From Pyronema omphalodes (Eukaryota > Ascomycota > Pezizomycetes > Pezizales > Pyronemataceae): a stretch of DNA of 64,000 nucleotides. A model generated the notes under the pieces. The model saw nothing but the letters and a program-made list of their open reading frames with translations. It did not search any database and had not been told where the DNA came from. Made by a program: the position numbers and the translations under genes. The stretch spans positions 114,287-178,286 of the forward strand of contig JAJJXM010000089.1 of the NCBI GenBank assembly GCA_024516155.1, read 5' to 3'. Below, one piece after another: positions 1 to 64,000 of this stretch. How positions within the stretch are numbered: position 1 is the stretch's first letter; the number at the start of each line of letters is the position of its first letter.

Positions 1-195
1 CTTCGTCCATGCTCCATAACCTCTGGTTTTACCAATTCGCCAAACTCGTACCTGAATTCCTTTCCCTCGGTATCCCCGCTATCGTCGACGAAATCGAGAT
101 AGCCCGCCAGCTCGGAATCGAATTCTCGGCAACCCGAATCACGTTCGACGACACGAAACTCACCTGGCATTTACGATAAATCGCCAACCTCAAAC
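1..195 (+). other. Gyp1 leader upstream of gag
   Basis: No ORF, LTR similarity or RNA gene is visible here. It is either untranslated leader or the remainder of the region between the 5' LTR and the gag start at 196. Confidence 0.5.
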
Positions 196-1323
196 ATGGA
201 CGATCAAGAAATCGTCATCGCGCTGTTCCTGAACGCAGCGCAAAGGGACGAGATCAATAGAGACCCCACGAAATTCAAAGACCTCCGTAATGCAGTCGAG
301 GACTACAAACGAGACTGCCAGAAATTGACCGATCTCCAGGCAGAATTGGTAGAATCCAGGAAGGACAATCCGGATTACGCAAAACGAATCTCCGACCTGG
401 AACGGGATCTCGGATCCGCAAATACTACAATTCGCCGACTACAATCGATCACGGACAATTCGGCCTCCCCATCGATGAGACCGATCGAGCTCCCCCACCC
501 GCCCAAATACACCGGAGACCGAAAGGAACTCCCCAACTTCATCTCCAAGGTTAGGTCCAAGTTGGCTGGAGACTCAGCCCGCTTCACCGACGACCAACAT
601 AAGCTCCGCTACCTCTACGGTTACCTGAAAGGAAACGCACAAAATCAGGTCCAACCTTACGTACTCACGGACAAAATCAATCTAAAAGACGCCGAAGAAC
701 TGATCAGCATCCTTGAGTCCGCCTTCGGAGACCCAGACCAGGTCGGCACCGCCTCGATGGAGCTCGACAGACTAAAGCAGGGCAATAGAGAATTCAGCGT
801 TTACTACGCTGAATTTCAACGAATCATGGCCATCCTTAACTTCGACGCAAACGCAAAGAAGGCTGCCTTAAAGAGAGGCCTCTCGAGAGAATTACAATCG
901 AGCCTCGTCTACCAAGCGGACGAACCACAAGACTTCACCAAGTTCGTCGAACTCTGCCAAAAGCTGGACTACCGACTCAGAGCCCACGGCACCCGTTCCA
1001 AACGAACAATTCCGACGCTCGCCCCCCGCACACTCCCTACAGCCCCTCGACCATCAGCTCACCCAACAAACTCGAACAGTGGCAACTACGGCTCCGCACC
1101 CATGGACCTCTCTGCATCGCAGAAAGCCCAGAATCAACGGCGCCGGGACGAGCGAATGGCAAAGGGGTTATACCTCTACTGTGGGTCGGCAGACCACTTC
1201 AAAAACGACTGCCCCTCCCTAGCAGCGAACACCTCTCGGAAGTTACGCCTCGCCGCTGCGGACCTCCTATCACCTCCCCAGGAAACCTCCTCTATCCCCA
1301 GCCCCGAGGAGGGAAAAGAATAG
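196..1323 (+). CDS. gag: Gyp1 Gag (capsid/nucleocapsid), zinc knuckle damaged
   Basis: A 375-residue Gag-like protein. Residues about 25-85 are charged and probably coiled coil. Residues about 95-270 are the retrotransposon capsid-type core (motifs FGDPDQ and REFSVYY, also found in Gyp2 Gag). A low-complexity linker follows, then a single zinc knuckle near residue 328. The knuckle reads YLYCGSADHFKNDC, where a CCHC knuckle needs Cys in the first position; Gyp2 has CLYCGGLGHMAASC. The change corresponds to TGC to TAC. The frame is otherwise open and ends in TAG just after a slippery heptamer, so it would normally be made both as Gag and as a Gag-Pol fusion. The ATG at 196 is the first in frame. 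Confidence 0.88.
   Translation: MDDQEIVIALFLNAAQRDEINRDPTKFKDLRNAVEDYKRDCQKLTDLQAELVESRKDNPDYAKRISDLERDLGSANTTIRRLQSITDNSASPSMRPIELPHPPKYTGDRKELPNFISKVRSKLAGDSARFTDDQHKLRYLYGYLKGNAQNQVQPYVLTDKINLKDAEELISILESAFGDPDQVGTASMELDRLKQGNREFSVYYAEFQRIMAILNFDANAKKAALKRGLSRELQSSLVYQADEPQDFTKFVELCQKLDYRLRAHGTRSKRTIPTLAPRTLPTAPRPSAHPTNSNSGNYGSAPMDLSASQKAQNQRRRDERMAKGLYLYCGSADHFKNDCPSLAANTSRKLRLAAADLLSPPQETSSIPSPEEGKE
1311..1323 (+). promoter_or_regulatory. Gyp1 gag-pol -1 frameshift site, GGGAAAA
   Basis: The gag codons read gaG GGA AAA GAA TAG. Bases 1311-1317 fit X XXY YYZ exactly, one sense codon before the gag stop. A -1 slip enters the pol frame, which is open from before 1317 to the TGA at 3363. 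The same GGGAAAAGAATA string stands at the gag end of Gyp2. No frameshifting was measured; a 3' stimulatory structure was not modelled. Confidence 0.7.
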
Positions 1324-4300
1324 TCCACCATCAGCCCGTTGGCCCTCCTGGTGGACCTGCCCCGGCCTGTTCGTTCCCCTCGTCCCAAAATAAACTCTAC
1401 GTATCAGCAAGTTCCCTATCAATTAGTCAAGAACATGAAATGGATGGTAGTCATTTAGTCATACCCTGCACCTTGACCAACCGTGACATCAAAATTGATA
1501 CCCGTGCCCTTGTTGATTGTGGTTGTACGGGACTCTCCTTCATGAATGAGACCTTCGCTCGCCAGCACAATCTCCCCCGCTACCAGTTAAAATCCCCAAA
1601 GACAGTTGAAGTGATAGACGGTTGCCCAATCTCCTCCGGCGACATCACAGTGTATGTAAGGATTCCATGCACCATCGGTGATCACCACGAAATCCTGACC
1701 GCCTACTTAACCTCCCTCGGTCACTACCCCCTCGTCCTCGGGATCCCTTGGTTGAAGAAGCACGACGTTACCATCAACTTCGCAACCAACGACAGCCAGT
1801 TCCACTCCCCTAACTGCCTGCCCCACCGCACCGCCGTCAAGGCACCTCCAATCAAGGGCTTACCACCTGATCGACGAAACAGAATCTGCGCAATCTCAGC
1901 CATGACGTTCAAAAGAATCGTCAGAAACAATAACCAACGATACGGTAACGTTGAACCCTTTCACCTGTCCCTAAACGGAATCAACATGGCCCTACCAGAC
2001 CCCGCGGACGCGAAACCGGACTTGAAGACCATCGTTCCCCCCGAATACCACAAGTTCCTGGAAATTTTCGAAAAGGTTAACGCCGACAAACTACCCCCAC
2101 ACCGCCCCTGTGACCACAAAATCCCACTCGAGGACGGGTTCAAACCTCCGTTCGGACCACTCTACTCCCTCTCACGTCCGGAACTGGAGGAACTCAAAAG
2201 GTGGATAGACGAAAATATGAGCAAAGGATTCATACGAACGTCCTCCTCCCCGGCCGCCGCCCCAATCCTATTCGTCCGTGAAGGTGATGGCTCCCTACGC
2301 CTCGTAGTGGACTATCGCGGAATAAACGAGGGCACCATCAAAAATCGCTACCCCCTCCCCTTAATGCAGGATACGCTGATGAACCTGTCCCGAGCAAAGT
2401 GGTTCACAAAGCTTGATATTGGAGGGGCCTACAACCTCATCCGAATGGCGGAGGGAGAGGAGTGGAAGACCGCCTTTCGCACCTGCTACGGCCTCTTCGA
2501 ATCCTTGGTAATGCCGTTCGGGCTAACCAACGCCCCCGCAACCTTCCAAAATTTCATCAACGACACCTTAGCACCCTATCTGGACCGCTTCTGTACGGCA
2601 TACCTGGACGACACCCTAATTCACTCCGACACCCTCGAAGAGCACCAGCAACACGTCGCCATGGTCCTGGAAGCTTTCCGAAAAGCGGGCCTCCACCTAA
2701 AACCCGAAAAGTGCGAATTTCATCAACAGCAGGTCAAATACCTCGGCCTCATCATTAGCACGGAAGGCATCAAGATGGACCCAGAAAAAATCACCGCAGT
2801 AAGAGAATGGGACCCACCAAAAAACCTCAAAGACGTCCGCGCCTTCCTCGGTTTCGCCAATTTTTATCGCCGCTTTGTACGAAACTATTCGAAAATCGTG
2901 CAGCCCCTCACCCTCCTAACACGAAAAGGAGTACCCTTTGCGTGGGACAGCCCACAACAACAGGCTTTCGACGAGCTCAAAGCAACCTTCACCTCTGCAC
3001 CAGTCCTCGCTCGCTTCGATCCCAATCAGGATGTCATGGCAGAAACGGATGCCTCCGACTTCTTATCGGCTGGCGTCCTGTCACAGTACGATGCCGACGG
3101 CGTTCCACATCCCGTGGCTTACTTCTCGAAAAGGCACTCCCCCGCCGAGTGTAATTACGATATCTACGACAAACAGTTGATGGCAATTGTCCGAGCATTC
3201 GAGGAGTGGCGGCCAGAACTACAATCGGTCATCAACCCCGTGCAGGTTCTGTCCGACCACAAAAATTTGGAATACTTCACGACGACCAAGCTCCTCAACA
3301 GGCGTCGAGCCCGGCGGTCGCGATTCCTCTCACAGATCAACTTCAAGATCGTCTATCGCCCCTGAACTGCGGGAGGAAAACCGGATGCTCTGACCAGGCG
3401 ATCCGGAGATCTGCCCAAGGAAGGGGATGACCGCTCTCTGGCTAATCATACAACAGTACGGGAACCAGAAAACATCCTCCTACACACCTCAGCCGCCGCC
3501 GTTTCGCCCCACCGCCCCGAGCACCCCGCCCCTACACCCCGTCCCGATGCACCGCGCCTACAGCGACTCTTCCTCGACGCCTACGCCGCCGACCCCTTTC
3601 CCAACAGAGTACTACAGATGCTCAACGACGGAACCAAGCACTGTAGGGACATCACACTCGCCGAGTACGAAAGACAAGACAACCACCTCCCCTACCGTCG
3701 CCGAATCTGGGTCCCCGACCACGAGCCCCTTAAAGTACACCTCATAAAACAACACCACGACACACCCATGGCCGGACACCCAGGAAGGTCCAAAACGCTC
3801 GAGCTGTTGCTAAGGACCTACACCTGGCCCAACATGCGTAAAGACGTGGACCGTTACACCCGAAATTGTCACATCTGCCAACGCTCCAAGCCCAACAGAC
3901 ACGCCCCCTTTGGTGTCCTCCGCCCCCTACCCATTCCCGACCGACCGTGGCAAGACATCTCGATGGACTTTGTCACCGGGCTACCCTGATCCAACGGAAA
4001 CCATGCTATCAGGGTTGTCGTGGACCGTTTAACAAAAGAAAGACACTTTGTAGCCTGTCAGACCAACGTCGACGCAAAAGAACTCGCCAACCTGTTCGTC
4101 AAACACATCTTTCGACTCCACGGCCTACCTCTCATGAAAATCTCCGACCAAGGGCCGCAGTTCTCCGCCCTTTTCTGGAAACACCTCTGCCGTCGACTGG
4201 GAATCGAACCTCGGTTGTCGACCGCCTTCCACCCTCAAACGGACGGCCAGATCGAGCGGATGAACGCAACCATGGAGCAATACCTACGAGCTCACGTAAA

Positions 4301-5030
4301 CTACTTACAAGACGACTGGGCAGAATGGCTCCCCCTGGCAGAGTTCGCGGCCAACAACCAGGCGTCCGAAACCACCGGTTCCTCCCCCTTCTTCGCCAAC
4401 AAAGGATTCGACCCCCGCTGCCAGTTCGACCTGACACCCGCCGCCACAAACGACACCAACGACCGCCGCGCTCTGGCCACATCCAACACCCTCTCGGAGA
4501 TCCACGACCATTTACGATCCAAAATAAATCGGGCCAATCTCCGCCATCAAGATAACACCGACAAGCACCGCCTACCATCACCGAACTACCAGGTGGGTGA
4601 CCTCGTATGGCTAGACGCCAGGAATTGGAAGTCCAGACGCCCCTCCAAAAAACTCGACAATAAACGTCACGGTCCCTTGAAGGTAACCGCAAAGATATCC
4701 CCCTACGCTTATCGTCTCGAGATCCCGACCACAATGAAATGTCACGACGTGTACCGCGTATCCCTCCTCGAACCCGCCGCCAACGATCCGTACCCCGGGC
4801 AACACCCCGAACCTCCCCCACCGGTAGAAATCGATGACGAGAACGAATACTTTATCGAGGCAATCCTGGACTCCCGAATCCATCGTCGCAAACTACAATA
4901 CATGGTGAAATGGGTAGGGTATGACTTACCGGAATGGGAACCAGCCGAGCTACACACCGATAGCCAAGCCGTCGACACCTTCCACGAAAAATACCCTCAC
5001 AAACCAGGCCTCCTACAATCGACAGCCTAA
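1317..5030 (+). pseudogene. pol: Gyp1 Pol (PR-RT-RNase H-integrase-chromodomain), two in-frame stops
   Basis: The reverse-transcription and integration polyprotein, read in one frame by -1 shift from gag (first in-frame ATG 1440). The aspartic protease motif LVDCGCTG is near 1510. RT has YLDD at 2601-2612 and RNase H starts at AETDASD near 3040. The HHCC integrase finger (3745-3890, NCHIC intact) and catalytic core (AFHPQTDGQIER) follow, then a C-terminal chromodomain (about 4840-5010, KWVGYDLPEWEP). TGA codons at 3363-3365 and 3987-3989 interrupt the frame. The sequence between and after them stays in frame, so these are point mutations. The RNase H motif is YDKQLMAI instead of YDKELLAI, so a catalytic Glu is Gln. 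Confidence 0.9.
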
Positions 5031-5057
5031 GATCCTACCTCGCCGGAGGTCGTGCCA

Positions 5058-5070
5058 AACAGGGGGATCC
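5058..5070 (+). other. Gyp1 polypurine tract
   Basis: The purine-rich run aacaggggga stands just before the LTR start TGTTACGG. This is the expected place for the plus-strand primer. Confidence 0.55.
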
Positions 5071-5465
5071 TGTTACGGCCCGCCTCACACGCCATCACTC
5101 GGCGCCTTCCCCCCGCCCACGCCTCACGAACTCTCACTCGGCCCTCCGCAGAGCTTACCCGAGCACCCGCAATTGTGCGAACAACGACCGAGTGAGTTTA
5201 GTAAAAGCAGTTACACGCATTTAGTTTCTTGGTATCTAAGAGGAGGCAAGATGTATATAAGAGGACTTATCCTCCCTGCGTTCTGTTTTGTTTTCCGCTT
5301 CTTTCCTCACTCAGTTGTTTGTTTATCTATTAAATAAATTCCTTCGTCATCTCGATCCTCGTTACGTTCTCGCCTTCGTCACCGTCTTCCGGCTTCGCTT
5401 TGTGAAGACCGCCCTCGCTACGACACCCCGCCCTCGCTTCTCTACCGAGCCTCCCTCTGGTGACA
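5071..5465 (+). repeat. Gyp1 3' LTR
   Basis: It begins TGTTACGG after the purine tract and ends GGTGACA, an imperfect terminal inverted repeat. It contains a TATA box (5255-5262) and AATAAA (5333-5338), in the order expected for U3-R-U5. The 3' boundary was chosen from the terminal GTGACA because the partner LTR is outside the window. Confidence 0.7.
5255..5262 (+). promoter_or_regulatory. TATA box in Gyp1 LTR
   Basis: TATATAAG, in the LTR about 185 bp from its start, with an AATAAA some 75 bp downstream. Position fits the Pol II promoter of an LTR. Confidence 0.6.
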
Positions 5466-5479
5466 CCTCTTGCCCCTAA

Positions 5480-7242
5480 ACATGGAGCATCGAGGAACTG
5501 CTGCATGACACAGTTCCCGATATCCTACGTTGGCGCTGCCTCAGAGTCCCTGTCCCCCGATCGAGTCCCTCGTCTCCGATTGCGAGCCCCCGGGTTCCCC
5601 GCTACCGCGTCGAACCCCCGCGCTCCCGTTACACCCTCGCCCGCGCAGACGCCCCTCACGCAGGCACATCCTCCACCATCGTCCTGTCCCGCAGAAAGCC
5701 CACCTCCTCTTCTACCGACAACACCGCCCGCCTCAGCAGAATCACCAAATCCGAAACCCACCTCCTCTGACGCACTGTCGGGGAAATGAAACGTGCCGCC
5801 ATTGCTCGCCTCGATAACAACCCCGACATGCGCAACCTTGACGATACCCCCACCCTGCTACACCCCATCGAGATCAACTCCGACACCGACCTTGACGCGA
5901 AGAGGAATACGAATCAACACTCAAGCCAAGCGACGAATTCCTCGCCACCATCGCCACCATGATCTCGAAAACCACCAACGAAGCCCTTCACCCTATAGTT
6001 CAATCCATCGACACCATCAACAGACGACTCGACAAAATCACCAAACCCAGCCAACTTTCACCGCAACAGCCCCGGCAACAGCCCCACCCCGGACCGACAA
6101 CCACTGCCATACAACCCCCCGACGATCTCCAGCAGTTGAAGCAGCGATGCCGAATGCTGGAAGCCACCCTCCGACACCATAATATTCCCCTACCGACCTC
6201 CAACACCCCCCGCCGCCAGAACCCACCAGCAACGAACAAACCAGCAGCACCCTGGACCAGCGGAAATGCAGCAAACGACCTCCTCTCCTCCGAACATGCC
6301 CCTCGACGCACCCCGATTGCACGCCCAACCCCACGACCACCCCGACCGCTCCCCCAGTCCAACATCGTACCGTGCACCAACCCCTCTGAACTCAACGTGA
6401 ACACCAGGGTTAGCGTAGGAATCGCTGTCAACAGCGCTTTGGCTAAAACCCGGGCTTTACCTGACATGGGGGTAACTACGATAAGACAAACTGCGAACGG
6501 AAACCTCCTGCTAACCATGTCGGACAACACAACTGAGGCAGAGCGGACGGAGAACTTAGCTACGATACTGGAAGCCACAAAGACAGTCCACACCTCCCTA
6601 TCCGAACCCCGCCTGAACGAGCGTTGGTACAACCTCGCCGTCCACGGCATCCCCACAGACCTATACCCCGACACCCCTGAGGGCATGCGCCTCCTCCAGG
6701 AAGAGATCGAACGCAACAACAGCCCTGTGACCCTAATGCAACCTCCCCGCTACATGACCAGTCCAGAGAAACGTGCAGGTAAGAGCGCCTCGAGTGTGGT
6801 AATCGCAGTGAAAACACCCGAAGAGCTGGCACTTCTGAAACGCAGAAAGTTCATGGTACTCTTTGAACCCCGAAGAATCGCCGAATTCCACTCGGCGAGA
6901 AAGACCGACTAGTATCGGCGGTGCCTGCTCTTCGGCCACCACCACTCCAACTGCACAGGGAATCGAGGACCAGTATGCGCCCTCTGCGGCCAGGACCACC
7001 CCACGGACGCCCACACATGCACTGAATGCCCCCAGAAAAAAGGTAAAAGCTGCGAACACACCCAAAATCAATGTAAGAACTGCGTAGACGAAGGCCTCAA
7101 TGCGCACGACCACCCCGCATTCAGCAATCAATGCCCAACCTGAGTCCGCATCCTTCGCGAAGCTTGGGCAGCATGATAGCAAACCGCCCCCGCCACCACA
7201 AACCCCAGTAACAAAGACACCGAGATGGTCGCCCATGTATAA
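5480..7242 (+). pseudogene. LINE-B2(+) ORF1 (Gag-like RNA-binding protein), broken
   Basis: This frame aligns with LINE-B ORF1 (for example DAPHAG near 5650 and the helix around QSIDTINRRLDK at 6000). It carries a TGA at 5768, a loss of about one base near 5899 that shifts into the frame of 5959, a TAG at 6910, a TGA at 7141, and TGA TAG at 7174-7179. The C-terminal part has the three-knuckle array; in the first knuckle the usual Gln-Cys became stop-Tyr (tag tat). The ORF1 stop (7240-7242) overlaps the ORF2 ATG at 7235. The N-terminus is lost at the Gyp1 boundary. In the LINE this protein would coat the RNA. Confidence 0.78.
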
Positions 7243-10200
7243 TTACAATGCATTGGCAGAAACCGTCCGGATCATCTCTCACAACATGAACCGCCAACGA
7301 ACGGCACTTGACGCGCTTTTGAACAGTGCCTGTGATTCAGCAGACATTATTCTGCTACAAGAAATAAACATTACTGACCCTACATACGCCATAACCCACC
7401 CCTCTTTCACGCTTGTATTACCACCGCGGGGAGGAAGGGACACCAACAGGACAGCAGCCTACGTGACTAAAACCAACCCATACCTCCGGGTATCCCAGCG
7501 CACCGACGTTTGCGCCGACCCTGATCTGCAAGTCCTCGATGGGCACAGACCTTATCTCTGCTTTCTTTTTGTTAAATATCTATAATGAACGACACCCTGA
7601 TACCCAACTATACACCCTCCCCCGCACCCTGACACCTCTCTCCCTCCACCGCAGGTGCATAATCACCGGTGATATCAACGCTCACCATGCCCTGTCGAAC
7701 TCCACCACACGTTCCCCAAAGCGAGGCTCCGAGCTCGTAGACCTAATAGAAAAGCAGAACTGGGCCCTAATCTCAGTGCCGGATGGTCCCACCCACTTCT
7801 ACAAACAATGACGGAGCTCTTCCGTGCTCGACTTAACACTGTCGTCGCGCCACATGGCGGAAGACGTCGTTAACTGGGCGGTTGACGACGATATCGCAAC
7901 GGGATCCGACTATGAAGTGCTCAGCTTCGAAGAGCAAACAACACACCTGGACTCAGAAGCCACCCTCCCAACGCAACGACTAAACTGGAAGAAAACCGAC
8001 TGGGACCTCTTTGCGACCACCCTCCGCGCCTCCTGTGACGATGCCACAGAGCTCTGGGCTCAGTACCACGCCAACCCCACCCCAGAGAACCTCGACGAGT
8101 GGGCCAACACCCTCAGCGACAACATTGTACAAGCGGACAAAACCTCCACCCCCGTCCTACACGTGACCCCTGGATCAAAGAGATGGCGGACCCCGGAGGT
8201 AGCAGCCGCCCGCAAACAAATGACCCTGGCTCGCCGTCACTGGAAACGCATCAGGACCGACAACTCCCACACAGCGTACAAGCAACTACGAAACGCCTAC
8301 CATCGCACTATACGACATGCGAAGGACGCAAAATGGAAGCAATACGTGGCTCAAGCGGAAGGACCAGACGTGTGGCAAGCGTTCAGGTACACAAACCCTC
8401 GTCGGGCCCAGCTAACCCCCAACCTGCGAGCGACAATAAACGGACAGGAAACAGAATGTAGCTCGTTCGAATGCAAAATCGAAGCCTTTCAGAAACTGTT
8501 CCCTCCACCACCTCCGCCCCCCCCCCCCCCGTCCTCCCTCAAGCCCCGCCGAGAACTACAATGGAACACCTTCGCACCGACTGAAATCAAAACCGCGATC
8601 TTCACCTCCTCGCCGAAGAAGGCACCCGGGCCTGACGCAATTACGTTCGCCTGCCTCAGGCAAGTATACCTAGCTATCCCCGACCAAATCAACACGCTCT
8701 ACGCCATACTGGGCACGACAGGATACCACCCGCGCTGTTGGCGGCAAGCCACAACGGTCATCATCCCAAAGCCCCATAAGCCCGACTACAGTAACCCGAA
8801 GGCGTACAGACCGATTGCCCGCCTAAATTGCCTAGGTAAAGTCCTCGAGAAGCTGATGGCAACACGCTTGGGGGTCATGGCAGACACCCATGGTCTGTTA
8901 CACAGGGACCAAATCGGAGGACGCCCTCAGCGATCCGCGGTGGACGCAGCGCTGGCATTAGTACACGACGCAGAGATGGAAAAACTAACGGCATGATAAC
9001 AACTGCACTCTTTCTAGATGTCCGTGGGGCGTTTGACAATGTCTCTGCCGACAGATTGCAGCAAACCCTCCGCCAACTCGGCTGCCCGAAACCGGTGATC
9101 TCGTGGTGCAAGTCCTTCCTCGAGGACCGCACAATCGCCCTCGCTTTTGATGGCCAAACCGACAGACAACGCCCGGTTAAGACCGGAATCCCGCAAGGTT
9201 CCCCCGCGTCCCCCATACTGTTCTCACTATACCTACGCCCGCTATTCGACGAGCTAGAACAGGTACATCCCTACGCATGGACGCCTAGCTATATAGACGA
9301 CGTAGCTATAGTCGTACAAGGCAGAACGCGCAAAGACAACGCACGCGCACTGGAAAAGGTCACAGCGACAGCCTTCAGATGGGCCGACGCGAACGCGGTA
9401 GCTTTTGACGACTCCAAGGCGGAACTACTCCACTTTCACTGGGCTCGCACCAATACAATCACCGAAGAAGAGAAGGTGAAGTTGCTGAATGGGACAGTGG
9501 TCACACAGGGTACGCAGGGAGGGAAGAAGGATGTAGTACGGTGGATTGGCATGTACTTGGATAGAAGACTTACCTTTAGACAACATGTAAATAAGAGAGC
9601 AACTGCAGCACGAAGGACCCTTAATGCACTGTGTAGGCTCGCACGATACGGGACAGGTCTAACCCCTTCCGCGACGAGACTGATATACCAGGCATGTGTC
9701 CAGTCCAGAGCGGACTTTGGCGCAATGATATGGTGAAACAATCAGAGAGACCTGGCGAACATCCTTCAAACACAGCAAAACACAGCACTCCGCCGGATCC
9801 TCAACGCATTCACCTCCACACCCATCCTGGCCTCCATAAAGAAGCGGCGCTTCCCCCAGTAACGACCCGGCTTAACAACCGGCAGCGGAAATACGCTCTT
9901 CGAATCCTCACCCTCCCGGCCTCACAGCCAATCGTCGAACGATGCCCCGTCTCCTTTCCCGCTCCCGGAGCCGACAAGCCTCCATCAACACCGACAAGGA
10001 GTACGACCACCCATGGCATCTGGCTGTGCGCCCCCCGACTCGCCTCGTCCACACCCTCCGCACCCTCTCCCCATGGACCCCGCCCAACGCCGAGATCGAA
10101 GACACCTCGCAGCACGTACCCGATGACGCGTTCGCCACCTCAATCACCACCGACATCCCCACTTCCCCGAACGACGACGTGGTCGACGAACACCTCCTCC

Positions 10201-11175
10201 TACTACACACCCTTCCCGGCCGCAACGACAGCATCCTACTCTACACGGATGGCTCCGAAATCAACGGCACGACAGGAGCAGGGTACACCATACCTTACGG
10301 CCTGCCCCGACCAGTAAGATCCATAGTCCCCATGGGCGACATGGCCGAAGTCTTCGATGCAGAGGTCACAGCCATCCTCGAAGGCCTTCGCACCTGTCTC
10401 AAATACACCCTACAACACTCCCCATCCGACAGAACGATCCACATCTTCACGGACAGCCAGGCTGCCACTCACAGAACCTCTTACCTGCACCGCGGCCCCG
10501 GACAAGAAGTCGCCCGGAACATTCACGCAGTCGCACGCAACCTCAGCGAATACGGCATCTCCATCAGCGTCCACTGGATCCCCGGCCACGCGAAGCGTCC
10601 CCGGTAACGAAACCGCCGACGACCTGGCTCGTCAAGCCACAACGATACAACCTCGACGACTACCTCCCATCACCATAACATGGCTGCGACAACGCACTCG
10701 GGAAAGCCACACAAGCGAATGGAAGGACTGGTACAACTCCTCTCCCAAGCCTAAGACGTACGCAGCCCAACACCAGAGGCGCATGGACACCGCCTATCCC
10801 GATCATCCCCGCTGGATATCCACAGCCATCCTCGGACTCCGGACAGGACAGGGGTACTTTCTGAGCTGCCTCGCCCAACCTCTGTCCAACGCATACCCAG
10901 CACGCTCATGCAACTGCCCCATCAACCCTCCTCAGACACCTCGACACCTCCTCCTAAGTTGCCCCGAGTTCCAGGACGCTCGCACAACCCTCCGACAGGA
11001 CCTCAATATCACCCGCTACACTCGACTCAACCTGGAATCCATGCTCAACACCAAACCCGGCACGCAGGCTCTCTCTGACTTCATCTCCGTGACCAAGGTC
11101 GCTACCTCGGTCTGGGCCCATACCCGGTTGAACAAAGCTCGCAGAAGGGAGCAGACCCCCTCTTTCGTTGACTGA
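7235..11175 (+). pseudogene. LINE-B2(+) ORF2 (EN-RT-RNase H), broken
   Basis: APE-type endonuclease motifs are near the start (SHNMNRQ, LLQEINITD, GDINAHHAL, GSDYEV where intact copies have SDHE). RT follows after a polyproline hinge at about 8510, with APGPDAITFACLR, GIPQGSPASP and YIDDVAIV (about 9290). RNase H has YTDGSE near 10242 and HWIPGH, and a C-terminal Cys/His motif ends the ORF. Breaks: a one-base loss near 7535, TGA at 7809, a frame change with TGA at 8994, TGA at 9734 in place of a Trp codon, and more frame changes at about 9830-10600. It cannot make a functional enzyme. Confidence 0.85.
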
Positions 11176-11945
11176 GGTGACCACAGTGACAAACACCTCT
11201 CGCGCGCACAAGCCTTGACTTGCTTCAATTTCTTTTTCATTTTAATCCTCTTTTCATTTTACGTTTGTTCTTATCCAGGTTTTAATTCTCGTGTTGGTTG
11301 CTTTACGTTTCCTTCATGTTTTATTTCGTTATCGCGTTTGTTTCAGTACTTTGAATTTCCGGGGAGAACAGCATCGAAGAGAGCGGGAAGAATGACGGAG
11401 GGAGATGTAAGGGGACGACGTGAAGAGAGGGGAATGGCGGGAGAAACGGAAGGGAGGAAGCGGGACGGCGAGCAGGAGGGCAGCGGGGGGAGCTGATTTT
11501 TCTTTATCTTTGTGTTTTCTTTGTACCCGAGGAGGATTTCTTTTGTTTCAAAGGGCGGAAGGGGTGGAGAGTAGACCACGAGAGAGAGGGGCGCGGGGAA
11601 GGGGCAACAGGGGCCGGCGGGAGTAATTATTTCATTCGTAGCGGAGGGAACAAAGGTGGGAAAAGAAAACTAAAAATGGGAAGGGGAAGGGAGGAGGAAA
11701 GGGAGGAACCCGGCGAGGTGGCCTCTGTGCAAGCAGGGCACTGGAACAAGAGTCGCGATACGGACAACACACCCCAGTAGTAACAGTGGGGCCAGACCCC
11801 ACAACCACAACGATCAAGAGGAGGAGTATGGTAGAGGGGGAGACTGGGTTTTTGCTTTGACGTTTCTTTCGTCTTCTCTTTTGTATTTATCTGTCCCTTG
11901 TCATAACCTTAAGGTTGCAAACAAGTAATGAGAAAACAAACAAAC
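11176..11945 (+). other. LINE-B2(+) 3' UTR, shared 3' module, hairpin and AAAC tail
   Basis: T-rich then strongly purine-rich sequence without a credible gene. About 11640-11945 is the module shared by all LINE and NAR-C copies here: an AACAAAGG-type block, CCCGGCGAGGTGGCCTC, the hairpin AACC-TTAA-GGTT at 11905-11916, and the tail ending aaacaaacaaac. Confidence 0.75.
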
Positions 11946-12391
11946 CTGGTGTGACCACTGTCCTGTTCGGCAACTTAACCTTCTCTTCTGTGGTAATTGT
12001 ATCGGCGCGAGCCCCGTGAAAGTGGAGTAGTTCCTACTTGGAGTTGTCGAAAGCTACCGCGTTTGCATCGGCGCATCTGAAGGCTGTCGCCGTGATCTTT
12101 TCCAGTGCACGTGTGTTGTCTTTGCGCGTTCTGCGTTGTATGACTATAGCTACATCCTCTATGTAGCTAGGTGTCCATGCGTAAGGGTTTCCTGTTCTAA
12201 CTCGTTGAATAGTGGGCGGTGATGTGCCAAGAACAGTATGGGGAATGCAGGGGAACATAGCGGGATTCCGGTCTCAACCGGGGCCTGTCTGTCGGTTTGG
12301 CCATCAAAGGCGAGGGCGATTGCGCGGTCCTCGAGGAAGGACTTGCACCACGAGATCACCAGTTTTGGGCAGACGAGTTGATGGTGGGTTT
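11946..12391 (-). pseudogene. LINE-B2(-) fragment d: RT core, catalytic motif altered
   Basis: Minus-strand RT sequence: ISWCKSFLEDRAIALAFDG, then the PSYIEDVAIV region. The RT box should be YIDD; here it is YIED, so one catalytic Asp is Glu. On its left the fragment stops where LINE-B2(+) inserted; on its right it stops at the LINE-A(-) insertion, with TSD copy 12376-12391. It continues the same minus-strand copy seen at 25789-25880, 27877-29478 and 36187-36380. Confidence 0.8.
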
Positions 12392-13193
12392 TATTTATTT
12401 ATTTATTTATTCCTACACGCATCCAACCGTAAGGGTATGGCGGAATCTACAAATTAAATACAATGTTAAGAACCTGGGGTTGATGCCAGGTCCCCACTGG
12501 GTAAGCCCCAGAGCTGTCTATGTGGGTGGGAGTGTAGTCTCCCAAGTCTCGCCCTGCAGTTTTTCATCTAGCGTCGTCAGATCCAAGGAGCCCTGTGCGC
12601 TCGGAGGCCACCTTGCCGGGTTGATCCCCCATTTCCTCCACCCTTCACCTCCCATTTTAAACCATTTTTCCGCCTTTATTTCCTCCACAAAGCAAAAAAA
12701 GAATAAAAGAAAAAGTAACTCCTCCGGGCCCCTGCCCCCTTGCCTCCCCTCTCTCCCCTCTCTCCGTCCGCGTCCTCGACTCCTCTGCTCTCCCCCACTC
12801 ACCCCCCTCCACTGCTCCCTCCCGTCCGTGTCTCTTCTCCTTCTCTACCTCCTCCCATCATCACCCCTCGCTCGTCACCGTCTCCGAACTCCTTTCCCTC
12901 ACGCCTTTCATTTTCGCCTCCCCGCCCATCTCATGTTCCCCTTGACCTCCTCTAAAGAAACAAAAGAAAACAGGAAAAGTCACCCCTCCTCATCCCCCCG
13001 TTGCTCCTCCTGCCCCCTTTGCCTCGCTCCACATCCCCTGTGTCTCCTCCCTCCTGTCTTCTCCTCCTCCCGTCTTCGTTCCTCTCCATCCGTCATCGTC
13101 CCCGCTTCTACTTGACCCCTACTTGCCCTACTCGTCTTCTATATACATATATATTATTTTTGTTTTATTTTTCTTGGTTTTTTTTTTTTTTTT
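12392..13193 (-). other. LINE-A(-) 3' UTR and tail
   Basis: On the minus strand: ORF2 stop, a poly-A run (13176-13193), a purine-rich stretch, the shared 3' module (about 12700-12580), a decayed hairpin (around 12421-12440) and the (AAAT)n tail at 12392-12415. Long plus-strand ORFs over this stretch reflect base composition. Confidence 0.75.
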
Positions 13194-16100
13194 TTAGTTA
13201 TTGTGGGTTTCCGCGTGCTCGTCCGTTAGGTCCAGCAGCCTCCCGCAGCCAGTCGTCAGTGTACGAGGGGTGTCCTCGTCTGCGGGGTGAGTACTTAACT
13301 TCGCGTGTGCCCATTCGGCGGTCGCCACCCTGGTATCCGAGATCATGGTGGACCGAGCTTTCGTACCGGCAGTCGTATACAAGATCATGGGGGGAGTTAG
13401 TTGGCGTCGTCGGGGGATGTGAAGTGTGTGTCGCAGTTCAGTCCGCTGTGTGTTAAAGTGTGGGCATGAGAGGATTAGGTGTTTGGGGGTTTGTGGGGGG
13501 TGTAATGGGCAATGACAGGAGCGGGACGGGTATTTAGCGGTGGAAGGGTGTGCTAGGCAGTCCAACAAGTAGCCATGGCCTGTGCGGAGTCCTACCATGG
13601 GTGTCGATATCTTTCGCGGGACGGTAGTGTATGTGCCATCGAGTCTTCTGCGGTGGGGGGCGTCGTACGTCTTGGGTTTTGGTGATGAGGAGTACCAGTT
13701 CACCCATTCGGTAATATGTTGCTCTCGTACTTGGCGTCTAATCCAGGAGAGGGAGATCGGAGGTGGCGCGGTAGGGTTAATGGAGGTGGCGGTTTTTGCC
13801 AGGAGATCGGCGGCGTCGTTCCCGGGGATGTCTGTGTGACCGGGGACCCAATGCACAGTTACGGACGATCCGGAGCGGCGAAGGGCGGACACCGTCGTGA
13901 GGATCGAGAGGGCGCGTTCTTGGCCGGGACCGTAGGAGGAGTGGGAGGCGCGGAGGATGGCTGCTTGATTGTCGGTAAATATGTGTATTTTGCGGCGGGT
14001 GTGTTTGTTGAGGGTGATGGTTTTTTGGCAGGTCGTGAGGCAGTCGTGTATGGCTCTAAGTTCAGGGTCGAATACTTCTGTTGTATCGCCCATTGGGATG
14101 AGTTCTTCAACTCGGCGTGGTAGGCCGTCGGTGATGCAGTATCCCGCTCCGGTTCTTCCGTTTCATCGTGAACCGTGAGTGTATGCGATAATGTTGCGGG
14201 GGTCGGCGCGGAGGGTCTGGAGCAGTGTGGGGTGTGCGATAGCTGCCTCTGACTTCGGGAGGGAGGTGATGCTTATTTTGAGGCGGGGGCATTCCCATGG
14301 GGCGGGGTTGGGTTCCGATGTGTTTTCAATGGTATCGTCAGGTAGCACCCACTTGCTGACGGAGCGGAGCATAGTGACGAGACGGGAGGGGGCCGTGCCT
14401 GATGACTGCCATTGATAGTCATATTCGTATGGGCTGCAGATGGAGGAGTAGAAGTGATTGGGGACGGGGAAGGAGGAGGGGCAGCGTTTGACGATGGGGT
14501 GATTGGGGGGAAGAGAAAGGAGACGAAGGACGTATTTGCGAGTGCGGTGGTGTAGGCGGACTGAAACCGGGGGGATAGCTGCTTCGTTGTGTAGAGCTAT
14601 GATTGGTGTCGAGGTGAAAGCGTTTGGAATTCGGCGGAGGTCAGAGTTTTGTTGTGTTTGTATTAAGTTGTCGAGGCTTTTTTGCCCCGTCCACCAGATC
14701 TCAGAACCAAAGTCGGACCTAGATACCACACACGCTATGTAAAGTGTTCTCGTCGCGGACGGGGACAAACCTGTTTCGTGACGTACGAGGCTGCGGAGCG
14801 CGTTGAGGGACCTAGCAGCGGCCGTCAGTCTTGTTTTTTACGTGATATGAGAAGGAGAGTTTTCTGTCAAAATAAATTCCAATACACCGAACTACGTCCG
14901 TCCGTCCTCCTGTCGTCCCTGGCGTAATGATGGTTCCGTTTGGCAGGCGTACGTTTATGGTGTCGGTGAGTGTGTCAGTGCGGGAGCGGTGAAAATGCAG
15001 CAGTTCCGATTTCGAATCATCGAATACTACAGCGTTTGCTTGGGCCCAGGCAAAGGCGGTGCGAGCCGCGGCTTCCAGTTCGTGGGCATTCTCTTCTCTG
15101 GTACGGCCGTGTGCGACGAGGGCTACGTCGTCCATGTAGCTCGGGGTCCAGAACGTGGCGTGAGTGGTTTGCAGTTTGTCGAATAGAGGGCGTAGGTAGA
15201 TGTGGAACAGAATGGGCGACGCCGGGGAACCTTGGGGGATGCCCGTTCTAATGGGTCGCTGTATATCTGTTCGTCCGTCAAATGCTAGGGCTGTTGTCCT
15301 ATCACTTGAGAAAGTCGAGCACCAGGAAGTGACTGCAGTTGGGCAGCCCAGTGTGCGCATTGTCGTGAGGAGGCGCGCGGAGGAGACATTGTCGAAGGCC
15401 CCTGGCACATCTAAAAATAGCGCGGAGGTTACCATGCGGCGCCCCGCATTCGCTTCGACCTCGTGCGTTAGGGCCATTGCAGCGTCGATAGCCGAGCGTT
15501 GAGGGCGCCCGCCTATCTGATCTGCATGCAATATGTTGTGTTACTCCGCCATAAGGCTGAGCCGGGTCGCCATAAGTTTTTCTAAGATTTTTTCCATGCA
15601 GTTTAGCAAAGCGATGGGTCGATAGATAGTCGGGTTTATTCGTTTTCGGGATAACCACCGTCGTTGCTTCGCGCCAGCATCTCGGGTGGTATCCTTCGTC
15701 ACCTAAACCTGCATACAGCGCATCGAACACCTTGGGGATTGCATCATAGGCTCTCCTCAGGCATGCGAATGTTATCGCGTCGGGACCGGGGGCTTTCTTG
15801 GGGTCGGAAGAATAAATAGCGTGGCGTATTTCTTCGGGGGTGAAGTTGTGCCAGCGGATAATGGGGTGAGTGGGGGGGATTTGAGTCGGAGGGGCAGCGG
15901 GGGGGGGGGCGGGAAAAGCGCTTGAAAGGCGTTTACTTTGCTTTCGAAATCAGCGCGTACCTTACCCACTCCACCTACCTTGGTCTTAATTGGGGGGGGT
16001 CAGTTGGGCGCGTCGGGGGTTTGTGTATCTGAAGGCGGCCCAAACCTCGGGGCCTTCTGCGGCGGCGAAGTATTCTTTCCATAATGAGTCCTTTGCGTGT

Positions 16101-17186
16101 CGTACTCTGCGGTAATGGGTGTTTCGGAGGCTTTTGTACTCTGCATGATGAACTGGGAGGCGAGTTGATTTCCACCACTTTCTTGCACTCTGCATGTTCC
16201 GGCGTGTCATGCGTAGTTCCTCCGTCCACCATCTCTTCGAGCGAGGAGTTGGTGTGAGGGTGGGTGTTGCTTTTTGGGCAGCCGTTTGAATGGAATCACG
16301 AAGGAGGGCGGCCCATTCGTCCAGGTTACTCGCGGAAGGGTTTGCGCGGAGGTATGTCCAGTATGGGTGACTGGCCTCGGCGAGGGTTTGTAGCTCCCTG
16401 GTAAAGGTGTCCCAGTTAGTTTTTTGCCAGTTGAGTTGCGGGGTGGTGGGGGTAGCGGTGGTATGGTCTGGGTGGAGAGATGTCAGTTGAAGGCGGATGA
16501 GGTCGTGGTCTGAACCCGTAGCCAGGTCATCGTCGACTGCCCAGTTTGTGAGTTCCCTTGTCATCGCGGGGGATGTCAGGGTTAGGTCCAGAACCGACAG
16601 GCCAGAGCCGTCCTTGTACTGGTGGGTCGGGTCGTCGAGGACGTTCGCCAGACTCCAGTGGTGGGTTTCGATCAGTTCCACGAGTTCGTCAGCTCGGGCT
16701 CTCCCGCGAGTGTTGGAATCCCACAACGGATGGTGCGAGTTGAGGTCACCCGTCATGACACATCGACGAGGGAGGACGAGGGGGGTGAGGGCTCGGGGCA
16801 GGGTGTATAGTTTGGAGATCGGGTCACGTTCGTTATATATGTTAAGTAAATAAAAGGGGGGTATTAGGGGTGTGCGGACCTCGAGGACTTGTAGGTCCGG
16901 GTCTTTGGTAACATCTGGTCGAGGAGTGACGCTGATGTGGGGGTTCAAACGAGAGACATATGCGGCGGTCCGGTTGACTTTGTGGTAACCGCGGGGGGGG
17001 AGCAAAAGAATGAAGTTGGGGTGAGTTATAGCAAGTTTAGGGTCCTTGACGTTTACCTCTTGGACAAGAATGATATCAGTGGAAGCGCTTGCTGTGTTCA
17101 GCAACGTCGTGAGGGGGGTGGTGCTGCGATTCGTGTTGTGGGACACGATGTGGAGGGTTCGCCGCTGATGAATGTTGTCTATTCAT
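13194..17186 (-). pseudogene. LINE-A(-) ORF2 (EN-RT-RNase H), frameshifted
   Basis: The endonuclease part (17186 to about 15990) is open and has SHNTNRS, VQEVNVKD, GDLNSHHPLW and GSDHDLI. The frame then breaks near 15980 at a C/G homopolymer and again near 15600. RT resumes at 15531 with IGGRPQRSAIDAAMAL, GIPQGSPASP and YMDDVALV (about 15140), and breaks at about 14810. In RNase H the first catalytic Asp motif reads YTHGS instead of YTDGS (near 14165); the remainder (13194-14093) has FTDNQAA and HWVPGHTDIPGND. The ATG at 17186 overlaps the ORF1 stop as ATGAATAG. Confidence 0.85.
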
Positions 17187-17709
17187 CGGCGGTCATGGTG
17201 GTATCAGCGATGGGGTTGGTTTTGGCGGGGATGTTGTCGTAGGTGGTGTCCGGGCGGGTTTTCTGCCATGCCTCTCTCACTATTCCTACCTTTACGGGGC
17301 ATTTCGTGCTGTACGCTGCGTGTTGGGTGTCAGCATGTCCTGCGGCTACGCAGTTCGAGCATTTGTAAACGGTGTGGATGCACTTCCTACCCTTCTGTTT
17401 GGGGCATTCTCCACAGAAGTGATATTCCGTTGGGTGTACGGCGGCGCATATAGCGCAGGTAGGACCATTATTGGCCGCGCACGTTGCATGGTGGTGGCCA
17501 AACTTTTGGAACCTACAGCACTGGTCGATGGGCCTGGCAGAGAAGAACTCGGTCACCTTCCGTGGTTCATAGGACAACGACCTTTGTGCGCTTCAATGTG
17601 TTGTAGTCGTTGATGGAGCTGAGGACGAACATGACGCTCGACGCCGACTTACCGGCCGGTTTTTCGGGGTGAGATATGTATCGCGGTGGTTGGGTTAATC
17701 GGACGGAGT
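17179..17709 (-). pseudogene. LINE-A(-) ORF1, C-terminal part
   Basis: The zinc-knuckle half of ORF1, cut on the right by the Gyp2 insertion. CCRFQKFGHHHATC is followed by a CAIC finger and CSNCVAAGHADTQH. In the first knuckle the Arg-Cys pair is reversed to Cys-Arg against CRRCQKFG of LINE-A(+)1, so the C-x2-C spacing is lost. A one-base loss near 17570 puts the segment between Gyp2 and the fingers in another frame. The stop at 17179-17181 overlaps the ORF2 ATG. Confidence 0.8.
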
Positions 17710-18224
17710 TGTCAGGGAACTAGGAACGGACGTTCAAAGAACACACTGAACACTACCGGCAAGAGGGACTAGGCGGGTTCCAGGACGGGAAACGGAAGGA
17801 CAAGGACCGAAGTGCTCGTCAGACGGACGGCACACGAAACAGGAACAGGGACAAGGACAAGAATGATGTGGGACTGGAAGGAGAAGTCTTTATTAGGAGC
17901 AAGGGAAAGACACAAGACGTTCGATGGAGAACTCGACAACGGGGAGGCAAGCCTCCTTATGTACAAAGGGGCGGCCAGCACTCTTGCTGGGCCGTCTTCC
18001 AACATCGCTACATGAAAGCTTCCGTTCTCCATCGATTAACCTGCGACGCCACAGCTCTCCAGCTCATGGTACGTCATCCATCATCAATCAGTCTATCAAT
18101 CACGACGGCACGGCACACACAACAATCACAACAGCAACACAACACAACACGGCAAGACAACGGCACGATGTCGACAACATAATGATGACGCAACACAACG
18201 GCTCGTCAGCCGTGTGCCGTGACA
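17710..18224 (-). repeat. Gyp2 3' LTR
   Basis: In element sense it begins TGTCACGG and ends CCCTGACA, a terminal inverted repeat. It holds an AATAAA in sense orientation (near 17890). It has the same length as the 5' LTR. Confidence 0.95.
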
Positions 18225-18227
18225 GTA

Positions 18228-18234
18228 CCCCCCC
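18228..18234 (-). other. Gyp2 polypurine tract
   Basis: Seven consecutive G in element sense, directly between the pol stop (18236-18238) and the LTR start. This is the expected plus-strand primer site. Confidence 0.65.
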
Positions 18235-18235
18235 G

Positions 18236-21200
18236 TTAGGCTCGAGTTCCTACGAGAGGAGAAGGTTTGTCTGGGTATAACTGATGGAATTTCTCAGCGG
18301 CCTCGGTTTCGGATAGGTTTGTTTCCGGTTCCCAGGTTGGAGAGTCATGGCCGGTCCACTTGACGAGGTACTGCAGGTTTCCTCTTGACCAACGGCTATC
18401 CAGAATTTCATCCACGAACCATTCTTCTTCGCCGTCTACCTTTACCGGTAGGGGTGGTGGGATAATCTGGCCAGGGAGGGGGTCCGAAGGGGCTGGGTTG
18501 AGTCGGGACATGGGGAAGGTCCTGTGATGTTTCATTGTTTCCGGTATATCCAACTCATAGGCGTGGGATCCAATAGGCCGTAACACGGTGAAGGGGCCTA
18601 GGTGTTTGTTCTCTAGTTTCTTTGAGGGGCGGCGGGTTCTGAGGTTGCGGGCGTCCAGCCATACCAGGTCTCCGGGTTTGAAGACCGGCGCGGGGAGTCG
18701 GGAATTGTCGGCGGCTTCTATGTGGCGGGCTTGGGCGTATTTCATTTCTGAACGTAAGACGTCATGGATGTGTGACATCCTTTCCGCTACCTGGTTCGCT
18801 TTCACTTCTTCAGGATTGTCAGTCCTGATTTCCAATTCGAAAGAGCATTTGGGGTGTCGGCCGTATATAGCGTAGAACGGAGACAGCGACGTTGTATCCG
18901 ATACTTGGTTATTTGCAGCAAATTCTGCCAGTGGTAAAAATTTCTTCCAATCGTCTTGTAAATACCAGACGTGCGCGCGGAGATATTGCTCCGTAACCGC
19001 GTTGATTCTTTCTGTTTGGCCGTCGGTTTGGGGATGGAAGGCCGTGCTCGTGGCAATTTCGATACCCATGCAATTTGCCAGGTGTTTCCAGAAGTGGGCC
19101 ACAAATCGCGGACCGCGGTCGGACACTACTGTGTCTGGCAGGCCGTGTAGTTTGAATACGTTTTCCAGGAAGAGTTGCGCGAAGCCTTCTGCGTCTATCG
19201 TGGAGTGACAGGGCACTAAGTGCCTCTGTTTCGTGAGTCGGCAAACGATCGCACATATTGCGTCGAAGCCTTCTGATGTCGGTAGTCCAGTAACAAAGTC
19301 CACAGATACATTCTGCCAAGGGTGGTGCGGGACCGGTAGGGGTTTCAAGGTTCCATAGGGTGCCTGGCGGGTAGCTTTTGTTCTTTTACGAGTGTGGCAA
19401 TTTCGGACGAATTGGTCCACATCTTTTCTCATCGAGGGCCAGTAATAATTCCTGGCGAGGAGTTCGAAAGTCTTTGCACGGCCCGGGTGTCCCATGGTGG
19501 GGGGGTCGTGGTGATCTTGTAGTAGTTTCAATCGTAGTTTATCCAGCGCGGAGACATAGAGGCAGTCTCGGTAGTACAATCTGTTTTCCAACACCGAGCA
19601 ATCGGCGAGTGATATATCCTTACAGATTTGTGTACCGTCTTCCAGCATTCCCAACACTCGGTTGGGGAATGAATATGTCTTGTAGCCCTCTGTAAACAGG
19701 AGGTCCACTTCGGAGGGTGCAAGTTTCATGGGCGGGGTCATGCACAACTGGAAGTTTTGCGGCTTCAGTACAGCTTGCTGGTTCGCTAGTATGCGTTCAT
19801 CTCCCTCTTCCGGGAGGTCGGCGGCTCGTCTTGTCAGGGCGTCCGGTTTTCCTCCCAACGTTCCCGGTCGATAGGTGATCACAAAGTTGAACCGAGACAG
19901 GAATTCGGACCAGCGTGCTTGTCGTCTGTTTAGCAGCTTTGTCGTCATAAAGTATTCGAGATTCTTGTGGTCTGTCAATACTTTTATAGGGAAGGCGGAG
20001 CCCTCCAAGTGGGGACGCCATTCCTCGAAACAACGAACTATTGCCAGTAGTTCTTTGTCATAGATTTCATAGTTGCATTCTGCCGGGGAATGCTTTTTGG
20101 AATAAAACACGACGGGGTGTAGCACGTTATCGTCGTCGTATTGTGATAAAACTCCAGCAGACACATAGTCGGATGCGTCTGTTTCTACTACAATCGGTTT
20201 CTCGTAGTCGAAGTGCTTGAGAATCGGTGCTGACGTAAATGCGTCCTTCAGTCGGTCGAAGGCGCTTTGCTGATCTTTACCCCAGGTAAAGGGGATTGCT
20301 TTACCATCTTTCTTTTTGGTCAGAGCCGTCAGCGGGGAGACCACTTTTGAGTAGTCTTTGATAAATCTTCGGTAGAAATTCGCGAAGCCTAGGAACTCTT
20401 GGACCTGTTTCAAATTGGTTGGTTCCTTCCAATCTCTCACTGTGGCTACTTTGGAATCCATCATGCGCGCGCCGTCGTGGCCGATGTTGTAGCCCAGGTA
20501 CTGTACTTCTGCCTTAGCAAGCTTACACTTCTCTGGCTTCAAGTGCAGTTCTTCTTGTTTGAGTCGTTCCAAGATCTTTCGGACGTGTGCGGTGTGATCG
20601 GGCTTTGTTTCAGAGAATACGAGAATATCGTCCAAGTATGCCGTACAAAACTGGTCCAGGTATGGTCTCAGGACATCATTTATAAATGCCTGGAAATCGG
20701 CAGGCGCGTTGGTGAGCCCAAAGGGCATCACTTTCGACTCGAATAGGCCGTACCTTGTGCGGAAGGCCGTCTTCCATTCTTCGCCCTCTGCCATTCTGAT
20801 AAGGTTATAAGCGCTGCGGACATCTAGGGTCGTAAAGTATTGAGCTTTGGAAAGATTCATCATCGTTTCCTGTATCAATGGCAGCGGGTACCGGTTCTTG
20901 TCGGTACCTTCGTTCAGTCTTCGGTAATCGACGCATAGGCGGAGGGATCCGTCTGATTTTTTCACGAATAATATCGGCGAGGCGGCTGATGATTGGGAGC
21001 GTTGTATAAATCCTTTCTCCAAATTCTCATCGAGCCACGTTTTCAGCGTCTGCAACTCGTTGCGTGACAGCGAGTATAACGGGCCAAAGGGGGGGACGAA
21101 TCCCTCTTTCACTGGTATCTTGTGGTCGTAAGGTCGGTGTGGGGGGAGTTCCTTCGCGTTGACCTCCTTGAATAGATCGAGGTAGTCATGATACTCTTCG

Positions 21201-21904
21201 TGGATCATGTCTTTCAGTTCCTCATCCGTGAGGGGGGGCTTGTCTTGTAGGGCGACGGTGATCTCGTCCAACGATAGCGAGAACACTGTCAGGCTTTCGT
21301 CTTCTACCATTTCTTTGAAGTCGGAGATGTGTAGACTTGAGATCGCTATTGGGGGTTCATCCGGAGGGTCGGGGACCGGGGATTCCAATTCCGGCATGGG
21401 TTCTGTGTCGGGCTCGTGGACGTCGGAAGGGGGGCCCGGGTCCAGGACCTCGACACCGGTTGTGCTTACAGGCAACGGGGTGCAGTTCCTTAGGCAGTAT
21501 TGGGAGTCGAAGCTTACAGTGTTGGAACTGAAGCTTATTGTTACGTTGTGTTTCTTCAACCAGGGGATGCCCAACACCACCGGGTAGTGACCCAACTTGG
21601 TGACGAACATGGGAAGGGTTTCCGAGTGACCATTGATGGTACACTCTACTTGGGCGAGGTGTGTGATTTTTCCTGAGGATATGGGGCGGCCGTCGATAAC
21701 TTCGACCGTTCGGGCAGTGGATAGGGGGGTTAGGGGGAGTTTGTGATGGCGGGCAAAATTGCGGTCAACAAAGGCGATACCAGTGGTGCCGCAGTCAACG
21801 AGCGCTACTGTTTTCACGGAGCGGTTATTGGAAAACAAGGAGCAAGAGAGAACAAGGTGTTTGCATTCTAACTTTCCAGTAAAACTTGCGCCCGATAATA
21901 GCAA
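18236..21904 (-). CDS. pol: Gyp2 Pol polyprotein, open frame, integrase finger Cys replaced
   Basis: About 1222 codons without a stop. Protease VDCGTTG is near residue 37, RT YLDDILVF near 423, RNase H VETDASDY near 570 with the intact YDKELLAI. Integrase finger and core follow (FHPQTDGQTERIN), then a chromodomain near 1153-1205 (VKWTGHDSPTWEP). The codon at 21904 is TTG; there is no early ATG, and the frame is open back to 21970, so synthesis by -1 shift from gag is likelier than independent initiation. The integrase HHCC finger reads NCHTRKRTK, where Gyp1 has NCHIC and Gyp3 NCDTC: the last zinc Cys is Arg (codon at 19388-19390). So this open frame may still be inactive. Confidence 0.9.
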   Translation of the reverse strand: MLLSGASFTGKLECKHLVLSCSLFSNNRSVKTVALVDCGTTGIAFVDRNFARHHKLPLTPLSTARTVEVIDGRPISSGKITHLAQVECTINGHSETLPMFVTKLGHYPVVLGIPWLKKHNVTISFSSNTVSFDSQYCLRNCTPLPVSTTGVEVLDPGPPSDVHEPDTEPMPELESPVPDPPDEPPIAISSLHISDFKEMVEDESLTVFSLSLDEITVALQDKPPLTDEELKDMIHEEYHDYLDLFKEVNAKELPPHRPYDHKIPVKEGFVPPFGPLYSLSRNELQTLKTWLDENLEKGFIQRSQSSAASPILFVKKSDGSLRLCVDYRRLNEGTDKNRYPLPLIQETMMNLSKAQYFTTLDVRSAYNLIRMAEGEEWKTAFRTRYGLFESKVMPFGLTNAPADFQAFINDVLRPYLDQFCTAYLDDILVFSETKPDHTAHVRKILERLKQEELHLKPEKCKLAKAEVQYLGYNIGHDGARMMDSKVATVRDWKEPTNLKQVQEFLGFANFYRRFIKDYSKVVSPLTALTKKKDGKAIPFTWGKDQQSAFDRLKDAFTSAPILKHFDYEKPIVVETDASDYVSAGVLSQYDDDNVLHPVVFYSKKHSPAECNYEIYDKELLAIVRCFEEWRPHLEGSAFPIKVLTDHKNLEYFMTTKLLNRRQARWSEFLSRFNFVITYRPGTLGGKPDALTRRAADLPEEGDERILANQQAVLKPQNFQLCMTPPMKLAPSEVDLLFTEGYKTYSFPNRVLGMLEDGTQICKDISLADCSVLENRLYYRDCLYVSALDKLRLKLLQDHHDPPTMGHPGRAKTFELLARNYYWPSMRKDVDQFVRNCHTRKRTKATRQAPYGTLKPLPVPHHPWQNVSVDFVTGLPTSEGFDAICAIVCRLTKQRHLVPCHSTIDAEGFAQLFLENVFKLHGLPDTVVSDRGPRFVAHFWKHLANCMGIEIATSTAFHPQTDGQTERINAVTEQYLRAHVWYLQDDWKKFLPLAEFAANNQVSDTTSLSPFYAIYGRHPKCSFELEIRTDNPEEVKANQVAERMSHIHDVLRSEMKYAQARHIEAADNSRLPAPVFKPGDLVWLDARNLRTRRPSKKLENKHLGPFTVLRPIGSHAYELDIPETMKHHRTFPMSRLNPAPSDPLPGQIIPPPLPVKVDGEEEWFVDEILDSRWSRGNLQYLVKWTGHDSPTWEPETNLSETEAAEKFHQLYPDKPSPLVGTRA

Positions 21905-21957
21905 TGTATCAGCAATAATTTTCCCACCAGCGGCAGAGCCATCTTCTTGCAGCTGGT

Positions 21958-21970
21958 TTATTCTTTTCCC
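21958..21970 (-). promoter_or_regulatory. Gyp2 gag-pol -1 frameshift site, GGGAAAA
   Basis: In element sense the gag end reads tcG GGA AAA GAA TAA. The heptamer occupies 21970 to 21964 and fits X XXY YYZ. A -1 slip leads into the open pol frame. Gyp1 has the identical heptamer and next five bases. Confidence 0.72.
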
Positions 21971-23560
21971 GACACCTCTTCTTCATTATCCAATAATTCC
22001 ACACTGGCCACTTTAACATTCGTCTTGGCGGGGCACGACGCAGCCATGTGGCCGAGGCCACCGCAGTAGAGGCAACGTCCTTCTGACAGGCCGGTCGCGC
22101 GCTCCTGTGCCAACAGTTTCTGACGGGGTCCCTGGGCAGGGGTTTGTTTGCTGGAGGAGGCGGTGGTGGCTTGGGTAGCGGGGGTGGGGCGACTGGTGGC
22201 GGGGGTGGCGGTGGTAGTGGGTTTAACTTGGCCGCGGTTGGTACGCAGCTTGCGGAGGTTCTCATGTGCTCTCAATTGGGAGTCCAATTTTTGGCACTGG
22301 TCAACAAATTCGTGCATCGTAGCGGTGGGCGGGGCGCCAACCAACTTTTCGTGCAACACGAGGGACAGGCCGTTACGCAGGGCATCCATGGTGGCGGCTT
22401 CGTCCCAGCCTAACTCTGCGACTAAGCGGGAGAACTCTCATAATAGTCCGAAAATTCGCGGTTGTTTTGTCGGAGATTTTGTAGTTTGAAACGAGCCGTT
22501 GCGCGCTCGTCCGGGTCTCCAAAGGTACGCTGTAAAATTTTAATGACGTCCTCGACGTCGTTGAGGGCCCAGCGGTTGCCATTTTCCTTGATATAAGGAA
22601 GAATCTGATCCAAGACGCGTCCGCGGAGGCGGCCCATGGCATAAGAAATCCGTTTGTGAGGGGTTGGAAAGCGTAGCTCGTCGCTCACCGACTTGATGGG
22701 AAGCAAGGAGACAAAGCGGCGGAGGTCCTCCCTGTTGGACCCGTCGAAGGTTGGCGGATCCGAGATTTTGTCTCCGGTCACGCGGATGCCAGGGGAGGCG
22801 AGTAGCGCGTTGATGAGTTCACGCTGGCGGGTGAGCTCCTTCTCGTAGTAGTGGATTTCATTTGTATCTGCTTGCTACTCCGGGGTTAGGAGGATTTCGG
22901 GGTCTCGGGGGGGGGGGGTCTTGGAATTGGTGCGATTATAGCGGGGGCGGGGGCTGCGGCTGCGGCTGTGGTAAGGGGTGCGGCGGTTCGCGGTACTGGT
23001 TCTGGGCCGTTTGGGTAAACCTGGACGGAGCCAGTCTGGATCACGACAGGGGGAATTGGGGCAGGGGTGGGAGCTTCCGGAGCGCGGGAGGCGACAGGGC
23101 TGGATACCCGAGTGCTGTTACGGGAGCCGGGGGTTTCCGCGAGGTCGTTTAAGAGATAACCCGTGGGGTGGTCTTGAGCGTCTAGGATGGATTGTGCGAG
23201 TTGTTTGGTGAAAGTAAGCGGTTCATGGCCGTCAGGGAACTGGGTCATGGCGGCAGCATTCACAATTTGCTGCCAGTGTCCTTCGTCAATAAGTTTAATG
23301 TGCATTCTGGCGGGCTCTGAGGATTGGCTTGAGTCTGATGGTGTGGCGGACGTGCTCCTGGTAAGTGTAGTCCTGGAGTTCCCAGCGGACCACAAGGTAG
23401 CAGTGATTTTCTGCTCTCCGGATGGTTCTTCGCACTGCGCCAGCGAATCGGTCGGAAATCCCTAAGGTTTCGTTTAAGGTGTGCGTTTCCAGGGCTTGTT
23501 TTAAGGCGTAGGTCCAAGCAGAACCGGTGGGGTTCATGCGTGTTGGTTGAATAATTATCC
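21958..23560 (-). pseudogene. gag: Gyp2 Gag, frameshifted
   Basis: The C-terminal 143 codons (21958-22389) hold an intact zinc knuckle, CLYCGGLGHMAASC. The capsid-like core (22422-22860) has FGDPDERATARF and REFSDYYE. Between them, gagag appears where gag is expected (near 22441), a two-base duplication that breaks the frame just after DYYE. Upstream, an N-terminal region (22886-23395 and 23295-23537) with a Pro/Ala-rich linker is in yet other frames; breaks near 23300 and at a C-run near 22905 are likely. Start of the original protein is uncertain. Confidence 0.78.
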
Positions 23561-23572
23561 GATCGAACGTAA
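23548..23572 (-). other. Position of Gyp2 primer-binding site; no usual tRNA match
   Basis: The bases just inside the 5' LTR read ttacgttcgatcggataat in element sense. A TGG start complementary to a tRNA CCA end is absent, so the priming mode cannot be assigned. Confidence 0.4.
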
Positions 23573-24087
23573 TGTCAGGGAACTAGGAACGGACGTTCAA
23601 AGAACACACTGAACACTACCGGCAGGAGGGACTAGGCGGGTTCCAGGACGGGAAACGGAAGGACAAGGACCGAAGTGCTCGTCAGACGGACGGCACACGA
23701 AACAGGAACAGGGACAAGGACAAGAATGACGTGGGACTGGAAGGAGAAGTCTTTATTAGGAGCAAGGGAGAGACACAAGACGTTCGATGGAGAACTCGAC
23801 AACGGGGAGGCAAGCCTCCTTATGTACAAAGGGGCGGCCAGCACTCTTGCTGGGCCGTCTTCCAACATCGCTACATGAAAGCTTCCATTCTCCATCAATT
23901 CACCTGCGACGCCACAGCTCTCCAGCTCATGGTACGTTATCCATCATCAATCAGTCTATCAATCATGACGGCACGGCACACACAACAATCACAACAGCAA
24001 CACAACACAACACGGCAAGACAACGGCACGATGTCGACAACATAATGATGACGCAAAACAACGGCTCGTCAGCCGTGTGCCGTGACA
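23573..24087 (-). repeat. Gyp2 5' LTR
   Basis: Partner of 17710-18224, same 515 bp length and same termini, nine mismatches by eye. Next to it lies the right TSD GGAGT (24088-24092). Confidence 0.95.
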
Positions 24088-25474
24088 GGAGTGATTGCGT
24101 TCGATTTCGGCTTGCAGGCTTTGCATACCTTCCCCGGAGTCTGGGAAGAAATCAGTTGGCACTCCGTGGACTGCCAGTTTGTACCATTTCTCATTCATGC
24201 GGGGGGGAAGCAACGCAGGGTGCACTTTGCGGGCGGCCTCAAGTATGAGGGGCAGATGGGGGGTGATATCAGCGGGTGTAGTTTGGGGGGGGGGGGGGTC
24301 AAAATAAGATTTTCTTTCATGTTCTTCTTCACCATTGAGATAGAGACGCTCTCAGCGGCCTTTGCTTTGCGCAAGGCGTCATTGACGGCGACTCCGACTG
24401 CTATTTTGGAGCTCTCTGGGAAGGAACGGGGGTCTGGGCATGGGATAATGATGTCGTTGGGGCGGGGGGGATCTTTCTTTTGGCCTTTGGCAGGCTTAGG
24501 GTTTTGTTCAGGAGGCGTGGGGGCAGCACCGGGGAATAACCTCTTTGTTGTGGGTCCTTCTTCTTGCCATGGGGTGGAGGGGTTAGGATCGGGGCGGGGG
24601 GCGTGGACAGGCAGGGGGATCTTGTGTTTCTTAAGCTCGTTTTCAGCTTCAAGACAGCGTTGTTTCTAGCAGGCAAGTTCCTTGGTGGAGGGGGCAGCGG
24701 GAGAGTGTGCATGAATAGAGGGGAGGTCGTTGGATTCGGGGGGGGTGGAGCGGGGATAGTTGAGTTCTCGGGGGTGGAGGATTCGACGGGGGTCAGAAGG
24801 GCTGAGATGTCTTCGTTGGGGAGTATGACAGGGGCAATGCGGGACAGAAGATCGTGAACGGCACGGATTGTAGATTGGTATTTGTGGATAGATCGGAACG
24901 CATGGGAGACTGTCGTTCGTGGCTCTGTCGGCGTGTCGGAACATGTCCGTGGCGGTGTTGAGATTGTCGTTAAGTTGATCGATGGATCTCGCGAGACTCT
25001 CGGTGGTGAGGGGGGCAGATAGGGAGTTGTCGATTTCAGGGCGGAGGCGTTGGACTCCAGCTGGGACTGGGGTGGATTCGGCGGCGATGTGGGTGATAGT
25101 GTCGGCGGTGGAGGCAGCGGGGCGTTTTTTCGATTTTTCGGTGTTGCGTTGAATGGTGTACTTGGGGTCAGGGTTGGTCAATACGTCGGGGGTTTCGTTG
25201 TTATCAGGGAGGGCTTTCTTATTGTGGGGGGTCGTCGGGGGAGCGTTGCTGGTGTTGCGCGTGACAGGTGTGGGGGAGCTTTCGCGGGATGACGCGTCGT
25301 CGTCGCTAAAGTCCTCGCTGACGTCAGAGCATGTGTCTACGTGCATTTCGGCGTCGGACGCGTCGGACCCTTGCGGCTCCGCGTTAGCGTGGTTGTCCGT
25401 TGCGGGCGCGCGTAGGGGTTTTTTCATGCGGAGAGGGGGGGGGGTTTCTCTGCCCCGGAGGCGTGTCGGGGCAT
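24088..25474 (-). pseudogene. LINE-A(-) ORF1, N-terminal part
   Basis: Aligns with the N-terminal two thirds of LINE-A(+)1 ORF1: the acidic block EMHVDTCSDVSED (about 25350), the KKRPAASTADTITHIA basic stretch, and NEKWYKLAVHGVPTD close to the Gyp2 junction. The ATG at 25474 and the frame of 25427 differ by a shift at a C-run; further shifts occur near 24900 and 24290. The chain is cut at EIERNHS by Gyp2 and resumes at 17709. Confidence 0.78.
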
Positions 25475-25788
25475 CGGATTCTCGGAAATGGTTTGTTATG
25501 CGGGAGCGACAAAGGTTCCGCGGATAAAATGATAAAAACTTGTTGTGGTGGGGTGGGGTGTTGATGACCGGTTCGTGGTACTTCTCTCAGGGGCCCGGAA
25601 ATCTCTTTTTCGATGAAAACTCAATGAAAAAGAGAGGGCCTGGTCTGGAAAAGTTGCGAATAGGTAAATTGATGCCGTCGAACAATAATCCGCGATAAAA
25701 TCTTGCTATTTCGGCGTGATTGTTGAAAAGGCAGGGGGGGGGTCGCTCTTTGATGGGTTGGTCGCGGTGCAGTTGGCGTGGTGGTGTC
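25475..25788 (-). other. LINE-A(-) 5' UTR with shared 5' motif
   Basis: In element sense it carries GAGCGACCCCCC...CTGCCTTTTCAACAA (about 25745-25715), as at the 5' end of LINE-A(+)1, LINE-B and NAR-C. No gene is visible. Confidence 0.7.
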
Positions 25789-25880
25789 AGTTGACGGTGG
25801 GTTTGCTGCAACCTGTCAGCAGAGACATTGTCGAACGCCCCACGGCCGTCTAGAAAGAGCGCAGATGTCATCATGCCTTG
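25789..25880 (-). pseudogene. LINE-B2(-) fragment c: RT, FLDVRGAFDNVS region
   Basis: About 30 codons of RT (SALFLDGRGAFDNVSADRLQQT) between the NAR-C(-) insertion (right, TSD 25867-25880) and the LINE-A(-) insertion (left, TSD 25789-25804). The box normally reads LDVRGAFDNVS; here Val is Gly. Confidence 0.8.
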
Positions 25881-26219
25881 TTTGTTTGTTTGTTTGTTTG
25901 TCCTCTCATTACTTGTTTGCAACCCGAAGGTTATGACAAGGGACAGATAAATACAAAAGAGAAGAAGAAAGAAACGTAAAAGCAAAAACCCAGTCTCCAC
26001 CTCTACCAGTCTCCTCCTCTTGATCGTTGTGGTTGTGGGGTCTGTCCCCACTGTTACTACGGGGGTTTCTTGTCCAAGCGCGTCTGATGTTCCAAGTGCC
26101 CTGCTTGCACAGAGGCCGCCTCGCCGGGCTCCTCCCTTTCCTCCTCCCTTCCCCTCCCATTTTTAACCATTTTTCCTCCTTTATTTCCTCCACAAAGCAA
26201 AAACAAAACCAAAGCAAAG
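25881..26219 (-). other. NAR-C(-) 3' module and tail
   Basis: Same order as LINE-B: GGAAATAAAGGAGG-type block, CCCGGCGAGGCGGCCTC, hairpin AACC-TTCG-GGTT (25921-25932 in antisense) and (AAAC)n tail (25881-25900). No gene. Confidence 0.8.
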
Positions 26220-27674
26220 TTAAACAGCCGCCGGGCCACCCGTGCCCCCACTCTCCTCTCCTCTCTCCCCTCCTCCGCCGGTGTCTCCTGACTCTTTGCC
26301 CTTCGAGACACCCGGGCCCGCCCTGCCCCTCTTCTCCTCCCCTCTCTCCCCTTCTCCTTCCTTCTTCCTCAGCCTCCTCGCTGCTCCCCCTCGCCTCTCT
26401 CCCCTTCTTGTCGGTGGTGTTGTCAGTCCAAGATTGCCATTCCCAAGCACAATCTGGACGTTGATGCCTCCGCTCTTGACGACTTCTGCCCAAGTCTTCT
26501 TTGCAGAGGAGGTTGTCGTTCTGGGTTGGTGGGTATTCTTTCCCCGTCCACCATTCTTTGTTGTAGGGGTCTTGCTGGGTGGCGCTGCCGTAGGTGTCGT
26601 CTCCTTCGCATTCTGCTTCTTCCTCTGTCTAGCCTTCGCCTCAACAGTCTTCCATCCGTTCGTCTCAGCAGGGGCAGTGCTTGGGGCGTCGGGTAGAGGT
26701 GTGTCCTGAGCAGATGGACTGTCAGGGTGAGGTTCCGGTGTCGCATCGGTTGACGTGATCGCGAGGAGAGGTAGGGGGGACATAGGCTTGAGGGCATCAA
26801 GCTTGTCCTGGGCGGCGGTAGTCGCATGTTTCGAGTGCATCAGGCTTCGCACCGGTGATGTCGCTCTCGGTTTGTGGTTCACCGGTCTTCGGTTTGTTGG
26901 TGAGGTGGGTTCGGTGTTCTGGTCGCTTCCCCTTCGCTTCCTCTTGCCAGGAGGGTTGCGAACGGCGTCCAGGACGTCCTGAATGTCATGTTGGACGACG
27001 GACAGTTGCATAGTCATCTCTTCCATCGCTGAGGAAGAGGCCGTGAGGTTCGGTGAGGGGGGCGCCGAAATGACTTGTTGCTGTTCGTCGATTTTTTTCG
27101 TCAGAGCGTCTACAGCAGCCTGGAGAGCCGCTGTTTCAGCCTGTGTAGAGTTGTATGCTGCGCGCAGCTTTGTGTTGTCGTCCAGCAGAATGCTGAATTT
27201 CGTCATCATGACGTCGAATCTGTGGCGCATCTCATCGCTGTTGTTGCGTATGGTGTCATCGAGGGTATTGAAACGTCGCTGTGTGTCCTGGTGGATCTGT
27301 TGTATCCCCAGGAAGCTGGCTCCAGTGAGTTCGGCGTAGTTGTCTATAAACAGTTGATCTAGGGTGGCATAGTTGTCGTCAACTGCGACTGCCCTATTAA
27401 TTGCAGATACCATCAGGCGACGGTAGTCACTAAACCGGCTGTGTTCAGTTGCCGCCTGTTGCTGCGATGTTGAAGCCGAAGGAACTGGTGATCGTGCCAA
27501 GACCACGTTCTGGAAGGGCTTTCCAGCGAAGTTTCCATCAACTTCATCAACTTTTCCATCTCTTCCATCCAGAGTAGGAGTAGATCCGTCATGAGGAAGG
27601 TCGGCTAGAACATTGTACGCGTTTTCGGACCGTTTCGATCGTCGGGCGTTGCTCTGTCGTTGTTTTGGCGACAT
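26220..27674 (-). CDS. NAR-C(-) ORF, ORF1-like coiled-coil protein of unknown function
   Basis: Open frame of 484 codons from the first ATG (EMSPKQRQ); an upstream in-frame TTG at 27725 would add 17. A basic, Ser-rich N-terminus comes first, then a predicted coiled coil (about residues 135-220 from the ATG, heptads around RRFNTLDDTIRNNSDEM and QAAVDALTKKIDEQQQ). A basic Pro/Ser/Thr-rich linker with KRKRRGSDQN follows, then KKTWAEVVKSGG, similar to the W-A-x-V motif found after the coiled coil in many LINE ORF1 proteins. The tail is very Gly/Arg/Glu-rich, encoded by the purine-rich 3' region. No CCHC finger. It is about 92% identical to the copy at 48098, and neither has a stop or frameshift. 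RNA-binding or particle role is inference. Confidence 0.72.
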   Translation of the reverse strand: MSPKQRQSNARRSKRSENAYNVLADLPHDGSTPTLDGRDGKVDEVDGNFAGKPFQNVVLARSPVPSASTSQQQAATEHSRFSDYRRLMVSAINRAVAVDDNYATLDQLFIDNYAELTGASFLGIQQIHQDTQRRFNTLDDTIRNNSDEMRHRFDVMMTKFSILLDDNTKLRAAYNSTQAETAALQAAVDALTKKIDEQQQVISAPPSPNLTASSSAMEEMTMQLSVVQHDIQDVLDAVRNPPGKRKRRGSDQNTEPTSPTNRRPVNHKPRATSPVRSLMHSKHATTAAQDKLDALKPMSPLPLLAITSTDATPEPHPDSPSAQDTPLPDAPSTAPAETNGWKTVEAKARQRKKQNAKETTPTAAPPSKTPTTKNGGRGKNTHQPRTTTSSAKKTWAEVVKSGGINVQIVLGNGNLGLTTPPTRRGERRGGAARRLRKKEGEGERGEEKRGRAGPGVSKGKESGDTGGGGERGEESGGTGGPAAV

Positions 27675-27876
27675 TTCGTGAGGTGGGGTAAGCCAAAACT
27701 CGTGAAAACTCTGATTTTGCGACAAAAGTCAACAAAAACAACGTAGAATTCCCTGAAAATTCAGAGAATAACGTAACAGAGTGCTGCGAATCCGAATCCG
27801 ATGAGAAAACCGGGGGTTTCGGTGCTCGTTGTTGAGAATGCAGGGGGGGGGTCGCCGTTGCCGTGTCAGGGTGTTC

Positions 27877-29478
27877 GTCATCATGCCTTGATCTTGTCCC
27901 ATCTCTGTGTCGTGCACTCATGCCATCGCTGCGACCACCGCGAATCGCTGAGCGCATCCTCCGATTTGGCCCCTGTGTTACAGACCATGGTTTCTGCCAT
28001 GGCCCCCAGGCATGTTGCCGTCAGCTTCTCAAGGACTTTATCTGGGCAATTTCAGAGGGTGATCGGTATGTACGCATTCGGTTTGCTGTAGTTGGGCTTA
28101 TGGGGCTTTGGGATGATGACCGTTGTAGCTTGTCGCAAACAGCATGATTGGTATTCTGTCGTGCCCAGTGTGGCGTAGAGCCTGTCGATTTGTTCGAGGA
28201 TAACCAGGTATACTTGCCTGAGTCAGGCGAACGCAACTCCATCAGGCCGTTTGCCTTCTTCGGCGACGAGATGAAGATGACGGTTTTGATTTCAGTCGTT
28301 GTGAAGGTGTGCCATTGTAGTTCTCGGCGGGGCATGAGGCAGGACGGGCGGGGGGCGGACGTGGTGGGGGGAACAGTTTCTGGAAGGCTTCAATTTTTGA
28401 TTCGCACGAGCCACATTCTGTTTCCTGTCCGTTGATTGTCGCTGGGAGTTGAGAGGTTTGCTCGGCTGATCGAGGGTTCAGGTACCTGGACGTTGCCACA
28501 CATCTGGTCCTTCCGCTTGAGCCAGGTATTCCTCGCATTTTGCGTCCTTCGCATGTCCTATAGTGCCATGGTAGGCGTTTCGTAGCTGCTTATACGCTCT
28601 GTGGTTGTCGTCGGTCCTGATGCGTTTCCAGTGATGGCGAGCCAGAGTCATTTGTTTGCGGGTGGCTGCTACCTCCAGCGTCCACCATATGTTTGATCAA
28701 GGAATTTCCTGTAGGACGGGGGTGGAGGTTTTGGCCGCCTGTACGATGTTGTCTCGCAGGGTGTTGGCCCACTCGTCAAGACTCCCTGGTACGGGGTAGG
28801 GGTGATGTTGAGCCCAGAGCTCTGCGGCACCATCACAGGAGGCGCGGAGGGTGGTCGCAAAGAGGTTCCAGTCGGTTTTTTTCCAGTTTAGTCCTTGCAT
28901 TGTGAGGGCGGCTTCTGGTTCTGGGTGTGTTGTTTGCACTTCGAAGTGGAGCACATCGTGGTCGGATCCCGTTGCGATTTCGTCGTCAACCGCCCAGTTA
29001 ACAACTTCTTCCACCATGTGGGGCGACGTCAGTGTCAAGTCGAGCATGGAAGAGCTCCATCTTTGGTTATAGAAGTGGGTGGGACCATCCAAGACTGAGA
29101 TCAGGGCCCAGTCCTTCTGTTCTATTAGGTCGACAAGCTCGGAGGCTCGCTTTGGGGAACATGTGGTGGAGTTCTACAGGCCAAGGTGAGCGTTGAGATC
29201 ACCGGTGATTATGCACCTGCGGGGGAGGGTGAGCGGTGTAAGGGCGCGGGGGAGGGTGTATGGATGCGTATCACGGTGCCGTTCATTATAGATGTATAAC
29301 GAAAAGAAAGCGGGGCTAAGGTCTGTGCCCACCTCGAGGACTTGCAGTTCTGGGTCAGCGCACACGCCGGTTGGCTGGGAGACCCGGAGGTATGGGTTGC
29401 TTTTTGTAACGTAGGCTGCTGTCCGGTTGGTCTCCAATCCTCCGGATGGTGGTAGTACCAGCGTGAAAGAGGGGTAGG
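27877..29478 (-). pseudogene. LINE-B2(-) fragment b: endonuclease to early RT
   Basis: Reads from the middle of the endonuclease (PSFTLVLPP, GDLNAHLGL, GSDHDVLHFEV at about 28960) through the linker (NWKKTDWNLFATTLRAS) to early RT (LHRDQ-type region, then HDTEMGQDQGMM at the NAR-C insertion). Several stops and shifts, including a gap in the linker near 28700-28540. Bordered by LINE-B(-) (TSD 29463-29478) and NAR-C(-). Confidence 0.8.
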
Positions 29479-30183
29479 TTTGTTTGTTTGTTCTCTCATT
29501 ACTTGTTTGCAACCCGAAGGTTATGACAAGGGACAGATAAATACAAAAGAGAAGAAGAAAGAAATGTAAAAGCAAAAACCTCGTCTCCACCTCTACCAGT
29601 CTCCTCCTCTTGATCGTTGTGGTTGTGGGGTCTGTCCCCACTGTATACTTCGGGGGTTGCTTGTCCAAGCGCGTCTGATGTTCCAAGTGCCCTGCTTGCA
29701 CAGAGGCCGCCTCGCCGGGCTCCTCCCTTTCCTCCTCCCTTCCCCTTCCCATGTTTAGCCATCTTACCGCCTTTGTTTCCTCCGCGTACAAAAGAAAAAG
29801 ATAACTCCCGCTGCCCTTCTCTGCTCCTTCCCCGTGCCCCTCTCTCTCCTTTCGCAACGCCTCGCACTCCTCCCGCCCTTCGAACGTAAGAAAAACATCG
29901 TCGCACCCAAACAAAGGAAAGTACAAAAGAAACTCGTCTGCCCTCTCTCGCCTTCCGTTCCCTTCATCTCCCTTCCTGTGCACCATTCCACCCTCCGTTC
30001 CCTTCTCATCCGTCGCACCATAAAACAACTCCAACCCGTAAGACAAACAATTGAAAGACAAAGAAAAGAAAAACAACAGAAAACAAGAAGAAAGCAAGAC
30101 TCAAAACACCCGAACCCCAAGCAGACCCAAGCAACGACCCCAGCCCGATCCCGTCACCGCGTGCCCGTTCCCTTTCTCTCCGC
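29479..30183 (-). other. LINE-B(-) 3' UTR and tail
   Basis: Purine-rich in sense, with the shared module (about 29790-29640), the hairpin AACC-TTCG-GGTT (29511-29522 antisense) and the AAAC tail at 29479-29490. Arg/Glu-rich ORFs on this strand are composition artefacts. Confidence 0.8.
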
Positions 30184-33100
30184 CTATCCCTCCTCTACCT
30201 TCCCCTTCTGCTTGTCCCCTTTTTTTTTTTTTTTTTTTTTACAAAACGTTAGGTTGATCCGGGAGTGTTGTCTGAGTTTGAGGTCCTTCCTGAGTGTGGA
30301 GCGAGCGGCCTGGAAGTCGGGGCAGCTCAGGAGGAGGTGTCGAGGCGTCTGCGGTGGATGGATTGGGCAGCTGCAGCTGCGGGCGGGGTATGCGTCGGAT
30401 GGAGGGTGGGCCAAGCAGTTGAGGAAGTACCCGTGGCCGGTGCGAAGACCCAGGATTGCAGTTGATATCCAGCGGGGGTTTTCGGTGTACGCAGTGTCCA
30501 TTTTGCGGCGGTGAGTGGCGGCGTACGTGCGCGGTCGGGGGGAAGAGGTGAACCAGGTAGCCCAGTCTTCGGTGTACCTTTCTCGAGCGCGGCGGCGCAG
30601 CCAAGTGAGGGATATCGGTATTCGTCGGCGTGGCGGTACTGTTGTCGCCTGTCGGGCCAGTTCGTCGGCGGCTTCGTTTCCGGGGACGCTGGTGTGTCCT
30701 GGGACCCAGTGGATGGTAATTGAGGTACCGTAAGCGTGAAGGTCGTGAGCGGTGTTGTGGATGGCCCAGGCGAGCTCCTGGCCGGGGCCTCGACGGAGGT
30801 GAGAGGCTCGATGTATAGCGGCCTGGTTGTCTGTGAAAACGTGGATGTGTTTGTCGTATAGGTCGTTGCGTCGAATATGTCTCAGGCATGTCCGGAGGCC
30901 TTCGTGGATGGCCATAACTTCCGCGTCGAAGACTTCCGTTCTGTCGCCCATGGGCACTATGGAGTCGACAGGTCGTGGCAGCCCGTGGGGGATGGTGTAT
31001 CCCGCGCCTGTTATGCCGTCAAGTTGAGAGCCGTCCGTGTACAGTAGGATAGTATCCGATCGTTGGCGAAGGGCGTGGAGGAGGAGGAGGTGGTCGTCGG
31101 CAGCGTCAGCCTTCGGGGAGGAGGAGATGTCGATCGTTAATGTAGGGGCGAGGTCGTCATCGGGGATGTTTTGGGAGGTGTTCTCGATTTCGGCGTTTGG
31201 TTGGACCCACGAGGAGAGGGTGCTGATGACGTGCAGGAGGCGGGACGGGGCTTGTCCTGGGACGTGCCACGGGTGGTCGTACTCGGTGTCCGGGTTGATG
31301 GAGGCATCCTCGATACTCGGGGCGGGGAACGAGACGGGGCAGCGTGTGATGATAGGATGCGAAGCAGGTAGAGTGAGGGTGCGCAGGGCGTATTTCCGCT
31401 GGCGGTTGTCAAGACGTATTGTGACGGGGGGGAGTGCGGATTCGTTGTGGAGGGCCAGGATCGGAGTAGAGGTGAAGGCGTTGAGAATCCTGCGGAGGGC
31501 GGTGTTCTGTTGATTCTGGAGGGTGCGGGCAAGGTCTTTTTGCTGGTTCCACCATATCTCTGCGCCGTAGTCTGCTCTCGACTGGACACACGCCTGGTAG
31601 ATTAGTCTTGTAGCAGCGGGGGACAGACCTGTTTCGTACCGTGCTAACCTGCACAGTGCGTTCAGAGTTCTTTGCGCGGCGGTTACTCGTCTAGCTACAT
31701 GTTTTCTAAAGTTAAATTTCCTATCTAAATACAGGCCTATCCACCTCACAACATCCTTCTCTCCTCCTTGTGTTCCCGGTGTGATAACGGTACCGTTTGG
31801 TAACTTAACTTTTTCCTCCTCAGTGATGCTGTCGGTGCGTGCCCAGTGGAAATGCAGGAGCTCTGATTTGGCATCGTCAAATGCAACGGCGTTTGCGTCG
31901 TCCCACCGGAAGGCTGTTTTCGTAATGTTCTCAAGTGCGCGGGCGTTCGCTTTTCTGGTGCGTCCCTGGACGACGATCGCTACGTCGTCAATGTAGCTAG
32001 GTGTCCAGGCGTACGGGTGTGTCTTCGCTAGTTCGTCGAATAATGGGCGGAGGTATAATAAGAAAAGTATGGGGGATGCAGGGGAACCTTGTGGGATGCC
32101 TGTTTGCACTGGGCGTTGCGTGTCAGTTCGCCCATCGAACGCCAGAGCGATCGTGCGATCTGCGAGGAAAGACTGGCACCACGATACTACTGGTCTCGGG
32201 CACCCGAGTTGTCGTAATGTTTGTTGGAGGCGGTCAGCAGAGACGTTGTCGAACGCTCCACGAACATCGAGGAAGAGGGCAGAGGTTAGCATTCCGTGAG
32301 ATTTCCCAATCTCGACGTCGTGCACCAGCGCCATCGCCGCGTCAATTGCTGATCTCTGCGGGCGTTCACCTATTTGGTCCCTATGTAGTAAGTCGTGAGA
32401 GTCTGCCATCGTGCCTAGGCGAGTGGCCATTAGTTTTTCGAGGGTCTTCCCAAGGCAGTTTAGGAGCGCAATCGGGCGGTATGCCTTTGGATTGCTGTAA
32501 TCCGGCTTGTTAGGTTTGGCGATAATGACTGTGGTGGCCTGGCGCCAGCATCGCGGATGGTAGCCTACCGTCCCTAATGTGGCGTAGAGGTTGTTCATGT
32601 GTTCGGGGATGGCAAGGTATGCCTGGCGCAGGCAGGCGAATGTGAGCCCATCGGGTCCGGGCGCCTTCTTCGGCGAGGAGGAGAATATCGCTGTTTCTAC
32701 CTCTGTCGGTGTAAAGGTTGTCCACTGCAGCTCGCGGCGTGGGGGGAGGACGGACGGGGGCGGTGGTGGCGGCGGCGGGGGAAACAACTTCTGGAAGGCC
32801 TCTACCTTTGCGTCGAAGGAGCTGCAGATTGTTTCTTGGCCGTTTATCGTTGCGCGGAGGTTTGGTGTTAGCTGAGCACGCCGAGGGTTGGTGTACCTAA
32901 ACGCCTGCCACACATCGGGTCCTTCGGCTTGGGAAAGATATTCCTTCCACTTTGCATCTTTCGCCGTTCGGATGGACCTGTGGTATTCGTTTCGGTGTCG
33001 TTTGTAGTTTAGGTGGGATCTATCGTCACGTTTGCGTTTCCACTTACGTCTTGCTTTGGTCATCTTTTTCCTTGCCTCGGTGACTTCTGCGGTCCACCAT

Positions 33101-34050
33101 CTTTTCGATTGTGGGGTCACTTGTAGTACGGGGGTGGACGTAGTCGCGGCATTGAGGATGGCATCACGTATTGACTCTGCCCACGCATCGAGGTTGTCTG
33201 TGGTAGGGTGGTTGCGGTATTGTGTCCATGATGGTGTGAGGGCTAAGCACGAGGCACGGAGGGTTTCGGCGAAGAGCTCCCAATCGGTCTTTTTCCAGTT
33301 CGGTCGGTTTGTTGGGGGGGTTGTTTCAGCGTCTGGGTGGGTTGTGTGCACTTCGAAACGTATGACTTCGTGGTCAGATCCCGTAGCGTTGTCGTCGTCA
33401 ATTGCCCAGTTGGTTGTTTCCTCTGCCATGTGGGGCGATGCTAGGGTCAGGTCGAGGACGGAAGAACTGCGGCCTTGGTTGTAGTAGTAGGTGGGAATGT
33501 CAGGGACGGACACGAGGGTCCAGTCTCGTTGTTCGATGAGGTCAACTATTTCGGTGGCGCGGGTGGGGGAACGTGTGGAGGAGTTCCACAGGGCATGGTG
33601 AGCGTTGAGGTCACCTGTGATGATGCACCTGCGGGGGAGGGGGAGGGGGGTGAGGGCTCTCGGGATGGTATAAATGTTGCTTTCGGGGTGTTTTTCGTTG
33701 TATATATTAAAAAGAAAGAAAGAAGGAATCAAGTCGGTACCTACCTCAAGGACCTGGAGGTCAGGATCCGCGCATATATCGGTGCGTTGAGAAACCCTGA
33801 GGTATGGGTTTGTCCTGGTCACATAGGCGGCTGTTCTGTTGGTGGTTCTATCTCCACGCGGTGGTAAGACCAGTGTGAAAGAGGGGTGTGTGGTGGCGTA
33901 TGTTATGTCGGTTATGTGAATTTCTTGTATTAGGATTATGTCGGCTGTGTTGTGTGCGCTATTCAGCAGCGCATCGAGTGCTGATCGTTGTCGGTTCACG
34001 TTGTGGGAGACGATCCGTATGGTTGCTGCCAGTCTGTTGTAGCTAGACAT
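30184..34050 (-). CDS. LINE-B(-) ORF2 (EN-RT-RNase H), C-terminus replaced by poly-A reading
   Basis: 1288 codons with no stop. The endonuclease has SHNVNRQRS, LIQEIHITD, GDLNAHHALW and GSDHEVI. A polyproline hinge (near 32755) precedes RT: KKAPGPDGLTFACLR, LFLDVRGAFDNVS, GIPQGSPASP, YIDDVAIV (codon about 686). RNase H has YTDGSQ (about 1003), VFTDNQAA and HWVPGHTSVPGNEAADELA; then CSCPIHPPQTPRHLLLSCPDF, a Cys/His motif. The end is wrong: after LRQHSRINL it reads FCKKKKKKK, where LINE-B(+) continues for about 40 residues. A deletion of roughly 200 bp joins ORF2 to the poly-A run, so the last residues are read from it. ATG 34050 overlaps the ORF1 stop (ATGTCTAG). Confidence 0.88.
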   Translation of the reverse strand: MSSYNRLAATIRIVSHNVNRQRSALDALLNSAHNTADIILIQEIHITDITYATTHPSFTLVLPPRGDRTTNRTAAYVTRTNPYLRVSQRTDICADPDLQVLEVGTDLIPSFFLFNIYNEKHPESNIYTIPRALTPLPLPRRCIITGDLNAHHALWNSSTRSPTRATEIVDLIEQRDWTLVSVPDIPTYYYNQGRSSSVLDLTLASPHMAEETTNWAIDDDNATGSDHEVIRFEVHTTHPDAETTPPTNRPNWKKTDWELFAETLRASCLALTPSWTQYRNHPTTDNLDAWAESIRDAILNAATTSTPVLQVTPQSKRWWTAEVTEARKKMTKARRKWKRKRDDRSHLNYKRHRNEYHRSIRTAKDAKWKEYLSQAEGPDVWQAFRYTNPRRAQLTPNLRATINGQETICSSFDAKVEAFQKLFPPPPPPPPPSVLPPRRELQWTTFTPTEVETAIFSSSPKKAPGPDGLTFACLRQAYLAIPEHMNNLYATLGTVGYHPRCWRQATTVIIAKPNKPDYSNPKAYRPIALLNCLGKTLEKLMATRLGTMADSHDLLHRDQIGERPQRSAIDAAMALVHDVEIGKSHGMLTSALFLDVRGAFDNVSADRLQQTLRQLGCPRPVVSWCQSFLADRTIALAFDGRTDTQRPVQTGIPQGSPASPILFLLYLRPLFDELAKTHPYAWTPSYIDDVAIVVQGRTRKANARALENITKTAFRWDDANAVAFDDAKSELLHFHWARTDSITEEEKVKLPNGTVITPGTQGGEKDVVRWIGLYLDRKFNFRKHVARRVTAAQRTLNALCRLARYETGLSPAATRLIYQACVQSRADYGAEIWWNQQKDLARTLQNQQNTALRRILNAFTSTPILALHNESALPPVTIRLDNRQRKYALRTLTLPASHPIITRCPVSFPAPSIEDASINPDTEYDHPWHVPGQAPSRLLHVISTLSSWVQPNAEIENTSQNIPDDDLAPTLTIDISSSPKADAADDHLLLLHALRQRSDTILLYTDGSQLDGITGAGYTIPHGLPRPVDSIVPMGDRTEVFDAEVMAIHEGLRTCLRHIRRNDLYDKHIHVFTDNQAAIHRASHLRRGPGQELAWAIHNTAHDLHAYGTSITIHWVPGHTSVPGNEAADELARQATTVPPRRRIPISLTWLRRRARERYTEDWATWFTSSPRPRTYAATHRRKMDTAYTENPRWISTAILGLRTGHGYFLNCLAHPPSDAYPARSCSCPIHPPQTPRHLLLSCPDFQAARSTLRKDLKLRQHSRINLTFCKKKKKKKGDKQKGKVEEG

Positions 34051-35755
34051 GGGCGTTCATCTCAGTGTCTCTGTCGGCTGGGTTGGGTGGGGGCGGCGGC
34101 GGGGTTTTGTGACGCTGTCCAGGCTTCTTTGAATATGCGGATGCGTACGGGGCACTGCTTGCTGAAGCCTGGGTGGTCGAGGTCGGGGAGGTTGGCGTCC
34201 GCGCAGTTTTTGCAATGGTATCTAGTGTGTTCACAACTCTTACCTTTGCGTTGGGGGCAGTCGTTGCAGGCATGGTCGTCCGTGGGGTGGTTCTGGCCGC
34301 AGAAGCCGCAGGTGGGGCCTTGCGGTCCAGTGCAGTTGGTGTAGTGGTGGCCAAAGAGCAAGCAGCGCCGACACTGGTCGGTCCGTCGGGCAGAGTGGTA
34401 CTTGGTGACTCTTCGGGGCTCGAAGAGTACCATGACTCGTTTGCGCTTCAGGAGTGCGAGCTCTTCGGCGGTACGTACCGCAATAACCACACTGGACGCT
34501 TCCTTGCCCACACGTTTCTCCGCGGTCGTCATATATCGGGGGGGTTGCGCCAGGGTGACATGTCCGTTGCTGCGTTCGATCTCCTCTTGGAGGAGGCGCA
34601 TTCCGTCGGGGGAGTCGGGGTATTGGCTCGTGGGGATTCCACCGACTGCGAGCTTATACCACCGCTCGTTCAGGCGGGGTGCGGCGATGGAGGTATTGAC
34701 TTGTTGCGTCGCTGTGTGTATGGTCCCTAGGTTCTTGGTCAGCTCGGATTCAGTGGTGCCGTCTGTCATGGTCACGATGAGGTTTCCTGATTGGGCTTGT
34801 CTGATCGTGGCGACAGCCATGTGAGGCGGCGCCTGCGTCTGGGTGAGTGCAGCGTTGATCGCCCGTCCCAGTTGGGCCTTTGTATTGACGTCGATTTCCG
34901 CAGGGTGTGGGATGGGTATCATGATGGACTGGGGGGGGGGGTGCGTTGGCGTCGGGGGTGCGGTTTTGCGGGGGGGTTGCTTTTGGGGGCGTGGGCGGGG
35001 AAGGAGAGGTCAGCGACGGTTGTGCCGGAGGTCCACGGTTGGTGAGTGGTCGTCGGGGGGTTGGGGCGGCGAGTAGTGGCGGAGGTCGGTATGGCGATGT
35101 TGTGGTGGCGGAGGGCGTTTTCCAGGAGTCGGCACCGTTCTTTCCAGTATTGGAGGTCGTCGGGGGGTGAGTTGGCGGTGGTCGTTTGTTCGGGGTGGGG
35201 TTGACGTTGGGGCTGTGTCGGAGGGGGCGGGCTGGGTTTTGCGATTTTGTCGAGTCTTTTGTTGATGGTGTCGATGGAACGGACGATAGGTCGGAGCGCG
35301 TCGTTGGTGTTTTTCGAAATCATAGCGGCGATGGCTGAGAGGAGGTTGTTGTCGGGCTGAGGCTGGGGGTTGGGGTTGACATCGGAAGCAGTTATTGCGT
35401 GCTGGCTATCATTGAGGTTTAGGTCGGAGTCGGATTCGGAGTCGGTGTCGGGGCAACTGTCAGTGTCCATGGCGGTCGGCATTGTTTCGACGGGGGTCCC
35501 ATCGAGGTTCACGTGGGTGTTTGTTTTCGGTCGGGTGACATTTTTGCGGAGGAGGTCGAGGTCACGTCTAGAGGCGGATTTTTTGGTGGGGGGTTTGGTG
35601 ACTTTTGCGGAGACGGTCGTTAATTTCTTAGAGGTCGCGATGGCGGAGGAGCCAGCGTGCGGGGCGTTGACTCGGGAAAGCTCGTCGGGGCTAAAAATAT
35701 TCTCGGGTACCTGCATACGCGAGGGCGTGGCGGGGATGGGTGCGTTAGCGTCCAT
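34043..35755 (-). pseudogene. LINE-B(-) ORF1, two frameshifts
   Basis: Starts MDANAPIPATPSRMQ at 35755. It has the acidic DTDSCPDTDSESDSD block, a helix (SIDTINKRLDK), the RWYKLAVGGIPTSQYPD RNA-binding-like region and three zinc knuckles (CRRCLLFGHHYTNC, CGFC..., CKNCADANLPDLDH). The frame shifts in an 11-base homopolymer (34931-34941), and again near 34090, where PAAAP is followed by TQPSRQRH instead of PNPADGDTEMNAHV. The same protein is intact in LINE-B(+) at 57017-58702. Confidence 0.85.
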
Positions 35756-36186
35756 CGCTTAACCGGTGGTACGGTAAGCGATGGTGAAGAGTCACGTGAG
35801 GAGGCTCTTGCTAAGCGAGCGCGAAAATTTCTCGCGAGGAAGGGGGTCCGGAGGGGGGGAAATTTGGGGTATCACCACAACCAGTGCTGCTGGTGGGGGG
35901 GGAATTTGGGGGGGGGGGGGATTTCGGTATGCCGAAACCGAAAATGAGGTCGGTTTGATGATTGGGGGGCGGGTGGTGGGGCGGCGTTGATGAAAGTGCC
36001 CGGAATCCAGCCCGGAGGTCCCAGAATCGCGTTTTTCCGCTGAATCTCAACGGTAAACGGTAGCTGGGTTCCGAAAATCGAGATTCGGGGTAATTCGGAG
36101 GTAAGAAATCGATTGCCGATTCGAAAATCGGGGAAATTGTTGTTGTTGTCGCAAATGCAGGGGGGGGTCAGCGGTTGCTGTGTGGT
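35756..36186 (-). other. LINE-B(-) 5' UTR with shared 5' motif
   Basis: In sense: CAACCGCTGACCCCCCCTGC near 36177, then a long C-rich stretch. No ORF in sense. Presumed internal promoter region. Confidence 0.7.
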
Positions 36187-36380
36187 GTGAAAGAGGGGTA
36201 GGCTATGGCATAGTTAGGGTCAGTAATGTTTATTTCTTGTAGCAGAATAATGTCTGCTGAATCACAAGCGCTGTTCAAGAGCGCGTCAAGTGCGGTTCGT
36301 TGGCGGTTCATGTTGTGAGAGATGATCCGAACAGTTTCTACCAATGTGTCACACCATATATTGTGTGAGTATAGAATATG
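36187..36380 (-). pseudogene. LINE-B2(-) fragment a: start of ORF2
   Basis: Minus-strand start of the endonuclease: RIISHNMNRQRTALDALLNS and LLQEINITDP, nearly the same as LINE-B2(+) at 7260-7400. Similarity fades above about 36350; the rest to 36380 is unassigned. ORF1 of this copy is not present to the right, so the copy is either 5'-truncated here or was cut by later events. Confidence 0.75.
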
Positions 36381-36493
36381 TTTGTTTGTTTGATTGTTCT
36401 CTCATTACTTGTTTGCAACCCGAAGGTTATGACAAGGGACAGATAAATACAAAAGAGAAGAAGAAAGAAACGTGAAAGCAACAACCCAGTCTC
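36381..36493 (-). repeat. LINE-B tail fragment, left part (5'-truncated)
   Basis: Antisense LINE-B 3' end: TTTG repeat, AACCCGAAGGTT hairpin and the following AGATAAATACAAAAGAG block. Interrupted at 36493 by LINE-A(+)1; bases 36480-36493 are its left TSD. Confidence 0.8.
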
Positions 36494-36789
36494 AAAAGGC
36501 ACACCACCCAGCAAAGAGCGACCCCCCCCTGCCTTTTCAACAACCACGCCGAAATCGCAAGATTTTATCGCGGATTATTGTTCGGCAGCCCCGAATTACC
36601 TATTCGCAGCATTTCCAGATCAGGCCCTCTCTTTTTCGTTGAGTTTTCATCGAAAAGGAGTTTTCGGGCCCCTGAGAAAAGCCCCGCGAACCGGTTCCAT
36701 CAACACCACCCTCCACCCACATCAAAAATCATCGTCTCAATCGCGGATTCCTTGTCGCTACCGCCAAACAAACTTATTCCGAAATTCCG
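36494..36789 (+). promoter_or_regulatory. LINE-A(+)1 5' UTR, probable internal promoter
   Basis: Starts aaaaggcacaccaccc, then GAGCGACCCCCCCCTGCC at about 36516-36533, the motif shared with LINE-B and NAR-C. No TATA box. Promoter function is inferred from the position in a full-length LINE. Confidence 0.5.
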
Positions 36790-38700
36790 ATGCCTCCCCG
36801 ATCCACCGTTGTGGAGAAACAACCTCTCCCCCCCGATAAAGAACCCCCTCGGGCGCCCGAAAAAAATCCACGCGCTAACGCAGAGCCGCACGAGTCCGAC
36901 GCGTCCGACGATGAGATGCACGTAGACACGTGCTCTGACGTCAGCGAGGATTCAAGCGACGACGACGCGTCTCCCCGAGACAGCTCCCCAACGCCAACTT
37001 CTCGCAACACCACCAACGCCCCACCCAAAACACCCCACAACAAAAAACCCCTCCCTGTAAACTCCGACACCCCCGACCAACTGAGCAACAACGACCCCAA
37101 ATATTCCATCCAACAAACCACCGGAAAACAGAAAAAACGCCCCGCCGCCTCCACTGCCCATACTATCACCCATATCGCCGAAGACTCCACCCCCGTCCCT
37201 GCAAACGTCAAACGACTCCACCCCGACATCGCTCCGATCAACGCCACACCTCCCAGCAACGCCGACCTCGCTCAATCCATCGACGTCCTCCACCACAATC
37301 TTGCCACCACCGCGGACATGTTTCGTCACGCTGACCAGACAACGAACGACAGAATCAACAAAGCGTTCAAGACAATCAACAAGAACCAGTCCCTCCTCCA
37401 ATCCATCTACGATGCCGTCCAACTCCTCGCCCCGTCCCTCCTACCGAAAGGAACAGCTACCGCCGTGTCCCCCACCCCCGTCTCCGCATCCTCAACCCCC
37501 CTCGAGACCACCAGCCCCGATACCCAACCTGTTAACGCCCCTCTCGATTTACCCTCCAAACATGCCCCCCGCCTCAGCGAAGCCGAGTACTGGAAGCAGA
37601 GGTGCCTGAACGCCGAAGCTGAACTCCGGAAGAACGAGCTCACTCCTCCCCCCCACCTACCCCCTCCCCCACCCCAGGCGGACGAACCGTGGCAAGGACC
37701 AATACCCGCGGCCACCAAGTTGTTCAAAGAGAAAGCCGCTGCCCCATCAAAGACCCCCCCTAAGACCACCAAACCCAACCCCCAACGCAAGAACCCCCCC
37801 CGCGTCCAAGACATCGTGATCCCCTGCCCTGACCCCCGTGCCCTGCCCGATAGCTCTAAGGCCGCCATTGGATTAGCCATCAACGAAGCCCTACGCAAGG
37901 CGAAGGTGGAAGGAAACATCATGACGGTTAGGAAAAATATGGCAGGAAGCCTCATGCTTACCCCCTCCCCGAACACATCCATTACCGATCTCACCCCCCA
38001 CCTCTCAGTTATCCACGCCGCTGCCTGCACAGTCCACCCCGACCTCTTGCCCCCCCGACTTAATGAAAAATGGTATAAGTTGGCAGTCCACGGAATCCCC
38101 ACGGACTACTACGAGGACACCGCCGAGGGTATGCAAAAATTGCAGCAAGAAATCGAGACGAACCACAACGTACGCCTGACACAACCCCCACGATACATCT
38201 CTCACCCGGACAAGCGTGTTGGTAAGACCGCCTCCAGTGTGATGATCGCACTGAAGTCCAGCGAGGAATACAACCTCCTCAAGAGAACAAAGGTGACAGT
38301 ATTATTCGAACAACGCAAGGTGACAGAATTCTTCACCGCCCGTTCCATTGACCAATGCCGCAGGTGCCAGAAATTTGGACATCATCACGCAATCTGCCCA
38401 GCTGACAACGGCCCCGCTTGCGCGATATGCGCCGCCCCTCACCCCACCGAATATCACCAATGCAGCCAGTGTCCCACAATCCAGGGCCGCAAATGTCAAC
38501 ACACCCTCTACAAGTGTGCAAACTGCGTCGCCGCTGGCCACACAGACGTCCACCACGCCGCATACAGCACCCGCTGTCCCGTCAAAGTGAACGTCGTCAG
38601 GGAAGCCTGGCAGAAGACCCGCCCGGAGACAACACCCCTTGACGCCATCCCCGCCGAAATAAACCCCATCGCCGACACCACCATGACCACTGATGAATAG
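36790..38700 (+). CDS. LINE-A(+)1 ORF1, Gag-like RNA-binding protein, intact
   Basis: 636 residues. Acidic Asp/Ser block at about 38-70 (EMHVDTCSDVSEDSSDDD), a basic stretch near 115 (KQKKRPAAS), a helical segment around 155-215, and a Pro-rich region up to 350. An RNA-binding-like domain covers about 360-510 (LNEKWYKLAVHGIPTDYYED, KRVGKTASSVMIALKS). Three Cys/His knuckles lie at about 518-595: CRRCQKFGHHHAIC, CAICAAPHPTEYHQC and CANCVAAGHTDVHH. It should bind element RNA and form the retrotransposition particle. Its stop TAG overlaps the ORF2 ATG. Confidence 0.92.
   Translation: MPPRSTVVEKQPLPPDKEPPRAPEKNPRANAEPHESDASDDEMHVDTCSDVSEDSSDDDASPRDSSPTPTSRNTTNAPPKTPHNKKPLPVNSDTPDQLSNNDPKYSIQQTTGKQKKRPAASTAHTITHIAEDSTPVPANVKRLHPDIAPINATPPSNADLAQSIDVLHHNLATTADMFRHADQTTNDRINKAFKTINKNQSLLQSIYDAVQLLAPSLLPKGTATAVSPTPVSASSTPLETTSPDTQPVNAPLDLPSKHAPRLSEAEYWKQRCLNAEAELRKNELTPPPHLPPPPPQADEPWQGPIPAATKLFKEKAAAPSKTPPKTTKPNPQRKNPPRVQDIVIPCPDPRALPDSSKAAIGLAINEALRKAKVEGNIMTVRKNMAGSLMLTPSPNTSITDLTPHLSVIHAAACTVHPDLLPPRLNEKWYKLAVHGIPTDYYEDTAEGMQKLQQEIETNHNVRLTQPPRYISHPDKRVGKTASSVMIALKSSEEYNLLKRTKVTVLFEQRKVTEFFTARSIDQCRRCQKFGHHHAICPADNGPACAICAAPHPTEYHQCSQCPTIQGRKCQHTLYKCANCVAAGHTDVHHAAYSTRCPVKVNVVREAWQKTRPETTPLDAIPAEINPIADTTMTTDE
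38693..38700 (+). promoter_or_regulatory. ORF1/ORF2 overlap ATGAATAG in LINE-A(+)1
   Basis: ATG of ORF2 (38693) and TAG of ORF1 (38698-38700) share eight bases, with ORF2 in the -1 frame. The same ATGNNTAR arrangement is at 7235, 17186 (minus), 34050 (minus), 47121 and 58695. It points to termination-coupled reinitiation. Confidence 0.7.
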
Positions 38701-41700
38701 ATACGACTCATCAGCGGCGACCCTTCGCATCGTGTCACATAACACGAACCGCAGCGCCACCGCACTAACAACACTGCTGAACTCAGCAGGATCCAAAATA
38801 GACATATTGCTGGTACAAGAGATTAACGTTAAAGATCCCCGGTACGCAATCACACATCCAGATTTCCTTTTGTTACTTCCCCCCCGCAGCCACCACAAAG
38901 TCAATCGCACTGCTGCCTATATCTCCCGCCTCAACCCACACGTTCGAGTCACACCAAGACCGGACGTCAGCGGAGACCCTGACCTCCAGGTACTCGAGGT
39001 CAGCACCACACTCATTCCCTCCTTTTACCTCTTAAACATCTATAATGAAAAAGACCCCCAAACAAAACTTTATACCGTTCCCCGCTCCCTTACCCCCCTC
39101 ACTCTCCCCCACCGTTGCGTGATCACAGGGGACCTCAATGCCCACCACCCTCTGTGGAACTCCCACGCACGCAGACCAGCGAGAGCAGACGTGCTGGTGG
39201 AACTGATGGAAGACCATCAATGGCAACTGGTAAACGTCCCGGACGTTCCTACTTACCACTATCGAGACGGATCGGGCTCCTCGGTCCTCGACCTGACTCT
39301 GGCAGCCCCGGCGATGGCGAGAGAAATCTCTTCTTGGGCCATTGACGACGGCATTGCCACGGGATCGGACCACGAGGTGATCCGTTTCCAAATCAACTCC
39401 TTACACCCCGACCACCACAACACCGCCGGCGACACTACGCGACTAAACTGGCGCAAGACGGACTGGGAGACCTTCACCGAAGAATTGCAACGTCTCACCG
39501 AAGCTTCCTACCCCCGGTGGTCCCACCTCCGCGCCAACCCCTCCGCCGAGAACCTCGACGAATGGGCTGCCCTCCTTCGCGACTCTATCCAAACCGCCGC
39601 CGCGATATCAACACCTACCCTCACCCCAACCCCGCGGTCGAAGAGATGGTGGACGGAAGAGGTACGCCTGACACGTAAAGACATGACCCGGGCCAGGAGG
39701 AGATGGAAACAGACCCGCCTTCCCCAACACCTCGCCGTATACAAACAGTCTCGAAACGCCCACTACAGGAAAGTCCGACATGCAAAGGACTCCATGTGGA
39801 AGGAATACTTAGCCGCGGTGGAAGGACCAGACATATGGGCGGCCTTCCGATATACAAACCCGCGCCGCGCTCAATTGACACCACCGATCAAGACACAGGT
39901 AGGAGGAACGGAGAAGGTATGTGTCGACTTCGACAGTAAGGTAGAGGCCTTTCAAGCGTTATTCCCTCCCCCCCCAGCTGCCCCCCCCACGCGCACCTCA
40001 CGACCCAACCCCCAACTCCCCTGGAAAACATTCACCCCCGAAGAAGTTCGTACCGCTATCACAACATCCTCCCCCAAGAAAGCCCCCGGCCCGGACTCCA
40101 TCACGTTCGCGTGCCTCAGGAAGGCATACGATGCAGTCCCCAAAGTTTTCAACGCCCTGTACTCAACCTTAGGAACGAAAGGATATCATCCGCGGAGCTG
40201 GCGAGAGGCCACGACGGTGGTGATACCCAAACCAAACAAACCGGACTATAGCGCCATAAAGGCATACCGCCCGATCGCCTTACTCAACTGCTTGGGCAAG
40301 GTGTTAGAAAAACTCATGGCGACCCGGCTCAGCCTTATGGCGGAGTCACACGACATCCTGCATAAGGACCAGATTGGCGGGCGCCCAAAACGCTCGGCAA
40401 TTGACGCCGCGATGGCACTGACACATGAGGTAGAAGTTAACGCAGGAAATCGCTTCGTGACGTCTGCCCTATTTTTAGATGTACGAGGAGCTTTCGATAA
40501 CGTCTCCTCCGCCAGATTACTGGCAACTATGCACTCACTCGGCTGCCCACAGGCGGTGATATCGTGGTGTTCCTCATTCTTAAGTGACCGCACAACCGCC
40601 CTATCCTTTGACGGCAGAACAGACTCACAGCGACCAATTCAAACCGGCATTCCCCAGGGATCCCCCGCGTCGCCAATACTCTTCCTCATCTACCTTCGCC
40701 CCCTCTTTGACGCCTTACAATCCGAACACCCGACCCTGTGGACCCCTAGCTATATAGACGACGTTGCCTTGGTGGCCCATGGACGAACGAGAGAACAAAA
40801 TGCGCGCGCCCTGGAAGCAGCCGCTCGCACCGCATTCAACTGGGCGCAGACAAACGCGGTAGCATTCGACGATTCCAAATCGGAGATGCTGCACTTCCAT
40901 AAGTCGCGAATCGACGAACACAGCGAAGCAACAAACGTGCGCTTACCTAACGGCACCATAGTCACCCCTGGGACTCAAGGAGGCAGCAAGGACGTGGTCC
41001 GGTGGATTGGCATACATTTTGATCGCAAACTTTCCTTTTCCCAACATGTAAAAATAAGACTGACGGCCGCCGCTAGGTCCCTCAACGCCCTCCGAAGTTT
41101 GGTACGTCACGAAACAGGTCTGTCCCCCTCAGCGACCCGTACACTTTATCAAGCGTGTGTAACCTCTAGGTCGGATTTTGGCTCTGAGATCTGGTGGAAT
41201 GGACAAAAAGGACTGGCCAGCACACTACAAACGCAACAAAACTCCGCCCTACGCCGCATACTAAACGCATTCACATCGACCCCCATAGTGGCCCTACACA
41301 ACGAAGCCGCCATACCCCCCGTCGCAGTTCGCCTTCAACGCCGCAGCCGCAAATACGTTCTCCGCCTCCTCTCCCTCCCCCCTTCCCACCCCGTAGTTAG
41401 ACGCTGCCCTTCCTCCTTCCCCGTGCCCAACCACTTCCCCACCTCCATATGTGACCCGTCCGAATATGACCACCCCTGGAACACCACCCAGAAAGCCCCC
41501 TCGCGCCTCGTTCGCATGCTCCGCTCCGTCAGTCAGTGGATATTGCCAGACGACGTAATCGAGGACACGGCACACCCAAATCCCACCCCGTGGATAAGCT
41601 CACCCCTACGAATAAAGATATCCTCCCTCCCCAAACCCGAAGCCGCCGTCGAACACCTCTCGCTGATCCGCGACCTGAGTGACGACAAAACCAACATTAT

Positions 41701-42694
41701 CGCCTATACAGACGGCTCCCAACTCGAAGGAAAAACAGGCGCCGGATACTGCATCACCTCAGGTTTCCCCCGTCAAGTCAACGAATCCATCCCCATGGGC
41801 ACGACCACGGAAGTGTTCGACGCCGAACTACGAGCAATTCACGACTGCCTCGAGATGTGCTACAAAATCATCTCCCACAACCACCTCCGACGCCGCCGGC
41901 TACACGTCTTTACAGACAACCAGGCGGCCATCCTCCGCGCCTCCCGCACAACATATGGCCCGGGCCAAGAGCTCGCTCGCGCTATACACGACATCGCCTC
42001 CTCCCTCCGTTCCAAAGACACATCCGTCACCTTACATTGGGTCCCAGGACATACCGACATACCCGGGAATGACCAAGCCGACCTCCTCGCCAAAACTGCA
42101 ACCACCCTAACTCCCCCCTCTTCGCTACCGGTCTCCCTGTCCTGGATACACCGACAAATTCACGATCAGTACATCCAAGACTGGACGACCTGGTACTCCT
42201 CCGCGCCGAAACTTAAAACATACGACGCCCCACACCGTCGACGCCTCGACCATGCCTACACGGCCCTACCACGCAAACTATCAACCGCAATCTTGGGATT
42301 GCGAACCGGACACGGTTATTTTTTGGACTGCCTTGCTCATCCCCCCACCGCCCAATACCCCTCCCGCTCGTGCTCATGCCCCCTTCACCCTCCGCAATCC
42401 CCCAAACATCTCATTCTCCCGTGCCCCCACTTCACTTCCCAACGGACCGAACTGCGACGCACACTGAAAATCCCACGACGACGACACCTCACACTACCGA
42501 CAATCTTACACACCACCGCCGGAACCAAAGCACTGTCCGCTATGATCTCAGAGACCAAGATAGCGACTGCGGAGTGGGCTCACGCAAGGTTAAGTAAACT
42601 CCCCGCTGAGGAGGACACATCTGCTACGCTGACAACAGACTGGGGGACGCTGCTGGACCTGACGGACGAGCACGCGGTTACCTCTAATAATTAA
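38693..42694 (+). CDS. LINE-A(+)1 ORF2, endonuclease-reverse transcriptase-RNase H, intact
   Basis: 1333 residues. APE endonuclease at 1-230 with SHNTNR, LVQEINVKD, GDLNAHHPLW and ATGSDHEVI. Linker with a Pro-rich hinge near 422 (ALFPPPPAAPP). RT about 460-790 with KKAPGPDSITFACLR, ALFLDVRGAFDNVS, GIPQGSPASPILF and YIDDVALV (about 685). RNase H about 1000-1130 with YTDGSQLEG, EVFDAELRAIHD, FTDNQAA and HWVPGHTDIPGND, so all acidic residues are present. C-terminal CSCPLHPPQSPKHLILPC near 1226. It nicks target DNA and copies the RNA in place. Tad1-like clade by architecture. Confidence 0.95.
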   Translation: MNRYDSSAATLRIVSHNTNRSATALTTLLNSAGSKIDILLVQEINVKDPRYAITHPDFLLLLPPRSHHKVNRTAAYISRLNPHVRVTPRPDVSGDPDLQVLEVSTTLIPSFYLLNIYNEKDPQTKLYTVPRSLTPLTLPHRCVITGDLNAHHPLWNSHARRPARADVLVELMEDHQWQLVNVPDVPTYHYRDGSGSSVLDLTLAAPAMAREISSWAIDDGIATGSDHEVIRFQINSLHPDHHNTAGDTTRLNWRKTDWETFTEELQRLTEASYPRWSHLRANPSAENLDEWAALLRDSIQTAAAISTPTLTPTPRSKRWWTEEVRLTRKDMTRARRRWKQTRLPQHLAVYKQSRNAHYRKVRHAKDSMWKEYLAAVEGPDIWAAFRYTNPRRAQLTPPIKTQVGGTEKVCVDFDSKVEAFQALFPPPPAAPPTRTSRPNPQLPWKTFTPEEVRTAITTSSPKKAPGPDSITFACLRKAYDAVPKVFNALYSTLGTKGYHPRSWREATTVVIPKPNKPDYSAIKAYRPIALLNCLGKVLEKLMATRLSLMAESHDILHKDQIGGRPKRSAIDAAMALTHEVEVNAGNRFVTSALFLDVRGAFDNVSSARLLATMHSLGCPQAVISWCSSFLSDRTTALSFDGRTDSQRPIQTGIPQGSPASPILFLIYLRPLFDALQSEHPTLWTPSYIDDVALVAHGRTREQNARALEAAARTAFNWAQTNAVAFDDSKSEMLHFHKSRIDEHSEATNVRLPNGTIVTPGTQGGSKDVVRWIGIHFDRKLSFSQHVKIRLTAAARSLNALRSLVRHETGLSPSATRTLYQACVTSRSDFGSEIWWNGQKGLASTLQTQQNSALRRILNAFTSTPIVALHNEAAIPPVAVRLQRRSRKYVLRLLSLPPSHPVVRRCPSSFPVPNHFPTSICDPSEYDHPWNTTQKAPSRLVRMLRSVSQWILPDDVIEDTAHPNPTPWISSPLRIKISSLPKPEAAVEHLSLIRDLSDDKTNIIAYTDGSQLEGKTGAGYCITSGFPRQVNESIPMGTTTEVFDAELRAIHDCLEMCYKIISHNHLRRRRLHVFTDNQAAILRASRTTYGPGQELARAIHDIASSLRSKDTSVTLHWVPGHTDIPGNDQADLLAKTATTLTPPSSLPVSLSWIHRQIHDQYIQDWTTWYSSAPKLKTYDAPHRRRLDHAYTALPRKLSTAILGLRTGHGYFLDCLAHPPTAQYPSRSCSCPLHPPQSPKHLILPCPHFTSQRTELRRTLKIPRRRHLTLPTILHTTAGTKALSAMISETKIATAEWAHARLSKLPAEEDTSATLTTDWGTLLDLTDEHAVTSNN

Positions 42695-43495
42695 AAAAAA
42701 AAAAAAAACAAAAAAAAAATAATAATAATAAAAAGAAGTCGGAGGAGGACGAAGGGAGGGAGAAGCGGGAGGCGAGAGCGGAGAGAGAGACGAGGGAGAG
42801 GGGAGATGGAGGAAGCGGACGATGACGAGGGGAGAGTGGAGACGGGAGACTGGGAGAGCGGAGGCGTGGTTGTTGTGGAGAATGGAGTGTTGTGTTTTTC
42901 CTTTTTTTTTGAAACGGGAATGAAAGTGAGGCGAGGAGTCGAGGGAGAGGAGAGACGCGGTGGAGACGGACGGGAGGAGCACGAATGAGGCGAGTACGAG
43001 ATGGTGACGCGGAGAGAAGTGGACGGAGCGGGACGATGGACGGCTGGCGAGCCGAGAGGGAGGAGCGTGGTGAAGGGCGAGGGGAGGGACGTAGAGTGGG
43101 GTAGTGGCACAGGGGAGAGAGGTGCGGAGGGGGGGCGTTGACCCGGAGGAGTTATATCTTCTTTTCTTTTCTTTTGCTTGTTTGTTTTTGCTTTGTGGAG
43201 GAAATAAAGGTGGAAAAACGGTTAAAAAAGGGAGGGGAAGGGTGGAGGAAATGGGGGAACGACCCGGCGAGGTGGCCTCCGAGCGTACAGGGCTCCTGGA
43301 ACAGACGACGCTTGACGAACAAAGAACACAACGAGACTTGGGGGTCTACAACCCCACACCCTAACGACAAGCTCTGGGGCATACCCAGTGAGAGCCTGGC
43401 CTGACACCCGGGTTTCTTAATTTTGTATTTACTGTAGATTCCGCCATAACCTTACGGTTGGATGCGTGTATGAGTTAATAAATAAATAAATAAAA
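42695..43495 (+). other. LINE-A(+)1 3' UTR, hairpin and AAAT tail
   Basis: A poly-A run starts at once after the ORF2 stop. Then come a (AAT)n stretch, 350 bp of purine-rich sequence, and the shared module (GGAAATAAAGGTGGAAAAAC at about 43199, CCCGGCGAGGTGGCCTC near 43263). The hairpin AACC-TTAC-GGTT (43448-43459) and ataaataaataaataaaa close the element. No gene. Confidence 0.82.
43448..43459 (+). other. LINE-A 3'-terminal hairpin
   Basis: AACC, loop TTAC, GGTT. Counterparts: 11905-11916 (loop TTAA), 49841-49852 and 63377-63388 (loop TTCG), 53867-53878 (TTAC). Stem is constant while loop and flanks change by family. Likely recognised by RT; inference. Confidence 0.6.
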
Positions 43496-43540
43496 AACAA
43501 CCCAGTCTCCACCGCTACCATCCTCCTCGTCGAAATTCAC
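43496..43540 (-). repeat. LINE-B tail fragment, right part
   Basis: Continues the antisense LINE-B tail of 36381-36493 (cccagtctccaccgctacc). Similarity ends at about 43535; this is the truncated 5' end of the fragment. Bases 43496-43509 are the right TSD of LINE-A(+)1. Confidence 0.65.
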
Positions 43541-43844
43541 ACGTACTCCTCTTGAGTACAGGTAAGCAACACAACTCTTCTTCTTGTTCTTTGGCTCCAA
43601 CTCTACTAGTATGGGCACAGGCAATACTTCTTGTATATGGGATGTCCCCGCGTCGTAGCCTTTTGATCTGGGTTCTTGTTGTTCAAGGTAGGGTTAGGGG
43701 TATAGGTATTGGGTGGAACGGGGTATGGGAATTTCAGTAGGGGGAAGTAACGTTGACTTGAGGTGGACGGACGAAATCAAGGGAGTATGTGTAGATGATT
43801 AGATAGTAGATTGCGTGGAGGATAATATACAAGATGTTCCACCT

Positions 43845-43851
43845 CTTTATA
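43845..43851 (-). promoter_or_regulatory. TATA box in Gyp3 LTR
   Basis: TATAAAG in sense orientation, about 510 bp into the LTR. Confidence 0.5.
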
Positions 43852-44077
43852 CTTTTTTGTTTCATCTTTTCTTCGCGTGATATCCGTGCTCAATCCCCCG
43901 CGCAATCTCCCCCTATTCTCTTTCACAAAATACAGAAAACAAAATAAACATCGCAAAAGGAAAGAACAAAGCACAAAAACAACTAACTACAAAATCGCAA
44001 GATATCAAAAGCCGCACGTGATGTTTTCTTAGTTTCCTTGTTTGTTCTAGTTTCATTCTCACCGTGTTAGGCGGGTC

Positions 44078-44115
44078 CTCGCTTAGTTGAGTTTGGTCAC
44101 TCCGAACTAAGCGAG
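44078..44115 (-). other. Perfect 11 bp inverted repeat in Gyp3 LTR
   Basis: ctcgcttagtt (44078-44088) and aactaagcgag (44105-44115) are exact complements around a 16-base loop. Could be an RNA stem or a factor-binding site. Confidence 0.6.
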
Positions 44116-44204
44116 CACCTCGCTCAATGGAACGTCCCCACTGGCGGCAACCCTGCGCTGCGGTCGGCTCCGTCCCCCTTCGCTTATCCCATGTGTACCG
44201 GGGT

Positions 44205-44226
44205 GCTCCGGTATCTTTACCGGAGC
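44205..44226 (-). other. Perfect 9 bp hairpin in Gyp3 LTR
   Basis: gctccggta, loop tctt, taccggagc. A GC-rich stem 130 bp from the LTR start in sense. Confidence 0.6.
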
Positions 44227-44363
44227 TCCACACGGTATTCCCACCTACTGTTTCCATTGTTCCTCCAATATGTGGAGTAACAAGGTCGTTACCCCAGCCG
44301 CCCACATTCCTGCCGCTCCAATAACAACACCACAGAGCAGGTGCTTGTCGGTTCGTGACAACA

Positions 44364-44372
44364 GCCCCCCTC
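44364..44372 (-). other. Gyp3 polypurine tract overlapping the extra ORF stop
   Basis: gaggggggc in sense, overlapping the TGA at 44371-44373 and next to the LTR start. Expected plus-strand primer site. Confidence 0.6.
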
Positions 44373-44997
44373 ACATGGCCGAGACTCCGTCGAGGCCAGA
44401 TTGGGGAGGACAGCGTTGTCGGTGCCTGCGCGGTGTTTTATAGATCCCTTGGCGGTGACGGGTTCGGGATCTTTTATCAACGACGAAGCAGGGTGCGATG
44501 ATGAGGGGAGTTGGCGTTGCTTGGTCGTTCTCGGAGGGTAGTGGGGTTTGCGTATTCGCTGTTGGAGAAGTCGCGGGGGAATCGGGATGTTCGTCGGTCT
44601 CGTTGTTGCTGGGGTTAAGTGGGGCGGATGGAGAGCATCTGGATTTGTGTCCTTCGAGGTTGACAAGGAATCCGCAGCGTTGGCATACTTGTCTTCCTTG
44701 TTGCCATCTTCGACAAGCTTTTCTAGGGTTCAGACGTCTTACTCGCATGATTTCGTTACGGTGTGGGTGGTGAGGGTTACCGCAGTAACAGTGAGCGTGG
44801 GGGTAGCTGTTTTCTCCGGTGGGAAAGTATTGTTTTTTGGATTTTTCGTGTTCGTGAATATTACAACGGCTCTCCTGGCAAAACGTCCAGTGTAGCTCGT
44901 GGTGGGGGGTATAATCGAATGGTGGTTAAGGTAGAGATTGGTCGCAGACCGGGTTTGTCTCGTGCGAGGTGCCGTCCTGCAGTGCTCCGGAAGTCAT
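44371..44997 (-). pseudogene. Gyp3 extra ORF: Cys/His-rich protein downstream of pol, one stop
   Basis: From ATG 44997, ten bases after the pol stop and in another frame, about 208 codons run to the polypurine tract, broken only by TAA at 44926-44928. It encodes clustered Cys and His: TFCQESRCNIHEHEK, HAHCYCGNPHHPH, then ACRRWQQGRQ and a C-x2-C-x8-H-x3-C unit (CQRCGFLVNLEGHKSRC). A Pro/Ser/Thr-rich tail follows. No signal peptide or membrane segment, so not an envelope. A nucleic-acid-binding role is plausible from the Cys/His pattern. CAA to TAA would explain the stop. I do not recognise the family. Confidence 0.6.
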
Positions 44998-45007
44998 GGT
45001 TTTTCTC

Positions 45008-45141
45008 TTAATTTAGTGGTGCTGGTTTCTGGGGATACTGGCGGTGGAATCGCTGGGTAGTTTCCCTTGCGTTGTCGAAATTCTTTGCTGGGTACCACGT
45101 TTTGTCTTCGTCGTGGAATCCCTCCCACTTTGCTCGGTACT
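45008..45141 (-). pseudogene. pol: Gyp3 Pol, C-terminal part of chromodomain
   Basis: Reads KWEGFHDEDKTWYPAKNFDN and ends LN with TAA at 45008-45010. It completes the chromodomain begun at EEEWEDEDITDSRHHQGTLQ near 53990. LINE-A(+)2 inserted between QYRA and KWEGF; bases 45129-45141 are its left TSD. Confidence 0.88.
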
Positions 45142-45216
45142 ACCCACATCAACAACCATCATTTCAATCGCGGATTCCTTGTCGCTACCGCAGAAACAAC
45201 TTATTCCGAACCTCCG

Positions 45217-47128
45217 ATGCCCACCCGATCCTCCGCTGTTGAGAAACAGCCCCTCCCCCCCGACAAAGCGCCCCCTCGAGCGCTCGCGAAAGAAAAACGC
45301 GCTAACGCAGAGCCGCACGAGTCCGACGCGTCCGACGTTGAGATGCACGTAGACACGTGCTCTGACGTCAGCGAGGATTCCAGCGACGACGACGCGTCTC
45401 CCCGAGACAGCTCCCCAACGCCAACTTCTCGCAACACCACCAACGCCCCACCCAAAACACCCCACAACAAAAAACCCCTCCCTGTAAACTCCGACACCCC
45501 CGATCAACTGAGCAACAATGACCCCAAATACTCCATCCAACAAACCACCGGAAAACAGAAAAAACGCCCCGCCGCCTCCACTGCCCATACTATCACCCAT
45601 ATCGCCGAAGACTCCACCCCCGTTCCTGCAAACGTCAAACGACTCCACCCCGACATCGCTCCGATCAACGCCACACCTCCCAGCAACGCCGACCTCGCTC
45701 AATCCATCGACGTCCTCCACCACAATCTTGCCACCACCGCGGACATGTTTCGTCACGCCGACCAGACAACGAACGACAGAATCAACAAAGCGTTCAAGAC
45801 AATCAACAAGAACCAGTCCCTCCTCCAATCCATCTACGATGCCGTCCAACTCCTCGCCCCGTCCCTCCTACCGAAAGGAACAGCTACCGCCGTGTCCCCC
45901 ACCCCCGTCTCCGCATCCTTCACCCCCCTCGAGACCACCAGCCCCGATACCCAACCCGCTAACGCCCCTCTCGATCTACCCTCCAAACATGCCCCCCGCC
46001 TCTGCGAAGCCGAGTACTGGAAGCAGAGGTGCTTGAACGCCGAAGCTGAACTCCGGAAGAACGAGCTCACTCCTCCCCCTCACCTACCCCCTCCCCCACC
46101 CCAGGCGAACGAACCGTGGCAAGGACCAATACCCTCGTCCGTCAAGCTGTTCAAAGAGAAAGCCGCTGCCCCATCAATGACCCCCCCTAAGACCACCAAA
46201 CCCAATCCCCAACGCAAGAACCCCCCCCCGCGTCCAAGACATTGTGATCCCCTGCCCTGACCCCCGTGCCCTGCCCGATAGCTCTAAGGCCGCCATTGGA
46301 TTAGCCATCAACGAAGCCCTACGCAAGGCGAAGGTGGAAGGAAACATCATGACGGTTAGGAAAAATATGGCAGGAAGCCTCATGCTTACCCCCTCCCCGA
46401 ACACATCCATTACCGATCTCACCCCCCACCTCTCAGTTATCCACGCCGCTGCCTGCACAGTCCACCCCGACCTCTTGCCCCCCCGACTTAACGAAAAATG
46501 GTATAAGCTGGCAGTCCACGGAATCCCCACGGACTACTACGAGGACACCGCGGGGGGTATGCAAAAATTGCAGCAAGAAATCGAGACGAACCACAGCGTA
46601 CGCCTGACACAACCCCCAAGGTACATCTCTCACCCGGACAAGCGTGTTGGTAAGACCGCCTCCAGTGTGATGATCGCACTGAAGTCCAGCGAGGAATACA
46701 ACCCCCTCAAGAGAACAAAGGTGACAGTATTATTCGAACAACGCAAGGTGACAGAATTCTTCACCGCCCGTTCCATTGACCAATGCCGCAGGTGCCAGAA
46801 ATTTGGACATCATCACGCAATCTGCCCAGCTGACAATGGCCCCGCTTGCGCGATATGCGCCGCCCCTCACCCCACCGAATATCACCAATGCGGCCAGTGC
46901 CCCACAATCCAGGGCCGCAAATATCAACACACCCTCTACAAGTGTGCAAATTGCGTCGCCGCTGGCCACACAGACGTCCACCACGCCGCATACAGCACCC
47001 GCTGCCCCGTCAAAGTGAACGTCGTCAGGGAAGCCTGGCAGAAGACCCGCCCGGAGACAACACCCCTAGACGCCATCCCCGCCGAAATGAACCCCATCGC
47101 CGACACCACCATGACCACTGATGAATAG
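45217..47128 (+). pseudogene. LINE-A(+)2 ORF1, single-base frameshift
   Basis: Same protein as 36790-38700 with few substitutions. A run of nine C at 46221-46229 is eight C in LINE-A(+)1; the extra base breaks the frame after NPQRKNPPP. The rest (46244-47128) holds the RNA-binding-like region and knuckles; in the third one GRKCQH has become GRKYQH. Its TAG overlaps the ORF2 ATG at 47121. Confidence 0.9.
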
Positions 47129-47899
47129 ATACGACTCATCAGCGGCGACCCTTCGCATCGTGTCACATAACACGAATCGCAGCGCCACCGCACTAACAAC
47201 ACTGCTGAACTCAGCAGGATCCAAAATAGACATATTGCTGGTACAAGAGATTAACGTTAAAGATCCCCGGTACGCAATCACACATCCAGATTTCCTTTTG
47301 TTACTTCCCCCCCGCAGCCACCACAAAGTCAATCGCACTGCTGCATATATCTCCCGCCTCAACCCACACGTTCGAGTCACACCAAGACCGGACGTCAGCG
47401 GAGATCCTGACCTCCAGGTACTCGAGGTCAGCACCACACTCATTCCCTCCTTTTACCTCTTAAATATCTATAATGAAAAAGACCCCCAAACAAAACTATA
47501 TACCGTCCCCCGCTCCCTTACCCCCCTCACTCTCCCCCACCGTTGCGTGATCACAGGGGACCTCAATGCCCATCACCCTCTGTGGAACTCCCACGCACGC
47601 AGACCAGCGAGAGCAGACGTGCTGGTGGAACTGATGGAAGACCATCACTGGCAACTGGTAAACGTCCCGGACGTTCCTACTTACCACTATCGAGACGGAT
47701 CGGGCGCTTCGGTCCTCGACCGGACTCTGGCAGCCCCGGCGATGGCGAGAGAAATTTCTTCTTGGGCTATTGACGACGGCATTGCCACGGGATCGGACCA
47801 CGAGGTGATCCGTTTCCAAATCATCTCCTTACACCCAGACCACCACAACACCGCCGGCGACACTACGCGACTAAACTGGCGCAAGACGGACTGGGAGAC
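47121..47899 (+). pseudogene. LINE-A(+)2 ORF2, endonuclease part
   Basis: Endonuclease with SHNTNRS, LVQEINVKD, GDLNAHHPLW and ATGSDHEVI, open up to NWRKTDWET, where NAR-C(+) enters. In front of the catalytic region VLDLTLA reads VLDRTLA. The gene continues at 49888. Confidence 0.9.
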
Positions 47900-48097
47900 A
47901 CACCACACGGCAACGGCGACCCCCCCCCCTGCATTCTCAACAACGAGCACCGAAACCCCCGGTTTTCTCATCGGATTCGGATTCGCAGCACTCTGTTACG
48001 TTATTCTCTGAATTTTCAGGGAATTCTACGTTGTTTTTGTTGACTTTTGTCGCAAAATCAGAGTTTTCACGAGTTTTGGCTTACCCCACCTCACGAA
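47900..48097 (+). promoter_or_regulatory. NAR-C(+) 5' UTR with shared 5' motif
   Basis: GGCGACCCCCC...CTGCATTCTCAACAA near 47914-47945 matches the LINE-A and LINE-B 5' ends; the rest is specific to NAR-C. Likely holds the promoter; not shown. Confidence 0.5.
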
Positions 48098-49552
48098 ATG
48101 TCGCCAAAACAACGACAGAACAACGCCCAACGATCGAAACGGTCCGGAAACGCGTATAATGTTCTAGCCGACCTTCCTCATGATGGATCTAATCCTACTT
48201 TCGATGGAAGAGATGGAAAAGTTGATGAAGTTGATGGAAACTTCGCTGGAAAACCCTTCCAGAGCGTGGTCTTGGCAGGATCACCAGTTCCTTCGGCTTC
48301 AACACACCAGCAACAAGCGACAACTGACCAAAGCCGGTTCAGTACATACCGTCGCAATATTGTATCTGCCATTAATCGGGCAGCCCTGGTTGATGACAAT
48401 TATGCCTCCCTTGACCAATTTTTTTATGACAGCTACCCCGAAGTCGCTGGAGCCAGCTTCCTGGGGATACAACAGATCCACCAGGACACACAGCGACGCT
48501 TCAATACCCTCGATGACACCATACGCAACAACAGCGATGAGATGCGCCACAGATTCGACGTCATGATGACGAAATTCAACGTTCTGCTCGGCGAAAACAC
48601 GAAGCTGCGCGCAGCATACGACTCTACGCAGGCAGAAACAGCAGCTCTCAAGGCTGCTGTGGACGCCCTGACGAAGAAAATCGACGAACAGCAACAAGTC
48701 ATTTCGGCGCCCCCCTCACCGAACCTCACGGCCTCTTCCTCAGCGATGGAAGAGATGACTATGCAACTGTCCGTCGTCCAACATGACATTCAGGATGTCC
48801 TGGACGCTGTTCGCAACCCTCCTGGCAAGAGAAAGCGAAGGGGAAGCGACCAGAACACCGAACCCACCTCACCGACAAACAGAAGACCGGTGAACCACAA
48901 ACCGAGAGCGGCATCACCGGTGCGAAGCCTGATGCACTCGAAACATGCGACTACCGCCGCCCAGGACAAGCTTGATGCCCTCAAGCCTATGTCCCCCCTA
49001 CCTCTCCTCGCGATCACATCGACCGAAGCGACACCGGAACCTCACCCTGACAGTCCATCTGCTCAGGACACACCTCTACCCGACGCCCCAAGCACTGCCC
49101 CTGTTGAGACCGACGGCTGGAAGACTGTGGAGGCAAAGGCTACACAGAGGAAGAAGCAGAAAGCGAAGGAGACGACACCTGCGGCAGCGCCACCCAGCAA
49201 GACCCCTACAACAAAGAATGGTGGACGGGGAAAGAACACCCACCAACCCAGAACGACAACCTCCTCTGCAAAGAAGACTTGGGCAGAAGTCGTCAAGAGC
49301 GGAGGCATCAACGTCCAGATTGTGCTTGGGAATGGCAATCTTGGACTGACAACACCACCGACAAGAAGGGGAGAGAGGCGAGGGGGAGCAGCGAGGAGGC
49401 TGAGGAAGAAGGAAGGAGAAGGGGAGAGAGGGGAGGAGAAGAGGGGCAGGGCGGGCCCGGGTGTCTCAAAGGGCAAAGAGTCAGGAGACACCGGCGGAGG
49501 AGGGAAGAGAGGAGAGGAGAGTGGGGGCAGGGGTGGCCCGGCGGCTGTTTAA
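48098..49552 (+). CDS. NAR-C(+) ORF, ORF1-like coiled-coil protein of unknown function
   Basis: 484 codons from ATG 48098, open to TAA just before the shared 3' module. Same layout as 26220-27674: basic N-terminus, coiled coil, KRKRRGSDQN linker, KKTWAEVVKSGG, Arg/Gly/Glu-rich tail. By hand count about 38 residues of 501 differ (including the 17 before ATG), mostly within the first 120, while coiled coil and linker are almost unchanged. The even reading frame and uneven divergence hint at selection on the protein. No catalytic motif or zinc finger is visible. Confidence 0.74.
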   Translation: MSPKQRQNNAQRSKRSGNAYNVLADLPHDGSNPTFDGRDGKVDEVDGNFAGKPFQSVVLAGSPVPSASTHQQQATTDQSRFSTYRRNIVSAINRAALVDDNYASLDQFFYDSYPEVAGASFLGIQQIHQDTQRRFNTLDDTIRNNSDEMRHRFDVMMTKFNVLLGENTKLRAAYDSTQAETAALKAAVDALTKKIDEQQQVISAPPSPNLTASSSAMEEMTMQLSVVQHDIQDVLDAVRNPPGKRKRRGSDQNTEPTSPTNRRPVNHKPRAASPVRSLMHSKHATTAAQDKLDALKPMSPLPLLAITSTEATPEPHPDSPSAQDTPLPDAPSTAPVETDGWKTVEAKATQRKKQKAKETTPAAAPPSKTPTTKNGGRGKNTHQPRTTTSSAKKTWAEVVKSGGINVQIVLGNGNLGLTTPPTRRGERRGGAARRLRKKEGEGERGEEKRGRAGPGVSKGKESGDTGGGGKRGEESGGRGGPAAV

Positions 49553-49887
49553 CTTTGCTTTGGTTTTGTTTTTGCTTTGTGGCGGAAATAAAGGCGGAAA
49601 AATGGTTAAAAATGGGAGGGGAAGGGAGGAGGAAAGGGAGGAGCCCGGCGAGGCGGCCTCTGTGCAAGCAGGGCACTTGGAACATCAGACGCGCTTGGAC
49701 AAGAAACCCCCGTAGTATACAGTGGGGACAGACCCCACAACCACAACGATCAAGAGGAGGAGACTGGTAGAGGTGGAGACTGGGTTTTTGCTTTTACATT
49801 TCTTTCTTCTTCTCTTTTGTATTTATCTGTCCCTTGTCATAACCTTCGGGTTGCAAACAAGTAATGAGAGAACAAACAAACAAACAA
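49553..49887 (+). other. NAR-C(+) 3' module, hairpin and AAAC tail
   Basis: Nearly the same as the last 300 bp of LINE-B(+) and LINE-B(-), including CCCGGCGAGGCGGCCTC, TTTATCTGTCCCTTGTCATA, the hairpin and gagagaacaaacaaac. Confidence 0.85.
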
Positions 49888-52800
49888 ACGGACTGGGAGA
49901 CCTTCACCGAAGAATTGCAACGTCTCACCGAAGCTTCCTACCCCCGGTGGTCCCACCTCCGAGCCAACCCCTCCGCCGAGAACCTCGACGAATGGGCTGC
50001 CCTCCTTCGCGACTCTATCCAAACCGCCGCCGCGATATCAACACCTACCCTCACCCCAACCCCGCGGTCGAAGAGATGGTGGACGGAGGAGGTACGCCTG
50101 ACACGTAAAGACATGACCCGGGCCAGGAGGAGATGGAAACAGACCCGCCTTCCCCAACACCTCGCCGAATACAAACAGTCTCGAAACGCCCACTACAGGA
50201 AAGTCCGACATGCAAAGGACTCCATGTGGAAGGAATACTTAGCCGCGGTGGAAGGACCAGATATATGGGCGGCCTTCCGATATACAAACCCGCGCCGCGC
50301 TCAATTGACACCACCGATCAAGACACAGGTAGGAGGAATGGAGAAGGTATGCGTCGACTTCGACAGTAAGGTAGAGGCCTTTCAAGCGTTATTCCCTCCC
50401 CCCCCAGCTGCCCCCCCCCACACGCACCTCACGACCCAACCCCCAACTCCCCTGGAAAACATTCACCCCCGAAGAAATTCGTACCGCTATCACAACATCA
50501 TCCCCCAAGAAAGCCCCCGGCCCGGACTCCATCACGTTCGCGTGCCTTAGGAAGGCGTACAATGCAGTCCCCAAAGTTTTCAACGCCCTGTACTCAACCT
50601 TAGGAACGAAAGGATATCATCCGCGGAGCTGGCGAGAGGCCACGACGGTGGTGATACCTAAACCAAACGAACCGGACTATAGCGCCATAAAGGCGTACCG
50701 CCCGATCGCCTTACTCAACTGCTTGGGCAAGGTGTTAGAAAAACTCATGGCGACCCGGCTCAGCCTTATGGCGGAGTCGCACGACATCCTGCATAAGGAC
50801 CAGATTGGCGGGCGCCCAAAACGCTCGGCAATTGACGCCGCGATGGCACTGACGCATGAGGTAGAAGTTAACGCGGGAAATCGCTTCGTGACGTCTGCCC
50901 TATTTTTAGATGTACGAGGAGCTTTCGATAACGTCTCCTCCGCCAGATTACTGGCAACTATGCACTCACTCGGCTGCCCACAGGCGGTAATATCGTGGTG
51001 TTCCTCATTCTTAAGTGACCGCACAACCGCCCTATCCTTTGACGGCAGAACAGATTCACAGCGACCAATTCAAACCGGCATTCCCCAGGGATCACCCGCG
51101 TCGCCAATACTCTTCCTCATATACCTTCGCCCCCTCTTTGACGCCTTACAATCCGAACACCCGACCCTGTGGACCCCTAGCTATATAGACGATGTTGCCT
51201 TGGTGGCCCATGGACGAACGAGAGAACAAAATGCGCGCGCCCTGGAAGCAGCCGCTCGCACCGCATTCAACTGGGCGCACACAAACGCGGTAGCATTCGA
51301 CGATTCCAAATCGGAGATGCTGCACTTCCATAAGTCGCGAATCGATGAACACAGCGAAGCAACAAACGTGCGCTTACCCAACGGCACCATAGTCACCCCT
51401 GGGACTCAAGGAGGCAGCAAGGACGTGGTCCGGTGGATTGGCATACATTTTGATCGCAAACTTTCCTTCTCCCAACATGTAAAAATAAGACTGACGGCCG
51501 CCGCTAGGTCCCTCAACGCCCTCCGAAGTTTGGTACGTCACGAGACAGGTCTGTCCCCCTCAGCGACCCGTACACTTTATCAAGCGTGTGTAACCTCTAG
51601 GTCGGATTTTGGCTCTGAGATCTGGTGGAATGGACAAAACGGACTGGCCAGCACACTACAAACGGAACAAAACTCCGCCCTACGCCGCATACTAAACGCA
51701 TTCACATCGACCCCCATAGTGGCCCTACACAACGAAGCCGCCATACCCCCCGTCGCAGTTCGCCTTCAACGCCGCAGCCGCAAATACGTTCTCCGCCTCC
51801 TCTCCCTCCCCCCTTCCCACCCCGTAGTTAGACGCTGCCCTTCCTCCTTCCCCGTGCCCAACCACTTCCCCACCTCCATATGTGACCCGTCCGAATATGA
51901 CTACCCCTGGAACACCACCCGGAAAGCCCCCTCGCGCCTCGTTCGCATGCTCCGCTCCGTCAGTCAGTGGATATTACCAGACGACGTAATCGAGGACACG
52001 GCACACCCCAATCCCACCCCGTGGATACGCTCACCCCTACGAATAAAGATATCCTCCCTCCCCAAACCCGAAGCCGCCGTCGAACACCTCTCGCTGATCC
52101 GCGACCTGAGTGACGACAAAACCAACATTATCGCCTATACAGACGGCTCCCAACTCGAAGGAAAAACAGGCGCCGGATACTGCATCACCTCAGGTTTCCC
52201 CCGTCAAGTCAACGAATCCATCCCCATGGGCACGACCACGGAAGTGTTCGACGCCGAACTACGAGCAATTCACGACTGCCTCGAGATGTGCTACAAAATC
52301 ATCTCCCACAACCACCTCCGACGCCGCCGGATACACGTCTTTACAGACAACCAGGCGGCCATCCTCCGCGCCTCCCGCACAACATATGGTCCGGGCCAAG
52401 AGCTCGCCCGCGCTATACACGACATCGCCTCCTCCCTCCGTTCCAAAAACACATCCGTCACCTTACATTGGGTCCCAGGACATACCGACATACCCGGGAA
52501 TGACCAAGCCGACCTCCTCGCCAAAACTGCAACCACCCTAACTCCCCCCTCTTCGCTACCGGTCTCCCTGTCCTGGATACACCGACAAATTCACGATCAG
52601 TACATCCAAGACTGGACGACCTGGTACTCCTCCGCGCCGAAACTTAAAACATACGACGCCCCACACCGTCGACGCCTCGACCATGCCTACACGGCCCTAC
52701 CACGCAAACTATCAACCGCAATCTTGGGACTGCGAACCGGACACGGTTATTTTTTGGACTACCTTGCCAATCCCCCCACCGCCCAATACCCCTCCCGCTC

Positions 52801-53125
52801 GTGCTCATGCCCCCTTCACCCTCCGCAATCCCCCAAACATCTCATTCTCTCGTGCCCCCACTTCACTTCCCAACGGACCGAACTGCGACGTACGCTGAAA
52901 ATCCCACGACGACGACACCTCACACTACCGACAATCTTACACACCACCGCCGGAACCAAAGCACTGTCCGCTATGATCTCAGAGACCAAGATAGCGACTG
53001 CGGAGTGGGCTCACGCAAGGTTAAGTAAACTCCCCGCTGAGGAGGACACATCTGCTACGCTGACAACAGACTGGGGGACGCTGCTGGACCCGACGGACGA
53101 GCACGCGGCTACCTCTAATAATTAA
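49888..53125 (+). pseudogene. LINE-A(+)2 ORF2, linker to RNase H, one frameshift
   Basis: Resumes at TDWETFTEELQ. At 50411-50419 nine C replace eight in the proline hinge (LFPPPPAAPP) and shift the frame; RT to the end is then open, and the frame can be read from VIPKPNEPDYS at 50648 to 53125. RT has YIDDVALV, RNase H has YTDGSQLEG and HWVPGHTDIPGND; all motifs are intact. Apart from the extra C and the insertion it matches LINE-A(+)1 closely. Confidence 0.9.
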
Positions 53126-53917
53126 AAAAAAAAAAAAAGGAAAAAATAATAATAAAAAGAAGTCGGAGGAGGACGGAGGGAGGGAGAAGCGGGAGGCGAG
53201 AGCGGAGAGAGAGACGAGGGAGAGGGGAGATGGAGGAAGCGGACAATGACGAGGAGAGAGTGGAGACGGGAGACTGGGAGAGCGGAGGCGTGGTTGTTGT
53301 GGAGAATGGAGTATTGTGTTTTTTCTTTTTGAAACGGGAATGAAAGTGAAGCGAGGAGTCGAGGGAGAGGAGAGACGCGGTAGAGACGGACGGGAGGAGC
53401 ACGAATGAGGCAAGTGCGAGATGGTGACGCGGAGAGAAGTGGACGGAGTGGGACGATGGACGGCTGGCGAGCCGAGAGGGAGGAGCGTGGTGACGGGCGA
53501 GGGGAGGGACGTAGAGTAGGGTAGTGGCACAGGGGAGAGAGGTGCGGTGGGGGGGCGTTGACCCGGAGGAGTTATATCTTCTTTTCTTTTCTTTTGCTTG
53601 TTTGTTTTTGCTTTGTGGAGGAAATAAAGGTGGAAAAACGGTTAAAAAAGGCAGGGGAAGGGTGGAGGAAATGGGGGAACGACCCGGCGAGGTGGCCTCC
53701 GAGCGTACAGGGCTCCTGGAACAGACGACGCTTGACGAACAAAAGCACAACGAGACTTGGGGGTCTACAACCCCACACCCTAACGACAAGCTCTGGGGCA
53801 TACCCAGTGAGAGCCTGGCCTGACACCCGGGTTTCTTAATTTTGTATTTACTGTAGATTCCGCCATAACCTTACGGTTGGATGCGTGTATGAGTTAATAA
53901 ATGAATAAATAAATAAA
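53126..53917 (+). other. LINE-A(+)2 3' UTR, hairpin and AAAT tail
   Basis: As in LINE-A(+)1: poly-A after the stop, purine-rich stretch, shared module near 53625-53720, hairpin at 53867-53878, tail aataaatgaataaataaata. Confidence 0.82.
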
Positions 53918-56571
53918 TTTGCTCGGTACTGGAGTGTTCCTTGGTGATGGCGAGAATCGGTGATGTCTTCGTCTTCCCACTCTTCTTCATTGTTGAGGAT
54001 TATAGGTGGAGGCAGGGGTCGAAGGTGCCCGGGGATGGGAGGATTCCTGTGGGATGCGGGTTGCAGTAGGGAGACGTGGAATACTGGGTGGATTTTTACA
54101 CTGGGGGGAAGGTCCAATTTATAGGCTCTGGAGCCTATTTTGTTGAGGATGGTGTATGGGCCGATAAGCTCGTAGTCCAGCTTATTTGAGGGGCGGGTGG
54201 TTTTCACGAACTTCCGGCGCAGCCTTACCTTATCTCCTCGTTCTAGTACCGGATCCAGTCTTCTCTTCTTGTTGGCCTGTTCTGCTTGCGCATTTTGGGC
54301 CCATAGTATTTCCGCTCGGAGTTCTTTCTGCAGGGTAGTTAAGGTGGATATGTACTTGGATACTTCCGGTGTGGGGGCTGCAACTATGGCTAGGTCTGGT
54401 TCGAAGCGGGGGTGGTATCCGAAATTTGCGTAGAAGGTGGTGACTCCGGTGGACTCTGATTTCACATTGTTGTAGCAAAACTCCGCTATAGGCAGGAGTT
54501 TTTTCCAGTTCGTTTGCTGGTAGTTACAGTATGCCCATAGATATTGCTGGAGGGTGGCGTTTGTTTGTTCGGTTTGTCCGGCGGTTTCCGGGTGGAAGGC
54601 TGTGCTGAGATTCCTTGTCGTTCGCATAGTTGCCATGACTTGTTTCCAGAATTTTGACGTCAACAGTGACCCTCTGTCGGAGATAATACTGTTGGGCAGT
54701 CCATGCGGCCTCACGATGTGGTTTATAAACCCTTCCGCTAAATCCCCAGGTCCCATCGTATCCTTACATGCCACGAAGTGTGCCAGCTTTGTGAGCCTGT
54801 CCACAATGACCCATAATGCGTTACAATTGTCCACGTCTGGTAACTCTGTGAGGAAGTCCATAGAGACTGAATCCCATGGTCTTGTCGGAAGTTGTACTGG
54901 TTTTAGGAGGCCGAATGGGGCGTGTCGGATGGGTTTTGTTCTTTTGCACGTATCACAATTGTCTACGTATCGGTGAACGTATTGCCGATGTTGTGGCCAG
55001 TAATACCTCCGTACCAACAGTTCGAGTGTTGTCGCCCTACCCGCGTGTCCTGCGATGGGAACCTCCTGGTGATCGTACATTATTTTCAGGCGGAGTTTCT
55101 CGTTTGCTGGTATCCGTATAAGTCCTTCGTAAGTTAGTGTCCCGTCTCTTTCTTCACATAATCCTAACGCCACATGGGGGTCATATTTTTCTTTTGCTCT
55201 CAGTTTCCGAATTATGCTTTGTATCTCCTTATCTTCTTTCGTTTTTTCTTGGATTTCTTTGAGTAGGTCTCTGTCTGCTTCCAGTGCAATCAACTACGTG
55301 GAGTTGATTTGGAAGTTTTCGTTTGGTAGCAGAATTCTTCCTTGATTCTGTCTGTGTTTTACGTCACCCTCCCAGGGCGAGTCTCCTGACTCGCGAGACA
55401 GGATGTCCGGCTTTCCTGCGAGTTTTTCCGGTCTGTATGATATTAAGAAATCATAGTTCGCCAGTTGCTCTCCCCATCTTGCTTGTCTTAAGTTTAAGTC
55501 TTTTTTTGTTTGCCAGTATTCTAGATTTTTATGATCCGTTAATAGAGTAATCTTATGTTGGCTGTTTTTACAATACGTTGACCATTCTTGCAGGCTGTCC
55601 ACTATTGCAAGGAGTTCCTTGTCGTGGATGTCGTAATTTCTTTTGGCATCTTTTAGTTTTCTTGAGAAGTATCCCAGGGGATGGAGGATTCTGAGGTCAT
55701 CTGGTTGCGAACAGACGGCTCCTATGGCGTAATCGGATGCATCGGTCTCGAGGGTGATTGGTCTGGCGGGCTGAAAATGTTGCAGGATGGGTTGGGAGAT
55801 TAATGCTTGTTTTAATTCGTCGAAAGCATTTTGGGCGTTGTCAGTCCATTTGAAGGGGGTGTCTTTTCTTGTTAATTTGGTGAGGGGGGTTGTGATTTTG
55901 CTGAAGTCTCGCACGAATCTCCTATGGAAGTTCGCAAAGCCGAGGAAGCTTTGAATACCTTTGACGTTGGTAGGTTCCTTCCATTCTTGGACTGTTTCTA
56001 TTTTTTCAGGGTCCATAGAAATGCCGTCCGGGGAGATAATATATCCGAGGTATTCTGTTTTTTTGTATGGAATTCGCATTTGGAGGCTTTCAGTGTGAGT
56101 CCTAGTTCCTGCATTCCTTTTGATATTTTCGTGACGTGTTGTTGATGCTGTCGCAGGGCGTCCAAGTAAATTGACACATCATCGAGATATGCAATACAAA
56201 AGATGTCCATGGAGTCGCTTAGGACTTCGTTCATCCACCGCTGGAAAGATGCTGGGGTGTTCGTAAGCCCGAACGGCATTACCAGGTATTCGTATAACCC
56301 GTATTTTGTTCGGAAGTCGGTTTTCCATTCGTCGCCCTTGGCAATGCGTAAGTAGTGATACGCATCTTTCACATCCAATTTGGTGTAGATTTTTGCTTTT
56401 GATAGGCGATCCAATGCTTCGCCAATAAAGGGGAGAGGGGTTCTATCTTTGATAGTAATAGCGTTTAATCCTCTATAGTCCACGCATAGTCGTAATCCCC
56501 CATCCTTTTTCTTTACGAAGTGTATCGGGGCTCCGGCCGGGGAGTTTAAGCTCCTGATCCACCCCTTTTTT
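53918..56571 (-). pseudogene. pol: Gyp3 Pol, RT to chromodomain, broken
   Basis: RT from [15 protein letters not shown] (56560) through [10 protein letters not shown] (about 56190), RNase H with LETDASDYAIG and HDKELLAIVDSL, and the chain KPDILSRESGD. Integrase follows: finger NCDTCKRTK intact, SMDFLTELP, IISDRGSLLTSKF, AFHPETAGQTEQTN. Then the first half of the chromodomain. Two lesions: an A-run near 56063 is one base short, shifting the frame between CEFH and KKTEYLGY, and TAG at 55294-55296. Divergent from Gyp1 and Gyp2, so a different lineage. Confidence 0.9.
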
Positions 56572-57016
56572 TTTTTTTTAACTTCACCACACAGCAACCG
56601 CTGACCCCCCCTGCATTTGCGACAACAACAACAATTTCCCCGATTTTCGAATCGGCAATCCATTTCTTACCTCGGAATTACCCCGAATCTCGATTTTCGG
56701 AACCCAGCTACCGTTTACCGTTGAGATTCAGCGGAAAAACGCGATTCTGGGACCTCCGGGCCGGATTCCGGGCACTTTCATCAACGCCGCTCCACCACCC
56801 GCCCCCCAATCATCAAACCGACCTTATTTTCGGTTTCGGCATACCGAGTTCCCCCCCCCCCCCCAAATCCCCCCCCCACCAGCAGCACTGGTTGTGGTGA
56901 TCCCCCAAATTTCCCCCCCTCCGGACCCCTGTCCTCGCGAGAAATTTTCGTGCTCGCTTAGCAAGAGCCTCCTCACGTGACTCTTCGCCATCGCTTACCT
57001 CACCACCGGTTAAGCG
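56572..57016 (+). promoter_or_regulatory. LINE-B(+) 5' UTR with shared 5' motif
   Basis: CAACCGCTGACCCCCCCTGC at 56595-56614, followed by GCGACAACAACAAC. Long C-runs near 56847-56880. No ORF. Probable internal promoter. Confidence 0.5.
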
Positions 57017-58702
57017 ATGGACGCTAACGCACCCATCCCCACCACGCCCTCGCGTATGCAGGTACCCGAGAATATTTTTAGCCCCGACGAGCTTTCCCGA
57101 ATCAACGCTCCGCACCCTGGCTCCTCCGCCATCGCGACCTCTAAGAAATCAACGACCGTCTCTGGAAAAGTCACCAAACGCCCCACCAAAAAATCCGACT
57201 CTAGACTTGGCCTCGACCTCCTCCGCAAAAATGCCACCCGACCGGAAACAAACACCCCCGTGAACCTCGATGGGACCCCCACCGAAACAATGCCGACCGC
57301 TATGGACACTGATAGCTGCCCCGACACCGACTCCGAATCCGACTCTGACCTGAACCTCAACGACAGCCAGCACGCAATAACTACTTCCGACGTCAACCTC
57401 GCAACCTTATCCGAACTGATCAAGACGACCATCATGCATCTCCTCCGCCCGATGAACCAACGCCTCGAGACAGTTACCAAACGCATCGATAAACTACACC
57501 GAACCAACACCCAGCCCCGAACCGACCACCTCGCCGACAACCCCCCGACCGCCCCCGACACCGCACCCGCCACCACGCCCACCGCCAACGACATACACCA
57601 TTGGATGGCGAGATGCCACATGCTCGAAGGAATCTTGCGCAGCAACAACATCGCCATCCCCCTCGACGCACCCCGGACTACAACACGCCCCTCCAACGCA
57701 CCCTCGGCGCCGTGGGCGGACCCCTCCAAGACCAAAACTCTCCTCAAAGCCAACCCCCCCACCAACCCCACACCCGCCACTAAACCGCACCCCCGACGCC
57801 AACGCACCCGCCCCCAGTCCGTCATCATACCCTTCCCACACCCTGCGGAAATCGACGTCAATACCAAAGCCCAACTGGGAAGGGCGATCAACGCTGCACT
57901 CACCCAGACACAGGCGCCGCCTCACATGGCTGTCGCCACGATCAGACAAGCCACATCAGGAAACCTCATCGTGACCATGACAGACGGCACCACTGAATCC
58001 GAGCTGACCGAGAACCTAGGGACCATACACACAGCGACGCGACAGGTCAACACCTCCATCGCCGCACCCCGCCTGAACGAGCGGTGGTATAAGCTCGCAG
58101 TTCCTGGAATCCCCACGAGCCAATACCCCGACTCCCCCGACGGAATGCGCTCCCTCCAGGAGGAGATCGAACGCAGCAACGGACCTGTCACCCTGGCGCA
58201 ACCCCCCCAATATATGACGACCGCGGAGAAACGTGTGGGCAAGGAAGCGTCCAGTGTGGTTATTGCGGTACGTACCGCCGAAGACCTCGCACTCCTGAAG
58301 CGCAAACGAGTCATGGTACTCTTCGAGCCCCGAAGAGTCACCGAGTACCACTCTGCCCGACGGACCGACCAGTGTCGGCGCTGCTTGCTCTTTGGCCACC
58401 ACTACACCAACTGCACTGGACCGCAAGGCCCCACCTGCGGCATCTGCGGCCAGAACAACCCCACGGACGACCACGCCTGCGACGACTGCCCCCAAAGCAA
58501 AGGTAAGAGTTGTGAGCACACTAGATACCATTGCAAAAACTGCGCGGACGCCAACCTCCCCGACCTCGACCACCCAGGCTTCAGCAAGCAATGCCCCGTA
58601 CGCATCCGCATATTCAAAGAAGCCTGGACAGCGTCACAAAACCCCGCCGCCGCCCCACCCAACCCAGCCGACGGAGACACTGAGATGAACGCCCATGTCT
58701 AG
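57017..58702 (+). CDS. LINE-B(+) ORF1, Gag-like RNA-binding protein, intact
   Basis: 561 residues from MDANAPIPTTPSRMQ. Acidic DTDSCPDTDSESDSD at about 97-113, a helical segment around 130-165, Pro-rich stretch to 270, then an RNA-binding-like region (RWYKLAVPGIPTSQYPD, KRVGKEASSVVIAV). Three knuckles end the protein: CRRCLLFGHHYTNC, CGICGQNNPTDDHAC and CKNCADANLPDLDH. Compared with LINE-B(-), the segment after DVNLATLSELIKTT is quite different, suggesting a replaced or recombined middle part. TAG overlaps ORF2 ATG 58695. Confidence 0.9.
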   Translation: MDANAPIPTTPSRMQVPENIFSPDELSRINAPHPGSSAIATSKKSTTVSGKVTKRPTKKSDSRLGLDLLRKNATRPETNTPVNLDGTPTETMPTAMDTDSCPDTDSESDSDLNLNDSQHAITTSDVNLATLSELIKTTIMHLLRPMNQRLETVTKRIDKLHRTNTQPRTDHLADNPPTAPDTAPATTPTANDIHHWMARCHMLEGILRSNNIAIPLDAPRTTTRPSNAPSAPWADPSKTKTLLKANPPTNPTPATKPHPRRQRTRPQSVIIPFPHPAEIDVNTKAQLGRAINAALTQTQAPPHMAVATIRQATSGNLIVTMTDGTTESELTENLGTIHTATRQVNTSIAAPRLNERWYKLAVPGIPTSQYPDSPDGMRSLQEEIERSNGPVTLAQPPQYMTTAEKRVGKEASSVVIAVRTAEDLALLKRKRVMVLFEPRRVTEYHSARRTDQCRRCLLFGHHYTNCTGPQGPTCGICGQNNPTDDHACDDCPQSKGKSCEHTRYHCKNCADANLPDLDHPGFSKQCPVRIRIFKEAWTASQNPAAAPPNPADGDTEMNAHV

Positions 58703-61700
58703 CTACAACAGACTGGCAGCAACCATACGGATCGTCTCCCACAACGTGAACCGACAACGAACAGCACTCGATGCGCTGCTGAATAGCGCACACAACACAG
58801 CCGACATAATCCTAATACAAGAAATTTACATTACCGACATAACATACGCCACCACACACCCATCGTTCACTCTGGTCTTGCCACCGCGTGGGGATAGAAC
58901 CACCAACAGAACAGCCGCCTATGTGACCAGGACAAACCCATACCTCAGGGTTGCTCAGCGCACCGATATATGCGCGGATCCTGACCTCCAGGTCCTTGAG
59001 GTAGGCACCGACTTAATTCCTTCTTTCTTTCTTCTTAATATGTACAACGAAAAACACCCCGAAAGCAATATTTATACCATCCCGAGAGCCCTCACCCCCC
59101 TCCCCCTCCCCCGCAGGTGCATCATCACAGGTGACCTCAACGCTCACCATGCCCTGTGGAACTCCTCCACACGTTCCCCCACCCGCGCCACCGAAATAGT
59201 TGACCTCATCGAACAACGAGACTGGACCCTCGTGTCCGTCCCTGACATTCCCACCTACTACTACAACCAAGGCCGCAGTTCTTCCGTCCTCGACCTGACC
59301 CTAGCATCGCCCCACATGGCAGAGAAAACAATCAACTGGGCAATTGACGACGACAACGCTACGGGATCCGACCATGAAGTCATAAGATTCGAAGTGCACA
59401 CAACCCACCCAGACGCTGAAACAACCCCCCCAACAAACCGACTGAACTGGAAAAAGACGGATTGGGAGCTCTTCGCCGAAACCCTCCGTGCCTCGTGCTT
59501 AGCCCTCACACCTTCATGGACACAATACCGCAACCACCCTACCACAGACAACCTCGATGCGTGGGCGGAGTCAATACGTGATGCCATCCTTAATGCCGCG
59601 ACTACGTCCACCCCCGTACTACAAGTGACCCCACAATCGAAAAGATGGTGGACCGCAGAAGTCACCGAGGCAAGGAAAAAGATGACCAAAGCAAGACATA
59701 AGTGGAAACGCAAACGTGACGATAGATCCCACCTAAACTACAAACAACACCGAAACGAATACCACAGGACCATTCGAACGGCGAAAGATGCAAAGTGGAA
59801 GGAATATCTTTCCCAAGCCGAAGGACCCGATGTGTGGCAGGCGTTTAGGTACACCAACCCTCGGCGTGCTCAGCTAACACCAAACCTCCGCGCAATGATA
59901 AACGGCCAAGAAACAATCTGCAGCTCCTTCGACGCAAAGGTAGAGGCCTTCCAAAAGTTGTTTCCCCCGCCGCCGCCACCACCGCCTCCGTCCGTCCTCC
60001 CCCCGCGCCGCGAGTTGCAGTGGACAACCTTTACACCGACAGAGGTAGAAACAGCGATATTCTCCTCCTCGCCGAAGAAGGCGCCCGGACCCGATGGGCT
60101 CACATTCGCCTGCCTACGCCAAGCATACCTTGCCATCCCCGAACACATGAACAACCTCTACGCCACATTAGGGACGGTAGGCTACCATCCGCGATGCTGG
60201 CGCCAGGCCACCACAGTCATTATCGCCAAACCTAACAAGCCGGATTACAGCAATCCAAAGGCATACCGTCCGATTGCGCTCCTAAACTGCCTTGGGAAGA
60301 CCCTCGAAAAACTAATGGCCACTCGCCTAGGCACGATGGCAGACTCTCAGGACTTACTACATAGGGACCAAATAGGTGGACGCCCGCAGAGATCAGCAAT
60401 TGACGCGGCGATGGCGCTGGTGCACGACGTCGAGATTGGGAAATCTCACGGAATGCTAACCTCTGCCCTCGTCCTCGATGTTCGTGGAGCGTTCGACAAC
60501 GTCTCTGCTGACCGCCTCCAACAAACATTACGACAGCTTGGGTGCCCGCGACCAGTAGTATCGTGGTGCCAGTCTTTCCTCGCAGATCGCACGATCGCTC
60601 TAGCGTTCGATGGGCGAACTGACACGCAACGCCCAGTGCAAACAGGCATCCCACAAGGTTCCCCTGCATCCCCCATACTTTTCTTATTATACCTCCGCCC
60701 ATTATTCGACGAACTAGCGCAGGTACACCCGTACGCCTGGACACCTAGCTACATTGACGACGTAGCGATCGTCGTCCAGGGACGCACCAGAAAAGCGAAC
60801 GCCCGCGCACTTAAGAACATTACGACAACAGCCTTTCGGTGGGACGACGCAAACGCCGTTGCATTTGACGATGCCAAGTCAGAGCTCCTGCATTTCCACT
60901 GGGCACGCACCGACAGCATCACTGAGGAGGAAAAAGTTAAGTTACCAAACGGTACAGTTATCACACCGGGAACACAAGGAGGAGAGAAGGATGTTGTGAG
61001 GTGGATAGGCCTGTATTTAGATAGGAAACTTAACTTTAGAAAACATGTAGCTAGACGAGTAACCGCCGCCCAAAGAACTCTGAACGCACTGTGTAGGTTA
61101 GCACGGTACGAAACAGGTCTGTCCCCCGCTGCTACAAGACTAATCTACCAGGCGTGTGTCCAGTCGAGAGCAGACTACGGCGCAGAGATATGGTGGAACC
61201 AACAAAAAGACCTTGCCCGCACCCTCCAGAATCAACAGAACACCGCCCTCCGCAGGATTCTCAACGCTTTCACCTCTACTCCGATCCTGGCACTCCCCCC
61301 CGTCACAATACGTCTTGACAACCGCCAGCGCAATACGCCCTGCGCACCCTCACTTTACCCGCCTCGCACCCTATCATCACACGCTGCCCCGTCTCGTTTC
61401 CCGCCCCGAGTATCGAGGATGCCTCCATCAACCCGGACACCGAGTACGACCACCCGTGGCACGTCCCAGGACAAGCCCCGTCCCGCCTCCTGCACGTCAT
61501 CAGCACCCTCTCCCCGTGGGTCCAACCAAATGCCGAAATCGAGGACACCTCCCAAAACATCCCCGACGACGACCTCGCCCCTACATTAACGATCGACATC
61601 TCCTCCTCCCCGAAGGCTGAAGCTGCCGACGACCACCTCCTCCTCCTCCACGCCCTTCGCCAACGATCGGATACTATCCTACTGTACACGGACGGCTCTC

Positions 61701-62596
61701 AACTTGACGGCATAACAGGCGCAGGATACACCATCCCCCACGGGCTGCCACGTCCTGTCGACTCTATAGTGCCCATGGGCGACAGAACAGAAGTCTTCGA
61801 CGCGGAGGTTATGGCCATCCACGAGGGACTCCGGACATGCCTGACACATATTCGACGCAACGACCTATACGACAAACACATCCATGTTTTTACCGACAAC
61901 CAAGCCGCGATACGTCGAGCCTCTCACCTCCGTGGAGGCCCCGGCCAGGAGCTCGCCTGGGCCATCCACAACACCGCTCATGACCTTCACGCTTACGGTA
62001 CCTCAATTACCATCCACTGGGTGCCAGGACACACTAGCGTCCCCGGAAACGAAGCCGCCGACGAACTGGCCTGACAGGCGACACCAGTACCGCCACGCCG
62101 ACAAATACCGATATCCCTCACTTGGCTGCGCCGCCGCGCTCGAGAGAGGTACACCGAAGACTGGGCTACCTGGTTCACCTCTTCCCCCCGACCCCGCACG
62201 TACGCCGCCACACACCGCCGCAAAATGGACACTGCGTACACCGAAAACCCCCGCTGGATATCAACTGCAATCCTGGGTCTTCGCACCGGCCACGGGTACT
62301 TCCTCAACTGCTTGGCCCACCCTCCATCCAACGCATACCCCTCCCGCAGCTGCAGCTGCCCAATCCATCCACCTCAGACGCCTCGACACCTCCTCCTGAG
62401 CTGCCCCGACTTCCAGGCCGCTCGCTCCACACTCAGGAAGGACCTCAAACTCAGACAACACTCCCGGATCAACCTGAACACCATTCTGGACACCCCCTCC
62501 GGCACCAAGGCTCTTTCCACCTTTATCTCTGCAACCAAGGTTGCTACCTCGACCTGGGCACACTCCCGGCTAGAGAAGCCTCGCAGAAGGGGATAG
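58695..62596 (+). pseudogene. LINE-B(+) ORF2 (EN-RT-RNase H), broken after RT
   Basis: Open from ATG to about 61320: endonuclease (SHNVNRQR, LIQEIYITD, GDLNAHHALW, GSDHEVI), proline hinge, RT with KKAPGPDGLTFACLR, GIPQGSPASP and YIDDVAIV. Near 61292 about six codons present in LINE-B(-) (HNESA region) are missing, and near 61330 one base is lost (CAATAC for CAAATAC), shifting the frame. RNase H (EVFDAEVMAIHEG, FTDNQAA, HWVPGHTSVPGNE) continues in the right frame to TGA at 62072-62074, and the C-terminus (GHGYFLNCLA, CSCPIHPPQTPRHLLLSC) to 62596. The last 40 residues show what LINE-B(-) has lost. Confidence 0.88.
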
Positions 62597-63420
62597 ACCC
62601 CTACCGCTGACTACACTGACCGCAGTACCTTAGGAACTTTCGCGCGCGCTGATTTCGCAGTGCTTTCTTACTTAGGATTTCTGTTTTGTAAAAAAAAAAA
62701 AAAAAAAAGGGACAAGCAAAAGGGGAAGGTAGAAGAGGGATAGGCGGAGAGAAAGGGAACGGACACGCGGTGACGGGATCGGGCTGGGGTCGTTGCTTGG
62801 GTCTGCTTGGGGTTCGGGTGTTTTGAGTTTTCTTTTCTTTGTCTTTCAATTGTTTGTCTTACGGGTTGGAGTTGTTTTATGGTACGGCGGGTGAGAAGGG
62901 AACGGATGGTGGAATGGTGCACAGGAAGGGAGAGGACGGGGACGGCAGGCGAGAGAGGGCAGACGAGTTTCCTTTGTACTTTCCTTTCTTTGGGTGCGAC
63001 GATGTTTTTCTTATGTTCGGAGGGCGGGGGGAGTGCGAGGCGTTGCGAAAGGAGAGAGAGGGGCACGGGGAAGGGGCAGAGGACGACGACGGGAGTTACC
63101 TTTTTCTTTTGTACGCGGAGGAAACAAAGGCGGTAAAATGGCTAAACATGGGCAGGGGAAGGGAGGAGGAAAGGGAGGAGCCCGGCGAGGCGGCCTCTGT
63201 GCAAGCAGGGCACTTGGAACATCAGACGCGCTTGGACAAGAAACCCCCGTAGTAACAGTGGGGACAGACCCCACGACCACAACGATCAAGAGGAGGAGAC
63301 TGGTAGAGGTGGAGACTGGGTTTTTGCTTTTACATTTCTTTCTTCTTCTCTTTTGTATTTATCTGTCCCTTGTTATAACCTTCGGGTTGCAAACAAGTAA
63401 TGAGAGAACAAACAAACAAA
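62597..63420 (+). other. LINE-B(+) 3' UTR, hairpin and AAAC tail
   Basis: Poly-A run (about 62690-62708), purine-rich stretch, module (63120-63220), hairpin AACC-TTCG-GGTT at 63377-63388 and tail to 63420. Small Arg/Glu-rich ORFs here are not credible. Confidence 0.82.
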
Positions 63421-64000
63421 CCACCCCTTTTTTACGCTGGTGTCAAGGTATTCTGTCAGGGCTTTTGATCTTCCTTCATCCAGGGCGCGGAGGGGTTCAT
63501 GAGGCGGTATTTTGTTGTCGATTAGTGGGATTCGGTGGTCGTGGTGGCGATGGGGTGGGGGTTTGTTTGTTTATTTGTTCTTACATACTGGTAGGTAATG
63601 ATGATATTCTTTTGGAACCACTATGGTTAAGTCTTCTTTTTCTTCGTCGTTTTCTGTGGTCAAGGTTGGGCGTACTCGAAGGGTTCCAGGGTTGTGTCTA
63701 GAGTTGATTCGTATAGTTGCCAAGGGTGTTCCTCTGTTTCGGAATCTTGGTCGCTGGTAGAATTGTTAACATCCGTTTGGTATTCTTTTATTGCCTGTTT
63801 TTCGCAGACCACTTTCGCGTGTGGTGATGTTTCGAGGCATTCCCTTGCGCATTTCTCCGAGTCGAACAAGACCTTTCCATCCCTGAAATTCATCCGAGGG
63901 TTATGTTTTTTCAACCACAGTAGCCCCAAGATGATATGTGTTGAAGTGACGCCTAAGGCCGGTGTGGGCTAGGGTTACTAGGTGCTCTATTAGCTTGCTG
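63421..64000 (-). pseudogene. pol: Gyp3 Pol, protease end to RT start, broken, runs off window
   Basis: In sense: the end of the protease (HIILGLLWLKKHNPRMNFRD), a spacer, then VVPKEYHHYLPVCKNK, a TAA (near 63565), NKPPPHRHHDHRIPLIDNKI and EYLDTS, which joins KKGWIR at 56571 across LINE-B(+). A frame change near 63660 and the TAA break it. The AACAAATAAACAAAC stretch here is pol sequence and not a LINE tail, since the reading continues on both sides. Confidence 0.82.

Follow-up and report, generated by a model that had tools for sequence, protein, structure and literature searches.

Most LINE parasites are non-coding. Among the coding precedents, MoTeR2 of Magnaporthe oryzae is described in the cited passages as having 5' (860 bp) and 3' (77 bp) ends in common with the RT-coding element MoTeR1, with 786 bp of unrelated sequence of "no obvious function" in place of the RT coding region; if mobile, MoTeR2 is thought to borrow the RT of its partner, and MoTeRs are inserted in telomere repeats, the MoTeR1 RT having been compared with SLACS and CRE1 (PMC7367193). 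HeT-A of Drosophila, as portrayed in the sections cited, is a telomeric, non-autonomous LINE-type element without pol whose Gag is under apparent negative selection; it presumably takes its RT from TART or TAHRE, and TAHRE joins a very similar Gag to Pol (PMC5537684). HAL1 (half-L1) of mammals is, by the account cited, a non-autonomous LINE derivative whose one protein is a retained L1 ORF1p (PMC5753468), a protein reported in the cited text to evolve rapidly over an N-terminal stretch that takes in some of the coiled coil and to be conserved elsewhere (PMC5940361). MoTeR2 and HeT-A are the closest precedents for the NAR elements described below, and HAL1 is a precedent for part of their design. 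An earlier note on this DNA had suggested an undescribed group of coding parasites; this is borne out in part: no paper on the NAR family was found in the open-licence PMC literature, judged from the title and the start of the abstract, but MoTeR2 (PMC7367193) and HeT-A (PMC5537684), as far as the cited passages describe them, are precedents beyond SINEs.

The window, i.e., the whole stretch of 64,000 nucleotides of Pyronema omphalodes DNA analysed here, contains two full-length copies of NAR-B (called NAR-C in the earlier note), which are collected with their surroundings in Table 1. The two copies are 95.5% identical, and inspection of the flanks confirmed a 14-bp target duplication around each, the leading few bases of both duplications being ambiguous with the (AAAC)n tail. 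As the note had claimed, a single ORF of 484 codons is open in both copies. No EN, RT or RNase H was detected by Pfam in the NAR protein, with all three detected in the neighbouring LINE-A ORF2, and the last ~320 bp of both copies are 94-95% identical to two LINE-B 3' ends in the window, which bears out the presence of the LINE-B 3' module on both.

Table 1. Coordinates of the NAR-B copies, the partner LINEs and other elements in the window
Feature	Position	Strand	Basis or remark
NAR-B copy 1, full length, within a LINE-A ORF2	47900-49887	+	alignment, flanks
Target-site duplication of NAR-B copy 1, left: ACGGACTGGGAGAC	47886-47899	.	flank comparison
Target-site duplication of NAR-B copy 1, right: ACGGACTGGGAGAC	49888-49901	.	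first bases ambiguous with tail
NAR-B copy 1 5' UTR, homologous to LINE-A 5' UTR (C-run motif and beyond)	47900-48097	+	alignment versus shuffles
NAR-B copy 1 ORF, 484 codons	48098-49552	+	ORF list, alignment, model
NAR-B copy 1 3' UTR: LINE-B 3' module, possible terminal hairpin UAACC-UUCG-GGUUG, (AAAC)n tail	49553-49887	+	
NAR-B copy 2, full length	25881-27876	-	alignment, flanks
Target duplication (14 bp) of NAR-B copy 2: CAAGGCATGATGAC	27877-27890 and 25867-25880		flanks
NAR-B copy 2 ORF, 484 codons, open	26220-27674	-	
LINE-A, 5' limit approximate, (AAAT)n tail	36501-43490	+	same 3' module as NAR-A and NAR-D
LINE-A ORF1, open, 636 aa	36790-38700	+	
LINE-A ORF2, open, 1333 aa: EN, RT, RNase H	38693-42694	+	Pfam
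LINE-A copy interrupted by NAR-B copy 1	45142-53909	+	5' limit is the extent of alignment
LINE-B, 5' limit approximate	56595-63421	+	3' end is the module of NAR-B
LINE-B (56595-63421) ORF1	57017-58702	+	
LINE-B (56595-63421) ORF2, interrupted in this copy	from 58695	+	
Second LINE-B copy, 5' limit approximate	29478-36172	-	ORF1 split; ORF2 open, 1288 codons, end altered
Diverged LINE	5929-11945	+	3' end ~94% like LINE-B module over last 140 bp
Diverged LINE	12394-17713	-	3' end ~82% like LINE-A module
gag-pol ORFs resembling LTR retrotransposons	196-5030, 18236-21904, 53848-56663		by eye, ORF list

The partner LINEs of NAR encode an APE-type endonuclease (Pfam). Both LINE-B copies in the window carry lesions, and both ORFs of the window LINE-A are open. 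Across the genome, LINE-B ORF2 was free of stops in 28 of 36 scored matches (the altered copy of the window included), with a reported frame of 1308 codons in nearly all of these; judged from this count, which considers ORF2 frames alone, a candidate LINE-B-type helper is available in the genome.

Copies of NAR were then counted in the Pyronema omphalodes assembly (60.77 Mb, 232 contigs), a collection that the earlier note had proposed. A 29-base motif chosen in the conserved C-terminal region of the ORF was found at 453 places with at most 2 mismatches (235 + 218), the ORF start motif at 429 places, and the ORF motif followed by the 3' UTR motif within 224-236 bases, both exact, 311 times; because the backward-pattern controls gave 0 genome-wide in each case, these repeats are not chance. 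Among the 88 best-scoring of 950 candidates in a protein search, a sample hence biased toward openness, 77 copies had no internal stop and 11 had stops. Of 30 loci fetched via the 3' module, 23 could be followed without a break as far as NAR position ~160-183, where most of the loci end; strong 5' truncation is thus not typical of these best matches. Target duplications of 13-16 bp were present in 12 of the 14 full-length copies that were recognised by script with both flanks, while L080 and L081 had none in the stretch searched. Since the duplication lies 8-25 bases ahead of the 5' anchor motif (14 copies), some copies carry extra bases at the 5' junction. The 12 duplications have different sequences, none of them a telomere repeat. 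Target duplications, a 3' tail repeat and a 3' end in common with a LINE whose ORF2 is open in a number of copies are what is expected of a LINE-dependent retroposon.

Several loci deserve separate mention. NAR copies are often adjacent to or nested in each other (L006, L021, L025, L036 and L041), and at several loci they stand tail to tail, in opposite orientation, a few bases apart; a target preference for the 3' ends of elements is possible. L064 was considered as a template-switch chimera, with LINE-A ORF1 fused to the NAR C terminus, which would have proved a shared RT, and was rejected, as its right flank (L092) resumes LINE-A ORF1 with the duplication CGGAATCCCCAC, making it an ordinary 5'-truncated NAR-A insertion. 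L024 and L040 were likewise dropped as twin-priming inversions, since each half has its own 3' end and two insertions suffice.

The NAR family comprises four branches with related ORFs, NAR-A, NAR-B, NAR-D and NAR-E, which end in three different 3' modules. NAR-B has the LINE-B 3' end with (AAAC)n, and NAR-A and NAR-D have the LINE-A 3' module with (AAAT)n. The earlier note had proposed that the element hijacks the LINE-B RT through the shared 3' end; our results support a coding parasite of LINEs whose 3' end is shared, but a dependence on LINE-B only is too narrow, given the LINE-A 3' end of NAR-A and NAR-D. The NAR-A ORF is ~92% identical to that of NAR-B in DNA, its 3' module is 96-97% identical to LINE-A, and the passage from the ORF end into the LINE-A module is spanned by 40 scored matches at 97-100%. 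Ten NAR-A copies were fetched: four have an intact 484-codon ORF, one (L080) has a 482-codon ORF with a different variable segment, and in five the longest ORF is 267-289 codons. NAR-D (P0008 type) has 57-61% protein identity to the other branches and a 3' module 97% identical to LINE-A (two copies read); it is represented by 16 matches at ≥95% without stops, 11 of them over the whole length, with P0008 itself at 100%. NAR-E (P0026 type) gave 8 matches at 72-99%, of which two contain a stop, and the two frames read are 379 and 438 codons long. The four NAR-E 3' ends read form the third module; three of them resemble the LINE-A module at 67-69% and have an A-rich tail, and the fourth (L093) has an AAAT tail. 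This third module (L089-L091, L093) returned 558 first-look candidates genome-wide, and 7 of 40 that were scored lie close behind one of eight NAR-E ORFs; the rest may belong to another LINE.

By eye, NAR-B is the same as NAR-A up to a conserved block and the same as LINE-B past it, and the apparent point of 3'-module exchange is within some tens of bases common to LINE-A and LINE-B. This shared breakpoint makes it likely that the tail was switched once; in trees without L023 and L065, a monophyletic grouping of all the B-tailed copies was neither supported nor rejected (p-AU of 0.42 for the C region and 0.25 for the V region). The pattern AACC-NNNN-GGTT stands just ahead of the tail in examples of every 3' module, and according to the cited text, LINEs and SINEs of the stringent type commonly have a 3'-terminal stem-loop (PMC3747384). 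A terminal hairpin is plausible in NAR, but its fold in five sequences did not surpass that of shuffled ones (z of -1.0 to 0.6), and in LINE-A and NAR-D the lowest-energy fold pairs the hairpin bases differently. At the other end of the element, bases 2-161 of a 190-base piece of the NAR-B 5' UTR aligned to LINE-A with a score of 104 against a maximum of 50 in 200 shuffles, and still with 53 against a shuffle maximum of 37 when the first 60 bases were removed. The corresponding scores against LINE-B were 68 against 55 and then 22 against 36, so that only the first part is convincing there.

The NAR-B ORF consists of a variable helical part (residues ~71-148), a more conserved part (~149-430) and a Gly/Arg-rich end (431-484); it carries a basic KRKRR motif, and residues 336-430 have a pI of 11.1. 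No Pfam family was found above the curated cut-off in the NAR protein, and a sequence search of solved structures, together with Pfam below the cut-off, returned only sporadic hits, to coiled-coil and similar proteins. AlphaFold2 predicted helices at residues 70-97, 102-201 and 214-239, consistent with the coiled coil named in the earlier note, with ten-residue mean pLDDT values of 54-90 (84-90 for residues 131-200) and the rest disordered. The model is weak overall (mean pLDDT of 54, pTM of 0.32, mostly <50 outside the helices), and no RRM-like or C-terminal domain was predicted in it. A total of 162 homologous proteins were found; among the 120 listed, 16 were NCBI-named (all P. omphalodes) and 104 came from JGI metagenomes. 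An alignment of 38 proteins, which took 37 of these 120 and consists mostly of metagenome proteins at 47-58% identity, has 26 invariant columns. For LINE-A ORF1, three related proteins were found, two of them from P. domesticum.

The idea that this protein is ORF1-like by descent, put forward in the earlier note, did not hold: hhalign against LINE-A/B ORF1 gave a probability of 1.4% (the LINE profile being thin, at 7 rows), and no CCHC motif or zinc knuckle was found in the NAR protein. These two results also weigh against the strongest alternative, a half-LINE of the HAL1 type, in which NAR arose by internal deletion of an autonomous LINE with this ORF as its ORF1, the parent being rare, extinct here or diverged past detection. 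Such an origin is suggested by the LINE-like nature of both NAR UTRs and has a known precedent of ORF1-only elements in HAL1, as described in the cited portion of the literature (PMC5753468). Against it, the ORF leads directly into the 3' UTR: of 41 distinct copies having at least 300 bp downstream, 39 reach the 3' UTR at 227-230 bp and one (L008) aligns unbroken to the 3' end, so that 40 continue into the 3' UTR, and L037, the remaining copy, is interrupted by a NAR-B insertion. The 311 exact ORF-to-3' UTR junctions point the same way, as does the lack of any Pfam domain in the 120 listed homologues, among which proteins >1.75 times the query length were not candidates. Neither Pfam nor the sequence downstream of the 41 copies revealed an autonomous APE-type LINE encoding EN and RT, and no autonomous relative was seen in genome searches that scored the best 36-94 candidates and may miss a rare one. 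On this evidence, we regard a half-LINE origin as unlikely.

The coding sequence was analysed by NG86 on 26 intact full-length CDS (22 NAR-B and 4 NAR-A) that were picked for open frames. Between NAR-A and NAR-B, dS was 0.126 and dN 0.066 over residues 1-430, with dN/dS of 0.25 for residues 201-350, 0.35 for residues 351-430 and 1.77 for residues 136-200. Comparisons between branches used one or two representatives of each: NAR-B versus NAR-D gave dS of 1.00, dN of 0.16 and dN/dS of 0.16 in residues 216-335, and dS of 0.77, dN of 0.17 and dN/dS of 0.22 in residues 216-430, where NAR-B versus NAR-E gave dN/dS of 0.19-0.30. Values of dS reached 0.78 for NAR-B versus NAR-D or NAR-E in residues 216-430 and 1.0-1.1 versus NAR-D in residues 216-335. 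Among the 26 copies, singletons in residues 216-430 were more often nonsynonymous (51/35) than shared changes (11/22; p of 0.014); this contrast is not clean, as the test was significant in one of four comparisons and the singleton ratio of 1.5:1 is below the neutral expectation of 2.4:1. A dN/dS near 1, which the earlier note had named as the outcome that would remove the case for a functional protein, was not found, the conserved parts giving 0.16-0.35. Altogether, these ratios indicate that the NAR ORF is under purifying selection, except in a highly variable, recombining N-terminal half of the predicted coiled coil.

In this N-terminal segment, dN exceeded dS in some comparisons of residues 136-215, dS was saturated in several comparisons, and dN between types was 0.67-1.4. 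L077 and L080, both with a LINE-A tail, match at 627 of 645 bases in residues 216-430 and at only 91 of 189 in residues 71-135. The B-tailed copies L029, L031, L034 and L046, a group named after the first tree was seen and analysed with rows L023 and L065 left out, cluster with NAR-A in the variable segment (support of 87/90), a grouping that the C-terminal region rejects (p-AU of 2.6e-7). The speed of this segment would also fit an arms race, in which the NAR protein counters host silencing or genome defence and is not a nucleocapsid, mobilisation needing the 3' module alone; the basic KRKRR motif can be read in the same sense. Against this reading, the layout of a variable N-terminal coiled-coil half followed by a conserved C-terminal part matches L1 ORF1p as described in the cited text (PMC5940361), and a diffusible suppressor common to all copies would account less easily for selection in cis; we judge such a role improbable, more so than a half-LINE origin. 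That the ORF is a functionless passenger, open merely through the youth of its copies, is scarcely credible: many copies are 95-99% identical, so some of the openness is due to youth, and stops have already appeared in the 11 copies noted above, but dN/dS of 0.19-0.30 at dS of up to 0.78 in NAR-B versus NAR-D and NAR-E and the 26 invariant columns speak against it.

We consider it fairly probable that NAR is instead a coding, non-autonomous LINE derivative that is copied by LINE-A- and LINE-B-type RTs and encodes a protein acting by preference on the RNA of the element itself. Such an element would combine a LINE-type 5' UTR, one ORF of ~480 codons without detectable ORF1 homology and a LINE-type 3' UTR, and a LINE-A- or LINE-B-type RT would recognise the end of the 3' module. 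The RNA would be inserted by the LINE enzymes through target-primed reverse transcription, and the basic coiled-coil protein may coat and oligomerise on its own RNA, mostly in cis, as ORF1p does. A preference for cis is to be expected because selection on the own protein of an element with a borrowed RT requires that the protein favour its encoding RNA. One lineage would have swapped the LINE-A 3' module for that of LINE-B within the short homologous block and then multiplied; as it multiplied with the exchanged module, the protein presumably tolerates at least two LINE partners. We infer mobilisation by LINE-A and LINE-B, RNA packaging and cis action of the protein from the sequence features at hand, namely, 3' modules and tails common to two LINE families, target duplications and a conserved protein. 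More tentatively, NAR could be a lineage of coding LINE parasites that has a stand-alone ORF1-like packaging protein unrelated to those of its hosts, is served by the RTs of at least two LINE families and passes from one to the other by 3'-module exchange; the hypervariable coiled-coil half, shuffled among elements, would then be a recognition code that pairs each RNA with the protein it encodes.

Compared with the described systems, NAR resembles MoTeR2 in that its ends match RT-coding elements (LINE-A at the 5' end, LINE-B or LINE-A at the 3' end) around an unrelated middle, and differs from it in its varied insertion sites, APE-type partners, ORF under selection and two partner ends. The Gag of HeT-A carries CCHC knuckles; unlike HeT-A, NAR has no CCHC motif, its duplications are not telomere repeats, and no autonomous relative comparable to TAHRE was found. 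Like HAL1, NAR has UTRs in common with a LINE and is devoid of EN and RT, whereas its protein showed no homology to LINE-A or LINE-B ORF1 at the depth of the 7-row LINE profile. The NAR protein is like L1 ORF1p in layout and unlike it in descent; its model is disordered outside the helices, and no matching Pfam family lies above the cut-off. Like the SINEs with LINE-derived 3' ends described in the cited passages (PMC3747384, PMC7983390), NAR has a 3' end and a tail repeat that match those of a partner LINE, and unlike SINEs it has retained an ORF under selection and a 5' UTR resembling that of LINEs.

Among the coding precedents compared, HAL1 keeps a relative of the host ORF1, HeT-A is telomeric, and the internal part of MoTeR2 has no obvious function. 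If the proposed reading is true, the existence of hundreds of copies whose protein is selected and unrelated and whose 3' modules can be exchanged would mean that the packaging and reverse transcription of LINEs are separable and interchangeable. Cis-preference would also become testable, as related ORFs are found in nature combined with either of two LINE tails and with several types of coiled coil.
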